A DNA stretch of 64,000 nt from Methylomonas subterranea (GTDB taxonomy: Bacteria; Pseudomonadota; Gammaproteobacteria; Methylococcales; Methylomonadaceae): contig NZ_JANIBJ010000008.1 of NCBI RefSeq assembly GCF_024505185.1, positions 1-64,000 of the forward strand, read 5' to 3'. A program made the position numbers and the translations under genes. The notes below the pieces were generated by a model that saw only the letters and a program-made list of their open reading frames with translations, ran no database searches and was not told the DNA's origin. The first letter of the stretch is position 1, and each line of letters begins with the position of its first letter. Positions 1 to 64,000 of this stretch are shown piece by piece.

Positions 1-619
1 CTGACGAATACAGTTTGCTGGACAAGACCTTGGTCAGATAATTGTTCATCGCCCCCACCGGCGGCGAGATCGACATGTCGTTGTCGTTCAGGATCACCAA
101 CAGGTTGGCATTGACGTCGCCGGCGTGGCTCATCGCCTCGTAGGCCATGCCGCCGGTGATGGAGCCGTCGCCGATGATGGCGACCATTTTCTTGTCTTCG
201 CCGCGCAATTGCGACGCAATCGCCATGCCCAGGGCGGCGCTGATCGAGGTGCTGGAGTGGCCGACCCCGAAGGCGTCGTATTCGCTTTCGTCGCGGGACG
301 GAAACGCCGATACCCCGCCCAGGGTGCGGATGGTCGGCATGCGCTCCTTGCGCCCGGTCAGGATCTTGTGCGGATAGGCTTGATGCCCCACGTCCCAGAC
401 CAACTGATCCACCGGGGTGTCGAACACGTAATGCAACGCCACGGTCAGTTCCACCGTGCCCAGACCGGCCGAAAAGTGGCCGCCGGAAATGCTGACGGTA
501 TGGGTCAGATACTCCCGCACTTCATCCGCCAGTGCTTTCAACTGGGTCTTGGCCAGCGCTCTGACGTCGGAGGGGCCGTGGATGGTGTCGAGCAAGGGGA
601 AATTTCCTGAAAATGTCAT
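1..619 (-). CDS. dxs: 1-deoxy-D-xylulose-5-phosphate synthase, N-terminal part (runs off the window)
   Basis: First enzyme of the MEP isoprenoid pathway: a thiamine-diphosphate enzyme that condenses pyruvate with glyceraldehyde 3-phosphate. About 206 codons are present; the rest lies left of base 1. The translation starts [16 protein letters not shown] and shows the family's [15 protein letters not shown] stretch and the ThDP/Mg motif [14 protein letters not shown], followed by NDNDMSIS. The start is the ATG read from 619 down, preceded by AAGGAAG a few bases upstream. It is last in the minus-strand order xseB-ispA-dxs, the usual gammaproteobacterial arrangement, so it is probably co-transcribed with ispA 53 bp upstream. 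The catalytic Glu and the transketolase C-terminal domains are outside the window. Confidence 0.96.
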
Positions 620-672
620 GCTGGTAAAGCTTCCTTTGATCTAGGGTTCGCGCGCGAAGGGGGTGGTCGAAA

Positions 673-1566
673 TTAATGCGTGCGCTCGATAATGTACAAC
701 GATAGTTCCCGCAACAAATCGGCTTCGCCGCCGAAACCGGCCAGACTCGCAACGGCTTGTTCGTGCAATTCCCGGGCCTTTTGTTTGGCGCCGGCCATGC
801 CGAGCAAGGCCGGATAAGTGGGTTTGTCGTTGTCGACATCCTTGCCTTGGGTTTTGCCCAGTGTGGCGGTGTCGCTTTCCACGTCCAGAATATCGTCCTT
901 GACCTGGAAGGACAGGCCTATGCATTTGGCGTAATGATCCAGATTCTTGGCTGTTACAGGATCCAGGTCCGGCTTGGATAGCGCGGCCATGTTGACGCTG
1001 GCGCGGATCAGGGCGCCGGTTTTATGAATGTGCATGTTTTCCAGTTCCGGCAAATTCAATTTGCTGCCCACCGACGCCAGATCGATGGCCTGTCCGCCTA
1101 CCATGCCTTGCGAGCCGCTGGCTTTTGTTAATGCGGTGATCATCTTTAAACGGGCGCCGGCATCTACCTGAATACCCGGGTCGCTAGCCAATATTTCAAA
1201 AGCCAGCGCCTGCAACGCATCGCCCGCCAGTATGGCGGTGGCCTCGTCAAACGCCTTATGGCAAGTGGGCTTGCCGCGGCGCAGATCGTCGTTGTCCATG
1301 GCCGGCAAATCGTCGTGGATCAAGGAGTACACGTGAATAAACTCCACCGCGCAGGCGGGGCCGTCCAGCACATCTTCGCTCAAGCCCAGCGTCTGTCCGG
1401 TTGCATAGGTCAGCAGCGGGCGGGTGCGTTTGCCGCCGTCCAGTACCGTATAACGCATGGCTTGATGCAGTTTTTGCGGCAGGATGTTTTCGCCGGGCAG
1501 ACGGGCATCCAAGGCGCGTTCGACTCGGTTTTGGCAGGCAGTCAGGTAGGCTTTTAAGTTACTCAT
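673..1566 (-). CDS. ispA: Farnesyl diphosphate synthase (geranyltranstransferase)
   Basis: Builds farnesyl diphosphate from dimethylallyl and isopentenyl diphosphates in the cytoplasm, feeding quinone, hopanoid and carotenoid synthesis. The protein is 297 aa, normal for bacterial IspA. The first Asp-rich motif DDLPAMDND is at residues 85-93 and the second, DDILDVESD, at 224-232; GGKRTRP at about 44-50 binds diphosphate. The start overlaps the end of xseB by 8 bp, so translational coupling is likely. The downstream dxs supplies the same pathway. The family assignment is secure; product chain length (C15 rather than C20) is inferred from the operon and length. Confidence 0.95.
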
Positions 1567-1792
1567 CGTTAAATGGCTCCAGGCTTTGTTGGCCGTTTTT
1601 TTCCAATAATATTTGCACTTTTTGTTCGGCGTCCCGCAAGGCTTGCTGGCAAGCGCGGGTCAACTTGATGCCGTGTTCGAAGGATTTCAAGGATTCTTCC
1701 AGGGAGAGTTCGCCGCGTTCCATTTGTTCGACCAACTGCTCCAGTTCCCGCATGGCCTCTTCAAATTGGGATGCGTTTTTTCTTCTCGACAT
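1559..1792 (-). CDS. xseB: Exodeoxyribonuclease VII small subunit
   Basis: Small helical subunit of exonuclease VII, which degrades single-stranded DNA together with XseA. The protein is 77 aa, typical for XseB, with the family core [19 protein letters not shown] followed by [16 protein letters not shown]. The ATG at 1792 ([12 protein letters not shown]) is chosen. A longer open frame reaches 2017, but its extra 75 residues look like no known XseB and overlap the divergent parE. First gene of the minus-strand xseB-ispA-dxs unit and overlapping ispA by 8 bp. xseA is not in the window. Confidence 0.95.
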
Positions 1793-1858
1793 ATAATGTA
1801 CAAAACAGTGCTCAAAAAATGACCGAGCATTATAGTATGAATTTACAGCCAATGATGA

Positions 1859-3754
<1,896 letters not shown>

Positions 3755-3808
3755 TGCCGGTAGGCTGATACTTTCGCAACGACGCATTCATCTTTACTAC
3801 GGAACATC

Positions 3809-4648
3809 ATGATAGAACTCGGCAGACTCAACACGCTGACCATTACTGACAAGCGCGACCGGCAATTGTATCTGGATGGCGGCGAACTGGGCGAAATCGC
3901 CCTTGCGGATAAGGAGGTCGACGGCCAAGTGGGCGATAGCCTGCAAGTGTTTGTGTATATCGACGGCAAAAATCAGACCATCGCGACGACGCAAATACCC
4001 AAGGCCCAGGTCGACGAGGTGGCTTGGTTGAAGGTCGTGTCGTTGAGCCACGCCGGCGCCTTTCTGGACTGGGGTTTGCCCAAGGATTTGCTGCTGCCGT
4101 TCAGCGAGCAAAAGGGCAAAATGGTGGAGGGCCGCTCTGTGCTGGTGCGTTTGTTTCTGGACGAACATAACCGCATCGCCGCGTCGATGTTGCTGGACGA
4201 CTTTATCCGGGACGAGGCGTTTTATCACAAGGATGGCCAAGCGGTGACGCTGATTATCGCCGAGGAAACCGAATTGGGCTTTAAAGCTGTGGTGGACCAC
4301 AAATATTGGGGTGTTTTGTATAAAAACGAAATTTTCCAACCCCTGCAACGCGGTCAGGTATTGAGCGGATTTATCAAAAAGGTACGTCCGGACCGCAAGC
4401 TGGATTTGATGCTGAGCCAGGAAAAATACGGGCAAAAAGTCGACGCAACATCCGACAAAATTCTGGCTGTTTTGGCGAAACACGGCGGCTACATCGGCTT
4501 GACCGACAAGAGTCCGCCGGAGATGATTTACGACACATTTGCCGTGAGCAAAAAAGTGTTCAAACAAGCGATCGGCGGTTTATACAAACAGCGTCGGATT
4601 GTGATTGAAGACAAAGGCATTCGGCTGGTCGACAAAGCGGCCGGGTAA
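3809..4648 (+). CDS. CvfB-like S1-domain RNA-binding protein
   Basis: The 279 aa protein resembles the CvfB/YitL family: several S1-like beta-barrels followed by a winged helix. Visible landmarks are MIELGRLNTLTI at the N-terminus, an S1-like segment with GAFLDWGLPKDLLLPFSEQ around residues 82-100, a third barrel with GFIKKVRPDRKLDLML, and a C-terminal winged-helix segment (KILAVLAKHGGYIGLTDKS...). CvfB in Staphylococcus affects virulence gene expression through RNA; the role in this organism is unknown. It lies 54 bp after parE and may share its transcript. Soluble, with no signal peptide. Confidence 0.85.
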   Translation: MIELGRLNTLTITDKRDRQLYLDGGELGEIALADKEVDGQVGDSLQVFVYIDGKNQTIATTQIPKAQVDEVAWLKVVSLSHAGAFLDWGLPKDLLLPFSEQKGKMVEGRSVLVRLFLDEHNRIAASMLLDDFIRDEAFYHKDGQAVTLIIAEETELGFKAVVDHKYWGVLYKNEIFQPLQRGQVLSGFIKKVRPDRKLDLMLSQEKYGQKVDATSDKILAVLAKHGGYIGLTDKSPPEMIYDTFAVSKKVFKQAIGGLYKQRRIVIEDKGIRLVDKAAG

Positions 4649-4957
4649 TGGCGGATTTTTGAGCGCATAAAACGGGGGATATTCGGGCGGATGTTGATTG
4701 CAAATATTACAACTGCGTTGTAGCAAAGCCTCATTACAATCCATTCATAAATCGGAGCTTGATGCTGGAGGCGAGGGTAACTTGAAAGCTTTGACTTGCT
4801 GCGCCGCTCAATCAGTCGGGTCGGACAGCAGTCATTGGAAAATTGAACGTCGATCGTTGGTTATCGACCCATTTCAGACATCCGTCACATGGGCTTTATT
4901 GGCGACAATAGAATGCATACCTGTCGATCAAGGTAGCATCAGTGCTTGATTGCAAGA
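4649..4957 (+). other. Intergenic stretch, probably decayed sequence
   Basis: About 310 bp after the CvfB-like gene hold no gene I can support. A short open frame at 4698-4949 (83 codons) has no clear ribosome site, Cys/Ser-rich odd composition and no recognisable family, so I do not call it. The stretch ends at a C-rich tandem motif abutting a truncated gene, which makes the whole block look like a recombination scar. Confidence 0.4.
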
Positions 4958-4988
4958 CCTGACCCTGTCCCCCTGACCCTGGCCCCCT
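4958..4988 (+). repeat. 14-bp tandem C-rich repeat
   Basis: Two adjacent copies of a 14-base unit, cctgaccctgtccc at 4958-4971 and cctgaccctggccc at 4972-4985, differ at one base and are followed by the start of a third. Similar GGGGTCAGGG-type motifs are often seen at the edges of dispersed repeats in gammaproteobacteria; this link is inference. It sits exactly at the 5' edge of a truncated gene. Confidence 0.6.
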
Positions 4989-4989
4989 A

Positions 4990-5535
4990 TTCGCCGAGAT
5001 CATCCGGCCACGCGAAACCATCATCAAATTCAGCGAGCCACGGGCCATTTTGGCCGACGACTTGAAGGAAACGCTAGCGGAGCTTTACGGGCATTATGTC
5101 GAACGCTCTTTCGTGACTCGGGAATATCAGGAAACAGTGCTGGAACGGGGCATGCGCAAATGGCTTTACAAGGCCGGGATTGTCGAACGCTTTGAGCGCG
5201 CCGAGCTGGGCAATGACGAGTACCACGTGACCTTCCCCTTTGTTGAGCAGCGCAAGGATCATGCGGTAAAGGCTATCAAGCCGCTGCACCTCGGCCATAA
5301 CCAGACTACCAAGATTATTGAGCACGGCGGCCAATGGCTATTGCGGATCAATCAGCTACGCAAGCGAAAAAAATTGCCGGACAGCGTATTGTTTGCCGTC
5401 CAGGGGCCTCAAGAAGATGGCCCGAAAGGCAATGCCTACCGAGAAATTGTAGGGGGGCTGCAAGAAGCCGGAGCGACCGTGCTTCCGTATGCGGACAAAG
5501 ATAGCATTTTGGCTTTTGCAGTTGCTAATTCCTAA
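4990..5535 (+). pseudogene. 5'-truncated hypothetical gene
   Basis: The reading frame is open from 4963 (after a TGA at 4960) to the stop at 5535. Its first plausible start is only a TTG at 5050, yet protein-like sequence begins upstream: FAEIIRPRETIIKFSEPRAI is encoded from 4990, directly after the C-rich repeat. This suggests the C-terminal ~180 residues of a longer protein whose 5' part has been lost. The remainder is a soluble alpha/beta-looking sequence ending in a segment with KKLPDSVLFAVQGPQEDGP and ATVLPYADKDSILAFA. I do not recognise the family with confidence. It may still be expressed from TTG 5050 as a 161 aa product. Confidence 0.55.
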
Positions 5536-5578
5536 AGCATCTCAGGTTAAGATATACCCTGATACTCTTGCCTGTTGT

Positions 5579-5671
5579 AAGGTACGGGTTTGCGGTTTCC
5601 CGCAGTCTTCCATGGGAACTCATGCCGTACCTTGAAGTTGGTACACGTTTCCACGCCGAAGCGTGGGAACG
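5579..5671. repeat. REP-like palindromic intergenic element
   Basis: Two nested sets of inverted repeats. The outer arms aaggtacgg (5579-5587) and ccgtacctt (5625-5633) enclose a small tgcg...cgca hairpin (5591-5604). A second hairpin pairs cgtttccacgc (5646-5656) with gcgtgggaacg (5661-5671) around a cgaa loop. The second matches the CGTTCCCACGC-type palindrome widely dispersed in gammaproteobacterial genomes. Whether it is repeated elsewhere in this genome cannot be seen here. Confidence 0.6.
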
Positions 5672-5689
5672 AAAAGAGAGAAGATACCC

Positions 5690-5716
5690 AAAAAAGGGCG
5701 CTTGGCGCCCTTTTTT
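5690..5716. terminator. Bidirectional rho-independent terminator
   Basis: A run of six A, the stem gggcgc (5696-5701), a ttg loop, the stem gcgccc (5705-5710) and six T. Works on both strands; it lies just downstream of the minus-strand autotransporter gene and after the plus-strand truncated gene. Confidence 0.9.
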
Positions 5717-5737
5717 GTAGTTTGCGAGGATAGGTGC

Positions 5738-7009
5738 TTAAAATTCCAGTCTGGCGCCCAACATTAACTTGTTGCTGTTGATGCTGGTATAGCTTTGCAG
5801 GGTTTCATAGGCTAAAAATGCCGAGACGCCGCCGGCAAATACACTGGAAACTTCCGCGCCGAAGGTGTAGTAGTCGCGGCTGGGGCCGTCGCTGGTCATA
5901 ACGAAACTCTGGCCGCTGGGATCGGCGATAAAACCGGCCTCGATTTGACGCGCGCCGTCCATGAATTGGTGATGCCATTCGCCGCGCAACTGCGGAATCA
6001 GAACGCCCCAGGGGAAACTCAAAGCATAACTGGTTTGGATGCCCAGTGTCGAAGTCAAGGATTCTATGGCCTGTTTGCCGAATCTGACGGCGAATACGCT
6101 GCCGGACTCGCTGTAAGCGTCTATATCCAGATTGGAATATTCGCCGCGCGCATAGGGTGCGACGGTCAGGGCATCGAAAATGAAATCGTAGCCGCCGCCC
6201 CAGCTAAAGGCATATTGACCGCCGTTCGGTTTGGCCTTGGCAACGGAGTTTGCGCCCAGGAAGCTGATGTTGCGGGTGGTGTCGTAGCTGAAGCCGCCGT
6301 AGGAAGCCGTGGCGTTGACATGGGCCGCATCGGTAATGTTGTAGGAGGTGTACAGCATGCCGGTGTAACTGTCGTTGACCGTTTCGCCGCGATTGCCGTT
6401 AAAGCTGGCGTTGTTGTGGCGATAGGAGAATGAGCCGCCGGCCACCCAGTTGTCTTTCAGGCGATAATCGGCGCCGAAGACGAAATTATGGTTGTCGAAT
6501 TCGAAGCCGGGCTGGCTGAAAGTCAGGTCGCGCGAACCGAAATCGCTGTCGATTTTGGCCCAGAAGTTCAACGGCGGAAAGTCGCTGTCGCCGGAGCCGC
6601 CGCCGCGTTTCTTTTGATTCAAACCGAAATAATTGGCGGGCCGGCCAATCTTGCCGCCGTTGGTACGGGTGGCCATCGAGCCCATGGCGGTGATTTGATC
6701 CGGAGTGACGTTTTGCACCAAGTTTGGGTCGCAGTTTGATGAGGACACCAAGTATTGAAAATAGTCGGAAAAGCTCCCTTCGAATTGACTTGGAATGGAA
6801 GTATTAAAACCACTAAACGCGCTGGAGTTCTGAAACAGGCTGGTCAAGGCGTCTATCGTGGTCGATTGATTGGCATTGAAGCACTCGGCCGAAACCTGGC
6901 CCGTTGCCAATAACGCGGACAGGCTCCAGCACAATCGCGTCAGCTGGGACTTAGGCTTGGGTGAGACGTTTGGGCATTTGCCGCCCTGAGCGGATATGGA
7001 CTTAAACAT
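5738..7009 (-). CDS. Autotransporter-domain outer-membrane beta-barrel protein
   Basis: The 423 aa protein has a signal-like hydrophobic stretch at about residues 25-41 (LCWSLSALLATGQVSA) after an unusually long basic N-region. A short ~100-residue N-terminal part with a C...C pair follows, then a barrel region from about residue 140 to the end. The barrel has alternating aromatic strands (FWAKIDSDFGSRD, NWVAGGSFSYRHN, YAFSWGGGYDF) and a terminal Phe (KLMLGARLEF), the outer-membrane insertion signature. This matches the autotransporter beta-domain family. The passenger is very small, so it may act as a barrel or adhesin rather than release an enzyme. Tail-to-tail with the truncated gene; possible short alternative starts near residue 20. 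Confidence 0.8.
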   Translation of the reverse strand: MFKSISAQGGKCPNVSPKPKSQLTRLCWSLSALLATGQVSAECFNANQSTTIDALTSLFQNSSAFSGFNTSIPSQFEGSFSDYFQYLVSSSNCDPNLVQNVTPDQITAMGSMATRTNGGKIGRPANYFGLNQKKRGGGSGDSDFPPLNFWAKIDSDFGSRDLTFSQPGFEFDNHNFVFGADYRLKDNWVAGGSFSYRHNNASFNGNRGETVNDSYTGMLYTSYNITDAAHVNATASYGGFSYDTTRNISFLGANSVAKAKPNGGQYAFSWGGGYDFIFDALTVAPYARGEYSNLDIDAYSESGSVFAVRFGKQAIESLTSTLGIQTSYALSFPWGVLIPQLRGEWHHQFMDGARQIEAGFIADPSGQSFVMTSDGPSRDYYTFGAEVSSVFAGGVSAFLAYETLQSYTSINSNKLMLGARLEF

Positions 7010-7081
7010 TTGAAATCTCCAAAAAACTTTGGACCGATTATAGTCGATGTTGCGAATTTTTGAATGTTTGTTGTGAATAAG

Positions 7082-8728
7082 TCACTGGCTGGCTCTGAGC
7101 TTTTCCCTCAGGCTGAGCAAACCCTTATGAGTAGGATAAGCCTCCAGACCGTCCTGGACCCTTTTCAAGGCCGTGGAGCGGTCGTTTCTTTCATAAGCTT
7201 CCCAGGCTTGCTGTTCAAGGGTGTCGGCGATGCCGATAATACCGTTGGCGGCGGCCTTGTTGTAAGGGTCTATTTTCAAAGCTTCCCGATAGGCCCACAA
7301 AGCGTTGCTGCCGGTTGGGGCCGTCAGGTAGCCGACATCGGCGTGAATGCCGGCCAATTCCAGCAGATCCTTGATTTTTTGTTGTTGTTCCGGCGACAGT
7401 TGCACGTTGACCTTGGGGGCTTCCACTATCTTGGGCGGGGCGATCATGCTCAAATAAATATTGGCGGCAAACAAGCCAACGGCGAAAACGCCCGTGCCCC
7501 ATAAACCATAGAACACCGTGGAGCGCGGCCCCAGGGCGGATAAAAATGCATCCACGGTTTTGGTGCGCTGGGCCTGCTCGAATGCCAAGGCTTTCTGCAA
7601 GCCCTTGAATTGCCGGCGGGATAATTTGGCAACCGGTTTGACCTGCAAATTCACTTCCTGGGCTTTTTCGGCGGACAGTCGCCCGAAAGGATGCTTGCCG
7701 GTCAACAGCTCGTAACTGACGCAAGCCAGGGCGTAAATGTCGTCGCGCGGATCCGGATCGCTGTTTTGCAATTGTTCCAGCGAGGCATAGGCCGGCGTAT
7801 AAGCGCCCAGCGAGCGGGCGTTGAAAACCGTGGCATCCTGATGGTCCTTGTCGCCGCGGCCGATGGCGCAGGCGATGCCGAAATCCAGCACCCTGACCTC
7901 GTCGCTGTTGTCGATGAATACGTTGCCGGGTTTGAAGTCCGAATGCACGATGCTCTTTTTATGTGCATGCCGCAAGGCGTCCGCCATCGCGTGTATGATG
8001 GGCCAGGCCTGTTTGAACGGCATGCCCTCCGGGTGTTCCTTGATCAGGTGGCTGAGCGGTTTACCTTCAAGATACTCCATCGACATGAAGACGTGGCCGC
8101 CGTCCCGGTCGAAATCGTAAACCTTGATGATGTTGGGGTGGGACAGGGTTTGCGCGCGCTTGGTTTCGCGCTGCAGCGAGACCAGCGCCATGGGGTTGGC
8201 CTGGAAATCCTGGTTCAGCACTTTCAACGCCACATAGGGCTCCTTGTCCTGCGCCTCGATTTTGCGCAAATCGGTGGCCTTGAACACCATGCCCATGCCG
8301 CCCACGCCCAGCAACTGTTGCAACACGAAACGATTTTTCAGCGTGCTGCCGACCGTCAACTCCTCGTGGGGGTGGGTCTCCCGCAGGCCGCTCAGCAACG
8401 ATTCGGTGTCCATGACGGTGGGAGGCGCGGTGGCCGTGCGCGCATCCTGTATCAGCGTGGCTTGCTCGCCGCGCGGGGCGGCGGAGGGAACGACGGTTAC
8501 CTGCCTCGCGGGCGGAGCGATGTGGGTTTTGTCGCTGAGCTCCGCGTCCAATGCGGCATAATTTTGCGGCGACAGGCGCCCGGCCTGGAATTCGGCGTCC
8601 AGGCAGCGTTTTGCTTCCGCCAACGTGGGTTCGGCCGCCTGTCCCGTCCGGCGGGCGATTTGCAATAATTCGTCAAAACTGATGCTCGACAGCTGAAAAG
8701 CTTTTAATGCCTGGTCAAATGAGTTCAT
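7082..8728 (-). CDS. T6SS-associated Ser/Thr protein kinase (PpkA-type)
   Basis: Membrane-anchored kinase likely to drive T6SS threonine phosphorylation. In 548 aa: an N-terminal region of ~125 residues with low-complexity Pro/Ala/Thr, a kinase domain at about 126-395, a TM helix at about 404-430, and a C-terminal periplasmic region with TPR-like helices (DPYNKAAANGIIGIADTLEQ). Key residues: Gly-loop GVGGMG 141-146, Lys169 (VALKV), catalytic loop HSDFKPGN 262-269 with Asp264 and Lys266, and DFG 282-284. The HRD arginine is Ser263, making it a non-RD kinase. Divergent from the tssJ-to-pppA block, whose phosphatase and FHA protein are its expected partners. Confidence 0.9.
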   Translation of the reverse strand: MNSFDQALKAFQLSSISFDELLQIARRTGQAAEPTLAEAKRCLDAEFQAGRLSPQNYAALDAELSDKTHIAPPARQVTVVPSAAPRGEQATLIQDARTATAPPTVMDTESLLSGLRETHPHEELTVGSTLKNRFVLQQLLGVGGMGMVFKATDLRKIEAQDKEPYVALKVLNQDFQANPMALVSLQRETKRAQTLSHPNIIKVYDFDRDGGHVFMSMEYLEGKPLSHLIKEHPEGMPFKQAWPIIHAMADALRHAHKKSIVHSDFKPGNVFIDNSDEVRVLDFGIACAIGRGDKDHQDATVFNARSLGAYTPAYASLEQLQNSDPDPRDDIYALACVSYELLTGKHPFGRLSAEKAQEVNLQVKPVAKLSRRQFKGLQKALAFEQAQRTKTVDAFLSALGPRSTVFYGLWGTGVFAVGLFAANIYLSMIAPPKIVEAPKVNVQLSPEQQQKIKDLLELAGIHADVGYLTAPTGSNALWAYREALKIDPYNKAAANGIIGIADTLEQQAWEAYERNDRSTALKRVQDGLEAYPTHKGLLSLREKLRASQ

Positions 8729-8930
8729 GATGTCGCGGTATGATGATGTTTGCCTGATTTTAGCCGAAACCCCGACTTGCTGTCGTCCGGCGAGTTCGGT
8801 TGAAGGCGCTGCCCGCTGTCGGCCTTAAAAATTCGGGAGTTTGCGCCGCTACAGAATTGTCCGGTTGGCGAATCTGCGCTGGCTGGTCCACAATGGCGGC
8901 GGTAAATTTTTATTCGATAAGGACATAAAC

Positions 8931-9404
8931 ATGAAACGACTTTTATCCTTGGTTTTGTTGACTGCCTTGCTGCCGGGCTGCGCCGGCGACCCGCCGCTAC
9001 CGCCTCCGCCTCCACCGCCCACCATCGTCAATCTGCTGATCGAAACGTCTACTGATTTAAATGCGGACGTCAACGGCAATGGCGCGCCGGTCATGTTGCG
9101 GATCTTCGAATTGCGCGAGCAAAGCAATTTCAATTCCGCCGATTTTTTCGCCATATTCAACGACGAAAAAGCCACCTTGGCGGCCGATCTGGCCCGCAAG
9201 CAGGAACTGCTGCTGCAGCCCGGCGAAACAAAAAGCCTGATGCTGACTCCCGCCGACGATGTGCAAGCCATCGGCCTGTTTGCGGGTTTTCGGCAATTGG
9301 ATACCGCGCAATGGCGGACAGGGCTGGAGTTGAAGGCGCATCAAACTCAAAATTTGCAAATCAGATTGAAAAATAACCAGTTGACGGTGGAAGCCGCAAA
9401 TTGA
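8931..9404 (+). CDS. tssJ: T6SS outer-membrane lipoprotein TssJ
   Basis: Outer-membrane anchor of the T6SS envelope complex; it binds the periplasmic part of TssM. The 157 aa precursor has a lipoprotein signal MKRLLSLVLLTALLPGC with lipobox LLPGC (Cys17), then a poly-Pro stretch and the TssJ/VasD beta-sandwich (RIFELREQSNFNSADFF, LLQPGETKSL, FAGFRQLD). The ATG at 8931 is used because it gives the signal peptide directly and has AAGG upstream; the frame is open to 8841 but those residues are not signal-like. First gene of the plus-strand block. Its stop overlaps the next ATG by one base. Confidence 0.92.
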   Translation: MKRLLSLVLLTALLPGCAGDPPLPPPPPPPTIVNLLIETSTDLNADVNGNGAPVMLRIFELREQSNFNSADFFAIFNDEKATLAADLARKQELLLQPGETKSLMLTPADDVQAIGLFAGFRQLDTAQWRTGLELKAHQTQNLQIRLKNNQLTVEAAN

Positions 9405-10210
9405 TGCCGTTTTTCCGCCATTTGGCCTGCGCGGGTTTGTCATTGGCTGTTACGGCTTGCGCTTCGCCGGCGGCAAAACTGCATCAGCGGGCCGAACAGT
9501 TGGGCTTGCAAACGCTGGAACTGCCGGGTGGGTCTTATCGCTTGACGGCTTTTTACCGGCCCGGGCAGGCAAACGAGCGGATTTTGCACGTCTACCTGGA
9601 GGGCGACGGCAGGCCTTGGCTGCGGGGGCAATGGCCGGCCGCCGACCCCACCACGCATGCGTCCTTGATGTTGCCGTTGTTGGCTTTGGATACCAAACCG
9701 GCTCTATATCTGGGGCGGCCATGCTATAACGGTCATGCGACGGATCCCGGCTGCGAAGCCAGCTTGTGGACTTCGGCCCGTTACGGCGCGACGGTGGTAA
9801 GTGCCATGGCGGATGCACTGGCAAGCTTTTGCGAAAGTCATGCGTTCAAGCGCATCGTGTTGCTCGGGCATAGCGGCGGCGGCAGTCTGGCCATGCTGTT
9901 GGCCGCCCGCCTGCCGCAAACCGCGTTGATCGTTACCTTGGCGGGCAATTACGACATCGACGCCTGGGCCGATTATCACCATTACTCGCGTCTGGATGAT
10001 TCGCTCAATCCAGCCGGACAAGCCGAGACCGGCTTGCCGGAATGGCATTTTCTGGCGGAACGGGACCGAACGGTGCCGCCGGAATTGTTTTTCAGCGCGC
10101 TGCGGCGGCGAGCGCGGGCACATGTCGAAGTCGTGCCGGGCCTTGAGCATCATGAGGGCTGGCTGGAGCAGTGGCCGCAAATATTGAACAGGATTGCGGA
10201 AATGCGTTAG
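9404..10210 (+). CDS. Alpha/beta-hydrolase lipoprotein in the T6SS locus
   Basis: The 268 aa protein has a lipobox-like end to its signal peptide (LAVTAC, Cys19) and a serine-hydrolase fold. Nucleophile elbow GHSGGG has Ser157; an acid is seen in AERDRTV (Asp221), and the His in LEHHEGW (His249 or 250) completes the triad. An HVYLEGDGRPW segment probably forms the oxyanion region. The ATG at 9404 overlaps the tssJ stop by one base, so the two are translationally coupled. It is not a standard core T6SS gene. It could process lipids or envelope material around the T6SS or be an effector-like lipase, but the lipoprotein signal argues for retention in the producer's own envelope. Function not established. 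Confidence 0.8.
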   Translation: MPFFRHLACAGLSLAVTACASPAAKLHQRAEQLGLQTLELPGGSYRLTAFYRPGQANERILHVYLEGDGRPWLRGQWPAADPTTHASLMLPLLALDTKPALYLGRPCYNGHATDPGCEASLWTSARYGATVVSAMADALASFCESHAFKRIVLLGHSGGGSLAMLLAARLPQTALIVTLAGNYDIDAWADYHHYSRLDDSLNPAGQAETGLPEWHFLAERDRTVPPELFFSALRRRARAHVEVVPGLEHHEGWLEQWPQILNRIAEMR

Positions 10211-10280
10211 GCATTTGTCGCTATGGTGGTTTTCTGCTATTTTCGATGCAGGTTTTTGAACACAACAACAAGGCGGCCGT

Positions 10281-12563
10281 ATGTCTGTAAAGCTTTTTAA
10301 AGCGCGTAAACTGGTGCTGGCGATTTCCACCGTTTTATTGGCGTCCTGTGCCCATGAAGCCAGTAAGGAAGAAATGGCCAAGGCCACCGAAGGCTTTGTG
10401 ATTCAAGACACCAATAAACTGTTTGTGGTGGATTGTTTATTGCCCGGACAGGTGCGGAAACTGGGTTCGCAAATGACTTATCTGACCGCAAGGCGACCGA
10501 TACGCACCACGGCGGCCGATTGCGAAGTGCGCGGCGGCGAATATGTGGCCTACGACCGCGCCAATTATGCCAGCGCCCTGAACATCTGGCTGCCCAAGGC
10601 CCAGGAAGGCGACGCGGCGGCGCAATTGTATGTTGGGGAAATTTTCGAAAAAGGCCTGGGCGAAAAAGCCGACTATCAGGCGGCGGCGCAATGGTACGAA
10701 AAGGCCGCCAATCAAGGCAATTTTCAAGCCCAGTTGAATTTGGGGCATTTGTACGAAAAAGGCCTGGGCGTGCCGCAAAACAAGGAAACCGCCATGCGCT
10801 GGTACCGTAAATCCGCCGGTCTGGATGAAGCAGGTCTGCAATACACGCCGGCGGTTGACGCGCAAGCCCTCGGCGCCGTTAGCCGCGATGCCGGAAATGA
10901 ATTGGCCGCGTTGCGCGAGGAAGTGGCCGAATCTCGCCGGGAAGCCGAACAATTGCGTCAGCAATTGCGCAATACCCGCCAGGAGGCCCTGGATCAGCAG
11001 GAAAGTCTGCGCAAGGCCCAGGATGAATTGGAAGCCTTGCGCAACAAATTGCAGCAGCAAAAATCCGAAAGTCCGGCCGGTTCCAGCGAAGTATCCGCCC
11101 TGGAGATGCAGCTAAGGGAAAAGCAGGCGGAATTAAAAAGCCAGCAAGCCAAACTGGGCGCCTTGACCAAAACCCTCGGCGAGGAACGTAAACGTATGCA
11201 GCGGGAATTGCAAAGCGCCCGGCAGCAAAAAACCGTGGACAAAGCGGCGGATAGCGCCAGCAACGAATTGGAAAACCGCCTCAACCAACAGATTGAAACC
11301 TATCAAAACCAGTCGGCGGAATTGACCCGCTGGCTGACGTCCGGCAAGAATTTGGACAGAAACCAAATCGATGCCCGCAAGTCCTCGTTGCAACAACAGG
11401 CGCGAGAAATCGCCAGCCTGAAGGAAAAATTGGAACAAAAACAACCCACCCAACTGGCATCCGCCGGCAACGGGCCCAACATAGAGTTGTTGGAACCCGC
11501 CGTTACCGTGACCCGGGGCATTCCCAGCATTCAATTCGGTTCCGGCGAGGCCAGTAAGCGTCTGGTCGGACGCATCGATACCAAGGCGGGGTTGACGCAA
11601 TTGTTGCTCAACGATAAGCCGCTGACGGTGGATGCCAATGGTCAATTCGAAACCGATCTGGCCTTGCAGGGCAAGGAAACCGTGGTGCGGCTGGTCGCAA
11701 CCGATAAAAGCAATCAAAGCAGCGATTTAAGCCTGCGCCTGCTGGCGTCCGAAAACGGCGAACAGGCCGCTTATGCCAACAGCGGCAATGCCGCCCAAAC
11801 CCGTCAGGTCGGCAATATCCAGTTTGGCAAATTTTATGCTTTGATCATAGGTAACAACGATTACAAAGCCTATCCAAGTCTGCAAACCCCGGTTACCGAT
11901 GCCAAAAGCCTGGAAGTGTTGCTGCGCGAACGTTACGGCTTCAAAACCAAAATATTGCTGAACGCCAATCGCCACGCCATCATGTCGGCGTTGAACGAAA
12001 TGAATCAGAAACTCACCGAGCAGGACAATCTGCTGATTTATTATGCCGGCCACGGCGAAATCGACCAGAAGTCCCAAAGCGCCTACTGGTTGCCGGTGGA
12101 CTCGGAAGCCGGCAATACCGCCAACTGGATTTCCAGCCAAAGCATCACCGAATATTTAAGCATCATGCCGGCCAAACACATCATGGTGGTGGCGGACTCC
12201 TGTTATTCCGGCGCCCTGACCGGTTCGGCGGTGGCGCGTTTGCCGGACGGCATGGACGAGGCCAAGCGCGAACGCTGGCTCAAGGCCATGAACAGCCGCA
12301 AGGCTCGCACCGTTCTGACTTCCGGCGGCGTCAAGCCGGTCATGGACCAGGGCGGCGGCAGCCACTCTGTGTTCGCCAACGCCTTTTTAAAAGTGCTGCG
12401 CGGCAATAAGCGGGTGATAGAGGATTACGACATTTTCCGGGACGTCGCCAATCAGGTAAGAGTCTCCGCTTCCAAGGTCGGTTTCGAACAAACGCCGCAA
12501 TATGCGCCGCTGCAACATGCCGGCCATGAAGGCAGTCCTTTCTTTTTTGTCCCCGAGGCTTGA
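10281..12563 (+). CDS. Caspase-like (C14) lipoprotein with Sel1 repeats and coiled coil
   Basis: The 760 aa protein has, in order, a lipoprotein signal (LLASC, Cys23), two to three Sel1-like repeats at about 106-180 (DAAAQLYVGEIFEKGLG, NFQAQLNLGHLYEKGLG), a long Gln/Glu/Arg-rich coiled coil at about 205-390, an Ig-like segment at about 400-490, and a caspase p20-like domain at about 515-750. The dyad is intact: His591 in YYAGHGE and Cys641 in VADSCYSGAL. The lipobox places it in the periplasm or at a membrane face. It lies inside the T6SS block between the hydrolase lipoprotein and the FHA gene, 70 bp and 35 bp from each. Its substrate is unknown; I infer a T6SS-linked processing or regulatory protease. 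Confidence 0.85.
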   Translation: MSVKLFKARKLVLAISTVLLASCAHEASKEEMAKATEGFVIQDTNKLFVVDCLLPGQVRKLGSQMTYLTARRPIRTTAADCEVRGGEYVAYDRANYASALNIWLPKAQEGDAAAQLYVGEIFEKGLGEKADYQAAAQWYEKAANQGNFQAQLNLGHLYEKGLGVPQNKETAMRWYRKSAGLDEAGLQYTPAVDAQALGAVSRDAGNELAALREEVAESRREAEQLRQQLRNTRQEALDQQESLRKAQDELEALRNKLQQQKSESPAGSSEVSALEMQLREKQAELKSQQAKLGALTKTLGEERKRMQRELQSARQQKTVDKAADSASNELENRLNQQIETYQNQSAELTRWLTSGKNLDRNQIDARKSSLQQQAREIASLKEKLEQKQPTQLASAGNGPNIELLEPAVTVTRGIPSIQFGSGEASKRLVGRIDTKAGLTQLLLNDKPLTVDANGQFETDLALQGKETVVRLVATDKSNQSSDLSLRLLASENGEQAAYANSGNAAQTRQVGNIQFGKFYALIIGNNDYKAYPSLQTPVTDAKSLEVLLRERYGFKTKILLNANRHAIMSALNEMNQKLTEQDNLLIYYAGHGEIDQKSQSAYWLPVDSEAGNTANWISSQSITEYLSIMPAKHIMVVADSCYSGALTGSAVARLPDGMDEAKRERWLKAMNSRKARTVLTSGGVKPVMDQGGGSHSVFANAFLKVLRGNKRVIEDYDIFRDVANQVRVSASKVGFEQTPQYAPLQHAGHEGSPFFFVPEA

Positions 12564-12598
12564 TGGCAATGATGTGCATTGCGCGGCAGGTTTGAAGC

Positions 12599-14140
12599 AT
12601 GGTGTTGATTCTCAGAGTCCTGAGCTATAAGGGCTTGCCGTCCGCTCAACCCATCAGTGCCCAGTTCGACGCCCAAGGCGGCTCGATTGGCCGGGCGCCC
12701 AACAATCATCTGGTGTTGCCGGACCCGGATAAATTCATTTCCCGCCTGCATGCCAGCATCCATTTCGAGGCCGGCCGCTATTTTATCGAAGACAGCAGTA
12801 CCGGCGGCACCTTTCTCAACGATAGCGACGTTCCATTGCAGCAAGGCCGGGCGCCGTTGTCGGACGGGGAAAAAGTCCGCATAGGCGAATACGAATTGCT
12901 GGTGACATTGTCCGAGTCCGCCACGGCGGGCTTTGCCGTCAGCATAGAACAACCCGTGCGGCAACTGGATCTGGCCCAAAACAGCGTGCTGGACGGCCCT
13001 TTCGCTTCCGCGCCGCCGCCAGCCAAGGCGGATTTTTTTTCCAGTTTTGTCGAGCAATCCGAATCTTCGGTCTTTCACCAAAGTTTTACCCCGCCGCAAA
13101 TTGCCGAAACGCCCACGCACGCGGCGGTGGACGAGCTGGATTTCGGCGATCTGTTGTCCAAGCTGGATGAATTGCCGGGAAGCCCGGCTCCCGCCGTCCA
13201 TGCCCAGCCGCTCGATTTGCCGCCCTTGCCGGCGGATTTTTTCGCCGATGAGCCTGTCGCCACGGAGCCGGAAATTCCGGTCACTCCGGTCACTCCGGTC
13301 ACTCCGGTCACTCCGGTCACTCCGGTCACTCCGGTCACTCCGGTCACTCCGGTCACCGAGGCGGCAGCGCCCTGGCCGTCGTTTGGCGAAACTCCGGCGG
13401 AGTTGCCGCCGCTGGCGCCGTTCGACATGCCGGAACCCGCGCCGGCGGTTTTTTCGCCGCCGCCCGTCGAGCCGGTTTTTTCGCCGATTCAGGAAGACGT
13501 TCGCACGGCGGCCGAGCCGACGCGGGTTGCGCCGCAGCCGGCGCAAGCGGTAGCCACGGTTACCGAAGAGCAATTATTGCGCGAATTTTTGGCCGGGGCC
13601 GGCGTGGGCGACCCGCATTTTCTCCCGCCCGAACAATGGCCGGCCTTGATGAGAACTTCCGGCGAGTTGTTGCGCGGCATGGTGCAGGGTTTGATGCAGG
13701 TGCTGCGGGCCAGGGCGGAATTGAAAAGCCAGTTTCGGGTTTCGGTGACCACCATGCGATCGGTGGATAACAACCCGCTCAAATTCACCCCGAATGTCGA
13801 CGATGCCATCAAGTTGATCCTGGCGCCCACCAATCCCGGGTTTTTGCCGCCCAAACAAGCTGTCAGCGAAGGATTCAACGACATCATGAACCACCAGATC
13901 GCCATGACCGCCGGCATACAAGCCGCCTTGGCGGAAATATTGCGCAGCTTCGATCCGCAGCTGATAGAAAGGACCCAGACGGAAGGCGTGATGTTTCAGA
14001 AAAAGGCCAAGTGCTGGGAGTATTACGTCGAAAAATATCCGCAACTCAAGGCGGTTGCTCAGGAAGAGTTTTTTGGTGACGCATTTGCCGACGCCTATGA
14101 AAAACAGATGCTGTTACTTAGCCGCTCGGCAAAAAATTAG
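12599..14140 (+). CDS. tagH: T6SS FHA-domain protein (TagH/ImpI type)
   Basis: Phosphothreonine reader of the T6SS post-translational switch. The 513 aa protein has an N-terminal FHA domain at about 5-95 with Gly31-Arg32, Ser48, His51 (SRLHA) and Asn74 (GGTFLND). A long Pro/Ala-rich linker follows and contains nine PVT repeats, then the conserved C-terminal TagH/ImpI domain at about 330-513 (QLLREFLAGAG, FQKKAKCWEYYVEKYPQL). FHA proteins of this kind bind phosphorylated T6SS parts such as TssL or the kinase itself. The neighbouring kinase and phosphatase genes support that role. Confidence 0.92.
   Translation: MVLILRVLSYKGLPSAQPISAQFDAQGGSIGRAPNNHLVLPDPDKFISRLHASIHFEAGRYFIEDSSTGGTFLNDSDVPLQQGRAPLSDGEKVRIGEYELLVTLSESATAGFAVSIEQPVRQLDLAQNSVLDGPFASAPPPAKADFFSSFVEQSESSVFHQSFTPPQIAETPTHAAVDELDFGDLLSKLDELPGSPAPAVHAQPLDLPPLPADFFADEPVATEPEIPVTPVTPVTPVTPVTPVTPVTPVTPVTEAAAPWPSFGETPAELPPLAPFDMPEPAPAVFSPPPVEPVFSPIQEDVRTAAEPTRVAPQPAQAVATVTEEQLLREFLAGAGVGDPHFLPPEQWPALMRTSGELLRGMVQGLMQVLRARAELKSQFRVSVTTMRSVDNNPLKFTPNVDDAIKLILAPTNPGFLPPKQAVSEGFNDIMNHQIAMTAGIQAALAEILRSFDPQLIERTQTEGVMFQKKAKCWEYYVEKYPQLKAVAQEEFFGDAFADAYEKQMLLLSRSAKN
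13277..13357 (+). repeat. 9-bp tandem repeat coding for (PVT)9
   Basis: Nine perfectly spaced copies of ccggtcact (the last ends in c), with starts every 9 bases from 13277 to 13349. They encode nine Pro-Val-Thr units in the linker of the FHA protein. Because the unit is a multiple of three, copy-number change alters linker length without shifting the frame. Confidence 0.97.
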
Positions 14141-14348
14141 CCTTCCGTTTGGCGCATGCCGGCCGATGTGAATCGACTGCGTAACGGTAGGTTTTGGCAA
14201 TGAGGGCAAAACGCCTGAAACAGCTGAGTCGGTCGGCGAAATAATCGAGCAACCAGAGCGGCCCGCGTATTGGGTTGTGCCGCGGAAAATACCGCGCGGA
14301 ATAATTAAAATTAACAAACTCCATTGCCCACGGGCTTGAGAAGAAAAA

Positions 14349-15689
14349 ATGTCGGAAAATAATCGGGTAGTCTGGTCTGAGGGGATGTTTCTCCGCCCTC
14401 AGCATTTTCAACAGCATGATCGCTACATCGAAAGCCTGGCGCGTGGCCTGTCGCAGGGCGTCGTAAGTTACTTGTGGGGGTTTTCCCGTCTCAAGCTGGA
14501 CCAAACCTGTCTGGCCATCGGTAAAGTCGGGCTGAGCGAATGCGCGGGGGTATTTCAGGACGGCACGCCCTTCAATCTGCCGCAGGACGACGATTTGCCG
14601 CTGCCCTTGGCGGTGCCGGAGAACGAGAAAGCCAGCGTGGTCTATCTGGCGCTGCCATTGCGCCGTTCAGACGCCGTTGAAGTGGATAGCGAATCCTATC
14701 CCGACAACATGGCCCGCTATCATTTGAGCGAACGGCAGGCGCGCGACCACAACAGCGGCGCGGACGGCCGTTACGAGGTGCAGATCGGTAGTCTGCGGCC
14801 GCGCCTGATGTGCGAAAGCCAGGAGCGCTCCGGTTACGTCTGTCTGGGCGTGGCGCGCATCATCGAAGTGCGGGCCGATAAAACCGTGATTCTGGACGAA
14901 CAATACATTCCGCCGGCGGTGCATTGCGCCAGCGCCGGCATCCTGGCCGGCTTTGCCCGCGAGTTGCAAGGCCTGTTTCACACCCGCGGCGAGGCCTTGG
15001 CGGCCCGGGTGGCCGGCAGCGGGCAGGGCGGCGGCGTGGCGGAAATCGCCGATTTCATGTTGCTGCAAATGATCAACCGCTATCAACCCCTGCTGGCGCA
15101 TTTGGCGGTTGCGGCCGCCATGCATCCGGAAGCCTTCTTTCAATTATGCCTACAGTTGGCCGGCGAGTTATCGACGTTTTACCGGCCCGGCAAGCGGCCG
15201 CTGGCCTTTCCCGATTACAAACACGACGACCTGAAATTCAGCTTCATACCCTTGATCGACGAATTGCGCGGTCTGCTGAGCATGGTGCTGGAACAGAACG
15301 CGGTGCAATTGCCGCTGGCGGAAGTCAAACCGGGGGTTTACGTGGCCAAGCGGCCGGAGCTGAATCTGTTGGAAGGCGCCATCTTCGTGTTGGCGGCCAA
15401 GGCGCAAGTCTCGTCGGAACTGATACGCTCGCATTTTCCGCCGCAAGTCAAAATCGGCCCGGTCGAAGATATCCAGACATTGGTTCGTTCGGCCTTGCCG
15501 GGTATCAATATTCAGGCCTTGCCGGTGGCGCCCCGGCAAATTCCCTACCACGCCGGCTATTCGTATTTCGAACTGAACAAGCAAAGCGAACTGTGGGGCA
15601 AAATGCCTGTTTCCGGCGGCTTTGCCATTCACATCGGCGGCAGTTTCCCGGAACTGGAGCTCGAGTTTTGGGCCATTAGAAAAGGTTGA
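14349..15689 (+). CDS. tssK: T6SS baseplate protein TssK
   Basis: Trimeric baseplate component that links the T6SS baseplate to the TssL/TssM membrane complex. The 446 aa protein opens with the family signature VVWSEGMFLRPQHFQQHDRY and includes LRPRLMCESQERSGY and YHAGYSYFELNK near the C-terminus. ATG 14349 follows a GAAGAAAA purine run. A 208-bp gap upstream, the largest inside the block, may hold its own promoter. tssL starts 5 bp after its stop. Its usual baseplate partners TssE, TssF and TssG are not in the window. Confidence 0.95.
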   Translation: MSENNRVVWSEGMFLRPQHFQQHDRYIESLARGLSQGVVSYLWGFSRLKLDQTCLAIGKVGLSECAGVFQDGTPFNLPQDDDLPLPLAVPENEKASVVYLALPLRRSDAVEVDSESYPDNMARYHLSERQARDHNSGADGRYEVQIGSLRPRLMCESQERSGYVCLGVARIIEVRADKTVILDEQYIPPAVHCASAGILAGFARELQGLFHTRGEALAARVAGSGQGGGVAEIADFMLLQMINRYQPLLAHLAVAAAMHPEAFFQLCLQLAGELSTFYRPGKRPLAFPDYKHDDLKFSFIPLIDELRGLLSMVLEQNAVQLPLAEVKPGVYVAKRPELNLLEGAIFVLAAKAQVSSELIRSHFPPQVKIGPVEDIQTLVRSALPGINIQALPVAPRQIPYHAGYSYFELNKQSELWGKMPVSGGFAIHIGGSFPELELEFWAIRKG

Positions 15690-15694
15690 CAGTC

Positions 15695-17083
15695 ATGAGT
15701 GAAAACGATCCCTTCGGACCTTTCGGCGACGATGACCGCACCGTGATCCGGCCCACGCCGGGTGGACGGCGTCCCGCTCCGGCGCCCGCGCAACCGGCGC
15801 CGGTTTTCAGCGCGCCTCCCGCGCAGCCCGCGCCTGCGTCCGCGTTCACTCCGCCTCCCCAGCCCGCTGCCGCGCCGATGCCGGGCTTCAATCCGTCGGC
15901 GCCGCTAACCCTGCCGAGCACGGAGTTTCAACAGAACCCCATGGTGGCGGCGGCATTGTCGATGATTTCGTTGGCCAGTCGCTTGCGCCAGACAGCGGTT
16001 TATCCGGCGGTGGACGAATTGCGCCAGCGTTTGTCGGCCGAAGTCAGCGGCTTCGAAAATAAATTGTTGCAGACCGGTATCAGCGCCGATCATGTGCGCA
16101 TGGCCAGTTATGCGCTGTGCAGTTTCCTGGACGAAACCATACTCAACACGCCCTGGGGTTCGCAAAGCAATTGGGGGCACCAAAGTCTGTTGATTTCCTT
16201 TCACAAGGAGGCCTGGGGCGGCGAAAAGTTTTTCGACATCATCGGCTTGTTGGTGAAGCAGCCGGCGCAAAATCTGCATTTGATCGAGCTGGCTTATCTG
16301 TTTCTGAGCTTGGGCTTTCAAGGCAAATTCCGGATTTTGGCCAACGGCCTGAACGAACTGGAAAAATACCGCTTGGAGCTTTATCAGCTGATTCAGCGGG
16401 TGAAGGGCGATTACGAACGCGAACTGTCGCCGCGCTGGCGGGGCTTGCGCGACGTACGCAATGCCTTGGTGCGTTACGTGCCGCTGTGGGTGGTCGGCGC
16501 GGTATTGGGCGTGGCCTTGATTCTGGTTTATATCGGCTTTGTGCTGGCTTTGAATGCCCGTTCGGACCAACTGTTTGCCGAATTGTTCGGGCTGGCCAAA
16601 CAGCCGGTGGAAATGGCCCAGGCCGCCGTCGCGATACCGGCACCGGTGCCGAAACCGCCCGTTCCGGATCGCCGCGAACGCTTCAAACAGCTTTTGGCCA
16701 ACGAGATTGCCGCCAATATGGTGGAAGTGGTGGACGACCGACTGCTGCGGGTGCGTAATTCCTTCGGTTCCGGCAGCGACCAGCTCAAGCCCGAATTCGA
16801 GCCCATGCTGAAAAAAATCGCCGACGAATTGGTGGCCGGCAACGACAGGCTGCTGGTGACCGGCCATTCCGATAACGTACCCATCCGTTCGGCCCGTTTC
16901 CCGTCCAATTGGCATTTATCCACCGCCAGGGCCAAATCGGTCGCCGACGATATGATGAAAATCGCGCCGCCGCTGCAAGGCAAAATCCGTTCGGAAGGGC
17001 GGGCCGACAGCGAAGGCTTGGTGCCTAACGATACTCCCGAGCACAAAGCGATCAATCGCCGCGTCGATTTACTGATTCAATGA
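15695..17083 (+). CDS. tssL: T6SS inner-membrane protein TssL with C-terminal OmpA domain
   Basis: Inner-membrane part of the T6SS envelope complex (DotU/IcmH family) fused to a peptidoglycan-binding OmpA domain. In 462 aa: an N-terminal acidic/basic motif DDDRTVIRPTPGG with Thr16, a Pro/Ala-rich linker, the DotU cytoplasmic domain at about 80-255 (CSFLDETILNTPWG), one TM helix at about 260-285 (VVGAVLGVALILVYIGFVLA), and an OmpA-like domain at about 325-462 (LLVTGHSDNVP, INRRVDLLIQ). ATG 15695 is preferred over an in-frame TTG at 15686 because AAAGG lies upstream. Known for Agrobacterium: TssL is phosphorylated on an N-terminal Thr and then bound by Fha. The same switch is inferred here. Confidence 0.94.
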   Translation: MSENDPFGPFGDDDRTVIRPTPGGRRPAPAPAQPAPVFSAPPAQPAPASAFTPPPQPAAAPMPGFNPSAPLTLPSTEFQQNPMVAAALSMISLASRLRQTAVYPAVDELRQRLSAEVSGFENKLLQTGISADHVRMASYALCSFLDETILNTPWGSQSNWGHQSLLISFHKEAWGGEKFFDIIGLLVKQPAQNLHLIELAYLFLSLGFQGKFRILANGLNELEKYRLELYQLIQRVKGDYERELSPRWRGLRDVRNALVRYVPLWVVGAVLGVALILVYIGFVLALNARSDQLFAELFGLAKQPVEMAQAAVAIPAPVPKPPVPDRRERFKQLLANEIAANMVEVVDDRLLRVRNSFGSGSDQLKPEFEPMLKKIADELVAGNDRLLVTGHSDNVPIRSARFPSNWHLSTARAKSVADDMMKIAPPLQGKIRSEGRADSEGLVPNDTPEHKAINRRVDLLIQ

Positions 17084-17091
17084 GAGCATAA

Positions 17092-20000
17092 ATGGGCAAG
17101 CTGAAAGCATTTTTTACCAATAAATGGGTGATTCAGTTTCTGGGTTTGCTGGCCTTCGGCATCCTGATCTGGCTGGCCGGACCCTTGATTGCCATTGCCG
17201 GCAACGCACCGCTGGAGTCGGAATTGGTCAGGATTCTGGTGATCGCGGCCTTGTTCGTGTTTTGGGTGATTTACCGGCTGATCATGCAGATCAGGGCCGG
17301 CAACACCGAAAAACAGCTGGTCGAACAGTTGGTTGCCAACGATGCCGACCAGATAGCCATGGCCTCCGCCGACGAAGTCGATATGCTGCGCAAGGGCTTC
17401 GAGGAAGCCTTGACGATATTGAAGCAATCGCGCACGGAAGCCAAATCCGGCGGCCAGTTTATCTATCAATTACCCTGGTACGCCATTATCGGCGCGCCGG
17501 GTTCCGGCAAGACCACCGCCCTGATTAATTCCGGCCTGCATTTTCCCTTGGCGGAAAAGCTCGGCAAACACGCGGTCAAGGGCGTCAGCGGTACCCGTAA
17601 CTGCGACTGGTGGTTTGCCGACGATGCGGTGTTTCTGGATACCGCCGGCCGCTACACCACGCAGGAAAGCCATCAGGCGGTGGATGCGGCCGGCTGGGCC
17701 GGGTTTTTAAACCTGATCAAAAAACACCGGCCCTTGCGGCCCTTGAACGGCGTCATCGTCGCCACCAGCGTTTCCGACCTGTTGCAGCAGTCCGAGCAGG
17801 AGCGGGCCGAGCATGCCAAGGCCGTCCGCGCCCGTATCAATGAGTTGTATCAACAGTTGGGCGTGCGCCTGCCGGTGTATTTGTTGTTCACCAAGGCCGA
17901 TCTGGTGGCCGGTTTCAGCGATTTTTTCGCCGATTTCAGCGCGGAAGCCCGCGCCCAGGTCTGGGGGGAAACCTTTTCCGCCACCACCTTGCAGGGTGAC
18001 CACGACTTGGTGGTGCAATTCGGCGAGGCTTATGCCGAGTTGCTGCAACGCCTGCAAATGCGCACATTGGGACGTATTCAGGATGAGCGGGACATGCAGC
18101 GGCGGGCGGCTATCCTGGATTTTCCGCAGCAGATGGCCTTGTTAAAACCGGCCATGCTGGATTTTCTGCGAGCTACCTTCGCGGTCAACCGCTATGAACA
18201 GGCCGTGTTGTTGCGCGGGGTGTATTTCACCAGCGGCACTCAGGAAGGCACGCCGATCGACCGTGTGCTGGGGATTCTGGCCGGCGCCTTCCGCCTGGAC
18301 AGGCAGACGGCCCCGATGTACAGCGGCCAGGGTAAAAGTTTTTTCCTGACCCGTTTGCTGAAGGATGTATTGTTTCCGGAAGCCGAACTGGCCGGGCAAG
18401 ACCCCAAACTGGCCAAACGCACGCGCTTGTTGCAAATAGCCGCATACGTCGGTTCCGGACTGTTGTTTTTACTGGTGATCGGATTGTGGACTGCCAGTTA
18501 TTTCAATAACCAGACCATGCTGGATAAAGTGGAGGCGCAAATTGCCCAATACCACGCCATCAAAACCAGCGCTATCGATACGCAAGGCAATTTCAATGCC
18601 TTGCTGCCGCGCCTAAACATTTTGCTGGCCATCCGCGGGGTTTATGACGATAGCGGCATCATGTCCGGCTGGGGGCTGTCGCAAGCGGACAAGATTCAGG
18701 CCGCCGCCGGCCATGCTTACGAGCAGCTGTTGCGCAATTATTTTTTGCCCGCCATTCAGATGCGTTTGAAAGAACGCATGCAGGGGCCGGAAGCCAATAA
18801 TCTGGACGTGCTGTATCAGCTGCTGAAAGTGTATTTGATGTTCAATCAAACCGACAAACTCGATCCGGCCACCGCCATGGCCTGGATACGCGCGGATTGG
18901 GACAGGCAGTACGCCACCGACCCGGAAAGCCTGGGCCAACTGGTGCGGCATTTGGATAACCTGCTCAAGTTGCAACTGGATCCGATGCAGATCGATGAGG
19001 GTTTTGTCGGCGGCGTGCGGAATAAACTCACCCAGGTACCTTTGATCGGGCAGATTTACTCCCGTTTCAAAACCGAAGCCTTAGTCGATCAAAGCCGCGA
19101 CTTTAAACTGGGCAAGGCCTTGGGGCCGGACGTCACGCGGGTGTTCGTGCTGGCCGACGGCAAGGACGTGGCCGCTTATACCATACCGGGCGTTTTCACG
19201 GCATACGGCTACACCGAACTGTTTTTGAAAAAAAGCCGAGATTTCGTCAAGGATGCGGTAGAGCAAAATTGGGTGTTGGGTAGCGAGGGCAAGGCCGACC
19301 TTTTGCAAATCCAGCAATTGCACGGCGAATTGAAGAAGTTGTATTTAAACGAATACCAGGCGGCCTGGTCGGATTTGCTGGGCAAATTGAAATTGCAAAC
19401 GGCTGTGTCGACCAATCAGACCGCGCAAATTCTGGATATTTTGTCCCGCCCGGATGGGCCGTTAAATGCCTTGCTGGTCGCCATCGATCAGAATACTTCG
19501 CTAAGCCGCTTGAGCAAGCAAGTCAGCGACGCCTTGGCCAATGTTGCCGGCAAGGCGCTGGCGGCGGCGGGCGGTGCCGGCAGTCAGGCGCTGGCCTTGG
19601 CTCAGGATGCGGCGGGTCTGGATTCCGGACCCGATCCGGTACAGGCGGTGGAAGACAGGTTCGAACCCTTGCGCAACTTGGTGGCCGGCGGCCCCGACAA
19701 GCCCACGGCCTTGGAACCGGTATTGCAGCAATTGAAAAGCCTGCGCGATTACTTTTTGCAACTCAGCAGCGCCAACACCGGCGGTCAAGCTCTGCAAAAC
19801 CAGGCCAATCTGTTCAGCGGCGGCGGCATGGACGTGCTGAAACAGGCGCAATTGGAGTTTGCCCGCTTACCGGAGCCCTTGAAAAGTTGGTTTCAAATCA
19901 TAGTCAGTAGCGGCGGCCAAAAACTGACCTCGGCGGCCAAGGGCCAATTGAGCGAAATGGTGAAAACCGGGGTGGCGTCACCTTGCAAAGCGGCCTTAAA

Positions 20001-20637
20001 CGGGCGCTACCCATTTTCCAGTGCGTCGACGCAGGACGTTTTGCTGGCCGACTTCGCCAAACTGTTTGCTCCGGCCGGTTTGATCGACCAGTTTTTTCAA
20101 GCCAATTTAAAAGCTTTCGTCGATACCACCAAGCCGGTGTGGACGGAAATGGCCGCCGAAAAGCCGTTGGGTTTGGCGCAGGCCTCTATCCGCCAGTTTC
20201 AAACCGCCGCCAAAATACGCGATGCCTTTTTCGCGGTCGGTAGCATGCCGCAAGTGCAATTCGAACTAAAACCGCAATTGCTGGATAACACGGTCGGTAC
20301 TTTTCGCTTGCAGGTGGAAGGCCAGGAAGCGGTGTATCGGCACGGCCCGGAACAATCCATCAGCATGAAATGGCCGGGCCCGAATCCCAGCCAGGGCGTG
20401 CGTATCGTGTTCGAAACCTTGGACGGTCGGCAAGTCAGCCGCGGCAAGGAAGGCACCTGGGCGTTTTTTCGCTTGCTGGATGAAGCTACCATCGTGCAGG
20501 GTAACGCGCCGGAACAATTTACCCTGACCTTCAAACTGCAAGGCATGAGCGCCAGCTACCAACTGCGGGCGGCTAGCGTCAACAATCCGTTCAATCTGCG
20601 GGAGCTGCAAAGTTTCCGCTGCCCGGATGCGTTGTGA
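17092..20637 (+). CDS. tssM: T6SS inner-membrane protein TssM (IcmF/VasK)
   Basis: Large membrane ATPase-like core of the T6SS envelope complex; its periplasmic part reaches TssJ. The 1181 aa protein is of normal family length. TM helices lie at about 10-30 and 43-62, and a third at about 449-469. The cytoplasmic loop holds Walker A GAPGSGKTT at residues 134-142 and a DTAGRYTTQE Walker-B-like segment. A long periplasmic region follows, ending in the TssM C-terminal beta domain (FRLQVEGQEAVYRHGPEQ, MKWPGPNP). The intact Walker A suggests nucleotide binding is retained. Its stop overlaps the start of the TagF-PppA gene by 4 bp (GTGA). Confidence 0.96.
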   Translation: MGKLKAFFTNKWVIQFLGLLAFGILIWLAGPLIAIAGNAPLESELVRILVIAALFVFWVIYRLIMQIRAGNTEKQLVEQLVANDADQIAMASADEVDMLRKGFEEALTILKQSRTEAKSGGQFIYQLPWYAIIGAPGSGKTTALINSGLHFPLAEKLGKHAVKGVSGTRNCDWWFADDAVFLDTAGRYTTQESHQAVDAAGWAGFLNLIKKHRPLRPLNGVIVATSVSDLLQQSEQERAEHAKAVRARINELYQQLGVRLPVYLLFTKADLVAGFSDFFADFSAEARAQVWGETFSATTLQGDHDLVVQFGEAYAELLQRLQMRTLGRIQDERDMQRRAAILDFPQQMALLKPAMLDFLRATFAVNRYEQAVLLRGVYFTSGTQEGTPIDRVLGILAGAFRLDRQTAPMYSGQGKSFFLTRLLKDVLFPEAELAGQDPKLAKRTRLLQIAAYVGSGLLFLLVIGLWTASYFNNQTMLDKVEAQIAQYHAIKTSAIDTQGNFNALLPRLNILLAIRGVYDDSGIMSGWGLSQADKIQAAAGHAYEQLLRNYFLPAIQMRLKERMQGPEANNLDVLYQLLKVYLMFNQTDKLDPATAMAWIRADWDRQYATDPESLGQLVRHLDNLLKLQLDPMQIDEGFVGGVRNKLTQVPLIGQIYSRFKTEALVDQSRDFKLGKALGPDVTRVFVLADGKDVAAYTIPGVFTAYGYTELFLKKSRDFVKDAVEQNWVLGSEGKADLLQIQQLHGELKKLYLNEYQAAWSDLLGKLKLQTAVSTNQTAQILDILSRPDGPLNALLVAIDQNTSLSRLSKQVSDALANVAGKALAAAGGAGSQALALAQDAAGLDSGPDPVQAVEDRFEPLRNLVAGGPDKPTALEPVLQQLKSLRDYFLQLSSANTGGQALQNQANLFSGGGMDVLKQAQLEFARLPEPLKSWFQIIVSSGGQKLTSAAKGQLSEMVKTGVASPCKAALNGRYPFSSASTQDVLLADFAKLFAPAGLIDQFFQANLKAFVDTTKPVWTEMAAEKPLGLAQASIRQFQTAAKIRDAFFAVGSMPQVQFELKPQLLDNTVGTFRLQVEGQEAVYRHGPEQSISMKWPGPNPSQGVRIVFETLDGRQVSRGKEGTWAFFRLLDEATIVQGNAPEQFTLTFKLQGMSASYQLRAASVNNPFNLRELQSFRCPDAL

Positions 20638-22232
20638 GTAGGCCGGATTTCGCGGCCGGCTTTTACGGCAAATTACCCAGCCATGGCGACTTTTTATCGA
20701 GGCGCTTGCCGCGCCAGTTCATCGAGCCCTGGGACCAGTGGTTGCAGGGCGGCATAGCCGCCAGCCGAGAGCAACTGAACGCCGCTTGGCTGGATACCTT
20801 CCTGTTCAGTCCGATCTGGCAATTCGGTCTGGCTCCCGGGCTGTGCGGCGAAGATGCCTGGGCCGGCGTGTTGATGCCCAGCGTCGACAAGGTCGGCCGC
20901 TACTTTCCGTTGACGCTGGCGGCCAAAATTCAGTCACGGCAGCTGATGGACTTGTTTGCTCCGGATTGCGGCTGGTTTGAGGCCTTGTCCGAATTGGCGC
21001 TATCCTCGCTGGAATACCAATTCGACTTGCAGCGTTTCGACGCCGATCTGGAACGGCTGTGTTTGCACGATTTTTTACCCGGGCAGCCGGCGGAAAGCCA
21101 AACCTTACGCTTGTTGCCCGGCTCCGCCAAACTGGCGATTCAATTCCAACTAAACGGTCACGCTCAAACCCCGCTGGCTTTTGCGGAATTGGGCGATATG
21201 TTGAAAGAGCGCTTTTTGGCCGGTAGCAGCATGTGGCGCTCGTCAGAGGGCGAGGAGGAGAAATCCAGTCTGTTACTATGCGAGGGTTTGCCGCCTTCGG
21301 ACGCATACGTGGGGTTTTTGAATGGTCAATGGCCCCGGCATGGCTGGCAATTTTCCAGCGCCAAGATCAGGCGGGAACAGGCGACGGTCGAAGCGCGGAC
21401 CGCGCCGAGCAAGCCGCCCGAAGCGAAACCGGAATCCGCGAACGACTCGGTCGCCGGGTCGGGCAATGTCGACCCGGCCGCCTACTTTAAAATTCTCGAA
21501 GCAGCCTTGCAGGCCCAAACCAGACCCAGGCAAAGTTTCGGCTTAAGCGTGGTGGGCTTGCGGCGCAAGCTGAATGAAGACGCTATCCTGGTGCGCAACG
21601 ATGCCGGACTGTGGGCGGTTGCCGACGGCATGGGCGGCCATAGCGCCGGCGATGTGGCGAGTCAGGCTTTGGTGGCGGCCTTGGCCGAAATTGCGCCGGT
21701 TGAAGACCTGGAGCATTACAGCTCGCAGGTGGCCGCCAGTCTACAAACCGTCAATCGACGGCTGTTGGAGTTGGCCAGACAACGCGGCAGCGCCAGCATC
21801 ATAGGCAGCACGATAGTGGTGTTGTTGGTTGCCGGCAATCAGTTCGCTTATTTGTGGGCCGGCGACAGCCGCCTGTACCGCTATCGCCAAGCTACCCTAA
21901 AGCAATTGACGCTGGATCATTCCCTGTATAACGAGGCCGTCAGCCAGGGCTTGTTGCCGGAAGACGGCAGCCTGGAAGCCGGGCGGGGTAATGTCATCAC
22001 TCGCGCCGTGGGGGCCGATACCCAATTGCATCTGGACTGGGGGCAGGGCGAGATATGTCCGGGCGATTTATTTATCCTGTCCAGCGACGGCCTGGACAAG
22101 GAATTATCCCATGACGACATCGCCGCTTTTTGCGGCGAGGGCACGGTCGAGAGCATCACCCGTAACCTGATCGATGAAGCTGAGCGCCGGGGCGGGCGGG
22201 ATAATATCTCGGTGATTGCCGTCAGGGTATAA
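20634..22232 (+). CDS. TagF-PppA fusion: T6SS regulator plus PP2C phosphatase
   Basis: The 532 aa protein joins two T6SS regulators. Residues 1 to about 230 are TagF-like (FAAGFYGKLPSHGDFLSRRL, WAGVLMPSVDKVGRYFPLTL). About 290-532 is a PP2C-type Ser/Thr phosphatase with RKLNEDA, DGMGGH at 331-336, GDSRLYRYR, SSDGLDKEL and GGRDNISVIAV, so all metal-binding acids look present. The GTG start at 20634 overlaps the tssM stop by 4 bp. Known for Agrobacterium: a TagF-PppA fusion represses T6SS and opposes the kinase. Here the kinase is divergently encoded at the other end of the block. Confidence 0.93.
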   Translation: MSRPDFAAGFYGKLPSHGDFLSRRLPRQFIEPWDQWLQGGIAASREQLNAAWLDTFLFSPIWQFGLAPGLCGEDAWAGVLMPSVDKVGRYFPLTLAAKIQSRQLMDLFAPDCGWFEALSELALSSLEYQFDLQRFDADLERLCLHDFLPGQPAESQTLRLLPGSAKLAIQFQLNGHAQTPLAFAELGDMLKERFLAGSSMWRSSEGEEEKSSLLLCEGLPPSDAYVGFLNGQWPRHGWQFSSAKIRREQATVEARTAPSKPPEAKPESANDSVAGSGNVDPAAYFKILEAALQAQTRPRQSFGLSVVGLRRKLNEDAILVRNDAGLWAVADGMGGHSAGDVASQALVAALAEIAPVEDLEHYSSQVAASLQTVNRRLLELARQRGSASIIGSTIVVLLVAGNQFAYLWAGDSRLYRYRQATLKQLTLDHSLYNEAVSQGLLPEDGSLEAGRGNVITRAVGADTQLHLDWGQGEICPGDLFILSSDGLDKELSHDDIAAFCGEGTVESITRNLIDEAERRGGRDNISVIAVRV

Positions 22233-22562
22233 ATGCCGGCGAGCGGCGCGTCATCGGCAAGCCATGATCTTCATTTGGTCGAGCCGGGCATAATCCGTTG
22301 CACCGGTCCATCGAAGTTGCTTTGGCTAATTGTAAATGGGCGTTGGAGCTAACTTCCCGAAAAATTTTACGGTTTGGTGCGGTAAGGTGTGGCTATTTTG
22401 TTACACCCTATTGTCGCCGGATAAAATATTTAATTTGCGGAGAGAGGAAAAGACCGACGCGTTGTCCTTCGGAATTTGGGTGCGATTGGCTTGTGTAATA
22501 GCGCATGTCGAAGTCAATATCCCTCCGATTTCGCTAGTGCCAATCGGAGCGTACTGAGATCG
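22233..22562. other. Intergenic boundary with hairpin
   Basis: 330 bp between the convergent TagF-PppA gene and the accessory island. No gene is supported. An 8-bp inverted repeat, ctccgatt (22523-22530) with aatcggag (22542-22549), is placed where it could terminate either strand, but there is no T run. No direct repeat or integration site was seen. Confidence 0.5.
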
Positions 22563-24107
22563 TTATAATAATTTCGCCTTCCCTAGCCCGGTATTGGACA
22601 AGCGATATTTGCGCTTGCCGTCGATTAGTTTTATTTCGTAATACGGATAAAAACGTTGGTTGAAATAACGGCTGACATTGTTTTTGCTGCGTTGCCGATC
22701 GGTAGGTAGGTTGCTGTTAATCAGGTGGGCAATTTCGGTGGTTGTGAAATAAGTCCGGCTAGGGTATTCCCCCAATAAAGCTTTCAGAATCAATTTTTCG
22801 AGTTCTCCGGCGTTTAATGGATGCCTTGGATTGTCTTTCGGATACGGCCAATCCTGAAGATGCCGATCCGCAAATGCGTTGAAGAATTTTTCTTTGCTGC
22901 CTTCGTTTTTGAATAAGTCCGACTGCAAAATCCGGGCTAAATCATCAAGCCCCATCGCCAACTGTTGTGAATCCCGTTTATCGAAGCGTCCTTTCGTCTC
23001 TGGCGACGTTTCACGCCCCCGAAGCAACGAACGCTGAAATCGAATCGAAGGCTGAGCGTCGATATATACCGGCACAATGGGTTGGTGGCCGGCATAGTGC
23101 TCTTGAAGCCAGGTCAACTCCTCTGGCGAGCGGAAGCCGGTAACCACGGCAGCTAGTGGTTGACTGGATTCGATGTCTTCCAATACTTGTTCGGCGACGA
23201 TTTCAGGCTGATCTTTCAGAGCTTGCTCGGCAAAATCGCCGATAGGCACCGTCGAACTGACGCCGTGGCGCTGGTAATAGCTGCGGTACATGAAATCGCT
23301 GGCTTCGATGTGGTAATAACCGTAGCTGTCGGCCAAATGCTCGGCCAACGTAGTCTTGCCGGCGCAAGAAGGGCCGCAAATGACGAACAAGGGCGCGGAG
23401 GCCTCAAGCTGATATTGTTTGGGTGCCGTATAGCGTTTTCGGATTTCACCCCGGTTTTCTAAAAAACCGAGCATTTCCTGGAAAGAACGGGAACGAAAAT
23501 CGTGCTTATCGGCTTCTTCGATTGGCAACAAACTAATCGGGTCTTGGCACCCCTCCGGTACAAACCATTTATTGAACGTTTTGTTATCCAGCCACGGATA
23601 AAGCAGATTGGTTTTGAAATCCTGCTCATACTCGACAACGTTGCCGAAACTGAAACTGGTAAATATTCGGTAGCTATCGTTCGAATCTTTCGGTCGCAAC
23701 TCCGGCGGCAAATGCAAAACCAAATCGGAACGTACCCGGCAGCGCCGGTCGTTACCCAGATTCCGTATGGTTTCGTCCAACTGGGCAAATTGAGTTTCCT
23801 TCATCCAGTATTTGACGTCCAAGCCGGGTATTTCCCGCTCTTTGCTCAATGCCTCAATGATGACTGAAGTGTCCTCGAGAAAAAACAGTTTCTGCTCGTT
23901 CTCAGAGACGAAACGTTTCCAGCGTTGCAAGGCGTCTTGATAACTGCGCTCAATCAATTCCGCGCGGTCGTAAATGCGCGGCTCTTCGTAATTGGCGCCA
24001 AAAGTCTTTTCGCGAAAGCCGACGATGCGCACGGCGTAATCCCGGCAAAGATAACGCGCGTGAGCCAGTTTGATCGGGTTGGACGTGAAAAAAACGATTT
24101 CAACCAT
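22563..24107 (-). CDS. Ham1/ITPase-like + P-loop kinase-like + winged-helix fusion protein
   Basis: The 514 aa protein is a three-part fusion. Residues 1 to about 220 resemble the Ham1/RdgB non-canonical purine NTP pyrophosphatase fold: TSNPIKL at 8-14, FFLEDTSVIIEAL at 75-87 and WFVPEG at 181-186 line up with the family's SxNxxK, DDSG and FVPEG landmarks. About 238-420 is a P-loop nucleotide-kinase-like domain with Walker A GPSCAGKTT (245-253). About 435-514 looks like a winged helix. The start overlaps the stop of the upstream GHMP gene by 8 bp. Known for the families: hydrolysis of ITP/XTP-like nucleotides and phosphoryl transfer. The combined role is unknown; an unusual-nucleotide function is inferred. 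Confidence 0.8.
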   Translation of the reverse strand: MVEIVFFTSNPIKLAHARYLCRDYAVRIVGFREKTFGANYEEPRIYDRAELIERSYQDALQRWKRFVSENEQKLFFLEDTSVIIEALSKEREIPGLDVKYWMKETQFAQLDETIRNLGNDRRCRVRSDLVLHLPPELRPKDSNDSYRIFTSFSFGNVVEYEQDFKTNLLYPWLDNKTFNKWFVPEGCQDPISLLPIEEADKHDFRSRSFQEMLGFLENRGEIRKRYTAPKQYQLEASAPLFVICGPSCAGKTTLAEHLADSYGYYHIEASDFMYRSYYQRHGVSSTVPIGDFAEQALKDQPEIVAEQVLEDIESSQPLAAVVTGFRSPEELTWLQEHYAGHQPIVPVYIDAQPSIRFQRSLLRGRETSPETKGRFDKRDSQQLAMGLDDLARILQSDLFKNEGSKEKFFNAFADRHLQDWPYPKDNPRHPLNAGELEKLILKALLGEYPSRTYFTTTEIAHLINSNLPTDRQRSKNNVSRYFNQRFYPYYEIKLIDGKRKYRLSNTGLGKAKLL

Positions 24108-25071
24108 AAATGATTTCCCGGCCGCTATTGTCCGGGCGCGTGACCAGCCAATCGCAATCCGGCCGCATCTCTCGCATTTTGGAAACGACGCTGTTCACGT
24201 CGTCGGCCAGAAAAAACAAGCTCGGCCCCAAGCTGGACATGCCGACCGCATCGGCGCCCGCCGCATAAATGGTCTTTTCAAGTTCGAACAATGCTTCTCC
24301 GTATTCCCGGCGTTCCGCCAGTTTCCAGGCGCAGTTTTGCACGGCTTTCAAAGCGGTACAGAACGCCGCGCGGTCGGCTTCGCGCAGAGCGGCATATAAC
24401 CCGAACAAGGTGTGGTAAACAGTTTCGTAAACCTTGTCGGCCGGTAACGGGCATGTGCGCTGGAAAAATTCGCGTTCCTCGGCTTGGGTTTTATGCTCAA
24501 TCGCCGCCGGCATGCAGATGCCGAATTCCCAATCCGGCATCGGGCCTTGGTCGAGCAGTAAAGGCGCGGATTTGCTGCCGTTCAGATGCGACGGCGAGAA
24601 CGGACTGCCATCAACCTTGCGGCCCAGATCGAACACATAACCGCCGGAAAAATAAGTGTGGATGCCGACGCCCGACGTGCCGCCGCGTCCGGATGCGTGC
24701 ACCAGTTCGGCTGGCGATATTTCGGAGCCGTTGAGAATATGCAAAGCTTCCAGGCAGGCGAGGGTTAATGCGGTACCAGAACCGAAGCCGGCGTGGGGAC
24801 TCATGTTGCCACTGATGGAAATCTCCAAGGATTGCTTCATCCGACGTTTTGTTTGTTCCGCCCGAATTATTGTTTTTAATTGCTCCAATTCCGTTGAATT
24901 TGCCGGTCTTGGTCGAATATCATTAATAGAGCAAGAATTGGCTATAGAAAAATAACATTCGCAAGTAGGTTCACTAATTGAAAATCCTAATCCACCATTT
25001 ACGCGATAGCCGCTCTCTTGAAGCGAAAGTAAAGTTAAATGAATACGAGGAGATGGAAAAATTCGTATCAT
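24100..25071 (-). CDS. Beta-RFAP-synthase-like GHMP-superfamily protein
   Basis: The 323 aa protein has the layout of beta-ribofuranosylaminobenzene 5'-phosphate synthase: IHLTLLSLQESGYRVNGGLGF at the start, the GHMP glycine loop AGFGSGTALTLA, then GRGGTSGVGIHTYFSGGYVFDLG, and a C-terminal MSSLGPSLFFL. Family members use PRPP to make a C-riboside: MptG in methanopterin synthesis, and ForT/PyfQ homologues in C-nucleoside antibiotic pathways. No methanopterin genes flank it, and it is coupled to a nucleotide-enzyme fusion, so it is more likely a specialised paralogue than the housekeeping enzyme (inference). The surrounding DNA is visibly AT-rich. A 23-bp gap separates it from the broken membrane gene upstream. 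Confidence 0.78.
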   Translation of the reverse strand: MIRIFPSPRIHLTLLSLQESGYRVNGGLGFSISEPTCECYFSIANSCSINDIRPRPANSTELEQLKTIIRAEQTKRRMKQSLEISISGNMSPHAGFGSGTALTLACLEALHILNGSEISPAELVHASGRGGTSGVGIHTYFSGGYVFDLGRKVDGSPFSPSHLNGSKSAPLLLDQGPMPDWEFGICMPAAIEHKTQAEEREFFQRTCPLPADKVYETVYHTLFGLYAALREADRAAFCTALKAVQNCAWKLAERREYGEALFELEKTIYAAGADAVGMSSLGPSLFFLADDVNSVVSKMREMRPDCDWLVTRPDNSGREIIYG

Positions 25072-25094
25072 ATTTTATTAAAAGATTTAATTAT

Positions 25095-25907
25095 TCAATT
25101 TGCGTCTCGAGAAAAATCGTTGCTTGACCAAATGCTGTCGAATTGCCCTAAAATCTGATCGTATAACAACCCGCCTTTTTTAACGATGAACATAGGTGTA
25201 TCTCTGCTGAGCTTATTTACAAAGTAGGGCCCCCATAATATTTCATCATCTATTCTGAAAATAGTGATGCTTGGGATGCATTTAAAATATTTTATTGAAA
25301 ATGATCCTCTGCGCCCTTTACCTACAATGTCTTTCGTGCGACTAATAAATGTGTTTACTTCTCCTGCTAAAGTACCTTGTGCTTTTCCTTCCTCAATATC
25401 TCTTTGGGATGATATTGATACGGCATTAGACGGAAAATCCGGATCTATAAGAAGGATTCTCACATCGCACTTGTCTTTCCAGGTTTCAAAGTCATTGAAA
25501 TGCTCTTCTAAAAATGTTTTTAAACCATAACCCAGAACGTCAATGTTTTTGCTTGCTTATTGTAGTCGTGTTTTGTATTCGTTGTCGTTTTTTAACCCTC
25601 TCACGTTAAAGGCTTGATGCAATCCCAGAGTTACAAGCATTTGTACGTGGATTCTTAAATCATCGGCATACTTTATATAGGAATAAATAATCAAACCGGC
25701 AATTGAGGCGGCTACTAAAGATGTGCCTACTGAATCAAATATTGCATTATATTCTCCATCTATTTGGATTAATACGACTCCAATTATGAAGACAAGTCCG
25801 TGAGCTAGATAATATATTATATTAGTTGGGTTATTTAGTTTTTCCCGAGGCATATGGTGTTTTTTTAATTTGAGGTTTTGAGATGGATATTTCGATTTCA
25901 GCATCAT
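25095..25907 (-). pseudogene. Two-TM effector-like membrane protein interrupted by an in-frame TAA
   Basis: Two open segments on the minus strand, 25907-25557 and 25463-25095, are in the same frame. The 31 codons between them are open except for a TAA at 25559-25557, so this is one ~270-codon gene with a nonsense codon. Before the stop: two TM helices (LAHGLVFIIGVVLIQI and TSLVAASIAGLIIYSYI) and LGLHQAFNVRGLKNDNEYKTRLQ. After it: SKNIDVLGYGLKTFLEEHF, VRILLIDPDFP, FRIDDEILWGP and VKKGGLLYD, which look like a conserved C-terminal domain of the kind fused to membrane or regulatory modules in conflict-type proteins. First in a three-gene minus-strand operon. The start could be ATG 25907 or the second ATG at 25853. 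A sequencing error or readthrough are alternatives to a true pseudogene. Confidence 0.75.
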
Positions 25908-25983
25908 TGAACGCCACTGGTTTCTGGATGCTCCAGTCGGTTGCGCCGCTGATTGATTCGGAAGGTAGGTAATCGAAAGTCAT
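25831..25983 (-). CDS. Possible 50-aa small open frame (weak)
   Basis: ATG at 25983, stop at 25831; the product starts MTFDYLPSESISG and contains TDWSIQKPVAFNDAEIEISI. It overlaps the N-terminal part of the two-TM gene in another frame, has no clear ribosome site, and may be a gene remnant. A short similar peptide (NWTIKYPV) is encoded near 26738 on the same strand. Reported because the composition is protein-like, not because a function is known. Confidence 0.25.
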   Translation of the reverse strand: MTFDYLPSESISGATDWSIQKPVAFNDAEIEISISKPQIKKTPYASGKTK

Positions 25984-26071
25984 GCCGAAATTCTAACAAG
26001 AGAGCTGCGTAAACTGAACATAATTGGAATGGATCGAAGTAAGGTGGTGGGGTAGGTTAGATTCTTAGCAA

Positions 26072-26344
26072 TTAATTCTTGTCCCGATAAATGTCTTTTC
26101 GATGGCCCAATTCGATGACCAAAACGATTAATACCTCGTCTTGAATCTGGCAAATCAAGCGGTAGTCGCCGACCCGATAGCGCCAGTATGCCGACAATTT
26201 GCCTTGCAAGGCTTTGCCGGTAATGCGCGGGTTGTCTTGCTCGGCTAACTGAGTGAGAAAGGTTTTGATTCTGTCGCGGACGGGTTTGTCCAGTTTGTTG
26301 ATGGCTTTGGCGGCGCCCGTCTTAAGCTTAACGCTCCAAGGCAT
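26072..26344 (-). CDS. RelE/ParE-family toxin
   Basis: The 90 aa basic protein has the RelE fold signature: SVKLKTGAAKAINKLDKPVRDR, then GKALQGKLSAYWRYRVGDYRL and the C-terminal VLIVLVIELGHRKDIY. Toxins of this family cleave mRNA at the ribosome or poison gyrase; the WRYRVGDYRLIC segment favours the RelE mRNA-endonuclease type. Its start overlaps the upstream antitoxin gene by 17 bp, the usual antitoxin-toxin order. It lies next to the accessory operon and probably helps stabilise the island. Confidence 0.9.
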   Translation of the reverse strand: MPWSVKLKTGAAKAINKLDKPVRDRIKTFLTQLAEQDNPRITGKALQGKLSAYWRYRVGDYRLICQIQDEVLIVLVIELGHRKDIYRDKN

Positions 26345-26555
26345 TGAGTTGTTGCTCCCATTCCGCCAAGCTGATCGTATCGTCCTTACCGTTCATCAAT
26401 TCTGCTAATGCGGCATCGCCTGCTGCGGCGTCTGCCAAGTCTTCGAGATAATCACTGAGTAAATGTTTGATCAGTTGCGCGGGGCTGATGTGTTCTTGCT
26501 CGGATAATTGGCGGAGCAGGCTCGCGGTGTCGTCGTCGATATTTAATGTCATCAT
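26328..26555 (-). CDS. RelB-like antitoxin
   Basis: The 75 aa protein has a ribbon-helix-helix-like N-terminus (TLNIDDDTASLLRQLSEQEHISPAQLIKHLL) and an acidic C-terminal tail that would wrap the toxin. Two ATGs stand in tandem at 26555 and 26552, and GAGG seven bases before the first favours it. It overlaps the RelE-like gene by 17 bp. Such antitoxins normally repress their own promoter with the toxin as co-repressor. Confidence 0.85.
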   Translation of the reverse strand: MMTLNIDDDTASLLRQLSEQEHISPAQLIKHLLSDYLEDLADAAAGDAALAELMNGKDDTISLAEWEQQLNALER

Positions 26556-27186
26556 GCTGCTGCCTCTATTGTGAATTTAGACGCTTGGTTTCGATGTATA
26601 GCGCCGATTGGGCTAAACGACCGTGCATTGAAATGTCTAGGTCTGAATGGCGCAAAACACAGCCGCGGGTTTATGGAAAATCCCTCTCGCCCTTCGAGGA
26701 GCTCAGGAGTTACCGGATATTTGATGGTCCAGTTGCTCATTTCAGGTTCGCAACGATTCTAGCATGGGTTCCGGTTTTTAATGACCGCTAGGCAGTTGGT
26801 GGCGGGCAGAAAAACTCCGCTTCGGCCTGTATCTCACGCCCGCGTAGTCTGAATATTGCTTGGCAACACACCGGCAAGTCTTGCAATCGAGTATTGAGGA
26901 TTAAGCTGACTGGAGTCAAATGAATAAACGTCTGTCAATGCCTGGTAAGGAATGGGCTGATTTTGGCGGACAAAGAGTCTCGATAACTCAAGCGACTTCA
27001 CCGGTTTGGTTTAACCCGGAGTCGTGCGGATTGCCGACCCTCGAATGCCAATAACCGTGGTTTTGGGCAAAATTCCGGGCATGTATCGATGACGTGATTG
27101 GGGGTAATGCCAAAAAATTCGTGGTTTTTTTTTGAGCATCTGTTGGCTACAATCTCGAGCGTTCACAAATAATCCAGGAGAAAAAC
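26556..27186. other. Gene-poor end of the accessory island
   Basis: 631 bp without a secure gene. On the minus strand near 26738 a short frame begins MSNWTIKYPVTPELLEG and then becomes non-protein-like; it may be the remnant of a lost gene. On the plus strand an ATG at 26920 with GGAG at 26912-26915 opens a 44-codon frame (MNKRLSMPGKEWADFGGQRV...) ending at 27054. This is possible but unsupported by any family. The last ~60 bp hold the leader of the rubredoxin gene. Confidence 0.4.
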
Positions 27187-27357
27187 GTGGCTGAGTTCAG
27201 AAAATACAAATGCAAAACCTGCGGTCATATTTATGACGAGCAATTGGGTGATCCACGTAACGGCGTTGCGCCCGGAACGCGTTGGGAAGACGTGCCGGAA
27301 GATTGGGGTTGTCCGAAATGCGGCGCGGTTAAAGCGATGTTTACCTTAATGCGCTAA
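27187..27357 (+). CDS. Rubredoxin
   Basis: A 56-aa one-iron electron carrier. Fe ligands are Cys9 and Cys12 ([10 protein letters not shown]) and Cys42 and Cys45 (WGCPKCGA), with the conserved [18 protein letters not shown] stretch between. GTG start at 27187 with AGGAG at 27176-27180. Cytoplasmic; likely donates electrons to oxygen-detoxifying or hydroxylating enzymes. No rubredoxin reductase gene is adjacent. Followed by a strong bidirectional terminator. Confidence 0.95.
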
Positions 27358-27384
27358 GCGGAAAAATTTGATTTCTTGGCAAGG

Positions 27385-27410
27385 AAAAGGGCGCCCAGGC
27401 GCCCTTTTTT
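27385..27410. terminator. Bidirectional rho-independent terminator
   Basis: AAAA, stem gggcgc (27389-27394), ccag loop, stem gcgccc (27399-27404), six T. It sits between convergent rubredoxin and proS and has the same stem as the terminator at 5690-5716. Confidence 0.92.
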
Positions 27411-27423
27411 GTGGCTGAAGGGA

Positions 27424-29163
27424 TTATGCCAGTTTGCTTTTCAGGAAGCCGACGATGTCCGCAAACGGAATTTCCCGGCTTTCGTGCTCGGTGCGTCCTT
27501 GATATTCCACCGTGCCGTTGTCCAGTCCGCGGTCGCCGATCACGATTCGATGCGGGATGCCTATCAGTTCCATGTCCGAGAACATGAAGCCGGCCCGGAC
27601 CTTGCGGTCGTCCAACAACACTTCTATGCCGGCGTCCAAAAGCTCGCGATAAATTTTCTCGACGGTGTCGATCAGGCGGTCGGATTTGTGCATGTTCATT
27701 GGGCAAATGGCAACCTGGAAGGGGGCTAGTTCGTTGGGCCATATGATGCCGCGTTCGTCATGCCCTTGCTCGATGGCGGCCGCCACTACACGGGAGATAC
27801 CGATGCCGTAGCAACCCATCAGCATGATCTGGTTTTTACCGGCTTCATTGATGATGGCCGCATTCATGGCCGCGCTGTATTTGTCGCCCAGTTGGAAAAT
27901 ATGGCCAACTTCGATGCCCCTGGCAATGGTGATTTGACCTTGGCCGTCCGGGCTGGGGTCGCCGTTGACGATTTGGCGGATGTCGTGCAGCCATTCATCC
28001 ATTAGGTTCCAGTCGCGACCCCAATTGACGCCGGTGTAATGAAATCCGGCTTGATTGGCGCCGCAGACGAAGTCGCTGAGGTTTTCTACTGAATAGTCGG
28101 CGATGATGCGGCCGGGAAACGCTTCGGCGGTGATGGGGCCGATATAACCGGGCCGGCAATGCATAAGGTCTTCGATTTCCTCTTCCTTGGCGAAATCGAA
28201 ATCGCCGATGATTTTTTGAAGTTTGATCTCGTTCAACTCGTGATCGCCGCGCAGCAACAGCATGCAATAGCTGTTTCTGGATTCACCGGTACCGGCATCG
28301 ATAAATCGGCTGACGACGATCAAGGTCTTGAGGATTTTGTCCGGACTTACGCCCAAAAACTCGCCGACCTCGGCGATGGTTTTCTTGCCCGGTGTTTCCG
28401 TCAGTACTTTTTCTTGGGTATATGTGGCTCTATTCAATGGCGTGCGATGCAATTCGGCCTTTTCGACATTGGCGGCATAGCCGCTGGTATCGGAAAAGGC
28501 AATGGCATCTTCGCCGGAATCAGCCAGTACGTGGAATTCGTGCGATACCGCGCCGCCAATGGCGCCGGAGTCCGCGATGACCGCGCGGAACTTCAAGCCG
28601 AAACGGTTGAAAATATTGGTGTAGGCTTGGTACATGACGGCATAGGTTTGCTGCAACGAGTCTTGATCGAGATGAAAGGAATAGGCATCCTTCATTACAA
28701 ACTCGCGCGAACGCATCACGCCGAAACGGGGGCGGATTTCATCGCGAAACTTGGTTTGGATTTGATAATACGTGATGGGCAGCTGTTTGTAGCTTTTGAG
28801 TTCGTTGCGGGCCAAATCGGTGATGATTTCCTCGTGTGTCGGTCCCAGGCAGAATTCGCGGGCATGGCGGTCTTGCATGCGCGCCAGTTCCGGGCCATAT
28901 TTTTCCCAGCGTCCGGTTTCGCGCCAAAGTTCGGCGGGTTGCAGCGCCGGCATCAGGACTTCCAGCGCGCCGGCTTTGTTCATTTCCTCGCGGGTAATCT
29001 GTTCCACTTTGCGTAATACGCGCAAGCCCAGGGGTAGCCAGGTATAGACGCCGGCCGCGATTTTGCGGATCAGGCCGGCGCGTATCATGAGTTTGTGGCT
29101 GGCGATTTCGGCGTCGGCGGGTGTTTCTTTTACGGTACTGAGTGGGAATTGAGATGTGCGCAT
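27424..29163 (-). CDS. proS: Prolyl-tRNA synthetase
   Basis: Charges tRNA-Pro. At 579 aa it is the bacterial long form with an editing (INS) insertion between class II motifs 2 and 3. Visible: the N-terminal start [19 protein letters not shown], motif 2 ([26 protein letters not shown]), the INS region around residues 230-390, motif 3 ([17 protein letters not shown]) and the anticodon-binding domain at the end ([16 protein letters not shown]). Single gene, tail-to-tail with rubredoxin. Confidence 0.97.
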
Positions 29164-29335
29164 GTTGGTGAGGTTTAATTAAGACGATAAGCGGTTATTT
29201 TACCGATCAAGCGGTAGACGGATAATTTCAGGCGGGGTTAATTTTACGGCAAAAATGTCCTATCATGAGTGAGTTTGTTTTATCCGACTATATTTGTAGG
29301 GTGCGCATCGATGACAGTGTAAGGTACTGGAGAAT

Positions 29336-29973
29336 ATGATTAGGGTTTTGCTGGTTGACGATCACGAATTGATTAGAAGCGGGGTTGAAGCATTGTTGAA
29401 TGCTTTTCAAGATATTACCGTGGTTGCCGTCTGCGACTGTGGCGAAAAGGCCTTGCAAATCATTGAGACCGAACTGCCCGATGTGGTGTTGATGGATGTG
29501 AACATGCCCGGCATGGGCGGCTTCGAGGCCTGCAGGAGAATTTTGCAGAATTTTCCCAAGGTCAAAATCGTGGCGCTGTCCGTGCACAATGGTGGCGCGA
29601 TTCCGCAGCAATTGTTGAAACTGGGGGTTGAGGGCTTCGTGTCCAAAGCGTCGCCGGTCAGTGAATGGTGGGTGCCATCAGGGCCGTGATGTCCGGGAAA
29701 CGTTATTTATGTCAGGATGTGGCCAGCAATCTGGTGTTTGAGTCCATCGAGGGCGGCGAAGCTTCGCCGTTCACGCAATTGTCGCAGCGCGAAGCGGAAG
29801 TGGCGCAGATGATATTGAAAGGCAGGGGCATACAGGAAATCGCCGACACCTTGAAATTGAGCGACAAAACCGTCAATACCTACCGTTATCGCTTATACGC
29901 CAAACTGAAGATCAAAAACGATGTCGAGCTGACGCGGTTGGCGGTCAAATACCATTATTCCGAACCGATGTGA
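29336..29973 (+). pseudogene. uvrY: GacA/UvrY-type response regulator with a frameshift
   Basis: Two overlapping frames together make one full-length regulator of 212 residues. 29336-29689 encodes the receiver domain (VLLVDDHELIRSG, phospho-acceptor Asp54 in LMDVNMPG, Lys in FVSKASPVSE). 29665-29973 encodes the rest, with a LuxR-type HTH (LSQREAEVAQMILKGRGIQEIADTLKLSDKTVNTYRYRLYAKL). The frames would join as ASPVSE-MVGAIRAV if one A were added at about 29663-29665; the span of 638 bp is one base short of a whole number of codons. UvrY/GacA works with BarA/GacS to control Csr small RNAs. Either a recent loss of function or a sequencing error. Solitary gene with GGAG before the ATG. Confidence 0.85.
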
Positions 29974-30018
29974 ATCGGTCGGCGTGCCCATCCCGTCGCT
30001 AAGGATTCCGTCCTATAT

Positions 30019-30049
30019 CCCTCTCCCTAGCCCTCCCAGAGGGAGAGGG
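30019..30049. repeat. Palindromic CCCTCTCCCT element, possible terminator
   Basis: Arms ccctctccct (30019-30028) and agggagaggg (30040-30049) pair perfectly across an 11-base loop, between the convergent response regulator and mtdB. This palindrome type is common between genes in many gammaproteobacteria and may serve as a terminator. Confidence 0.65.
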
Positions 30050-30106
30050 GACAGAATGCGGAAGTTATTTTGGGAGGAATCCTAGGAATGGGCAAACCAG
30101 TCAGGC

Positions 30107-31012
30107 TCAAACCAATTCGCGGGCTTTGCTGAAAGCTTCTCTAAAGTCGATGACCACCGGCTTGTCGCTTTTCAGCATGGACTTCAACAATTCATGCTGC
30201 AACTGATATTTGACATTGCCGACCGCCAAGGCGCCTACACCGACTGAATTCGGCGATTGGCCGGCATGCAACAGGGGAGCGGCCATGTCGTTGGACTCAA
30301 TTCCTTCTATCCCGGCGGGCGGCACTGCATTGACATCGCCCGCCACTTTCAATTGCCGGGATTGCGCCAATACTGCCGCGCTCAATACCCGAATACCGGC
30401 CTTGGCGGTGCAGAAGACGATGTCGGCATCCGCCAGCAAGGCGATTTTGTCGGCATCGGTTCTGGCGACGGCGCCGCTCATGTTGGCGCTGAAGCGACGG
30501 TTATATTGCTTGGCGGCATCATTGGCGGTATCCACCGACAAATGGTCTACCAAAACGGTATCGGCGCCTTGCAGGGAAGCGATAATGCCGGTGGCGATAC
30601 CGACCGGGCCGGTGCCGCCGAATACCAGGGCCTTGCAGTCTTTTAACTTCTTGCCGTGAACTTCCTTGAGGGCCTTTTCCACGCAGGCCACCAAGGCGGC
30701 GGCGGTGGTGTACGCGCCGCTGGGGTCGGCAAACACGGAAACCTCGAACGGCGGCACCATGGCCGGCTGGGTGGCTTGCAGCATGTCGATGGCCAAGCCG
30801 ATATCCCGTCCGCCGATGAAAATACCGGTTTTTTTGATGCCGGAAGGGCTGCGCGAAAAAATGGCATCCTGGGTCAGGTTCTGGATGTTTTCCAGTTTGA
30901 CGTTGGCATATGGCATCAGCACGTCAAAACCGGCATCGAGCGCCATGTTGATGTCAAACGGGCTGTTGTTTGGCATCGGGTCGAACATATGAAGTATGCT
31001 GCGTTTTGACAT
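30107..31012 (-). CDS. mtdB: Methylene-tetrahydromethanopterin dehydrogenase, copy 1
   Basis: Oxidises methylene-H4MPT to methenyl-H4MPT in formaldehyde oxidation. At 301 aa it matches the MtdB pattern SILHMFDPMPNNSPFDINMALDAG, TQDAIFSRSP, GIFIGGRD, FADPSGAYTTAAA and DVNAVPPAG. The nucleotide-binding motif GGTGPVG is followed by a second strand ending in Asp (VLVDHLS), which in Rossmann folds favours NAD+. The next gene upstream is a paralogue 50 bp away in the same direction, so the two form an operon. Other H4MPT-pathway genes are not in the window. Confidence 0.9.
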   Translation of the reverse strand: MSKRSILHMFDPMPNNSPFDINMALDAGFDVLMPYANVKLENIQNLTQDAIFSRSPSGIKKTGIFIGGRDIGLAIDMLQATQPAMVPPFEVSVFADPSGAYTTAAALVACVEKALKEVHGKKLKDCKALVFGGTGPVGIATGIIASLQGADTVLVDHLSVDTANDAAKQYNRRFSANMSGAVARTDADKIALLADADIVFCTAKAGIRVLSAAVLAQSRQLKVAGDVNAVPPAGIEGIESNDMAAPLLHAGQSPNSVGVGALAVGNVKYQLQHELLKSMLKSDKPVVIDFREAFSKARELV

Positions 31013-31062
31013 TTTTGATCTTAACCTCGGTAATGGACGGATGCTAACGTTGGCAAAATGCG

Positions 31063-31971
31063 TTAATTGGTCGACTTGATAAATTCGCGCGCCACTTCGA
31101 AAGCGTGTTCAAAGTGCAGGAATAAGGGCTTGTCGCATTCCAGCATGCGTTTCAACAAACGGCTTTGGGCCTGGTACTTGATATTGCCGATTGCCAGCGC
31201 GCCGATTGCCACGGCACCGCTGTTGGAGCCGGCAAGCGGTTTGCCGTTGTCGAATGCATCCACGCCAGCCACGCCGGCGGGCGGCACGGCGTTAACGTCC
31301 GCCACCACTTTCAATTGTGGGGCGGCGGCGATCAGTTCGGCGCTCAGCAGTTCTATGCCGGCGGCACCGGTGGCGAATACGATATCGGCGGTTTGCATGT
31401 ACTCCGCTTTGTCGGCATCGGCGCCGGCGCTAATGGCGATTTTGCCGTCGCCGAATTCTTCGCTGCATAACTCCGCCGTGCGTTGGGCTTTATCCAGCTG
31501 TCTGCCTATGATTCTGACATGGGCGCCGGCCTGGGCGGCAATGACCGCGGCGGCTTGGCCGACAGGGCCGGTACCGCCCAGGGCCAAAATGTTTTTGCCT
31601 TCCAGCGTGCTACCGAACTTGCCGGTCAGCTCGTTTTCAACGGCCGCTACCATGCCGGCCGCGGTGGTGAATGCGCCGCTGGGGTCGGCAAACACGGATA
31701 CTTCGAAGGGATGAAACATGGAGTTTTTTGCCAGTTTCAACATGTCCATGGCTTGTTTGGTTTCGCGGCCGCCGATGAAAATGGCGGTGCGCTTCAAACC
31801 TTTTGGACTGCGGGAGAAAATCGCATCTTGTACCAAACCGCGTACTTCGCTGGGTTCCACGTTGATATAGGGAACGGCTTGAATCCAGCCGGCATCCATC
31901 GCCATGTTGACGTCGAAAGGGCTCAGGTTTTTTGCTGTGGTCAGCATGTGTAGGATGAACGGTTTTTCCAT
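31063..31971 (-). CDS. mtdB: Methylene-tetrahydromethanopterin dehydrogenase, copy 2
   Basis: A 302-aa paralogue of the downstream gene, with the same landmarks (FILHMLTTAKNLSPFDVNMAMDAG, QDAIFSRSPKG, AIFIGGRE, FADPSGAFTTAAG, DVNAVPPAGVAG). Roughly half the aligned N-terminal residues agree by eye. Its GGTGPVG loop is followed by IIGRQLDKAQ, with Arg at the end of the second strand, a feature of NADP-binding enzymes and seen in MtdA. I infer the two copies differ in cofactor, one feeding NADH and the other NADPH. Promoter probably upstream of 31971; divergence or neofunctionalisation cannot be excluded. Confidence 0.88.
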   Translation of the reverse strand: MEKPFILHMLTTAKNLSPFDVNMAMDAGWIQAVPYINVEPSEVRGLVQDAIFSRSPKGLKRTAIFIGGRETKQAMDMLKLAKNSMFHPFEVSVFADPSGAFTTAAGMVAAVENELTGKFGSTLEGKNILALGGTGPVGQAAAVIAAQAGAHVRIIGRQLDKAQRTAELCSEEFGDGKIAISAGADADKAEYMQTADIVFATGAAGIELLSAELIAAAPQLKVVADVNAVPPAGVAGVDAFDNGKPLAGSNSGAVAIGALAIGNIKYQAQSRLLKRMLECDKPLFLHFEHAFEVAREFIKSTN

Positions 31972-32068
31972 GATTTCCTCTTAAGATTTTGATTAGCCTT
32001 CAAGTATAAAAGAAAAGGCAGGCCGATAACAATTTTAGGGCTGGCGGCGAATAATGCCAGTCGATTGT

Positions 32069-32863
32069 TTATTTAAGCTTGTCGGTGACATGCGGAGCGA
32101 TGGCGTGATACATCAATTGGTGCATGCGCGGATTGCCGACGATGATGTTGCCGGATTGCAAGTATTTGTCGTTAAAGGAAAAATCGGTGGCGACGCCGCC
32201 AGCCTCCTGTATCAACAATACCCCGGCGGCGATATCCCATTCCTTGACGCCGATTTCCCAGTAAGCGTCCAGGCGGCCGCAGGCTACATAGGCCATATCC
32301 AGCGCGGCGGCGCCGGCCCGGCGAATGCCGGCGGTATCGGCGGCGATGGCTTTGAACATGCCCAGATAGGGTTCGATATGCTCCATGGTTTTGAACGGGA
32401 AGCCGGTGCCGATTAGGGCGCCGCGCATGCTGGCCTGTTTGGTTACGCGGATTTTGCGATTGTTCAGCATGGCGCCGCCGCCGCGTTCGGCGGTGAATAG
32501 TTCATCGCGCTGGGGGTCGTATATGACGCCGATTTCCAGTTTATTTTTCAGTTTTAGCGCAATCGATACCGCATATTGCGGAAAACCGTGTAAAAAGTTG
32601 GTGGTACCGTCCAGCGGATCTATGATCCATACGTAATCGTTGCCTTGGTGTTCGCCGCTCTCTTCGGCCAAAATCGCGTGCTCGGGAAAAGCGGCGCGGA
32701 TGACCTTGATGATTTCCTGCTCGGCCATGCGGTCCACTTCCGACGCGTAGTCGTTTCGACTTTTTTGATCGATGGTCAGTTTCCCGATATTGTTCGAGGA
32801 GCGTTGAATCAGGTCGCCGGCGTTGCGTGCCGCCCGCACGGCTATATTGAGCATGGGATGCAT
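32069..32863 (-). CDS. suhB: Inositol-1-monophosphatase family protein SuhB
   Basis: Mg-dependent phosphatase that also assists rRNA transcription antitermination in Escherichia coli. The 264 aa protein carries the metal-binding motifs AEESGE, WIIDPLDGTTNF and EWDIAAG. The ATG at 32863 (MHPMLNIAVRAARNAG) matches the SuhB start; the frame is open 14 residues further, but that extension is unlike the family. Divergent from trmJ, as in many gammaproteobacteria, with 92 bp between starts. Confidence 0.95.
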   Translation of the reverse strand: MHPMLNIAVRAARNAGDLIQRSSNNIGKLTIDQKSRNDYASEVDRMAEQEIIKVIRAAFPEHAILAEESGEHQGNDYVWIIDPLDGTTNFLHGFPQYAVSIALKLKNKLEIGVIYDPQRDELFTAERGGGAMLNNRKIRVTKQASMRGALIGTGFPFKTMEHIEPYLGMFKAIAADTAGIRRAGAAALDMAYVACGRLDAYWEIGVKEWDIAAGVLLIQEAGGVATDFSFNDKYLQSGNIIVGNPRMHQLMYHAIAPHVTDKLK

Positions 32864-32955
32864 AGATCGAATTGGTAATGAGCAGTTGGAAAACCGCGAT
32901 AGCATAGCAAATCTTTTGTTAAAATCGCCGGTTTTTTAGTGGCTGGGAACTGTCT

Positions 32956-33681
32956 TTGCTTGCCAATTTTAAAGTCGTTTTGGTGGAAACATCGCACCCG
33001 GGTAATATCGGCGCCGTGGCCCGGGCCATGAAAAACATGGGCATGAATCAGTTGCGGCTGGTGTCTCCCAAGGTATTTCCGCATGCCGATGCCACGGCGC
33101 GGGCTTCCGGGGCGGACGATGTATTGCGGGCGGCCACGGTTTATTCTTCCTTGCCGGAAGCCATAGCGGATTGCAGGATTGTTTTGGGTTCCAGCGCGCG
33201 CGACAGGACCATCAGTTGGCCGTCGGTAACCGCGCGCGAAGCGGCCCAACGATGGGCTTGCCAAGGCGGCGAGGACAATATCGCCCTGATATTCGGCCGG
33301 GAAAACTCCGGTTTGAAAAACCATGAGTTGGACCTTTGTCATTATTTGTTACGCATTCCCTGCAATCCTGAATATAGCTCTTTGAATCTGGCTGCCGCCG
33401 TCCAAGTGGTCTGTTACGAACTGTTTGTTGCGACGGGCGTGCAGTTTTCGAGCAATATCGGCGATAGGGGCGAAGAGCCGTTGGCAACGGCGGAACAGAT
33501 GGAAGGCTTTTATCGGCATTTGCTGCAGACCATGGCCGATATCGGTTTTTTGCACCCCGAGCGCTCCAAGTCCATCATGCGCCGTTTGCGGCGGTTGTTC
33601 AATCGCGCCCAGTTGGATACCAAGGAGTTGGATATATTGCGTGGCATCTTGCGCTTTTCCCAAAATCACAACTTGAAATAA
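32956..33681 (+). CDS. trmJ: tRNA (cytidine/uridine-2'-O)-methyltransferase TrmJ
   Basis: SPOUT-family enzyme that 2'-O-methylates position 32 of tRNAs. The 241 aa protein has an N-terminal core ([23 protein letters not shown]), the knot region ([33 protein letters not shown]) and a C-terminal helical tail. No ATG stands near the start of similarity, so TTG 32956 is used, with GGGA upstream. Leads a plus-strand run trmJ-cysE, 5 bp apart, followed by iscR. Confidence 0.95.
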
Positions 33682-33686
33682 ACCTT

Positions 33687-34436
33687 ATGTTCAGCCGAAT
33701 CAAAGAAGATATTCAATGCGTATTTGCGCGCGATCCGGCGGCACGCTCGGTGTTTGAAGTGATAACCACTTATCCCGGTTTTCACGCGGTCCTGATCCAT
33801 CGCCTGAGTCACTGGTTATGGGCGCGCGGTTTCAATTGGCCGGCCCGCTATGTATCGTTTTTGGGGCGCTGGTTGACGGGTATCGAAATTCATCCGGGCG
33901 CGCGGATAGGCCGGCGGTTTTTTATCGATCACGGCATGGGGGTGGTGATAGGTCAAACCGCCGTGATCGGCGACGATTGCACGCTGTATCATGGCGTGAC
34001 CTTGGGAGGCACCAGTTGGAACAAGGGCAAGCGGCATCCAACCTTGAAAAACGGGGTGGTGATCGGTGCCGGCGCCAAGGTGCTGGGGCCGATTGAAATC
34101 GGCGAGGGTGCCAGGGTCGGTTCCAATTCGGTGGTGGTCAAGCCGGTACCCGACGGCGTAACCGTGGTGGGGATACCCGCCCATATTATTGATGCCAAGG
34201 CCAAGCGGGAACAGGCCCTGCGCGATGCCACCGCGCAAAAAATCGGTTTCGACGCCTACGGGGCTACCGATATGCCCGACCCTATCGCCAATGCTATTAA
34301 TCTGATGCTGGATCATATTCACCAAATGGACAGACAGATTGAGATCATGTGCCAAAAGCTCAATGATGCCGGCATTCAATGCGGTGAAAAAAACATTGCT
34401 CAGTTGGATGATTGCCAGATCAAGGATAAAAGCTGA
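33687..34436 (+). CDS. cysE: Serine O-acetyltransferase
   Basis: Makes O-acetylserine for cysteine synthesis. The 249 aa protein has an N-terminal helical part ([20 protein letters not shown]) and a left-handed hexapeptide beta-helix ([46 protein letters not shown]). It carries a long ~70-residue C-terminal tail ([19 protein letters not shown]) that looks helical. Placed 5 bp after trmJ and 86 bp before iscR, so cysteine supply lies next to iron-sulfur assembly. Sulfur donation to the adjacent cysteine desulfurase is a reasonable inference. Confidence 0.95.
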
Positions 34437-34452
34437 AGGTGGTTGCCGTTCA

Positions 34453-34485
34453 ATACTTGACTAAAATACTGGGTTTATTTATAGT
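34453..34485 (+). promoter_or_regulatory. iscR promoter with overlapping IscR type-1-like box
   Basis: TTGACT (34457-34462), a 17-base spacer and TATAGT (34480-34485) form a strong sigma-70 promoter. Bases 34453-34477 run ATACTTGACTAAAATACT then GGGTTTA and follow the E. coli type-1 IscR site pattern in most positions. The operator covers the -35, so holo-IscR would repress its own operon when iron-sulfur clusters suffice. The match was made by eye. Confidence 0.75.
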
Positions 34486-34522
34486 CGCCCTACTTTAACT
34501 AGGTTTAATTGGAGGAGGCTTT

Positions 34523-35008
34523 ATGCGACTCACCACCAAAGGGCGCTACGCGGTTACGGCCATGCTGGATTTGGCCTATCACAGTCAAAAGCATCCGGTC
34601 ACTTTAACCGATATCGCTACCCGGCAGACCATATCGTTGTCGTATCTGGAGCAATTGTTTGCGCGGCTGCGTAAGGCGGGCATGGTCAAGGGCGTCAGGG
34701 GGCCGGGCGGCGGTTATACCTTGAGCCGCGGTGCGCGCGAAATCAACGTCGCCGACATTATCGAGGCTGTCGACGAGCCGGTAGACTCCACCAAATGCGG
34801 CGGAAAATCCAACTGTCACAACGATCAACCCTGCATCACGCATGATTTGTGGATGGGTTTGAGCGAGCAGATTCGGGCCTATCTGAAACAAATTACCCTG
34901 GGGCAGTTGTTGGAACGGGAGTTGGTCAGCGAAGTTGCCAAGAGACAGGCCAAACTTTCCGAGCAAGTGATTGATATTCAAACGTTGCAGGAACGCAAAA
35001 CGGCCTAA
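34523..35008 (+). CDS. iscR: Iron-sulfur cluster regulator IscR
   Basis: Rrf2-family repressor that senses cluster status through a [2Fe-2S] cluster. The 161 aa protein has a winged helix at about 1-75 (MRLTTKGRYAVTAMLDLA, ISLSYLEQLFARLRKAG) and cluster ligands Cys92, Cys98, Cys104 and His107, at the same positions as E. coli IscR. A strong GGAGGAGG site precedes the ATG. The upstream promoter overlaps a probable IscR box. The next gene starts immediately after its stop (TAA-ATG). Confidence 0.97.
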   Translation: MRLTTKGRYAVTAMLDLAYHSQKHPVTLTDIATRQTISLSYLEQLFARLRKAGMVKGVRGPGGGYTLSRGAREINVADIIEAVDEPVDSTKCGGKSNCHNDQPCITHDLWMGLSEQIRAYLKQITLGQLLERELVSEVAKRQAKLSEQVIDIQTLQERKTA

Positions 35009-36115
35009 ATGATCTATTTGGATCACAATGCCACCACGCCGCCAGACGAACGGGTGGTGGAGGCCATGTTGCCGTATTTGCGGCAACTTTACGGCAACCC
35101 TTCCAGTTTATATCGATTGGGCCGCATTGCCCGTAGCGCCGTTGATACGGCCCGGGAACAAGTGGCGGCGTTGATTGATGCGCCAGCCGCGCAAATCGTG
35201 TTCACCAACGGCGGTACCGAAGCCAATGCGCTGGCTCTGTCCAGTGCGCGGAACCGACGGTTATGGATTTCCGCCATCGAACATCCGGCGGTGACCGAGA
35301 ATGCCGTTCGGCAATCCGAGCGGTACACAGCCATAAATACCCTGCCGGCGGATACTTACGGCTTGGTTTTGCCGGGTATGCTAGCGGAACAAAGCCCGCA
35401 AGCAGGTGATTTCGTATCGTTGATGCTGGCCAACAACGAAACCGGAGCCGTGCAACCGGTAGCCGAATGGGCTGCCGCCACGCGGGCGGTCGGCGGATTG
35501 CTGCATACCGATGCGGTGCAGGCGGCGGGTAAAATTCCGGTCAGCTTTAAACAGCTCGGCGCGGATTTAATGAGCCTGTCCAGTCATAAAATATACGGCC
35601 CGAAAGGCTGTGGTGCCTTGGTCTGGCGAGCCGATGTCGATGTCCGGCCATTGATTTACGGTGGCGATCAGGAGCGCGGCTTGCGCGCCGGAACAGAAAA
35701 TGTGGCGGCGATTGTGGGTTTCGGTAAAGCCGCGGAACTGGCGCGGTTGGAGCTTGACGATAGGTTGGCTCGCATGCAATCCCTTCGGGCCGGCTTGGAA
35801 CAGCAATTAAAGACTATTCCGGGATTGGTGATTTTTGCCGAACGGGTGCCCCGATTGCCTAATACCGTGCAATTTGGTATTCCTGGCGTCAATGGTGAAA
35901 TGCTGCTGATGCAGTTGGATCAAAAGAACATTGCGGTTTCCAGCGGTTCGGCCTGCGCCGCCGGCTCCGGACAAATCAGCCCGGTTTTGGCGGCGATGGG
36001 TGTGGCCGATTCATTGGCTAAATCCGCCATTCGGGTCAGTTTGGGTAAAGACAATACCGCGCGGGAAATCGACGAATTTGTCAGTGTTTTAAAGGCATTG
36101 CTTGCAAGAGTTTAG
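35009..36115 (+). CDS. Cysteine desulfurase (IscS/NifS family)
   Basis: PLP enzyme that takes sulfur from cysteine for cluster assembly. At 368 aa it is shorter than E. coli IscS (404). PLP Lys194 is in SLSSHKIYGPKG and the catalytic Cys316 in SSGSACAAGSG. The start MIYLDHNATTPPDERV is NifS-like. It lacks the C-terminal extension with which classical IscS contacts IscU, and IscU itself is absent from the cluster. Sits directly after iscR and 9 bp before iscA. Confidence 0.93.
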   Translation: MIYLDHNATTPPDERVVEAMLPYLRQLYGNPSSLYRLGRIARSAVDTAREQVAALIDAPAAQIVFTNGGTEANALALSSARNRRLWISAIEHPAVTENAVRQSERYTAINTLPADTYGLVLPGMLAEQSPQAGDFVSLMLANNETGAVQPVAEWAAATRAVGGLLHTDAVQAAGKIPVSFKQLGADLMSLSSHKIYGPKGCGALVWRADVDVRPLIYGGDQERGLRAGTENVAAIVGFGKAAELARLELDDRLARMQSLRAGLEQQLKTIPGLVIFAERVPRLPNTVQFGIPGVNGEMLLMQLDQKNIAVSSGSACAAGSGQISPVLAAMGVADSLAKSAIRVSLGKDNTAREIDEFVSVLKALLARV

Positions 36116-36124
36116 GAGAAGTCA

Positions 36125-36448
36125 ATGAGTATTACGGTCACAGAGCGCGCGGCAAAACAGATTCGGAAACAGTTGCATCTGCGCGGATCGGGATTGGGCT
36201 TGCGGTTGGGCGTAAAGCCGGCGGGATGTTCGGGCTATGCCTATGTGCTGGATTATGCCGATCAACAGGCCGAAGATGAAATCGTGTTCGATCAGTTCGA
36301 TGTTAAAGTGCTGGTTAAGCAGACGGATCTGGATAAATTGAACGGTATTGAACTGGATTATGCCAGGGAGGGTTTCAACGAAGCCTTTAAATTCAACAAC
36401 CCCAACGTCAAGGGTATCTGCGGTTGCGGGGAAAGCTTTACGGTGTGA
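36125..36448 (+). CDS. iscA: Iron-sulfur assembly protein IscA
   Basis: A-type carrier that helps mature [4Fe-4S] proteins. 107 aa with the three ligand cysteines at Cys35 (PAGCSGYAY), Cys99 and Cys101 (GICGCGESF), identical in position to E. coli IscA. Preceded by AGGAG before the ATG. Last gene of the short iscR-iscS-iscA unit; no iscU, hscBA or fdx follows, because the next gene is convergent. Confidence 0.95.
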   Translation: MSITVTERAAKQIRKQLHLRGSGLGLRLGVKPAGCSGYAYVLDYADQQAEDEIVFDQFDVKVLVKQTDLDKLNGIELDYAREGFNEAFKFNNPNVKGICGCGESFTV

Positions 36449-36457
36449 TTTTTAAGT

Positions 36458-36482
36458 CGACACCGGTGCTGAACCGGTGTCG
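36458..36482. terminator. Perfect inverted repeat, likely terminator of the isc unit
   Basis: Arms cgacaccggt (36458-36467) and accggtgtcg (36473-36482) with a gctga loop lie between convergent iscA and the small Cys-rich gene. The T run downstream is poor on the plus strand, so termination may be weak or assisted. Confidence 0.65.
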
Positions 36483-36491
36483 GATGGCATT

Positions 36492-36815
36492 TTATTTGGC
36501 CGGTTCGGATTTATTGCTATCGTCTGCTTTGTCGCCGGCGGGCGCCGGGGCGGTTTTTTTACCGGCGCAAACCGCTTCGATAGCTTTCTTGTCGCTGGCC
36601 TTGTCCATCATTTGGCCGCCGCATTTCCCTTCTCCACAAGCGCCGTCTTTCATTTTCGACGCGCCGTCTTTTTCGGCTTCCGCGGTTTGCATATAGCCCG
36701 AACTCAAGTCCTGCATGGCGAACGGATTGCTATCGCTTTGCACGGCATTGGCGGCGAAAGGTAGCAAGGAAGCGCTCATGGCCAGTGCGAATGGGGTTTT
36801 ATGAGTTTTTTTCAT
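36492..36815 (-). CDS. Secreted Cys-containing peptide resembling HvfA-type RiPP precursor
   Basis: 107 aa with a signal peptide (FALAMSASLLPFAANA), a NPFAMQDLSSGYM segment after it, and a core with DGACGEGKCGG; an isolated Cys lies later (IEAVCAGK) and the tail is Pro/Asp/Lys-rich. The signal plus EGKCG core is the pattern of HvfA-like precursors, whose Cys in EGKCG motifs are modified by a DUF692 (HvfB) partner and which bind copper. No DUF692 gene is adjacent, so it is an orphan here. Copper homeostasis would suit a methanotroph, but that link is inference. Possibly secreted unmodified. Confidence 0.7.
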   Translation of the reverse strand: MKKTHKTPFALAMSASLLPFAANAVQSDSNPFAMQDLSSGYMQTAEAEKDGASKMKDGACGEGKCGGQMMDKASDKKAIEAVCAGKKTAPAPAGDKADDSNKSEPAK

Positions 36816-36993
36816 GTTGTCTCCTGATCGATGGGTTGAAGTGTTCCGGCACTTGAGTGCGAGATTTTTATGGCTTTAATTCGGGTTACTATCACAAAAA
36901 AGCCGCTTAAAGTAAAGGTGAGTAAATTCTAATAAACACCAGTATACTGCCGCCTAATAACATGCTTGAGCCGAATGACTCGCCCCGGAATTT

Positions 36994-37524
36994 ATGATGA
37001 CCGAAAAACCCGAAATTGTGCAATTGGGCGCTGACGTCTTGCGCCGAACAGCACGTCCCGTAGATGATTTTAGCGATGCCAAGTTCCCGCAATTACTGGC
37101 TGTGTTGCGCGACGCGATGCTGGAAAGCAACGGTGTCGGCATTGCCGCCCCGCAATTGGGTGCATCCTGGCGGATTATCATCGTTGCATCGCGGCCCACC
37201 GTTCGCTACCCAAACGCACCGGAAATGCCGCCTATCGTGATGGTCAATCCGTCATTTCAGATAGTGGATGACAGCTTACACAAGGATTGGGAGGGTTGTT
37301 TGAGCGTGCCGGGCATTCGGGCCTTGGTGCCGCGCTTCCGGGCCATACAGGTAAATTATCGGGACGAGAAGGGGCGGGAACAGGATTTGGTGCTGGAGGA
37401 TTTTCCGGCCAGGGTATTTCAGCACGAATACGATCATCTGGAAGGCTTGGTTTATCTGGATAGGCTTGAGTCCAATCGAGACATCATTTCGGAACTGGAA
37501 TTTTTTAAACGAATAGCGGCTTAA
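36994..37524 (+). CDS. def: Peptide deformylase
   Basis: Removes the formyl group from nascent proteins. The 176 aa protein has all three motifs: GVGIAAPQLG, EGCLSVPG with Cys102, and QHEYDHLEG with His144 and His148 as metal ligands and Glu145 catalytic. Two ATGs stand in tandem at 36994 and 36997. It is not beside fmt, where the housekeeping copy usually lies, so it may be a second copy. Eight bp upstream of the metallo-hydrolase gene. Confidence 0.95.
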   Translation: MMTEKPEIVQLGADVLRRTARPVDDFSDAKFPQLLAVLRDAMLESNGVGIAAPQLGASWRIIIVASRPTVRYPNAPEMPPIVMVNPSFQIVDDSLHKDWEGCLSVPGIRALVPRFRAIQVNYRDEKGREQDLVLEDFPARVFQHEYDHLEGLVYLDRLESNRDIISELEFFKRIAA

Positions 37525-37532
37525 GGTGGCGT

Positions 37533-38447
37533 ATGCGCTTACTGTTGGTGTGGTTGGGGTTTTGCTTAAGTCCAGTGAGTTGGGCCTTGCCGGTTTTGCA
37601 AGTAGCGGAAGTCGCGCCGGGGGTGTTTGTGCACATATCGGCGCATCACTGGCCGGATAGGGAAAATCATGGCGAAATCGCCAATATCGGCTTTATCGTC
37701 GGCGACAGCTGCGTGGCGGTTATCGATAGCGGCGGCAGTCCGCAACAAGGCATGGCGCTGCGGCGGGCAGTCAAGAAAGTCACTGCCAAGCCGGTCTGTT
37801 ATGTGATCAACACCCACGTACATCCTGATCATATCTACGGCAACAGCGCCTTTAAAGCGCCGGGCGTGCGTTTTGTCGGCCATCATAAACTGGCCCGCGC
37901 CATGGCTACCCGCGGGCCCCACTATTTAAGCAAGGCCGATGAGTTGCTGGATATCCGGGTCGGCCCGGATAACATCATTCCGCCCGACTTACAGGTCAAG
38001 GAGAGCATGACCCTGAATTTGGGCAACCGGGAACTCCAGCTAACGGCGCATCCGTCCGCCCATACCGACAACGATTTGAGTGTTTACGATAAAAATACCG
38101 ACACGCTTTGGTTGGCGGATTTGCTGTTTCTGGAGCATATTCCGGTGATCGACGGCAGCATCAGAGGCTGGCTGAAGGAATTGGAACGCCTGGAGAAAAA
38201 TCAGTATAAATTGGTCATACCCGGGCATGGTCGATTGGTCAGGGATTGGCCGGCCGGATTACAAGCGCATAAGGCCTATTTGGAGCAATTGGCCGCCGAA
38301 ATCCGCATCATGCTCAAACAAGGAAAAACCCTGGAATACGCCGTGGACCACGTGGGCTTGTCGGCAAGGCAGCTCTGGCGCTTGTTTGAAGAGTTTCACC
38401 GGAAAAACGTCACCATAGCCTTTGCTGAACTTGAGTGGGAAGACTGA
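37533..38447 (+). CDS. Quinoprotein relay system zinc metallohydrolase (MBL fold)
   Basis: A 304 aa metallo-beta-lactamase-fold protein with a signal peptide (LLLVWLGFCLSPVSWA). The zinc motif THVHPDH has His95, His97, Asp99 and His100; further ligands are likely at HPSAHTDND and PGHGRL. The family occurs in methylotrophs next to PQQ-dependent dehydrogenases together with a SoxYZ-like carrier, exactly the gene 26 bp downstream. The reaction is not established. I infer periplasmic service to a quinoprotein such as methanol dehydrogenase, which is not itself in the window. Confidence 0.85.
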   Translation: MRLLLVWLGFCLSPVSWALPVLQVAEVAPGVFVHISAHHWPDRENHGEIANIGFIVGDSCVAVIDSGGSPQQGMALRRAVKKVTAKPVCYVINTHVHPDHIYGNSAFKAPGVRFVGHHKLARAMATRGPHYLSKADELLDIRVGPDNIIPPDLQVKESMTLNLGNRELQLTAHPSAHTDNDLSVYDKNTDTLWLADLLFLEHIPVIDGSIRGWLKELERLEKNQYKLVIPGHGRLVRDWPAGLQAHKAYLEQLAAEIRIMLKQGKTLEYAVDHVGLSARQLWRLFEEFHRKNVTIAFAELEWED

Positions 38448-38473
38448 ATATCATTAACGCCTGAGAGAGATTG

Positions 38474-39301
38474 ATGAAAATGCTACGCAAATTTGCCTTT
38501 TTAATCGCGCTGTTACCACTTGCTGCGTTGGCCGAGGATGACGACAGCACCTGGAACAATGTCCTGAAAAGCCAGTTTTTCGCCGGCAAAACCATTGCCG
38601 AATCGAATGAGGTCATTGAGCTGGATGCGCCGTATCGGGCGGAAGACCCCGCTATCGTCCCGGTCAAGGTCATCAGTAAAATTCCGCAAGGCAAAGACAA
38701 ATACATCAAAAAAATCTGGGTGCTGGTGGATAAAAATCCGTTTCCGTTTGTCGGCGAATTCGAATTTTTTCCGGAAAGCGGCAAGGCGGATCTGGCCATG
38801 CGGGTGAGGGTGAATACCTACAGTAACATCCGGGCGATTGCCGAAACCAACGACGGCCAGCTGACCATGAGCAAAAAATTCGTCAAGGCCAGCGGCGGTT
38901 GCTCCGCGCCGGTGGGAGCCGATCTGGACGAGGCCATGAAACGCTTGGGGAAAGTGAAGTTCCGCTTGGATGAAGGTCTGAAGTCAGGCCAGCCGACTGA
39001 AGCGCAGCTGATGATCAGCCACCCGAATTTGACCGGCATGCAGATGGATCAGATGACGAGATATGTTAGAAAGTCGCATTTTATCGATCAATTGAAAGTG
39101 AGCTTTAACAATAAACCGGTTTTAAAGGCCAAAATCGATATTGCCATTAGCGCCGATCCCAATTTCCGTTTTTATTTCGTTCCGGACCAGCCGGGCGAAT
39201 TGAAGGCGGAATTCAGCGATATTTCCTGCGAGTCGCCGACCAGCAGGAAGGTGTGCGACAAGGGCGCCAGCTATAGCCAGCAATACGCTGTATCGCCCTA
39301 A
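38474..39301 (+). CDS. Quinoprotein dehydrogenase-associated SoxYZ-like carrier
   Basis: 275 aa with a signal peptide (FAFLIALLPLAALA) and two parts. A SoxY-like N-terminal domain (IELDAPYRAEDPAIVPVKV, NPFPFVGEFEFFPESG) has KASGGCSAPVG, where the Cys would be the carrier residue. A SoxZ-like C-terminal domain follows (LMISHPNLTGMQMDQ, AEFSDISC). ATG 38474 is chosen over the preceding TTG because GAGAGA lies just upstream. Paired with the metallohydrolase upstream, the usual two-gene module. Substrate carried is unknown. Confidence 0.88.
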   Translation: MKMLRKFAFLIALLPLAALAEDDDSTWNNVLKSQFFAGKTIAESNEVIELDAPYRAEDPAIVPVKVISKIPQGKDKYIKKIWVLVDKNPFPFVGEFEFFPESGKADLAMRVRVNTYSNIRAIAETNDGQLTMSKKFVKASGGCSAPVGADLDEAMKRLGKVKFRLDEGLKSGQPTEAQLMISHPNLTGMQMDQMTRYVRKSHFIDQLKVSFNNKPVLKAKIDIAISADPNFRFYFVPDQPGELKAEFSDISCESPTSRKVCDKGASYSQQYAVSP

Positions 39302-39311
39302 AAGGTCGTCA

Positions 39312-39635
39312 GTGAAAACCAGCGTGCTGATGATTTGTCTGATGTTGGCCGCGACGGATGCCTTGGCTTTTCGTTGCGGTCGGGAACTGGTGCAGGTCGG
39401 CGATCACAAACTAGATGTCTTGGAAAAGTGCGGGGAGCCGGAATGGACGGAAAGGCGTTACGGCACGCGCGGAAGCCGCTTGCGACACCCTTATGGCGCC
39501 TTGGAACTGAACCAATATGAAGAAGTTGTGATAGACGAATGGATTTATAACTTCGGACGCAGAAAATTCAAGCAGTTTTTGCAATTTGAAAATGGCGTGT
39601 TAAAAAAAATTGAAAACCTGGATTATGGAAATTGA
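39312..39635 (+). CDS. DUF2845 secreted protein
   Basis: 107 aa with a signal peptide (MICLMLAATDALA) and the DUF2845 pattern FRCGRELVQVGDHKLDVLEKCGEP followed by WIYNFG and the ending LQFENGVLKKIE. Two conserved cysteines may form a periplasmic disulfide. GTG start, 10 bp after the SoxYZ-like gene, so probably in the same transcript. Function unknown. Confidence 0.85.
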   Translation: MKTSVLMICLMLAATDALAFRCGRELVQVGDHKLDVLEKCGEPEWTERRYGTRGSRLRHPYGALELNQYEEVVIDEWIYNFGRRKFKQFLQFENGVLKKIENLDYGN

Positions 39636-39678
39636 TCCCGCTAGGCCGTGGTTTTGATTAGGGGTTTTTGGCGGTTCC

Positions 39679-40308
39679 ATGGATAATCGCAGCAGCAACA
39701 CGGTTTGGCACCGCTCGACCGTGACCAGAAATAGACGGGAACGGCAAAACGGGCATAAATCCGTCATTTTGTGGTTTACCGGTTTGTCGGGGGCGGGGAA
39801 GTCAACCTTGGCGCATGCGGTTGAAGAGCGTTTGCATCAATTGGGCTATGGGACCTTCGTGCTCGACGGAGATAACGTCAGGCATGGTTTATGCCGGGAT
39901 CTGGGTTTTACCGATCGGGACAGGCGGGAAAACATTCGCCGGGTCGCCGAATTGGCCAAGCTGATGTTGGAGGCCGGCATCATCACGCTGACGGCATTCA
40001 TTTCTCCGTTTCGGGCGGAACGGGAACTGGCCAGAAATCTGGTTTTGCCGGGGGATTTTATTGAAATTTACTGTCGCTGCGATTTATCCATCTGTGAAGA
40101 GCGCGATGTAAAAGGCCTGTATAAAAAGGCCAGACAAGGGCAAGTCAGTCATTTTACCGGTATTTCCTCTCCCTACGAGGTGCCGGAACAGCCGGAATTG
40201 GCTGTAGCTACCGGCACAAAGAGCCTGGAAGAGTGTGTCGACCAAGTCTTGGATTTCCTGCGGAAACGCGGCATCGTCGGCATGGCTAAACCGGACGCCA
40301 TCCCATGA
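39679..40308 (+). CDS. cysC: Adenylylsulfate kinase
   Basis: Phosphorylates APS to PAPS in sulfate activation. The 209 aa protein has Walker A GLSGAGKS at 35-42, the APS-binding [16 protein letters not shown] stretch, [13 protein letters not shown] and the C-terminal [16 protein letters not shown]. The sulfurylase genes cysDN are not beside it. Its last four bases overlap the start of the DHH gene. A role in sulfation rather than assimilation is possible. Confidence 0.94.
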
Positions 40309-41261
40309 ATTTCGACGTATTCAACGGCGACGCGGATGGCATTTGCGCGTTGTTGCAGTTGCGTCTTGCCGAGCCGGTCGACTCAATACTGGTGACGGGC
40401 GTCAAACGAGATATTGGTCTGCTCGAACGCGTCGACGCCAAGCCGGGCGACCGGGTTACCGTGCTGGATATTTCCCTGGCCAAAAATCGCCAGGCTTTGC
40501 TGGGGTTACTGGATAGGCAGATCGATGTGTTTTACTTCGATCACCATCAGGCTGGCGATATTCCGGTTCACCCGCAACTTCGCTCCGTAATCGATACCGA
40601 CGCCGATGTTTGCACCAGTCTACTGGTTGATCGATATTTGCATCATCGTTTTACCGCTTGGGCGGTGACTGCCGCGTTCGGCGATAATTTAATGGAAAGT
40701 GCCGCGAGGGCGGCGCAACGCTTGAACTTGTCGGACCGGCAATTGCAACGGTTACGGCAATTGGGGGTATGCATAAACTACAATGCTTACGGCGAGCATG
40801 TCGATGACTTACATATTCCGCCTAGCCGGTTGTTTGGCGAGCTGCGCGGATTTCAGACCCCGTTTGAATTCGTCGAAGAAAAATCCGAGATATACAAGGC
40901 GCTGTTAACCGGTTATATGGCGGATATGGAACAAGTCTGGCAAGTTTTGCCGGAATACGAAAGCGAAAAAGTCGCCGTTTTTATACTACCCGATGAAAAA
41001 TGGGCGCGGAGGGTAAGCGGCGTCTGGAGTAACGAATTGGCCAATCGGAATCCGGACAGGGCGCATGCCGTTATGGGCTTGAACCGGCAAGGAGGCTACA
41101 CCGTCAGCGTAAGAGCGCCGTGCAATAACAAAGCCGGGGCCGATGTGCTTTGCGGTCAATTTCCGGGCGGCGGCGGCAGAAAAGCCGCGGCCGGGATCAA
41201 TCATTTACCCGGCAATCAAATTGCAGCGTTTATTAACGCTTTTGTTCGCCAATATAACTAA
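40305..41261 (+). CDS. DHH-family phosphoesterase
   Basis: 318 aa with metal-binding motifs of the DHH superfamily: [11 protein letters not shown] at the N-terminus, [17 protein letters not shown] and, in the C-terminal DHHA1 part, [11 protein letters not shown]. Family members hydrolyse nanoRNA, pAp or cyclic dinucleotides. Its 4-bp overlap with cysC suggests the pAp/PAPS link found for some DHH enzymes, an inference worth testing because PAPS use releases pAp. Confidence 0.88.
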
Positions 41262-41290
41262 TCAACCCGGACATTCAGTTTGTGTGAATC

Positions 41291-43558
41291 ATGAGTAGTC
41301 TCGCTGCCAATAGATATTCATTTTTGTCCAAGGGGTTTTCGCTGCTTGCGGTTTTTGCTGCTGGCTATTTGATCAGCATATATCCTGATATTGGGTGGTT
41401 TAAGTTTGTTATTTGCGCTATCTATGCGGGATTGTTGCTGTTTGAACCTAAACTGGGTTTTTTCTTTTTGACGGCATTTATTCCGGTCTTGGACTTTGGG
41501 GTGTGGACGGGAAATATATTGTTCAGCGAATACGATGTGTTGTTTCTGTTGACGCTGGCTGTTTTATTTTGGAAACAGAATAATATTTTTTCCGTAAAAT
41601 ATAAAGGCGACACCTTGTTTTATGCGTTATTGATCTGGTATGTGCTGTGCGGTTTTATTGGTTTTTTCGACTATTTTTCCGAACACTTTTCCGACGATAT
41701 TTATCAGAGTCCATTAAATGGCATCAGAGTGGGTAAGGGTTTTATATCGGCTTGGCTGGCTTGGTATGTAACTAGGGCATCATTGTTGGAAAACTACAGG
41801 TTGACATTGCTGATGCTGGGTGCCGGCATATTATGCGGTCTTCTGCTGCTTGCATTGGGTGTGTTATGGGAACGTCATGTGTTTTCATCCATACTGCTTT
41901 CCGGCAATATTTATGAGTTTTTTGAAACGCTGCTTGATTTTTCCAGCACCTATCGAATAACAGGCTTTTTCAGCGGCATGCATGTTGGTGGTACCGCGCT
42001 GGATGGGTATCTGGTTTGCGTTTTGCCTCTGGTATTTTATATTGTTACCCGGCAAAAAAAACAGTCCTATTTTTTGTTGTCGATATTGGTGTTCGCCTTG
42101 GGACTTTATAGTCTAATTGTGACTTTTACCAGAATGACCATTGCGGGTTTTGCTATTTCGTTTGTGATATCCGGAATTTTACTCTATAGGGATAATAAAA
42201 GGTTGGTAGTCAAATCCGGATTACGGATGTTTGATGTCTATTATGTATTTTTATTTGTTGCCGTTATTTTTATCTTGACGGTGATTAAAAGTCAGGCCGG
42301 TTATCAGGCCTTATTATTCGGCATCATGGTTTTTTTCGCGTCGATAGTTGTGATTCATAAAGTTAAACCGGATATCGTGTTTGTTGGCTTTTTATTGATT
42401 ATGCTTTTTTCTCTTGGAGTATACGGAGTTAATGACTCGATTACGGAAAGTCAATGGCATCAGGATGTTGATTCTTTGAATGCGTTGGTTATCGCCGTGA
42501 CCAGCGTCGTTGTATTGATGTTTTTAGGTGTTGCCAGCGGCGTCATTTTTAAAATCAAGGGAATAAAATTAAAGGACATCGGAATACCGGCGCTTGTGGG
42601 CGGTGGCTTCCTAATAATAATTGTCGGAATGGGCTCCACCCGGATGACGGAAAGAATGCAGGGCGTATCTTCGGATTTGCAAACCCGCTCCAGACACTGG
42701 GCCGATGTAATCGATTCGGCATACTCGGATAGTTTCTGGCGGCCATTTTGGGGTTTTGGCATGGGTAGCATGCCAAAACTCTACTATCGTAGTCATTTGG
42801 ATGACATGCCTCTGCCTAATTACCGCTGGGTGGAAAACGACGGTAAGACTTTGCTTGAAATTGGCAAGGGCGGATATCCTTATTTCCAAAAGATAACGCT
42901 TAAGCCTGATACCGTTTACAACTTGCTTGCCGTAGTCAAGTTTGAAGACGAGGGAGGTATTTTGGGTGTCGATATCTGCCACAAACACATTTTATTTAGC
43001 GATCAGTGGCAGCCGGATTGTGTAAAAAAGGACTTCCGCTTGAAACTGGGCGGATGGCAAACGCTGCAGTGGTCTTTTAATTCGGGTAATTTGGGCCGCC
43101 GGGGATGGTTGGATTGGCCGCCGACCTTACAAATTCACAATTATGGCAGCGGCATAATGTCTGTCGATACGATTGAGATTACCGATTCTTCCGGCGTGCA
43201 AATTTTAAAAAACTCCGACTTTGATAATAGATTGAACCATTGGTTTTGGATTAGCGATTTCGAGCATTTACCCTGGCATAGCAAACAATTGTTTCTCCAG
43301 GTGTGGCTCGAACAAGGCTGGATTGGCCTGCTGTTATTTATACTGTTGATCGGTTTTGGTTTTCGACATCAATGGAAATTGCTTGATTCAGGAGAGTCGA
43401 TTCCTATTGCCATCGTGCCGTCCATGATAGCCATGATAGGTTTGGGGTTGACGGACGAATATATCGACGAGCCGCAGACAACCTTGATGACATTTGCCGT
43501 TTTTTTTGCGGCTTTACAATGGCCCTTGAATAATGTACGCGAAAAAGCCCTTGCTTAA
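41291..43558 (+). CDS. O-antigen ligase/polymerase-like membrane protein with inserted domain
   Basis: 755 aa polytopic inner-membrane protein with about a dozen hydrophobic segments. It carries the O-antigen ligase family landmarks: a WGFGMGS motif near residue 487 and HSKQLFLQVWLEQGWIGLLL near 662. Between these two lies an unusual ~170-residue soluble insertion rich in Trp/Asp (YPYFQKITLKPDTVYNL, WQTLQWSFNSGNLGRRGW) resembling a carbohydrate-binding jelly roll. It would face the periplasm. Lower GC than its neighbours is visible. No glycosyltransferases flank it. Substrate unknown: exopolysaccharide or LPS polymerisation/ligation inferred. Confidence 0.78.
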   Translation: MSSLAANRYSFLSKGFSLLAVFAAGYLISIYPDIGWFKFVICAIYAGLLLFEPKLGFFFLTAFIPVLDFGVWTGNILFSEYDVLFLLTLAVLFWKQNNIFSVKYKGDTLFYALLIWYVLCGFIGFFDYFSEHFSDDIYQSPLNGIRVGKGFISAWLAWYVTRASLLENYRLTLLMLGAGILCGLLLLALGVLWERHVFSSILLSGNIYEFFETLLDFSSTYRITGFFSGMHVGGTALDGYLVCVLPLVFYIVTRQKKQSYFLLSILVFALGLYSLIVTFTRMTIAGFAISFVISGILLYRDNKRLVVKSGLRMFDVYYVFLFVAVIFILTVIKSQAGYQALLFGIMVFFASIVVIHKVKPDIVFVGFLLIMLFSLGVYGVNDSITESQWHQDVDSLNALVIAVTSVVVLMFLGVASGVIFKIKGIKLKDIGIPALVGGGFLIIIVGMGSTRMTERMQGVSSDLQTRSRHWADVIDSAYSDSFWRPFWGFGMGSMPKLYYRSHLDDMPLPNYRWVENDGKTLLEIGKGGYPYFQKITLKPDTVYNLLAVVKFEDEGGILGVDICHKHILFSDQWQPDCVKKDFRLKLGGWQTLQWSFNSGNLGRRGWLDWPPTLQIHNYGSGIMSVDTIEITDSSGVQILKNSDFDNRLNHWFWISDFEHLPWHSKQLFLQVWLEQGWIGLLLFILLIGFGFRHQWKLLDSGESIPIAIVPSMIAMIGLGLTDEYIDEPQTTLMTFAVFFAALQWPLNNVREKALA

Positions 43559-43642
43559 GTTTCTATAAATTTTTTATATCAAATAATGACGCAGTCTTTG
43601 GGCGCGTTTAATTATCTCTTTTAATTGCTTTTTTATATTTCC

Positions 43643-46411
43643 ATGAACGACTTCACCCCCGGCCAACGCTGGATCAGTAATACCGAATCGGAACTCGGTT
43701 TGGGCATGATTTTGGAGGCGGAATTTAACCGCGTCACCGTGCTGTTTTTAGCCACCGGCGATAAACGGGTTTACGCGCGGGATAACGCGCCATTGACCCG
43801 AGTGCGTTTCGCCGAGGGCGATGTGATCGAGTCCACCGAATATTGCAAAATTACCGTACAACAAGTGCAGCAGCAAAACGGCTTGCTGAGTTATTTCGGT
43901 TTGGATGAGGAGGGGCAGTTTCAGCAAATCGATGAAATGGAACTGAATCACCACATTCAATTCAACAAGCCGCAGGATCGCCTGTTTACCGGGCAATTCG
44001 ATCCCAGTGCCTGGTTCGGTTTGCGTTATGAAACCTGGCGCCGCCAGCAGCGCCATCAACAATCGTCGGTCAAGGGTTTGCAGGGGGCGAGAGCGGCCTT
44101 GATTCCGCATCAGTTGTATATCGCCCATCAGGCAGCCAATCGTATCGCGCCCAGGGTTATGCTGGCCGACGAAGTGGGTTTGGGAAAAACCATTGAAGCC
44201 GGTTTGATTCTGCAACACCGCTTGATTAACGGCCTGAGTCAACGGGTACTGATATTGGTGCCGGAAGCCCTGATGTATCAATGGCTGGTGGAAATGATCC
44301 GCCGCTTCAACTTACGTTTCAGCCTGTTGGATGAAACCCGCTGTTTGGCGAGCATGGAAGAAAATCCGTTTTCGAGCGAACAATTGGTGTTGTGCAGCCA
44401 GCAGTTTTTTGCCGATTTTCCGGAGCGGCAAACCCAAGCTCTGGATGCAGGTTGGGATATGGTGGTGGTTGACGAAGCTCACCATCTGGAATGGAGCGAA
44501 CAGGCGCCCAGTGCGGATTACCTGTTCGTCGAGCAATTGGCCCATAGCGTGGAAGGATTGATTTTGCTGACCGCAACGCCGGAGCAGTTGGGCAAGGAAA
44601 GCCACTTTGCCCGTTTGCGTCTGCTCGACCCCGACCGTTTCTACAGTTTTCAACGCTTTATCGAGGAAGAAAGCCGTTTTGCCCCGGTTGCGGAATTGGC
44701 TAATCGCTTGATATCCGGGCAAGCTTTGAGCGGCGACGAACTGACCGGACTTAAAAACCTGCTGCAACATGACAATGTCGAGAAACTGTTGCAGCAATTC
44801 GGCGAGCGCCCGGCCGATGCCGAAGTGCGGGAGGAATTGACCAAATTGTTGCTGGACCATCACGGCACCGGGCGGATTTTGTTCAGAAACTCCCGGCATA
44901 CCGTGCAAGGTTTTCCGGATCGACAACGATATGCTTATCCCTTGGAAGGCGAAGCGGGAACCGGTCTGGCCGACAGCCCGTATTTCGTCTGGCTGGTCGA
45001 CAAGCTGAAAGCCCTGGGCGAGGAAAAGGCCTTGTTGATATGTCGGCGCGCCGAGACGGTGATTCAACTGGAGCAATTGTTGCGTCAGCATCTCGGTCAT
45101 GTGGCGGCGGTATTTCATGAAGGCATGAGCATAGTCGAGCGGGACCGGGCGGCGGCGTTTTTTGCCGACGACGAAAGCCGGGCGCAGGTGCTGCTGTGTT
45201 CTGAAATCGGCAGCGAAGGGCGAAATTTTCAATTTGTGCGGCATTTGATTTTGTTCGATTTGCCGCGCAATCCGGACTTGTTGCAACAACGCATAGGGCG
45301 ACTGGACCGCATCGGCCAGAAACAGGTCATTCAAATTCATATCCCTTATCTGCTGAATAGTTCGCGGCATTTGTTGTTCCGATGGTATGAAGAAGGCCTG
45401 GATGCCTTCCGGCATAATTGTTCGGCGGCCGGTCAGGTCGCCAAGCAATTGGACGGGCAACTGAGCCGCTTGTTGGACAGTGGCGATCAGGCCGAGATCG
45501 ACGCTTTCATTTTGCTTACTCGCGAACTCACCCAACAAATAGAGGCCGAGTTGCAGAACGGCCGCGACCAGCTGCTGGAGTTGAACTCCTGCCGGCCGGC
45601 GGAAGCGGCCGCTTTGATTCAACAGCTGCATGCCATCGAAAACGACGGCAGTTTGTGGCCATACATGGAAGCGCTGTTCGACTGTTATGGCGTGGACGTG
45701 GAGTATCATTCCAGGGATTGCCATATTCTTTGGCCCAGCGAGAATTTGCGTATCGCGCATTTTCCGATGTTGCAGGACGATGGCTTGACGGTAACCGTGG
45801 ACCGCGACATTGCACTGGCGCGCGAAGACATGCAGTTTTTGACTCAGGAACATCCTATGGTGCTGGCGGCCATGGATTTGGTATTGTCTAGCGAGACCGG
45901 CAACGCTGCGGTGAGTATCGTCAAACAGCCGCAACTGAAGGCCGGCCAATTCCTGTTGGAGCTGTTGTATATCGTGGAATGCAGCGCTCCGGCGGAGTTG
46001 CGGATAGGCCGTTTTTTACCGCCCACGCCGCTAAGGGTATTGATCGATCAAAACAAAAAAGACCTGACCGCCGCGATATCGCATGATTCCATGCTGGATA
46101 CGCGCGAAAGCGTGGACAGGGAGCAGATTGGCCAGTTTTTAAACAGCCAACGCCCGCATATTCAGGAGATGATCAATGTTGGCGAACAAAAAGCCAAAGC
46201 CCTGATGCGGGGGCTGATTACCGAGAGCGGCAATCAGATGATTGCGGCTTTCACCGGCGAAATCAAGCGCATGGTCAGGTTGAAAAAAATCAACCCCGCC
46301 ATCAAGGATCAGGAAATCCAGCAACTGAAGGAAATGACCATGCTGGCGCACGAAAGCATACAAGATGCCCAATTACGGCTGGACGCGGTGCGCTTTCTGA
46401 TTAGCGCTTAA
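43643..46411 (+). CDS. rapA: RNA polymerase-associated ATPase RapA (HepA)
   Basis: Swi2/Snf2-type ATPase that recycles RNA polymerase. 922 aa, near the family norm. The N-terminal Tudor-like part (FTPGQRWISNTESELGLGMI) is followed by the helicase core with Walker A ADEVGLGKTIEAG, DEAHHLEW and, in the second lobe, CSEIGSEGRNFQF and QRIGRLDRIGQ. The ATG at 43643 starts the known N-terminus; an in-frame TTG 18 bp upstream is ignored. Single plus-strand gene. Confidence 0.96.
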   Translation: MNDFTPGQRWISNTESELGLGMILEAEFNRVTVLFLATGDKRVYARDNAPLTRVRFAEGDVIESTEYCKITVQQVQQQNGLLSYFGLDEEGQFQQIDEMELNHHIQFNKPQDRLFTGQFDPSAWFGLRYETWRRQQRHQQSSVKGLQGARAALIPHQLYIAHQAANRIAPRVMLADEVGLGKTIEAGLILQHRLINGLSQRVLILVPEALMYQWLVEMIRRFNLRFSLLDETRCLASMEENPFSSEQLVLCSQQFFADFPERQTQALDAGWDMVVVDEAHHLEWSEQAPSADYLFVEQLAHSVEGLILLTATPEQLGKESHFARLRLLDPDRFYSFQRFIEEESRFAPVAELANRLISGQALSGDELTGLKNLLQHDNVEKLLQQFGERPADAEVREELTKLLLDHHGTGRILFRNSRHTVQGFPDRQRYAYPLEGEAGTGLADSPYFVWLVDKLKALGEEKALLICRRAETVIQLEQLLRQHLGHVAAVFHEGMSIVERDRAAAFFADDESRAQVLLCSEIGSEGRNFQFVRHLILFDLPRNPDLLQQRIGRLDRIGQKQVIQIHIPYLLNSSRHLLFRWYEEGLDAFRHNCSAAGQVAKQLDGQLSRLLDSGDQAEIDAFILLTRELTQQIEAELQNGRDQLLELNSCRPAEAAALIQQLHAIENDGSLWPYMEALFDCYGVDVEYHSRDCHILWPSENLRIAHFPMLQDDGLTVTVDRDIALAREDMQFLTQEHPMVLAAMDLVLSSETGNAAVSIVKQPQLKAGQFLLELLYIVECSAPAELRIGRFLPPTPLRVLIDQNKKDLTAAISHDSMLDTRESVDREQIGQFLNSQRPHIQEMINVGEQKAKALMRGLITESGNQMIAAFTGEIKRMVRLKKINPAIKDQEIQQLKEMTMLAHESIQDAQLRLDAVRFLISA

Positions 46412-46443
46412 AACGGGGCTCTTGGCGGCAGCCGACGGTCGCT

Positions 46444-46803
46444 TTATGTGGTTTTGATCAATACCGTGGTCTCGTCAAGTTCCACGCACTCGAACATCAA
46501 ATCGTCGATGGAACCGTGCACATGGTCGACATAATGCAGGCCGCACTCGTCGTTTGCGGGCTGATGTTTTAAAATGCCGTGTACGCAAAACGGCGTGTTA
46601 GATTCCGGCAGTATCATGTTGATTCGGATATTGCCTGTCATATCCGAGGCAATGGGCTGTTTTAATTTAACCCGAATGCCGCTATAGCTGATGTCCAAAA
46701 TATCTGCATCCAAGGCAATTTCCCGTTGTGCCGAGTTAAAGATTAATCCGGCCCGCAGGCCTTTGGGTTTGATGCGGTTGTGACTACGTTTGTCTGGCTT
46801 CAT
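46444..46803 (-). CDS. PilZ-domain protein
   Basis: A 119 aa single PilZ domain. The c-di-GMP-binding landmarks are present: an RSHNR stretch (RxxxR-like) at residues 6-10 and DISYSGIRV at about 37-45, corresponding to the D/NxSxxG motif. Such stand-alone PilZ proteins tune motility or polysaccharide synthesis. Lies between convergent rapA and divergent rhlE; no partner is obvious from context. Confidence 0.82.
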   Translation of the reverse strand: MKPDKRSHNRIKPKGLRAGLIFNSAQREIALDADILDISYSGIRVKLKQPIASDMTGNIRINMILPESNTPFCVHGILKHQPANDECGLHYVDHVHGSIDDLMFECVELDETTVLIKTT

Positions 46804-46948
46804 TTGGCCTCTCCTTCTAGCGGTTATGCTTGCCTGCCTGGGTCTATTTTTTTATCGCCCTGTTGAATTGTATAGGTTTTTAATAAAAATACCATTCGCA
46901 GTAGGATTTTATTTGCCGTTAGACGCGGCGCTAAATTAAGGTTGATAC

Positions 46949-48229
46949 ATGTTGTTTTCAGAATTGGCTCTATCGGAGCAGTTACTTCAAGCTGTTGCCG
47001 AGCAAGGCTACCATACACCCACGCCGATTCAGGCTCAGGCCATTCCGGTTATTTTGCAAGGTCGCGATGTGTTGGCCGGAGCCCAAACCGGAACCGGAAA
47101 AACGGCGGGCTTTACCTTGCCGTTGCTGCAAATCCTGCAGGGGCAGGTGATACCGCAAAAGCCGCGCCCGGTCAGAGTGCTGATTTTGACCCCTACCCGC
47201 GAGTTGGCCATGCAGGTGTATGAAAGCGTCAGAACTTACGGCAAGCATTTACCGTTTTTTGCCGAGGCGATTTTCGGCGGCGTCAGTATCAATCCGCAGA
47301 TACAAAAAATTCAGCGCGGTACCGATATTGTTATCGCCACTCCCGGACGCCTGCTGGATTTGATTCAGCAACAGCATTTGAGCTTGGCCAAAGTCGAACA
47401 TTTTGTGTTGGACGAGGCTGACCGCATGCTGGATATGGGCTTCATTCGCGACATCCGCAAAATCATTGCCCTGTTGCCCGCCAAACGGCAAAACCTGCTG
47501 TTTTCCGCCACCTATGCGCCGGAAATCAGTGCGTTGGCGGAACAGATTTTAAATGACCCGGTGGAAATTGCCGTCGCCAGAAAAAATGCCGCCGCCGATA
47601 CCGTGTCGCAATTGATTTACCCAATCAAGCGCGAATACAAGCGCGAACTGCTGTCTTTTTTGATAGGTAACGGAAACTGGCAGCAAGTGTTGGTATTCGT
47701 GCGTACCAAGCATGGTGCCGACCGCTTGAGCAAGCAATTGATCAAGGACGGCATCCGCTGCGCCGCCTTGCACGGCGATAAAAGTCAGGGCGCGCGGGTA
47801 CGGGCCCTGGAGGATTTCAAGGCCGGCAAAATCACCGCCTTGATTGCCACCGACATCGCCGCCCGCGGCCTGGACATCGATCAGCTGCCGCACGTGGTCA
47901 ATTTCGACTTGCCGCAAGTGGCGGAAGATTATGTGCACCGCATAGGTCGTACCGGCCGTGCCGGCGCCGACGGTCAGGCGATATCCCTGGTCGATCCTGA
48001 GGAGGCCTGGTTGCTGGCCGCCATTGAAAAACTGCTGAAACGGGAAATTCCGCGCGTGGCCGATACGGGCTATGAAAAGGTCTCGCTGGAAGTGACGAGC
48101 AGCAAGCCCAAGGCTAGCCAAAATTCAGCGCAACCCGCCAAGGCTGGTTCGGCGCGGCCGGGGCGTTCCTCGCCAACAGCTAGAGCTACGGCAAAACCGG
48201 CCGGCCGGCGGCGCACAGCTAAGCGCTAA
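46949..48229 (+). CDS. rhlE: DEAD-box RNA helicase RhlE
   Basis: 426 aa. Q motif ([13 protein letters not shown]), motif [36 protein letters not shown] in LFSATYAP, and motif [12 protein letters not shown]. The basic Ser/Ala/Lys-rich tail (about 390-426) replaces a structured C-terminal domain, as in RhlE. Divergent from the PilZ gene. General role in ribosome maturation and mRNA decay. Confidence 0.94.
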
Positions 48230-48463
48230 AGGCCGGTCCGCGCCGATAGCAACACATATCGAAGTGTCGCGGAAACGCTTGCTATCCGTTGAGTCGAATG
48301 TTTGGTTGACCGCGCCACGGTATACGCTCTTGGCGCGCTGTCCGGTCGCTCCGATTTGCCGGTGGTATTGGAATTCGCAAGGGTTTTGACTTGGCGGTAT
48401 CGGGTTTGGCATGGGCAGGCCGCATGATATGCTAACTGCCTTGCTGTTTTGGAGGTAAAAGCC

Positions 48464-49300
48464 ATGGGACGTTACGATTTGACGGACGACAAAAGGCCCG
48501 GCGCTAAGGCGCCAGCTGCTGTTTTATTGCTGGCGGTTGCAGCCGGTGGCGGCTGGTTTTATTGGCAAACTTTGCAACAGTCGCCGGCAGAGCCGGGCAT
48601 ACAAACCCTCAGCCTGCCCCGGCTTGGAAATGCCGTTGAGAATCCGGTTGGCGAAGAGCCCGCGGACGGCGCGGCCATTGCCGAAACCGAACTACCCGAG
48701 CAGCCCTTTGAATTACCGGCACTCGCCGCCAGCGACCAGCCGTTTCGCGATGCCATGCTGGGCGTGTCCGCCGCGCTTTCGCCTTGGTTGCAGACCGACC
48801 GCTTGATAGGAAAATATCTTGCAATTGCCAACGATTTCTCGCAAGGCTTGCGGTTGCAAAAGCACCTGGGTTTTCTAAAGCAAACCGAGGCTTTCGTGGT
48901 GGAAGAGCGCGCCGACGGCTTATATATGAGCAATCAAGGCTATCGGCGTTACGATAAACTGGCCGCCGCCATCGATGCGCTGGATGTCCAGGCCGCCGGC
49001 AAGGTTTACCGGCAATTTAAACCGCTGCTGCTGGAAGTGTATGCCGAATTCGGCTATCCGGCCGAACGCCCCATGGAAGATCTGTTCTTGAAATCCGCCG
49101 CGCAAATTTTGGCCGCGCCCGTGCTCGAACGGCCGATAGCCTTGAATAAACATGCGCTGTTTTATAAATATGCCGATGCCGAACTGGAAGCTTTGAATCC
49201 GGTCGCCCGGCAAATGCTGCGGATGGGGCCGGATAACACCCGTATCGTTCAACATAAAGTCCGGCAATTGGTGGAAATGCTGGTAAACAGCAAGGAGTGA
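48464..49300 (+). CDS. DUF3014 membrane-anchored protein
   Basis: 278 aa with one N-terminal TM helix at about 21-38 (APAAVLLLAVAAGGGWFYW), a Pro/Glu-rich linker, and the DUF3014 domain (FRDAMLGVSAALSPWLQTDRL, YRRYDKLAAAIDALD, RQMLRMGPDNTRIVQHKV). ATG 48464 is preferred because GGAGG lies just upstream; a longer frame adds five residues. A promoter-like TTGGCA-N16-TATGCT ends at 48433. Periplasmic role unknown. Confidence 0.85.
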   Translation: MGRYDLTDDKRPGAKAPAAVLLLAVAAGGGWFYWQTLQQSPAEPGIQTLSLPRLGNAVENPVGEEPADGAAIAETELPEQPFELPALAASDQPFRDAMLGVSAALSPWLQTDRLIGKYLAIANDFSQGLRLQKHLGFLKQTEAFVVEERADGLYMSNQGYRRYDKLAAAIDALDVQAAGKVYRQFKPLLLEVYAEFGYPAERPMEDLFLKSAAQILAAPVLERPIALNKHALFYKYADAELEALNPVARQMLRMGPDNTRIVQHKVRQLVEMLVNSKE

Positions 49301-49429
49301 GCGGCCGGTTCGGCTCATCCGCCGCTGCCCGGTTCGTTCGCGTAAACCGGGGCATTGAAATTTGATTGGCCGCCGATATTTGCAATGCAACGCGCGCGGA
49401 AGGAACATTGATATTGCTTGGGGAGTCGT

Positions 49430-50482
49430 TTGAAACCATCTTTTTACGAGTTGAATTTTGCCGAACTGGAAGCGATTGCCGGCCGGAATGATTTTAACTC
49501 CTCAACAGCGTCGGTTCTTTTTAACTGGTATTACAAGAAAAAGAATCTCGGTTGTTGTCGGGGCAAAATTTCCAGATCCTCGGCGGACTTTTTCGCACAA
49601 AATTTCGACTTTTCGCTGCCGGAAGTCTATACGGTTTACGAGTCAAAAAAAGACCGTTCGGTAAAGTTTCTGTTCAAGCTCAAGGACAAATACAAGGTAG
49701 AAAGCGTCCTTATCCCGTTTAATAACAAATATTCCCTTTGTCTTTCGTCGCAGGTCGGCTGCGCGATGAATTGTTCTTTTTGTTTTACCGGAGCACAAGG
49801 GCTTACCAGAAACCTGGCTGCCGGTGAAATTGTCGGGCAATTTTTACAGGCCTGGCGCTGGCTGGCGGCCAACAGGCCAGGAGAAGAGCGGATTTTGAAT
49901 ATTGTCTTTATGGGGCAGGGCGAACCGTTACATAATTTTGATGCCGTTAAAAAAGCCTGTGAAATTTTTTTATCCCAACACGGCGCCTCGGTCGGCGCGC
50001 AAAAAATCACTATTTCCACGGCCGGTTATATTCCGGGGTTGAAAAGATGGAGCAAGGAAATTCCCGGAGTTAACCTGGCGTTATCCCTGCATTCGCCGTT
50101 CGCGCAAAAACGCAATGAGCTCATTCCGATTAACAGAAAGTATCCGCTGGATGAAGTGTTGGCAACTATCGACCGGATACCGTTAGCGAAAAAGCAATTT
50201 GTTACTTATGAATATATTTTGATCAAGGATTTTAACGATGCTCCGGATGATGCGAATAAATTGGGAACGCTACTGGCCGGCAAAAGCGCTTATATAAACC
50301 TGATTCCCTTCAATGCCTTCCCTGGCTCACGTTATGCAACGCCGGGCTTGGAAACAGTCGAAAAGTTCAAGGAAGCTTTGGATGCGTTTAAGATACCGAC
50401 TTTGATAAGGGGCGCCAAAGGCGACGATGTCCTGGCGGCCTGCGGACAACTCAATTCGTCTTCCAGTCGCTGGCGAAATTAA
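49430..50482 (+). CDS. RlmN/Cfr-family radical SAM methyltransferase, divergent paralogue
   Basis: 350 aa. The radical SAM cluster motif is [11 protein letters not shown], followed by [37 protein letters not shown] and the C-terminal catalytic-Cys segment [10 protein letters not shown] are all present. RlmN methylates A2503 of 23S rRNA and A37 of some tRNAs, while Cfr methylates C8 of A2503. The N-terminal domain here is divergent and the CFTG context differs from the usual RlmN CSTA, so it may be a paralogue. TTG 49430 is chosen for its GGGAG at 49421-49425; TTG 49418 is an alternative. Confidence 0.82.
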
Positions 50483-50499
50483 AAAACCGGGATAAAACC

Positions 50500-52485
50500 A
50501 TGAATAAGCTGTCTATTTACCAAAAGCTTACCCTGTTGCTGGCGCCGCTTTTACTGTGTGTTTTGGCGTATTCGGGAATTAGCGTCCACAATAATTATAG
50601 AAATTGGCGGCAGATGGTTGGCACGGAGAAACTGATCAATCTCTCGGTGGGTCTGGGCGGGTTGACGCATGCCCTGCAGGTCGAGCGCGGTTCCAGCTTC
50701 GGTTTCATCCAATCCGGCGGCGCCAAATTCGTCCGTGAACTGCCCTTGTTCCGGGCGGAAACCGACCGGGCATTGAATGATGTCGTAACGCTGTACTCGG
50801 CGCTGCAAAAAACGGCATTGCCCAAGCCGGTTACCGACCGGGTCGACACCGCCCTGCATAACTTGGCGATGTTGACGGATACCCGCCAGTCGGTTTCCGG
50901 CCTGGATATAAAAGCCGAAGAAGCCGCCGCGCGTTACACCCGTGCCATTGCCGAGATACAGGCAATCACTCCCGCCATATCCGACCATGGCGGCGATACA
51001 GAGCTTATCAGGCTGATGACGGCTTACAACGCTTTTATGAATGCCAAGGAACGCAGCGGCCAGGAACGCGCCTTGATGACGGGCGTGTTTACCGCCGGCG
51101 AATTTACCCCGGAACGCTATCGGGCGTTTGTGGGGCACATGGCGGCGCAAAAAGCCTATCTGCATTTTTTTACCGACTATGCGCCGTCTGAAATCCGTAA
51201 AGAGCATCGGACAGCCGAAGAAAGCGGACCTTTCCTGATGGTCGAAAGCATGCGTAAGGCCGCGCTGGATAATGCCAATGGCGGCGGCTTAGGTATCGAG
51301 GCCACGGCCTGGTTTGCAAGCGCCACGGCGCGTATCGACGCCATGCACGTCATCGAGAAGTCCCTCGCCGGCCGAATCAAAGCCATGGCGAGCGACAAGG
51401 CCGCCGCCGCCAAACAGGGCTTTTGGTTGGGTACATCGATTAGTGCGATTATTTTTCTGGCATCCACCCTGTTGGCCTACCGGGTTTCCGTCAGCATTGC
51501 CGGGGGTATCGATGCCTTGCATGCCACCATAGATCGTATAGAAAGCAATAACGATCTGACCCTCAGGCTGCAAGTGGACGGTAGCGATGAAATTGCCCAA
51601 ACCGCCGCCGCATTCAATCGACTGATGGACGGGCTGCATGACAGCATGCGGCAAGTCAACCAAAGCGCCGCAAAAGTGTTGCATTTTTCCGAATCGATTG
51701 CCTCAAGTTCCAACCGAATGGCTTCCGGAACCGCCGATCTGAGCAATGCCGCTTCATCGATGGCGGCAGCGATAGAAGAAATGAGCGCCAGCATAGAACA
51801 GGTCGCCGACAACGCCAATCAAGTGCAAACGATTACCGAAAACAGCAACCAATTATCCGACCATGGCACGGCCGTTATTCTCAAGGTGGTAGCGGAAATG
51901 AATGGAATTGCCGATGCCGTGCGGCAGTCGGCCACCAAGATGCGGGAGTTGGATCAACAGTCCGCCCGAATTAATTCCATCGTTCAGGTGATTCGGGAAA
52001 TTGCCGATCAAACCAATTTGTTGGCCCTCAATGCCTCTATCGAGGCGGCCAGAGCGGGCGATCAGGGGCGAGGTTTTGCGGTGGTCGCCGATGAAGTGCG
52101 CAACCTATCCAAGCGGACCACCAATTCGGCGTTGGACATTGCCGCCATGATCGCCGACATGCAAAATGTAACCCAGGAAGCGGTCTCCAGCATGAATATC
52201 GGCGTGGACAAGGTCAACCATGAACTCTCCACCACGCAATCGGCGGGCGAATCCATTCAAAAGATCCAGCAAGGCACCCAACATGTCAGCGTTGCCGTGG
52301 CCGATATCTGCGTGGCCATCCAGGAGCAAAGCATGGCTACCAATGAAATCGGCCGTCAGGTGGAGCGGGTTGCGCAGATGTCCGAGCAAAGTAACGCGGC
52401 CTCAAACGGCAATGCCAAGACCGCGCGGGAAATGGAGGGGCTGGCGTCCCAATTGCAGTCCATTGTGGCGCGGTTTAAAGTTTAG
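50500..52485 (+). CDS. Methyl-accepting chemotaxis protein with NIT sensor domain
   Basis: 661 aa chemoreceptor. TM1 at about 10-30 ([18 protein letters not shown]), a periplasmic NIT-type nitrate/nitrite-sensing-like domain at about 45-295 ([19 protein letters not shown]), TM2 at about 308-330, HAMP after it, and the signalling hairpin at about 400-655 with tip [20 protein letters not shown] domains are associated with nitrate or nitrite, but the ligand here is not proven. No che genes are adjacent. Confidence 0.9.
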
Positions 52486-52567
52486 AAAACCCCATCGCGA
52501 TACTGCTTGCCGATGCGTCGTTGCCCCTGGTTTTATTATCGTTACCCGGTTCCGATAGGCGGCAAAA

Positions 52568-53320
52568 ATGCTATCTGATAATCACCGTACCACCATACTC
52601 GGCGGCATTGCCATGATCGCAAGCTTGGCGCTGTTCTTGGTCGATCCTATCTCGCAGGATCCGGCCTACCATAATTTTGCCGATGCCAGATCGTTATGCG
52701 GCTTGGCGAACTTCTGGAACGTGGTGTCGAATCTGCCGTTTCCGGTGGCCGGCTGTCTCGGTTTATACCGACTTGGAAGGCTTTCGCAAGCGCAAAGCGC
52801 CGAGGCTTACCGGGTTATGTGTTGGAGTGTATTACTGGTCGGCTTCGGTTCGGCCTACTATCACGCCAATCCTTCAAACGATACGCTGTTGTGGGACAGG
52901 TTGCCGATGACGGTTGCCTTCATGGCCTTGTTTTCGTTGCTGCTGGGGGAGCGGGTTTTGCCAAGCCAAAACCGTTACAGGCTATGGCTGTTGGTCGCGG
53001 CGGGCGTGGCTTCGGCGTTTTACTGGTCATGGACCGAATCCTTGGGCCGTGGCGACTTGCGGCCTTACTTGTTGGTGCAGTTTCTACCTATCCTGCTGAT
53101 GCCGTTTATTTTGCTTATGTTTCCGGAGCGTTATTTGAGTAATCGGCTATTGCTGGCGGCTTTTGCGCTGTACTTTATCGCCAAGTTGCTGGAGCATTTC
53201 GACAGCCGGATTTTTTCGATCCTGGGGTTTATGGGCGGGCATGCAATTAAGCACGTAACCGCGGCAGTGGCCGCGCTGTGTATTATTTATGCCGTGCCCG
53301 CCCGGCGAGTTAACCTTTAA
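52568..53320 (+). CDS. Ceramidase-like (CREST family) membrane protein
   Basis: 250 aa with about seven TM helices. Landmarks of alkaline-ceramidase-like proteins are visible: NFADARSLCGLANFWNVVSN near the N-terminus, SAYYHANPSNDTLLWDRLPM mid-protein, and HAIKHV near the C-terminus, which supply the Ser/His/Asp residues of the zinc site. In bacteria the substrate is often unknown. Standing alone between a chemoreceptor and a minus-strand group. Confidence 0.85.
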   Translation: MLSDNHRTTILGGIAMIASLALFLVDPISQDPAYHNFADARSLCGLANFWNVVSNLPFPVAGCLGLYRLGRLSQAQSAEAYRVMCWSVLLVGFGSAYYHANPSNDTLLWDRLPMTVAFMALFSLLLGERVLPSQNRYRLWLLVAAGVASAFYWSWTESLGRGDLRPYLLVQFLPILLMPFILLMFPERYLSNRLLLAAFALYFIAKLLEHFDSRIFSILGFMGGHAIKHVTAAVAALCIIYAVPARRVNL

Positions 53321-53446
53321 AAAATGGTAAGGTAATCCCCGCCTTTGAACCACCTGGATTTGGCCGCTAGCCGGCAAGATCTTTAACTGCCGGCAAATGC
53401 GTTGATCCGGCGCCAAGCCGCTGTCGGCTCAACAGCTTTCATAGGC

Positions 53447-53758
53447 TTATACTGTCGAATAATACGGCGAATTCATGCCGATATTGGCTTCGCGGGTAAT
53501 TTCGCCGTCGAACAGTTTCACCGACAGATTGCCGTTGACCTTTTTCGCGAACGGCAGCAATAAGCCGTCAATATAGTTCTGGGCGTTTTCGACCGAATCG
53601 AATTCGTAAAAGCCGCCGACGGTTTGGTTGTTGACGCCGCTCAACCAAGTTTTCGATTGCAAGCCCGGAAATTGTTTCATGTCCACGTTGATGGGACGCC
53701 AGTCGATTTGCCCGAAGGGAATGGCGACTTGATATTCCGCGTATAAAAATACTTTCAT
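53447..53758 (-). CDS. YdhR-like mono-oxygenase family protein
   Basis: A 103 aa ferredoxin-like-fold protein: MKVFLYAEYQVAIPFGQIDW, MKQFPGLQSKTWLSGVNNQTVGGFYEFDS and VENAQNYIDGLL match the YdhR/antibiotic-biosynthesis-monooxygenase-like pattern. Enzymatic activity is not established for most members. It is the last gene of a minus-strand group with an SDR enzyme 23 bp upstream. Confidence 0.8.
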   Translation of the reverse strand: MKVFLYAEYQVAIPFGQIDWRPINVDMKQFPGLQSKTWLSGVNNQTVGGFYEFDSVENAQNYIDGLLLPFAKKVNGNLSVKLFDGEITREANIGMNSPYYSTV

Positions 53759-53781
53759 GGTTTTACCTCTGTTGAATTCAG

Positions 53782-54519
53782 TTAGAACGGCTCTTTGAAC
53801 GGGCGTAAATCCAGTTCATGGGTCCAGGCGCTGGGATGCTGGCAATGCAATTGCCAATAGGTTTCGGCTATCGCCGCGGCTTGCAACAAGCCGTCCCGGC
53901 CCTTCGCTTCGACAAATTTGGGAAACTGGCCGCGGGCGCGGTCGCCGTCGATGACGCCATCGATGACGGCATGCACCACATGGATACCCTGCGGGCCGAA
54001 TTCCCGCGCCATGCCTTGCGCCAAGGCGCGCACGCCGGCCTTGGCCGCCGCAAAAGCGGTAAACGGCGGCTTGGCGCGCAACGAGGCGGTGGCACCGGTG
54101 AAAATCAAGGTACCGCGTTGCCGAGGCAACATCTGCTTGATCACTTCCCTGCCGAACAAAAACGCCCCCAGGCTGTTTTGTTGCCACAGTTGGGTAAAGG
54201 TTGCCAAATCGGTATCCAAAAAGGGCGCCGGCATATTGCTGTCTACGTTGTAAGTGGCAATCGCCAGTTCGCCGCCGGCCTCGGCTACCGTTGCAAGCAG
54301 ACGCAACACATCGGCTTCGCAAGTCGCATCAGCAATGACAGGGGTGGCCGCGCCGCCTTGGCCGGCAATGGCTTGCGCCACCAAAGCCAGCTTGGCTGGA
54401 CTGCGGCCAGCAATAAATACCTGTAAACCGGCGGCGGCGAAACGTTGGGCCAACGCCGAGCCCAGGCCCGCAAGCGGCCCCACGCCCAGCACCAGCGCCG
54501 CTTGCGGCTTGGCCGTCAT
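53782..54519 (-). CDS. SDR-family oxidoreductase
   Basis: 245 aa short-chain dehydrogenase-like protein. The nucleotide loop is [17 protein letters not shown] rather than the classical TGxxxGxG, and the active-site Tyr of YxxxK is replaced (TAFAAAKAG), with the Lys retained. This pattern fits an atypical SDR subgroup and may mean altered or lost dehydrogenase chemistry. Start overlaps the carbonic anhydrase stop by 4 bp, so the two are coupled. Confidence 0.85.
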
Positions 54520-55094
54520 CCGGCGCGGCCGGCCGCCGTGGCGGCAGGTACTTCGATAAGTTGGCCGGTTTTAACATCATAAATAAATCCGTAGACCGGA
54601 ATATTCGCCGGTACCAGCGGATGGGATTTAATGCGTGCCACATCTTCGGTAACACTCTCTGCTTGGTTTTTGATGGTAAGCCAGTTGATGAATTTGCCGT
54701 CCGTGCAGCCGGGACCCTCGCCGCAATCGTGCCAGCCGCTGCTGTCGACGCTGGCGGTTTTCAGGCTTTTGCTCAACAAATCGCTCATGATGTCGTTGGT
54801 AAAAGTCTCCATGCCGCAGTCGGTATGGTGAATCACAAACCACTCTTTGGTACCCAGCAATTTGTAGGAAATGACCAGCGAGCGGATGGCGTCATCGCTG
54901 GCGCGGCCGCCGGCGTTACGAATCACGTGGGCGTCGCCTTCGGACAAACCGGCGTATTTGGCGGGGTCCAGGCGGGCGTCCATGCAGGTCAAAATGGCGA
55001 AGCGCCGGCCGGGCGGCATCGGCAGGTCGCCTTTGTCGAAATCGGCGCTGTAGTTGCGGTTGGCGCTTAAAACTTCGTTGAGTATGTTGCTCAT
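54516..55094 (-). CDS. Beta-class carbonic anhydrase
   Basis: 192 aa. Zinc site: Cys37 and Asp39 in TCMDARLD, His90 and Cys93 in HHTDCGM. The N-terminal pattern [20 protein letters not shown] is typical of a short beta-CA subgroup. Interconverts CO2 and bicarbonate, useful in an organism producing CO2 from C1 oxidation. 12 bp from the DUF938 gene upstream and overlapping the SDR gene by 4 bp; part of one minus-strand operon. Confidence 0.93.
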
Positions 55095-55106
55095 GCTGTA
55101 CCTCCT

Positions 55107-55757
55107 TCAGGCGCGGCCGAAGATTAAAGAGAAATTGTTGGCCGGCATGTCGATGATTTCCTTCAACACCATGCCGTGATTGGCGGCGGCTTTTTTCAAG
55201 TCGGCCACGTCTTTCAGACCCCATTCCGGCACATCGTAGGAGGACAGGGTTTTATGGAATTCCTCGTTGGATTCAGTGGTGAAGGCGCCTTCGACGCGGA
55301 ATGGGCCGTAGATCAACAAAATGCCGTCGTCGTTCAACAGGTGCGAGGCGCATTCCATCATGCCGTCGGCAATCGAAATCGGCGCGACCTGGAAGATGTT
55401 GATACAGAAAATGGCGTCGAAGCTGTTTTTATCGCCGGGGTTGAACCAGGTATCCGGCTGGGTCAGATCAAGATGTACCGGGTCGGCGATGTTGTCGTTG
55501 GCGTGGTCGGCGGTCAGCTTTTTAATATTGTCGAACACTTCTTCATCCTTGTCGGTGGGATGAAAATGCAGATGCTCGAAATGCGGGGCGAAGAAATTAA
55601 TGTGCATGCCGCTGCCGCTGGCCATTTCCAGCACCCGGCCCGCTTCCGTCGGTAGTTTCTCCTTCAGCACGCCAAGAATGGGCTCGCGGTTGCGGTTGCC
55701 GGCCCAGGCTACGTATTCGCTGAGGGGATGCGGATTTAAAGCTGGTTTATCGCTCAT
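55107..55757 (-). CDS. DUF938 SAM-dependent methyltransferase-like protein
   Basis: 216 aa. The SAM-binding motif is VLEMASGSGMHINFFAPHF, followed by FHPTDKDEEV, DAIFCINIFQVAP and LLIYGPFRVEG. The start NPHPLSEYVAWAGNRNREPIL is the DUF938 signature. Methyl acceptor unknown. First gene of the minus-strand run DUF938-CA-SDR-YdhR; promoter expected between 55758 and 55965, shared with the divergent sigma-54 activator. Confidence 0.88.
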   Translation of the reverse strand: MSDKPALNPHPLSEYVAWAGNRNREPILGVLKEKLPTEAGRVLEMASGSGMHINFFAPHFEHLHFHPTDKDEEVFDNIKKLTADHANDNIADPVHLDLTQPDTWFNPGDKNSFDAIFCINIFQVAPISIADGMMECASHLLNDDGILLIYGPFRVEGAFTTESNEEFHKTLSSYDVPEWGLKDVADLKKAAANHGMVLKEIIDMPANNFSLIFGRA

Positions 55758-55965
55758 GTAAGGTCTCCAGTGTGGTTTGTTGTCATCCGCCGTCTATTGC
55801 GGCGGTATGCGCGGCCGTAAGAAACCGGCCACGCTTCGGTAGAGCATTTTTGGGGCCAAACCATCCGCGCTAATTTTGCCTTTAAAATCAAAGAGGATGT
55901 CTTTTTGATTTGGGCGTCGATGGAAGCTGTGTTTCAATGAGTGAAATTAAATTTCAAAAAACCTT

Positions 55966-57525
55966 ATGAACGAGCACGATTTTTCCCAAATTTCTCCGGT
56001 GTTTTTTCTGCAGACTTTCATTCTGGAATTGATGCATGCCTGCGAACAGGAAGGCGGCGGCTATTGTGAATCCCTGATCGAACGCATTGCCAAGAGCGCC
56101 GGCCAGTATTTCGAGCAGACCTACCGCGACGAATACCGTAAACAACATGAATTGGATAGGGAAAGCTATATCGATCTGATATTGGGCCTGAAGAATCGGA
56201 TCGGCGGCAATTTTTCCCTGGCTTCGCTGGAAAACGACACCGTCACGGTGGTGAACAGCCGCTGTCCGTTCGGGGATGGGGTGACCAATTTTCCGGAATT
56301 GTGCCGGATGACCTCCAGCGTGTTCGGCGGCATCGCCGCCCGTAACTTCGGCTATGCCAAGGTCGAAATCAAAAAAAGCATAGCCCGCCAAGACGGCGCG
56401 TGTGAAGTTTGCATTCACACTGATTGCAACGCGGCGGCGGATAAACCGGGACTGGAGTACCGGCGCCAGGATCAGCCCGACGCCAAAATGGAAATGCTGG
56501 CCTTGCATTCCTTGATCGAAGAACGCATGCGTAACGTCTGGTGGAGCAAGCCCAAGCAGCACGCCGCCAAGCCGGCGCCGGTGATTATCGCCAAATCGCC
56601 GGCCATGCAGAAAGTCTTGCAGCAGGTGGAAGTGGTGGCGCCGACCCGCGCCACGGTGCTGATCAACGGCGAAACCGGCGTCGGTAAGGAACTGATTGCG
56701 CGCGCGGTGCATGCCATGAGCGAACGCGGCCACAAGCCGTTTATCGCCATCAATTGCGGCACCATCCCGGAAACCTTGATCGAAACCGCTTTGTTCGGCC
56801 ACGAGAAGGGCGCGTTTACCGGCGCGGTGGAAGTACATCAGGGTTTTTTCGAGCGCGCGGAAGGCGGTACTTTGTTTCTGGATGAAGTCGATGCATTGTC
56901 GCCCGCCGCCCAGACCGGCTTGCTGCGGGTATTGCAGGAAGGCGAGATGGAACGGGTCGGCGGCAAGCATACCTTGAGCGTGGATGTGCGCATTATCGCC
57001 GCCAGCAACCGACAGTTGGCGCAGCATGTCGAGCAGGGTCTGTTCCGGCGGGATTTGTTTTACCGTTTGAACGTGGTGCGCTTATGGATTCCGCCGCTGG
57101 CGCAACGCCCGGAAGATTTGCCGTATTTGGTGCAGTTGATCCTGAAGCGCCTGAACGACAAATACGGCAAAAATGTCGATTCGGTGAGCAGGGAAGTCAT
57201 GGGACGGATTCGGGCCTACGACTGGCCCGGCAATGTGCGCGAATTGGAAAATACCCTGGAGCGCAGCGTATTGTTTTGTAACAGCACTGAATTGACGCAG
57301 CTGGAGTTGGACCGGAAACCGCAGTCCGGTATCGTTGCGGACTGGAGTGCCTACAAGCAGCAAACCCTGGCGGATGCCGAGCAGGTTTTTTTAAGCCGGG
57401 CGCTGCAAGCCCACAAGGGAGACATCAAACACGTGGCCGTCGCGATGGGCTTAACACCACGGGCGGTTTACGGCAAATTGAAGAAATATCAATTGGATGC
57501 GCGTAAATACAGAGAGGATGTTTAA
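55966..57525 (+). CDS. Sigma-54-dependent activator with MetOD1-like Cys-rich sensor domain
   Basis: 519 aa. The N-terminal ~165 residues resemble a methanogen-output-domain-1 (MetOD1)-like sensor and carry five cysteines (Cys100 in SRCPFGDG, Cys113, then Cys146, Cys149 and Cys154 in GACEVCIHTDC), which could hold a metal or respond to redox. The AAA+ domain has GETGVGKE 235-242 and the sigma-54 loop GAFTGA 282-287. A Fis-type HTH ends the protein (HVAVAMGLTPRAVYGKLKKYQ). No receiver domain. It is divergent from the DUF938-CA operon, a plausible target. Confidence 0.88.
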   Translation: MNEHDFSQISPVFFLQTFILELMHACEQEGGGYCESLIERIAKSAGQYFEQTYRDEYRKQHELDRESYIDLILGLKNRIGGNFSLASLENDTVTVVNSRCPFGDGVTNFPELCRMTSSVFGGIAARNFGYAKVEIKKSIARQDGACEVCIHTDCNAAADKPGLEYRRQDQPDAKMEMLALHSLIEERMRNVWWSKPKQHAAKPAPVIIAKSPAMQKVLQQVEVVAPTRATVLINGETGVGKELIARAVHAMSERGHKPFIAINCGTIPETLIETALFGHEKGAFTGAVEVHQGFFERAEGGTLFLDEVDALSPAAQTGLLRVLQEGEMERVGGKHTLSVDVRIIAASNRQLAQHVEQGLFRRDLFYRLNVVRLWIPPLAQRPEDLPYLVQLILKRLNDKYGKNVDSVSREVMGRIRAYDWPGNVRELENTLERSVLFCNSTELTQLELDRKPQSGIVADWSAYKQQTLADAEQVFLSRALQAHKGDIKHVAVAMGLTPRAVYGKLKKYQLDARKYREDV

Positions 57526-57528
57526 TGC

Positions 57529-57547
57529 GGCGGCTCTTGGCCGCCGG
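57529..57547 (+). terminator. Hairpin after the sigma-54 activator gene
   Basis: Arms cggcggc (57529-57535) and gccgccg (57541-57547) around tcttg, four bases after the activator stop. No T tract follows, so this is only a possible terminator. The remaining bases to 57738 hold no gene I can support. Confidence 0.45.
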
Positions 57548-57738
57548 CTGGATATTACCGGCCAACTTAGGCGGCTTTCTGGGTTTAGGTTCTTATTCTG
57601 GAGACTGAACCTTTACCCTGGCAACCGCGGCGAGTCGCTGAAATCGATTGCGTTGTTGTCTAAGCGGAAATCAAAAATACCGTGCGTCGGAGACGGGTAA
57701 GCGGAGAGTCGGTGCGCGGGCAAATCCGGAAATGGCCC

Positions 57739-59313
57739 TTACAGCTCCCTGGTCGCGCTAAAGGTAATATCCGGCCAACGTTCCTCGGTTAATTGCAGAT
57801 TCACTCGGCTGCTGGCCAGATACACCAAATAGCCGCCGCCGTCCTCGGCCAAATTTTCAAAGGCCTTATTTTTAAATTCTTCCAGCTTGGCCGGATTTTT
57901 GGCGCTGATCCAGCGTACCGTGTTGATCGGCGAGGCGTCATAAACGCATTCGACGTTGTATTCGTTTTTCAGTCGGCTGGCGGTGACGTCGAACTGCAGG
58001 ATGCCCACCGCGCCCAGGATTAAATCGTTGTTTTTTAGCGGTTTGAACAGCTGGGTGGCGCCTTCCTCGGTCAGTTGCACCAGACCTTTTTGCAGGGCCT
58101 TGGCGCGCAACGGGTCTTTTAGCACCACGCGGCGGAACAGTTCCGGTGCGAAGTAGGGGATGCCGGCGAATTTCAGATTCTCGCCCTGGGTGAAGGTGTC
58201 GCCGACCTGTATGGTGCCGTGGTTGTGCAGGCCTATGATGTCGCCGGCATAAGCTTCCTCGACATTTTTACGGCTGTCGGCCTGGAAGGTGATGGCATTG
58301 GCGACCTGTATGCTCTTGCCGATGCGGACGTGGTGGAGTTTCATGCCCTTGTCGAATTTGCCGGAGCTGATACGCATGAAGGCCACCCGGTCTCTGTGGG
58401 CCGGGTCCATATTGGCCTGGATTTTAAACACAAAGCCGGTGAATTTTTCTTCCTCGGGATGCACCAGTCGCTGCTCGGCCAGGCGAGCCCTGGGGCCGGG
58501 CGCGAATTCGGCAAAGGCGTCCAGCAACTCGACGATGCCGAAATTGTTGATGGCTGAACCGAAAAACACCGGGGTTTGTTCGCCGCGCAGGTATTTGTCC
58601 AGATCGAATTCGTGGCTGGCACCCTTGACCAGCTCGATTTCCTCGCGCAATTCGTCGGCCTGCAGGCCCAGCAGTTCATCAAGATGCGGATTGTTCAAGC
58701 CCTTGATCAGGGTGGACTCGGCGATTTTGCCGCCGTGCTGCGGATTGAACAGCAGGATTTCATCCTTGTACAGCTGGTATACACCCTTGAAGCGCTTGCC
58801 CATGCCTATAGGCCAGGTCATGGGTGCGCATTCGATCTTAAGGATGCTTTCGACTTCATCAAGTAATTCGATGGGCTCGCGGCCCTCGCGGTCCAGTTTA
58901 TTGATGAAGGTCAGGATAGGCGTGTCGCGCAGGCGGCAGACTTCCATCAGTTTGATGGTTCTGTCCTCGACGCCCTTGGCGACGTCGATCACCATCAAGG
59001 CCGAATCCACGGCGGTCAGGGTACGGTAGGTGTCTTCCGAGAAGTCTTCGTGGCCCGGCGTGTCGAGCAGATTGATGATGGCCCCGTTGTGCTCGAACTG
59101 CATCACCGAAGTCGTTACTGAAATACCACGTTCCTTTTCCATTTCCATCCAGTCGGAAGTTGCGTGGCGGGCGGCCTTGCGGCCTTTGACCGAGCCGGCC
59201 AATTGAATCGCGCCGCCGAACAGCAACAGTTTTTCGGTAATGGTGGTCTTACCGGCGTCGGGGTGGGAGATGATGGCAAAGGTTCTACGTCGTTGAAATT
59301 CCGGAACTTGCAT
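57739..59313 (-). CDS. prfC: Peptide chain release factor 3
   Basis: GTPase that recycles RF1/RF2 from the ribosome. 524 aa. G1 SHPDAGKTT, switch [15 protein letters not shown]4 NKLDRE, and the RF3-specific C-terminal region ([17 protein letters not shown]). Start ATG 59313 ([21 protein letters not shown]). Single minus-strand gene. Confidence 0.96.
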
Positions 59314-59542
59314 GATGGTATGGGTCGGTATTGGGGTTTATGTGCGTAACAGGTACAGCTTTTTGTTCGCGGGGCGACACATCAAAATTTAAAATTCTTA
59401 AGACCCGCCGGAGCGGACTGTCCGAAATTTCAATGGCTTGCTGTCAATAACGCCATGCGCTAAAACGGATGTCGATGCTTTAACGTCCACCCGATTTCAA
59501 ACCATTGGCTTGGGCTTGAAATCGGGAAGGCGGACGGTTTAA

Positions 59543-61711
59543 CTAATCATCGGATGTCGAGGCCGCCGGCACGGCATTGTTTTCACTGTGTCTGGCGATC
59601 TGTGGCTCTGCCTCCGCGCGCTGTTTGCGTTCGGCAAATTCGCTGTTATAAGCCCTGGGTTGTTGTTCGCCGTTGCTTTGACTCGGAGCGCTTGGAGCCG
59701 CCTGTTGTTCGCCGGTCGCGCCTTCAGCCATCGTTGCTTCCGGCTTTCTGTCGCCCCCGTTTCTGGGGCCGCGGCGGCGGTTGCGTCCGCGGCGGGCGGG
59801 ACGGTCGCCATTGGCTTTGTTCTGCGGCGCTTCGTTGTTATCTACCTGGTCAAGCTCGGGCTGGCTACTTTCCATCAGTGGCGCGGCGTTTTCCGCCGCG
59901 GCCTGATTGGGGTTTGGGTTGCGTTTGCCGCTATTGCGACGCGGATTGTTACGGTTGCCGGCGGGGCGGTCGCGGCGGTTGTTGCGGCCCGACCTGGGTT
60001 TGGTTTCATCGCTTTTTTCACCCGTTTCGGCGGTTTCCGCTGTTTTGCTTTGTCCGATCAAGCGCTGCCAAAAACGTTGAATCAGGCTGGTAGAGGTTTT
60101 TTTGTTTTGTACCGGGGCGGGGGCGTCGGGCAAGAACTCCTTGACCGCCGCCTTTTCGACTTTGGGCGTGGTTTGTTTGGCAAAATCGGGCAAGCTGATG
60201 TCGTCTGCCTTGATTTGCAGATGGCTGGGTTTGTCTTCCAGGCCTTCCAGGGACTTGATGCGTTCGATGTCGTAAGCCGGTGTTTCGATATGTTTGCTTG
60301 GCAGTACCACGATGCTGACCTTCAGCCGGGTTTCCAGTTCCTGGATGGCGGAACGTTTTTCGTTCAGCAGGAAGGTGGCGCAGTCGATGGGCAGATGCGC
60401 GATCACGCGCTCGGTGCCCTTTTTCATGGCTTCTTCCTCGATCAGACGCAGCACCGCCAGGGTGACGGATTCTACGTTGCGTATCGTGCCCTGGCCCTTG
60501 CAGCGCGGGCAGGTCAGTTGGGTGGAGTCGCCCAGCGACGGGCGCAGGCGTTGGCGGGACATTTCCATCAGGCCGAAACGCGAGATGCGGCCGGTCTGGA
60601 TACGGGCACGGTCGATTTTTAAGGCGTCGCGCAGGCGGTTTTCCACTTCGCGCTGATTTTTATTCGACATCATGTCGATAAAGTCGATCACGAACAGGCC
60701 GCCCAAGTCGCGCAAGCGCAGTTGGCGGGCAATTTCGTCGGCCGCTTCCAGATTGGTATTCAGCGCGGTTTCCTCGATGTCGCCGCCCTTGGTGGCGCGA
60801 GCCGAGTTGATGTCTATCGAGGTCAAGGCTTCGGTATGGTCGATGACGATGGAGCCGCCGGAAGGTAGCGAGACTTCCCGCTTGTAGGCCATCTCTATCT
60901 GGGTTTCGATCTGGTAGCGGCTGAACAGCGGCACGCTGTCCTGATAAAGCTTGGCTTTGCTCAGATTATGCGGCATCACCTGCTTCAGGAAGTTGGAAGC
61001 CAGTTTGAAGGCGCCGTCTTGGTCGATCAGGATTTCGTCGATATCGCCGCGCAAGTGATCGCGCAGGGCACGGATGATGACGTTGCTTTCCTGGAAGATC
61101 AGGAAGGGCGCGGTTTGTTCGTGGCTGGAGCGCTCGATGGCTTCCCACAATTGCAAGAGGTAGTTCAAGTCCCACTGCAATTCCTCGGCGCTTTTGTCCG
61201 ACCCCGCGGTGCGGATGATCAAACCCATGCTGTCGGGAATTTCCAGCGCGGACATGGTTTCCCGCAGCTCGCTGCGGTTGTCGCCCTCGATCCGGCGCGA
61301 GATGCCGCCGGCTTTAGGGTTGTTGGGCATCAGCACCAGATAGGTGCCGGCCAGACTGATATAGGTGGTCAAGGCCGCGCCCTTGTTGCCGCGCTCTTCC
61401 TTTTCAATCTGGACGACGATTTCCTGGCCTTCGCGGATGTTGGACTTGGTGGATTTACTGTCGTCACCGTCGCCGCTTCTATATTCCGGCGCTATTTCCT
61501 TGAATGGTAGAAAGCCGTGTTTTTCGGCGCCGTAATTGACGAAGGCTGCTTCCAGACTGGGTTCGACCCGGGTGATGATGCCTTTGTAAATGTTGGATTT
61601 TTTTTGTTCTTTTGAAGGGACTTCGATGTCAAAATCATACAGTTTTTGACCATCTACCAAGGCCACTCGCAGCTCTTCGGGCTGCGTGGCGTTGATAAGC
61701 ATTCTTTTCAT
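59543..61711 (-). CDS. rne: Ribonuclease E
   Basis: Main mRNA-decay and rRNA-processing endonuclease. 722 aa: an S1 domain near 35-120 ([19 protein letters not shown]), a 5'-sensor and DNase-I-like core with acids in [10 protein letters not shown] and FVIDFIDMM, a Zn-link CPRCKGQG at about 400, then a shortened disordered tail with Arg/Asn-rich blocks ([17 protein letters not shown]) in place of the long E. coli scaffold. A long upstream gap to rluC (413 bp) leaves room for the 5' leader through which RNase E usually autoregulates. Confidence 0.95.
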
Positions 61712-62124
61712 TCAATTATCCTTGTTGTTATATGTATCCTACCGACGAGTGATAAACAGTTTTGTATGTCTCGGAAAAAAGCGGCTTTACACGCTTGATC
61801 TGGTTCTTTATTGGAGCGGGCCAGGCTGACTGAAAACGGCGGATGACGTTTTGTTCCGGGCAGCGATAATCGGACTTGCCGAGGGCGGCGCTTGCATAGT
61901 GGACGATCTGTTTTTTAGACTCTTGGTGTTGGATGCAGTCACTCATCATGGGTTGAGCGATAAAACCCGAAAAAATTCTTTTGGTCGGCGGGGACGCCCA
62001 GCGTCGAGGCCTACAGCTTATTTTTGTTAAGTCTATCCACAGATAAACTGGCCTAATATAGCAATGTTTATCAGGGGCATCAATTTTAAACATGGAATTG
62101 GGATAAATTGCTATTATTTGCGGC
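61712..62124. other. Divergent rne-rluC intergenic region
   Basis: 413 bp between the starts of rne (minus) and rluC (plus). It must hold both promoters and the rne leader. A 152-codon frame on the minus strand (61728-62186) is not gene-like and overlaps rluC. The final ~90 bp before rluC are AT-rich. I see no certain hairpin or operator by eye. Confidence 0.5.
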
Positions 62125-63084
62125 ATGAAAACCGCACCCGAACAGACTAATCCGCAAGTACAATGGCTGGAAATCGGCGAGGCCAATACCGAACAACGCC
62201 TGGATAATTTCCTGATCAGCTACCTCAAGGGTGTGCCCAAAACCCGCATTTACCGCATGGTCAGAAAGGGCGAGGTCAGGGTCAACAAGGGGCGGGTCGA
62301 CGTCAGTTACAAACTGGAACTGGGCGATGTGGTCAGAATTCCGCCGGTCAGGGTGGCGGAAAAGAACGACGAAGTCATTGTGCAGCCGACCTTGAAGTAC
62401 AGCCTGGAAAACCACATCCTGTACGAGGACGAAGGCTTCATCGTGCTGAACAAGCCGTCCGGCTTCGCCGTGCATGGCGGCAGCGGCGTGCAGTCCGGGG
62501 TAATAGAAGCCTTGCGGCAAATCCGCCCGCAACAGAAGTTTCTGGAATTGGTACACCGGTTGGACAAGGAAACCTCGGGTTGTTTATTGATCGCCAAAAA
62601 ACGTCAGGTGCTGAAAGTATTGCACGAGCTGTTTCGCGGCGACGGCATACGCAAAACCTATCTGGCCTTGCTGGCCGGACAATTCAAACGTAAAAAGCAG
62701 CTGGTTGAGGTACCCTTGTTGAAGAACGTCAGCCAGGGCGGCGAACGCATGGTCACGGTGAGTCAGGCCGGTAAATCGGCGGAAACCCTGTTTACCCGTT
62801 TGAAGGCCTTTCAGGCGGCCACGCTGGTGCACGCCGCGCCCAAAACCGGCCGCACCCATCAGATTCGCGTGCACGCGGCCTGGTTGGGGCATCCGATAGT
62901 GGCCGACGAGCGCTATGGGGAAGATGAGGTCAACAAGGCGTTTAAAAAGCGCGGCTATAAACGCTTGTTTTTACATGCCGAACAATTGCAATTTGTTCAT
63001 CCGGTGACTGGCCAGGCTCTGCATTTTGTCGCGCCCTTGCCCGCTGACTTACAAGCCTTGCTGGATAATGAAAAACCGCTTTGA
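62125..63084 (+). CDS. rluC: 23S rRNA pseudouridine synthase RluC
   Basis: Makes pseudouridines 955, 2504 and 2580 of 23S rRNA in E. coli. 319 aa with an N-terminal S4 domain (QRLDNFLISYLKGVPKTRIYRMVRKGEVRVNKGR), the catalytic motif HRLDKETSGCLL with the active Asp, and GRTHQIRVHAAWLGHPI. Adjacent and divergent to rne, the same neighbourhood as in E. coli, which supports RluC over RluD. Overlaps the next gene by 17 bp. Confidence 0.94.
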   Translation: MKTAPEQTNPQVQWLEIGEANTEQRLDNFLISYLKGVPKTRIYRMVRKGEVRVNKGRVDVSYKLELGDVVRIPPVRVAEKNDEVIVQPTLKYSLENHILYEDEGFIVLNKPSGFAVHGGSGVQSGVIEALRQIRPQQKFLELVHRLDKETSGCLLIAKKRQVLKVLHELFRGDGIRKTYLALLAGQFKRKKQLVEVPLLKNVSQGGERMVTVSQAGKSAETLFTRLKAFQAATLVHAAPKTGRTHQIRVHAAWLGHPIVADERYGEDEVNKAFKKRGYKRLFLHAEQLQFVHPVTGQALHFVAPLPADLQALLDNEKPL

Positions 63085-63715
63085 TTTAATCATATTCGAT
63101 TGGGATGGCACTCTGGTCGACTCCATAGACTGGATCGTGCGGTGCATTCAAGATGCGGCGGCCGAACACGGTTGTCCGGTGCCCGACGCGCAAGCCGCCC
63201 GGGATATTATCGGCTTGAGCCTGGAAAATGCCATCCTGACCTTGTTTCCGCGAGCCGATAGCGATACGCGCGGCAAGTTGGCCGCTCATTACGGACAACA
63301 GTTTTTCTCCAGGCAGATCGGGCCGGATGATTTGTTCCCCGGCGTGCGGGACATGCTGCTGCAGTTCAAACAGCGGGGTTTTCGCTTGGCGGTGGCGACG
63401 GGCAAGAAATCTGCCGGTTTGACCAAGGCCATGCGGGCAACCGGCGTGGCGGATGTGTTCTGCGCCACCCGGGCTTCCGATCAAACCGCTTCGAAGCCCG
63501 ATCCGCTGATGGTAGAGGAAATCATGGCCGAATTGGCTGTCGACAGGCGGCGCACCTTGATGGTGGGCGATTCGACGCACGACTTGCAAATGGCCTTGAA
63601 CGCGCGGGTGGCCTCCGTGGCGGTAACCTGCGGCGCGCATTCGGCGGATACATTGAAACAATATCGGCCGTTGCGTTGTCTAGCGTACCCGACTGAGTTA
63701 CCAAGCATTATTTAG
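63068..63715 (+). CDS. HAD-family phosphatase (phosphoglycolate-phosphatase-like)
   Basis: 215 aa. HAD motif I DWDGTLVDS, motif II VATGKKS, motif III Lys in SKPDPLM and motif IV VGDSTHDLQMA. The ATG at 63068 (MKNRFDLIIFDWDG) is chosen; the frame is open 14 residues further but that part is read as rluC. Overlaps rluC by 17 bp, so translational coupling is likely. This gene regularly follows rluC in gammaproteobacteria; substrate not known. Confidence 0.9.
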   Translation: MKNRFDLIIFDWDGTLVDSIDWIVRCIQDAAAEHGCPVPDAQAARDIIGLSLENAILTLFPRADSDTRGKLAAHYGQQFFSRQIGPDDLFPGVRDMLLQFKQRGFRLAVATGKKSAGLTKAMRATGVADVFCATRASDQTASKPDPLMVEEIMAELAVDRRRTLMVGDSTHDLQMALNARVASVAVTCGAHSADTLKQYRPLRCLAYPTELPSII

Positions 63716-63726
63716 GAGGTTTAAGC

Positions 63727-64000
63727 GTGGACAATCATCAACAACCCGATACGCCCGACGACACTGCGCCCGGTTGGGAAAAGGCGGTGCTGGAAAAATT
63801 GGCTTTCGCCGCCATAGAGGAGCAAAAACGGAGTCGGCGCTGGGGCGTGTTCTTCAAGCTATTGACTTTTGCCTATCTGGCGCTGGCATTGGGGGTGTTT
63901 CTATACCCGCGCTTCGAGTCCGAAGTCAGCGCCGGTAAGACTCACACCGCCGTGATCGATGTGCTGGGCATGATCGCCGACGGCGAAGCCGCCAATGCCG
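63727..64000 (+). CDS. sppA: Signal peptide peptidase SppA-like protein, N-terminal part (runs off the window)
   Basis: 91 codons from GTG 63727, preceded by AGGAGG at 63714-63719. The N-terminus is acidic (PDDTAPGWEKAVLEKLAF), then one TM helix at about 43-63 (VFFKLLTFAYLALALGVFLY), then the start of the S49 peptidase domain (HTAVIDVLGMIADGE). The order rluC-HAD-sppA is common in gammaproteobacteria. The catalytic Ser/Lys lie beyond base 64000. Confidence 0.88.
   Translation, partial: MDNHQQPDTPDDTAPGWEKAVLEKLAFAAIEEQKRSRRWGVFFKLLTFAYLALALGVFLYPRFESEVSAGKTHTAVIDVLGMIADGEAANA

Follow-up and report, generated by a model that had tools for sequence, protein, structure and literature searches.

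A caspase-like predicted lipoprotein in a T6SS control block of Methylomonas subterranea and its genomic association with a PpkA-type kinase

The DNA analysed here, referred to as the window, is a stretch of 64,000 nucleotides from a contig of the methane-oxidising bacterium Methylomonas subterranea (NZ_JANIBJ010000008.1, positions 1 to 64,000). A caspase-like protein is encoded in it within a type VI secretion system (T6SS) block showing the order kinase / tssJ / alpha-beta hydrolase / caspase / fha / tssK-L-M / tagF-PP2C (Table 1), with tagH/fha beginning 35 bases downstream of the caspase gene. TssJ, FHA/TagH, TssK, TssL, TssM and TagF-PP2C each exceeded at least one curated cut-off; TssL scored below that of the NCBIfam long-form model. 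The kinase has its kinase domain at residues 136-362, one membrane helix predicted by hydropathy at about 412-430 and a conserved, predicted periplasmic tail of about 100 residues (alignment A6). A membrane-helix kinase, an FHA protein and a PP2C phosphatase are therefore encoded together with tssJ-tssM, the gene set of T6SS threonine phosphorylation, in agreement with a preliminary description that had placed the caspase inside a phospho-switch T6SS locus. A scan of positions 8600-14600 for sigma-70 promoters and terminators returned signals near the shuffle level.

Table 1. Coordinates of the caspase gene, its predicted domains and residues, and the neighbouring genes in the window.
Feature	Position	Strand	Evidence
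Caspase-like predicted lipoprotein, 760 aa (main feature)	10281..12563	+	ORF open throughout
Predicted lipidated Cys23 (LLAS-C)	10347..10349	+	Translation; Cys23 invariant in 17/17 full-length sequences
Conserved N-terminal region, residues 47-106 (VDCLLPGQ...RGGEYVAYDRA)	10419..10598	+	Alignment A5, 28 sequences
Two Sel1 repeats, about residues 107-179	10599..10817	+	PF08238, E 4.1e-17, two stretches; first start by eye
Predicted coil, residues 202-385	10884..11435	+	AF2 helices; coil-like profile matches over the same stretch
Putative Ig/FnIII-like beta domain, residues 396-497	11466..11771	+	AF2 of the domain alone; Foldseek
C14 caspase domain (Peptidase_C14, PF00656), residues 519-742	11835..12506	+	Pfam
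Asp540, predicted S1-pocket acid (basic P1)	11898..11900	+	Invariant 28/28
Catalytic His591 (YYAGHG)	12051..12053	+	Invariant 28/28
Catalytic Cys641 (DSCYSG)	12201..12203	+	Invariant 28/28
Autotransporter beta-domain outer-membrane protein, 423 aa, barrel 149-402	5738..7009	-	PF03797, E 8e-58
Ser/Thr kinase, PpkA-type layout	7082..8728	-	PF00069, E 6e-39
tssJ, T6SS outer-membrane lipoprotein	8841..9404	+	TIGR03352, E 2e-34
Alpha/beta-hydrolase predicted lipoprotein (GHSGG, LTAC lipobox)	9404..10210	+	Lipase_3, E 1.4e-4, barely above cut-off
tagH / fha, FHA-domain T6SS protein	12599..14140	+	TIGR03354, E 7e-92
tssK	14349..15689	+	TIGR03353
tssL with OmpA-like C-terminus	15686..17083	+	PF09850, PF00691
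tssM	17092..20637	+	TIGR03348, 1195 bits
tagF fused to PP2C phosphatase	20634..22232	+	PF09867, PF13672

The domain architecture proposed in the preliminary description was examined by translation, Pfam searches, alignments and structural modelling. The lipobox (LLASC, residues 19-23, judged by eye), the Sel1 repeats and a C14 domain with intact His591 and Cys641 were all confirmed. The Peptidase_C14 match gave an E value of 1.1e-24 and 87.9 bits against a curated cut-off of 21.4, and both catalytic residues were unchanged in all 17 full-length and all 28 C-terminal sequences, the window's own sequence being counted in each set; by profile score and His-Cys dyad the protein is thus a member of peptidase family C14. 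The long coil and the Ig-like segment were recovered with less certainty. AF2 placed helices at residues 202-263, 269-314, 324-353 and 360-385, but in a whole-protein model of poor confidence (mean pLDDT 49) that was uninformative for the caspase domain. Residues 396-497, modelled alone, returned an all-beta domain with a pLDDT of 88, whose closest PDB matches in Foldseek were FnIII/Ig-like and other beta-sandwich modules (E about 1e-3, TM-score at most 0.6), lending weak support to an Ig-like fold class. The region at residues 47-106 gave no Pfam match at E 1e-3.

The top sequence match among solved structures was the paracaspase MALT1 (E 1e-10, covering the domain's N-terminal half), a eukaryotic protein that differs from the window caspase in its partners, that uses S1 acids for Arg and whose solved structures include the paracaspase with Ig3 (PMC4357240). 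Asp540 aligns with the Asp of MALT1 PLVDVYE, which probably corresponds to Asp365, a residue with a role in the S1 pocket (PMC4357240). Because of this predicted S1 acid the window protein, apparently of the paracaspase/metacaspase-like type, is predicted to cleave after Arg or Lys. Bacterial C14 homologues (metacaspases/orthocaspases) share with it the C14 domain and the His-Cys dyad and include Sel1 architectures, Sel1 being among their commonest partner domains (6.0%, 40 sequences; PMC3501461); the operon section of that paper gives no T6SS or PpkA/FHA link and has secretion as a less common inferred function. The EACC1-associated caspases (NF047832) have the C14 superfamily in common with the window protein, which scored 77.5 bits against their cut-off of 140 and falls outside the family.

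The caspase is probably located at the outer membrane, and the lipobox bears on two possible roles. According to the first, also raised in the preliminary description, the protein would be a suicide or defence executioner, activated by T6SS or phage attack to kill or lyse the cell. Bacterial gasdermins are activated by caspase-like proteases in phage defence (PMC9612521) and a PADLOC caspase model matched with E 2.8e-15; however, this model is generic, Pfam matched neither a gasdermin nor an NTPase in this block of the window, neighbours of the protease included, and the lipobox predicts an extracytoplasmic site. We consider such a role quite unlikely. Export as T6SS cargo or a surface adhesin acting on neighbours would recall the caspase domains that end large exported proteins (for instance TPS plus C14 in L253) or that polymorphic toxins carry as their toxin or processing parts (PMC3482391), but the lipobox and the lack of a secretion-adaptor match at E 1e-3 with either Pfam or NCBIfam make it extremely improbable.

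Profile searches of 301 Methylococcales genomes returned caspase matches in 96 and tssM in 104, with both in 73. Any match to the A1 profile at E 1e-20 was counted, and hence the 96 include a few paralogues or fragments; the co-occurrence statistics treat genomes as independent of kinship. Caspase and tssM were found on one contig in 46 genomes, and in 24 of these, distributed over 10 genera and two families, their starts were at most 20 kb apart (in G140 by virtue of a second caspase copy). This profile check for C14 genes in T6SS loci, suggested in the preliminary description, did not uphold a chance insertion. The block order kinase / tssJ / hydrolase / caspase / tagH / tssK-L-M is repeated in three Methylomonas loci (L034, L035, L078) and in a genome of another family (G048, L134). 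Local gene order varies among the 10 genera of the T6SS-linked subfamily. In G041, G239 and G105 no more than about 100 bases separate tssJ from the caspase, and L079, L080 and L237 showed no hydrolase between these two genes.

In the caspase tree, a single clade of 29 rows (support 100/100) contained all 18 rows labelled as T6SS-linked, none of the 36 rows outside being so labelled. In 17 of the 18 the label rests on the very copy placed in the tree, whereas the G140 row is the copy about 25 kb from tssM; two rows (G788, G823) came from the phylum search, where tssM was not sought genome-wide. Ten stretches had been fetched because the searches showed a caspase near tssM. Eight entered the tree, which raises fractions inside this T6-type clade, and the order-wide value of 24 of 46 is the less biased figure. 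Linkage across genera, together with the 100/100 clade, indicates more than chance association, and the gene contexts support the caspase as a recurring member of the T6SS control block rather than a chance insertion.

The caspase is not a core T6SS component, as had been anticipated: 73 of the 104 tssM-bearing Methylococcales genomes have it and 31 do not. It is not restricted to the T6SS either, 23 of the 96 caspase-bearing genomes being without tssM. The broader statement that the caspase is built into the T6SS did not hold in general, considering these 31 genomes, the 10 of 16 Methylomonas genomes in which the caspase lies either at a great distance from tssM (5) or on a different contig (5), and the loci of other orders described below. 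These Methylomonas genomes, and other families having the caspase without tssM, had given rise to the idea that the linkage was a recent accident of the window's clade; the order-wide searches and gene contexts led to its rejection.

Relatives from other orders were analysed at 26 loci, none of which showed tssJ, tagH, tssK, tssL or tssM within 10 kb by tblastn, some flanks being incomplete; profiles returned weak FHA matches in four and OmpA-type tssL matches in three. By tblastn a kinase lay no more than 10 kb from the caspase at 21 of the 26 loci, some of these kinases matching in the general kinase domain alone; by profile the count was 19 of 26 versus 1 of 28 control loci, which had been chosen for Sel1 or distant C14 matches and were not random. 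The ORF picker behind the profile counts was greedy and dropped some genes, and the counts were repeated with tblastn. Within Methylococcales, a kinase orthologue was present in all 16 caspase-bearing Methylomonas genomes, and no kinase was found by tblastn within 10 kb of the caspase at the 10 loci that are not of the T6SS type. Caspase-bearing genomes of other orders provided eight T6SS loci; kinases 43-44% identical to that of the window come after tagF-PP2C in three (L260, L264, L265), three more have a weakly matching kinase alone and two have none.

The kinase-tail profile A6 reached at least 100 bits in 12 of 25 caspase-bearing genomes versus 0 of 55 others. Its training rows came from 11 of the 25 genomes, and four of the remaining 14 reached 100 bits, one of these (G639) sharing its genus with a training row. 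Strong matches alone are specific, since at E 1e-6 the profile matched 22 of the 25 but also 15 of the 55. A barrel homologue lay no more than 10 kb from the caspase at 12 of the 28 T6-type loci, at all 10 other Methylococcales loci and at 16 of the 26 from other orders, and a hydrolase homologue at 21 of 28, 7 of 10 and 13 of 26, respectively. Judged from these neighbourhoods, the partnership of caspase and kinase, joined by a hydrolase lipoprotein and an autotransporter-type barrel, extends beyond the T6SS link.

The frequent presence of the barrel protein might reflect a maturation protease, in the vein of the envelope-component processing raised in the preliminary description, the caspase cutting an autotransporter passenger or a T6SS membrane-complex protein so that the barrel or complex can form. 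Many barrel proteins have a Gly-rich linker upstream of the barrel (KKR-GGG in the window); yet the barrel gene is not near the caspase in 16 of the 28 T6-type loci and no conserved basic residue precedes the linker in the aligned proteins, so we regard this function as unlikely. A cleavage site in the autotransporter linker was rejected on the same alignment.

Among the roles put forward in the preliminary description, that of scaffold or partner of the kinase gained most support, from the kinases near caspases at loci without T6SS genes and from a fusion in a T6SS region. The latter, a kinase-C14 fusion of 861 residues, was found in G544, a genome of another order, about 4 kb from PP2C-tagF-tssM; an 861-residue open frame matching both kinase and C14 is present in G639, of the same genus. 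No membrane helix is predicted in the fusion protein, implying that a periplasmic site is not universal. As the caspase adjoins the kinase switch and a distant relative fuses the two, the data suggest that proteolysis may help control the timing of T6SS firing.

The same neighbourhoods can be read differently: caspase, kinase, hydrolase and barrel might constitute a separate module for envelope stress or surface proteins, the T6SS being adjacent through the common kinase/FHA/PP2C switch and the caspase having no T6SS role. In other orders this module occurs with no T6SS genes nearby, the caspase is distant from tssM or on a different contig in 10 of the 16 Methylomonas genomes, and G052 and G086 keep the caspase, hydrolase, FHA and PP2C genes with no tssM match over the cut-off. 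This explanation is a tentative but serious possibility; against it are the T6SS linkage of one subfamily over 10 genera with varied local order, the closeness of tssJ to the caspase in three genomes and the fusion near PP2C-tagF-tssM in another order.

We favour, with a probability of about 0.5, an outer-membrane-anchored caspase that works with a PpkA-type kinase and was adopted in Methylococcales as an input to the T6SS phospho-switch. One Methylococcales subfamily would have joined the genes for the T6SS membrane complex and for threonine phosphorylation (kinase, FHA, TagF-PP2C), its caspase most likely serving as an envelope input. The Sel1 repeats and coil may bridge the periplasm and so reach the kinase tail, TssJ-TssM or both; on an envelope signal the caspase would, through cleavage or binding, set the kinase and with it Fha and T6SS assembly. 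The proposal draws on the architecture, the intact dyad, the recurrent linkage, the T6SS-linked clade and the kinase-caspase fusion, all read from sequence; the outer-membrane location, the Arg/Lys preference, physical contact between caspase and kinase, control with the caspase upstream and the substrate are inferred. A more daring form is a protease-gated T6SS, in which the caspase would sense envelope injury, cut after Arg/Lys in the periplasm and activate the transmembrane Ser/Thr kinase, leading to T6SS firing: a bacterial caspase-kinase relay, condensed in one lineage into a single protein encoded in a T6SS region. This form we consider doubtful.

The T6SS threonine-phosphorylation pathway (PpkA-Fha-PppA and TagF) likewise places a transmembrane kinase, FHA, PP2C and TagF next to tssJ-tssM and adds an envelope protein. 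Its described envelope inputs are TagQRST in P. aeruginosa, RtkS in Serratia, a partner of PpkA encoded in the T6SS cluster (PMC6082577), and TssW in Acidovorax, an outer-membrane protein whose gene lies between ppkA and fha (PMC12607579). The position of TssW resembles that of the caspase between kinase and fha, the comparison being one of position alone. The caspase differs from all three in its C14 domain with intact dyad, Sel1 repeats and coil, domains not named for those inputs in the cited descriptions; the words caspase and Sel1 are absent from the main text of PMC12607579. No ABC-transporter domain that would indicate a TagQRST module was found among the genes scanned from 5738 to 22232. 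In the open-licence PMC literature we found no publication linking a caspase homologue with T6SS control. The caspase would, if the proposal is correct, represent a new kind of envelope input to PpkA alongside TagQRST, RtkS and TssW, and a protease-kinase pairing in bacterial signalling amenable to genetic testing. The roles of most bacterial caspases remain open, and a recurring caspase-kinase pair beside a well-understood phospho-switch offers a measurable output for one of them in Fha phosphorylation, Hcp secretion and T6SS foci.

Finally, gene starts and lipoprotein signals were inspected. The true start of tssJ is probably the ATG at 8931, immediately upstream of the lipobox in the translation (by eye), and the ATG of the hydrolase overlaps the tssJ stop codon (TGATG). 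Among the relatives, 51 of 65 caspase frames and 28 of 39 hydrolase frames matched a strict lipobox pattern, most of the frames missed by it resembling, by eye, lipoprotein signals or wrong starts.

The caspase-like lipoprotein opens with a signal bearing the lipobox LLAS-C23 and a conserved region lacking a Pfam match; a pair of Sel1 repeats and a long coil come next, then an Ig/FnIII-like domain, and a C14 caspase domain stands last. All parts of the combination listed in the preliminary description were found in the 760-residue frame. The window begins contig C8 of its genome (G000), and the closest named relatives are Methylomonas, which share 74-94% identity in this protein. The dyad described there as intact, His591 and Cys641, is invariant together with the acids Asp540 and Asp639 in 28 of 28 aligned sequences, including that of the window. 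MALT1 paracaspase was the best solved relative by sequence (E 1e-10) and Asp540 was aligned with the Asp of MALT1 PLVDVYE, which we infer to be Asp365. PMC4357240 names Asp365, Asp462 and Glu500 as the acidic residues believed to determine which P1 residue is accepted. Because Asp540 aligns with this MALT1 residue, the protein is predicted from sequence to cut after Arg or Lys. The N-terminal region of 60 residues (VDCLLPGQ...RGGEYVAYDRA) is strongly conserved in the 28 homologues and is perhaps an undescribed domain. A second, divergent C14 match (29.4 bits) occurs in the same genome (G000) within a frame of 694 aa on another contig (C3:103818-104261, locus L002).

Features of the caspase region in the window
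Feature	Position	Strand	Remark
Short reading frame	5050-5535		between cvfB and the barrel gene
Autotransporter beta-domain (barrel) protein	5738-7009	-	
Gly-rich linker	6581-6613		directly before the barrel
Kinase (PpkA-type)	7082-8728	-	
Kinase tail	7085-7399		after the membrane helix
tssJ	8841-9404	+	
Alpha/beta-hydrolase lipoprotein	9404-10210	+	
Caspase-like lipoprotein	10281-12563	+	760 residues
N-terminal conserved region	10419-10598		
tagH/fha	from 12599	+	next gene 3' of caspase
tssK, tssL, tssM, then tagF-PP2C	after tagH; tagF-PP2C ends 22232		

The tssJ and hydrolase genes overlap (TGATG), while the coordinates leave gaps of 70 bases between hydrolase and caspase and of 35 bases between caspase and tagH. 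A VipB/TssC-family sheath gene of G000 is located on a separate contig, C28, so that the T6SS of this genome is spread over two or more loci or contigs. In the kinase, a single predicted membrane helix precedes a conserved tail of some 100 residues, which matches the layout described for Acidovorax PpkA (PMC12607579). This tail carries the motif ELAxIHxxVGxLTAPxGSNAxxAYxxVLxIDPYN, is TPR-like in look and is shared by kinases linked to the caspase and by at least one linked to a T6SS (genome G506). The Gly-rich linker, often GG[GAN][AS]G-D, was seen in many aligned barrel partners, and the short reading frame beside the barrel gene resembles, on visual inspection, what is left of a truncated gene.

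A survey of 301 Methylococcales genomes returned the caspase profile (E 1e-20) in 96, TssM over its cut-off in 104 and both in 73, with a Fisher value of 5e-25 for co-occurrence, a statistic that ignores phylogeny. The two genes share a contig in 46 of the 73 and lie on different contigs in 27. The claim that the caspase is built into the T6SS locus held in part: the gene occurs within 20 kb of tssM in 24 of the 46 same-contig genomes (10 genera, two families; G140 by its second copy), with 6 at 20-60 kb and 16 further away, but 31 of the 104 tssM-bearing genomes lack it and 23 caspase-bearing ones lack tssM. The gene order of the window is repeated in G048, a member of the other family (locus L134); outside this type of match, block order and orientation vary among the loci of the order.

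Among 25 Methylomonas genomes (G000 and 24 others), the full-length caspase was detected in 16 and TssM over cut-off in 19, which include all 16 carriers; a kinase orthologue was found in the same 16. The caspase lies less than 10 kb from tssM in G000, G009, G014, G015 and G016, far away on the same contig in G002, G005, G011, G013 and G017, and on a different contig in G006, G012, G020, G023 and G024. Contigs break in G008, whose caspase contig (named twin L033) bears the hydrolase gene and tagH. No T6SS gene was found beside those unlinked Methylomonas caspases whose contexts were read (L036-L039, L041, L081-L086), where hydrolase, kinase and barrel genes adjoin the caspase; L040 ends at the caspase and its context is cut there.

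Trees were calculated for 65 rows, namely the window, 38 loci of the order and 26 of other gammaproteobacterial orders, from a C-terminal stretch of about 375 residues. All 18 rows labelled as less than 20 kb from tssM group in a single 29-member clade, which received 100/100 support in the careful tree, and none of the 36 rows outside it carries this label; that of G140 is loose, the copy shown being about 25 kb from tssM, so that 17 rows are linked by the shown copy. Eight clade rows were fetched for their nearness to tssM, which raises within-clade fractions, the split itself being independent of it. Unlinked clade rows include Methylomonas genomes whose T6SS lies elsewhere, G041a and G105, in which tssJ adjoins the caspase, and G052 and G086, which keep FHA and PP2C genes with no tssM over cut-off. 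In the latter two (L246 and L138, respectively) the caspase is kept together with the hydrolase, PP2C and a short FHA protein. G041 carries two copies, one of T6SS type beside tssJ and one of the other type beside a barrel gene.

In a class sample of 367 genomes (two caspase-bearing Methylococcales omitted, two with neither gene kept), a broader profile (E 1e-25) matched 40, of which 25 were judged full-length from the match table. TssM (E 1e-100) was present in 12 of these 25 versus 59 of 367 overall (Fisher 1e-4, ignoring phylogeny and genome size). Within 10 kb of the caspase in 26 other-order loci, 24 from the full-length genomes and two from a phylum search, tblastn found no tssJ, tagH, tssK, tssL or tssM, some flanks being short at contig ends. 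It detected kinase in 21, barrel in 16, hydrolase in 13 and PP2C in 5 (19, 15, 13 and 5 by profile); the profiles also matched FHA weakly in 4 loci and an OmpA-type tssL in 3. Applied to 28 control loci (421 kb), they returned one kinase, two OmpA-type tssL matches, and neither hydrolase nor barrel. Query-free clustering of all neighbours in 64 loci ranked hydrolase (39), kinase (37) and barrel (36) as top partners.

Eight T6SS loci (L260, L263-L269) were read from genomes of other orders that carry the caspase. In G506, G353 and G501, tagF-PP2C is followed by a kinase sharing 43-44% identity with that of the window, the match extending through the tail only in G506; a weaker match (29-36%) occurs in L263, L266 and L269, and none in L267 and L268. 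G506, G353 and G501 encode their caspases on other contigs than these loci, each with its own kinase nearby, and in G376 and G503 a window-type kinase adjoins a PP2C gene at a distance from the caspase (L261, L262). T6SS loci and caspase loci are thus both served by this kinase family, which is therefore the likely hinge between them. The strongest rival explanation is that kinase sharing alone brought caspase and T6SS genes together. Most likely, the caspase would serve the kinase as an envelope input, filling the position that TagQRST, RtkS or TssW occupy elsewhere (PMC6082577, PMC12607579); it might cut the kinase tail, cut another envelope protein or mainly bind.

The C14 survey PMC3501461 names Sel1 architectures, and its operon section names no T6SS or PpkA link. 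No report pairing a caspase, C14, metacaspase or orthocaspase homologue with a T6SS was found in the literature collection searched, within which this combination of known domains and a known switch was not found in print.

Kinase and caspase also occur fused. In G544 a single open frame of 861 residues (L251 6345-8930) joins a kinase domain (15-265) to a C14 domain (624-833) through what appears by eye to be a coil and an Ig-like stretch. It has no predicted membrane helix, and PP2C, tagF and tssM lie about 4 kb away. G639, of the same genus, has an 861-residue frame as well (L252), in which the kinase and C14 matches are arranged alike, and both genomes also have a separate caspase adjoining a kinase (L234, L235). 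Fusion of partners that elsewhere lie side by side is classic evidence of joint function. In G622, an open frame that runs in from the locus edge for 2089 aa (L253 2-6271) combines a TPS secretion domain with YDG and FG-GAP repeats and ends in a C14 domain; it stands in line with genes for FHA, PP2C, kinase, tagF and tssM.
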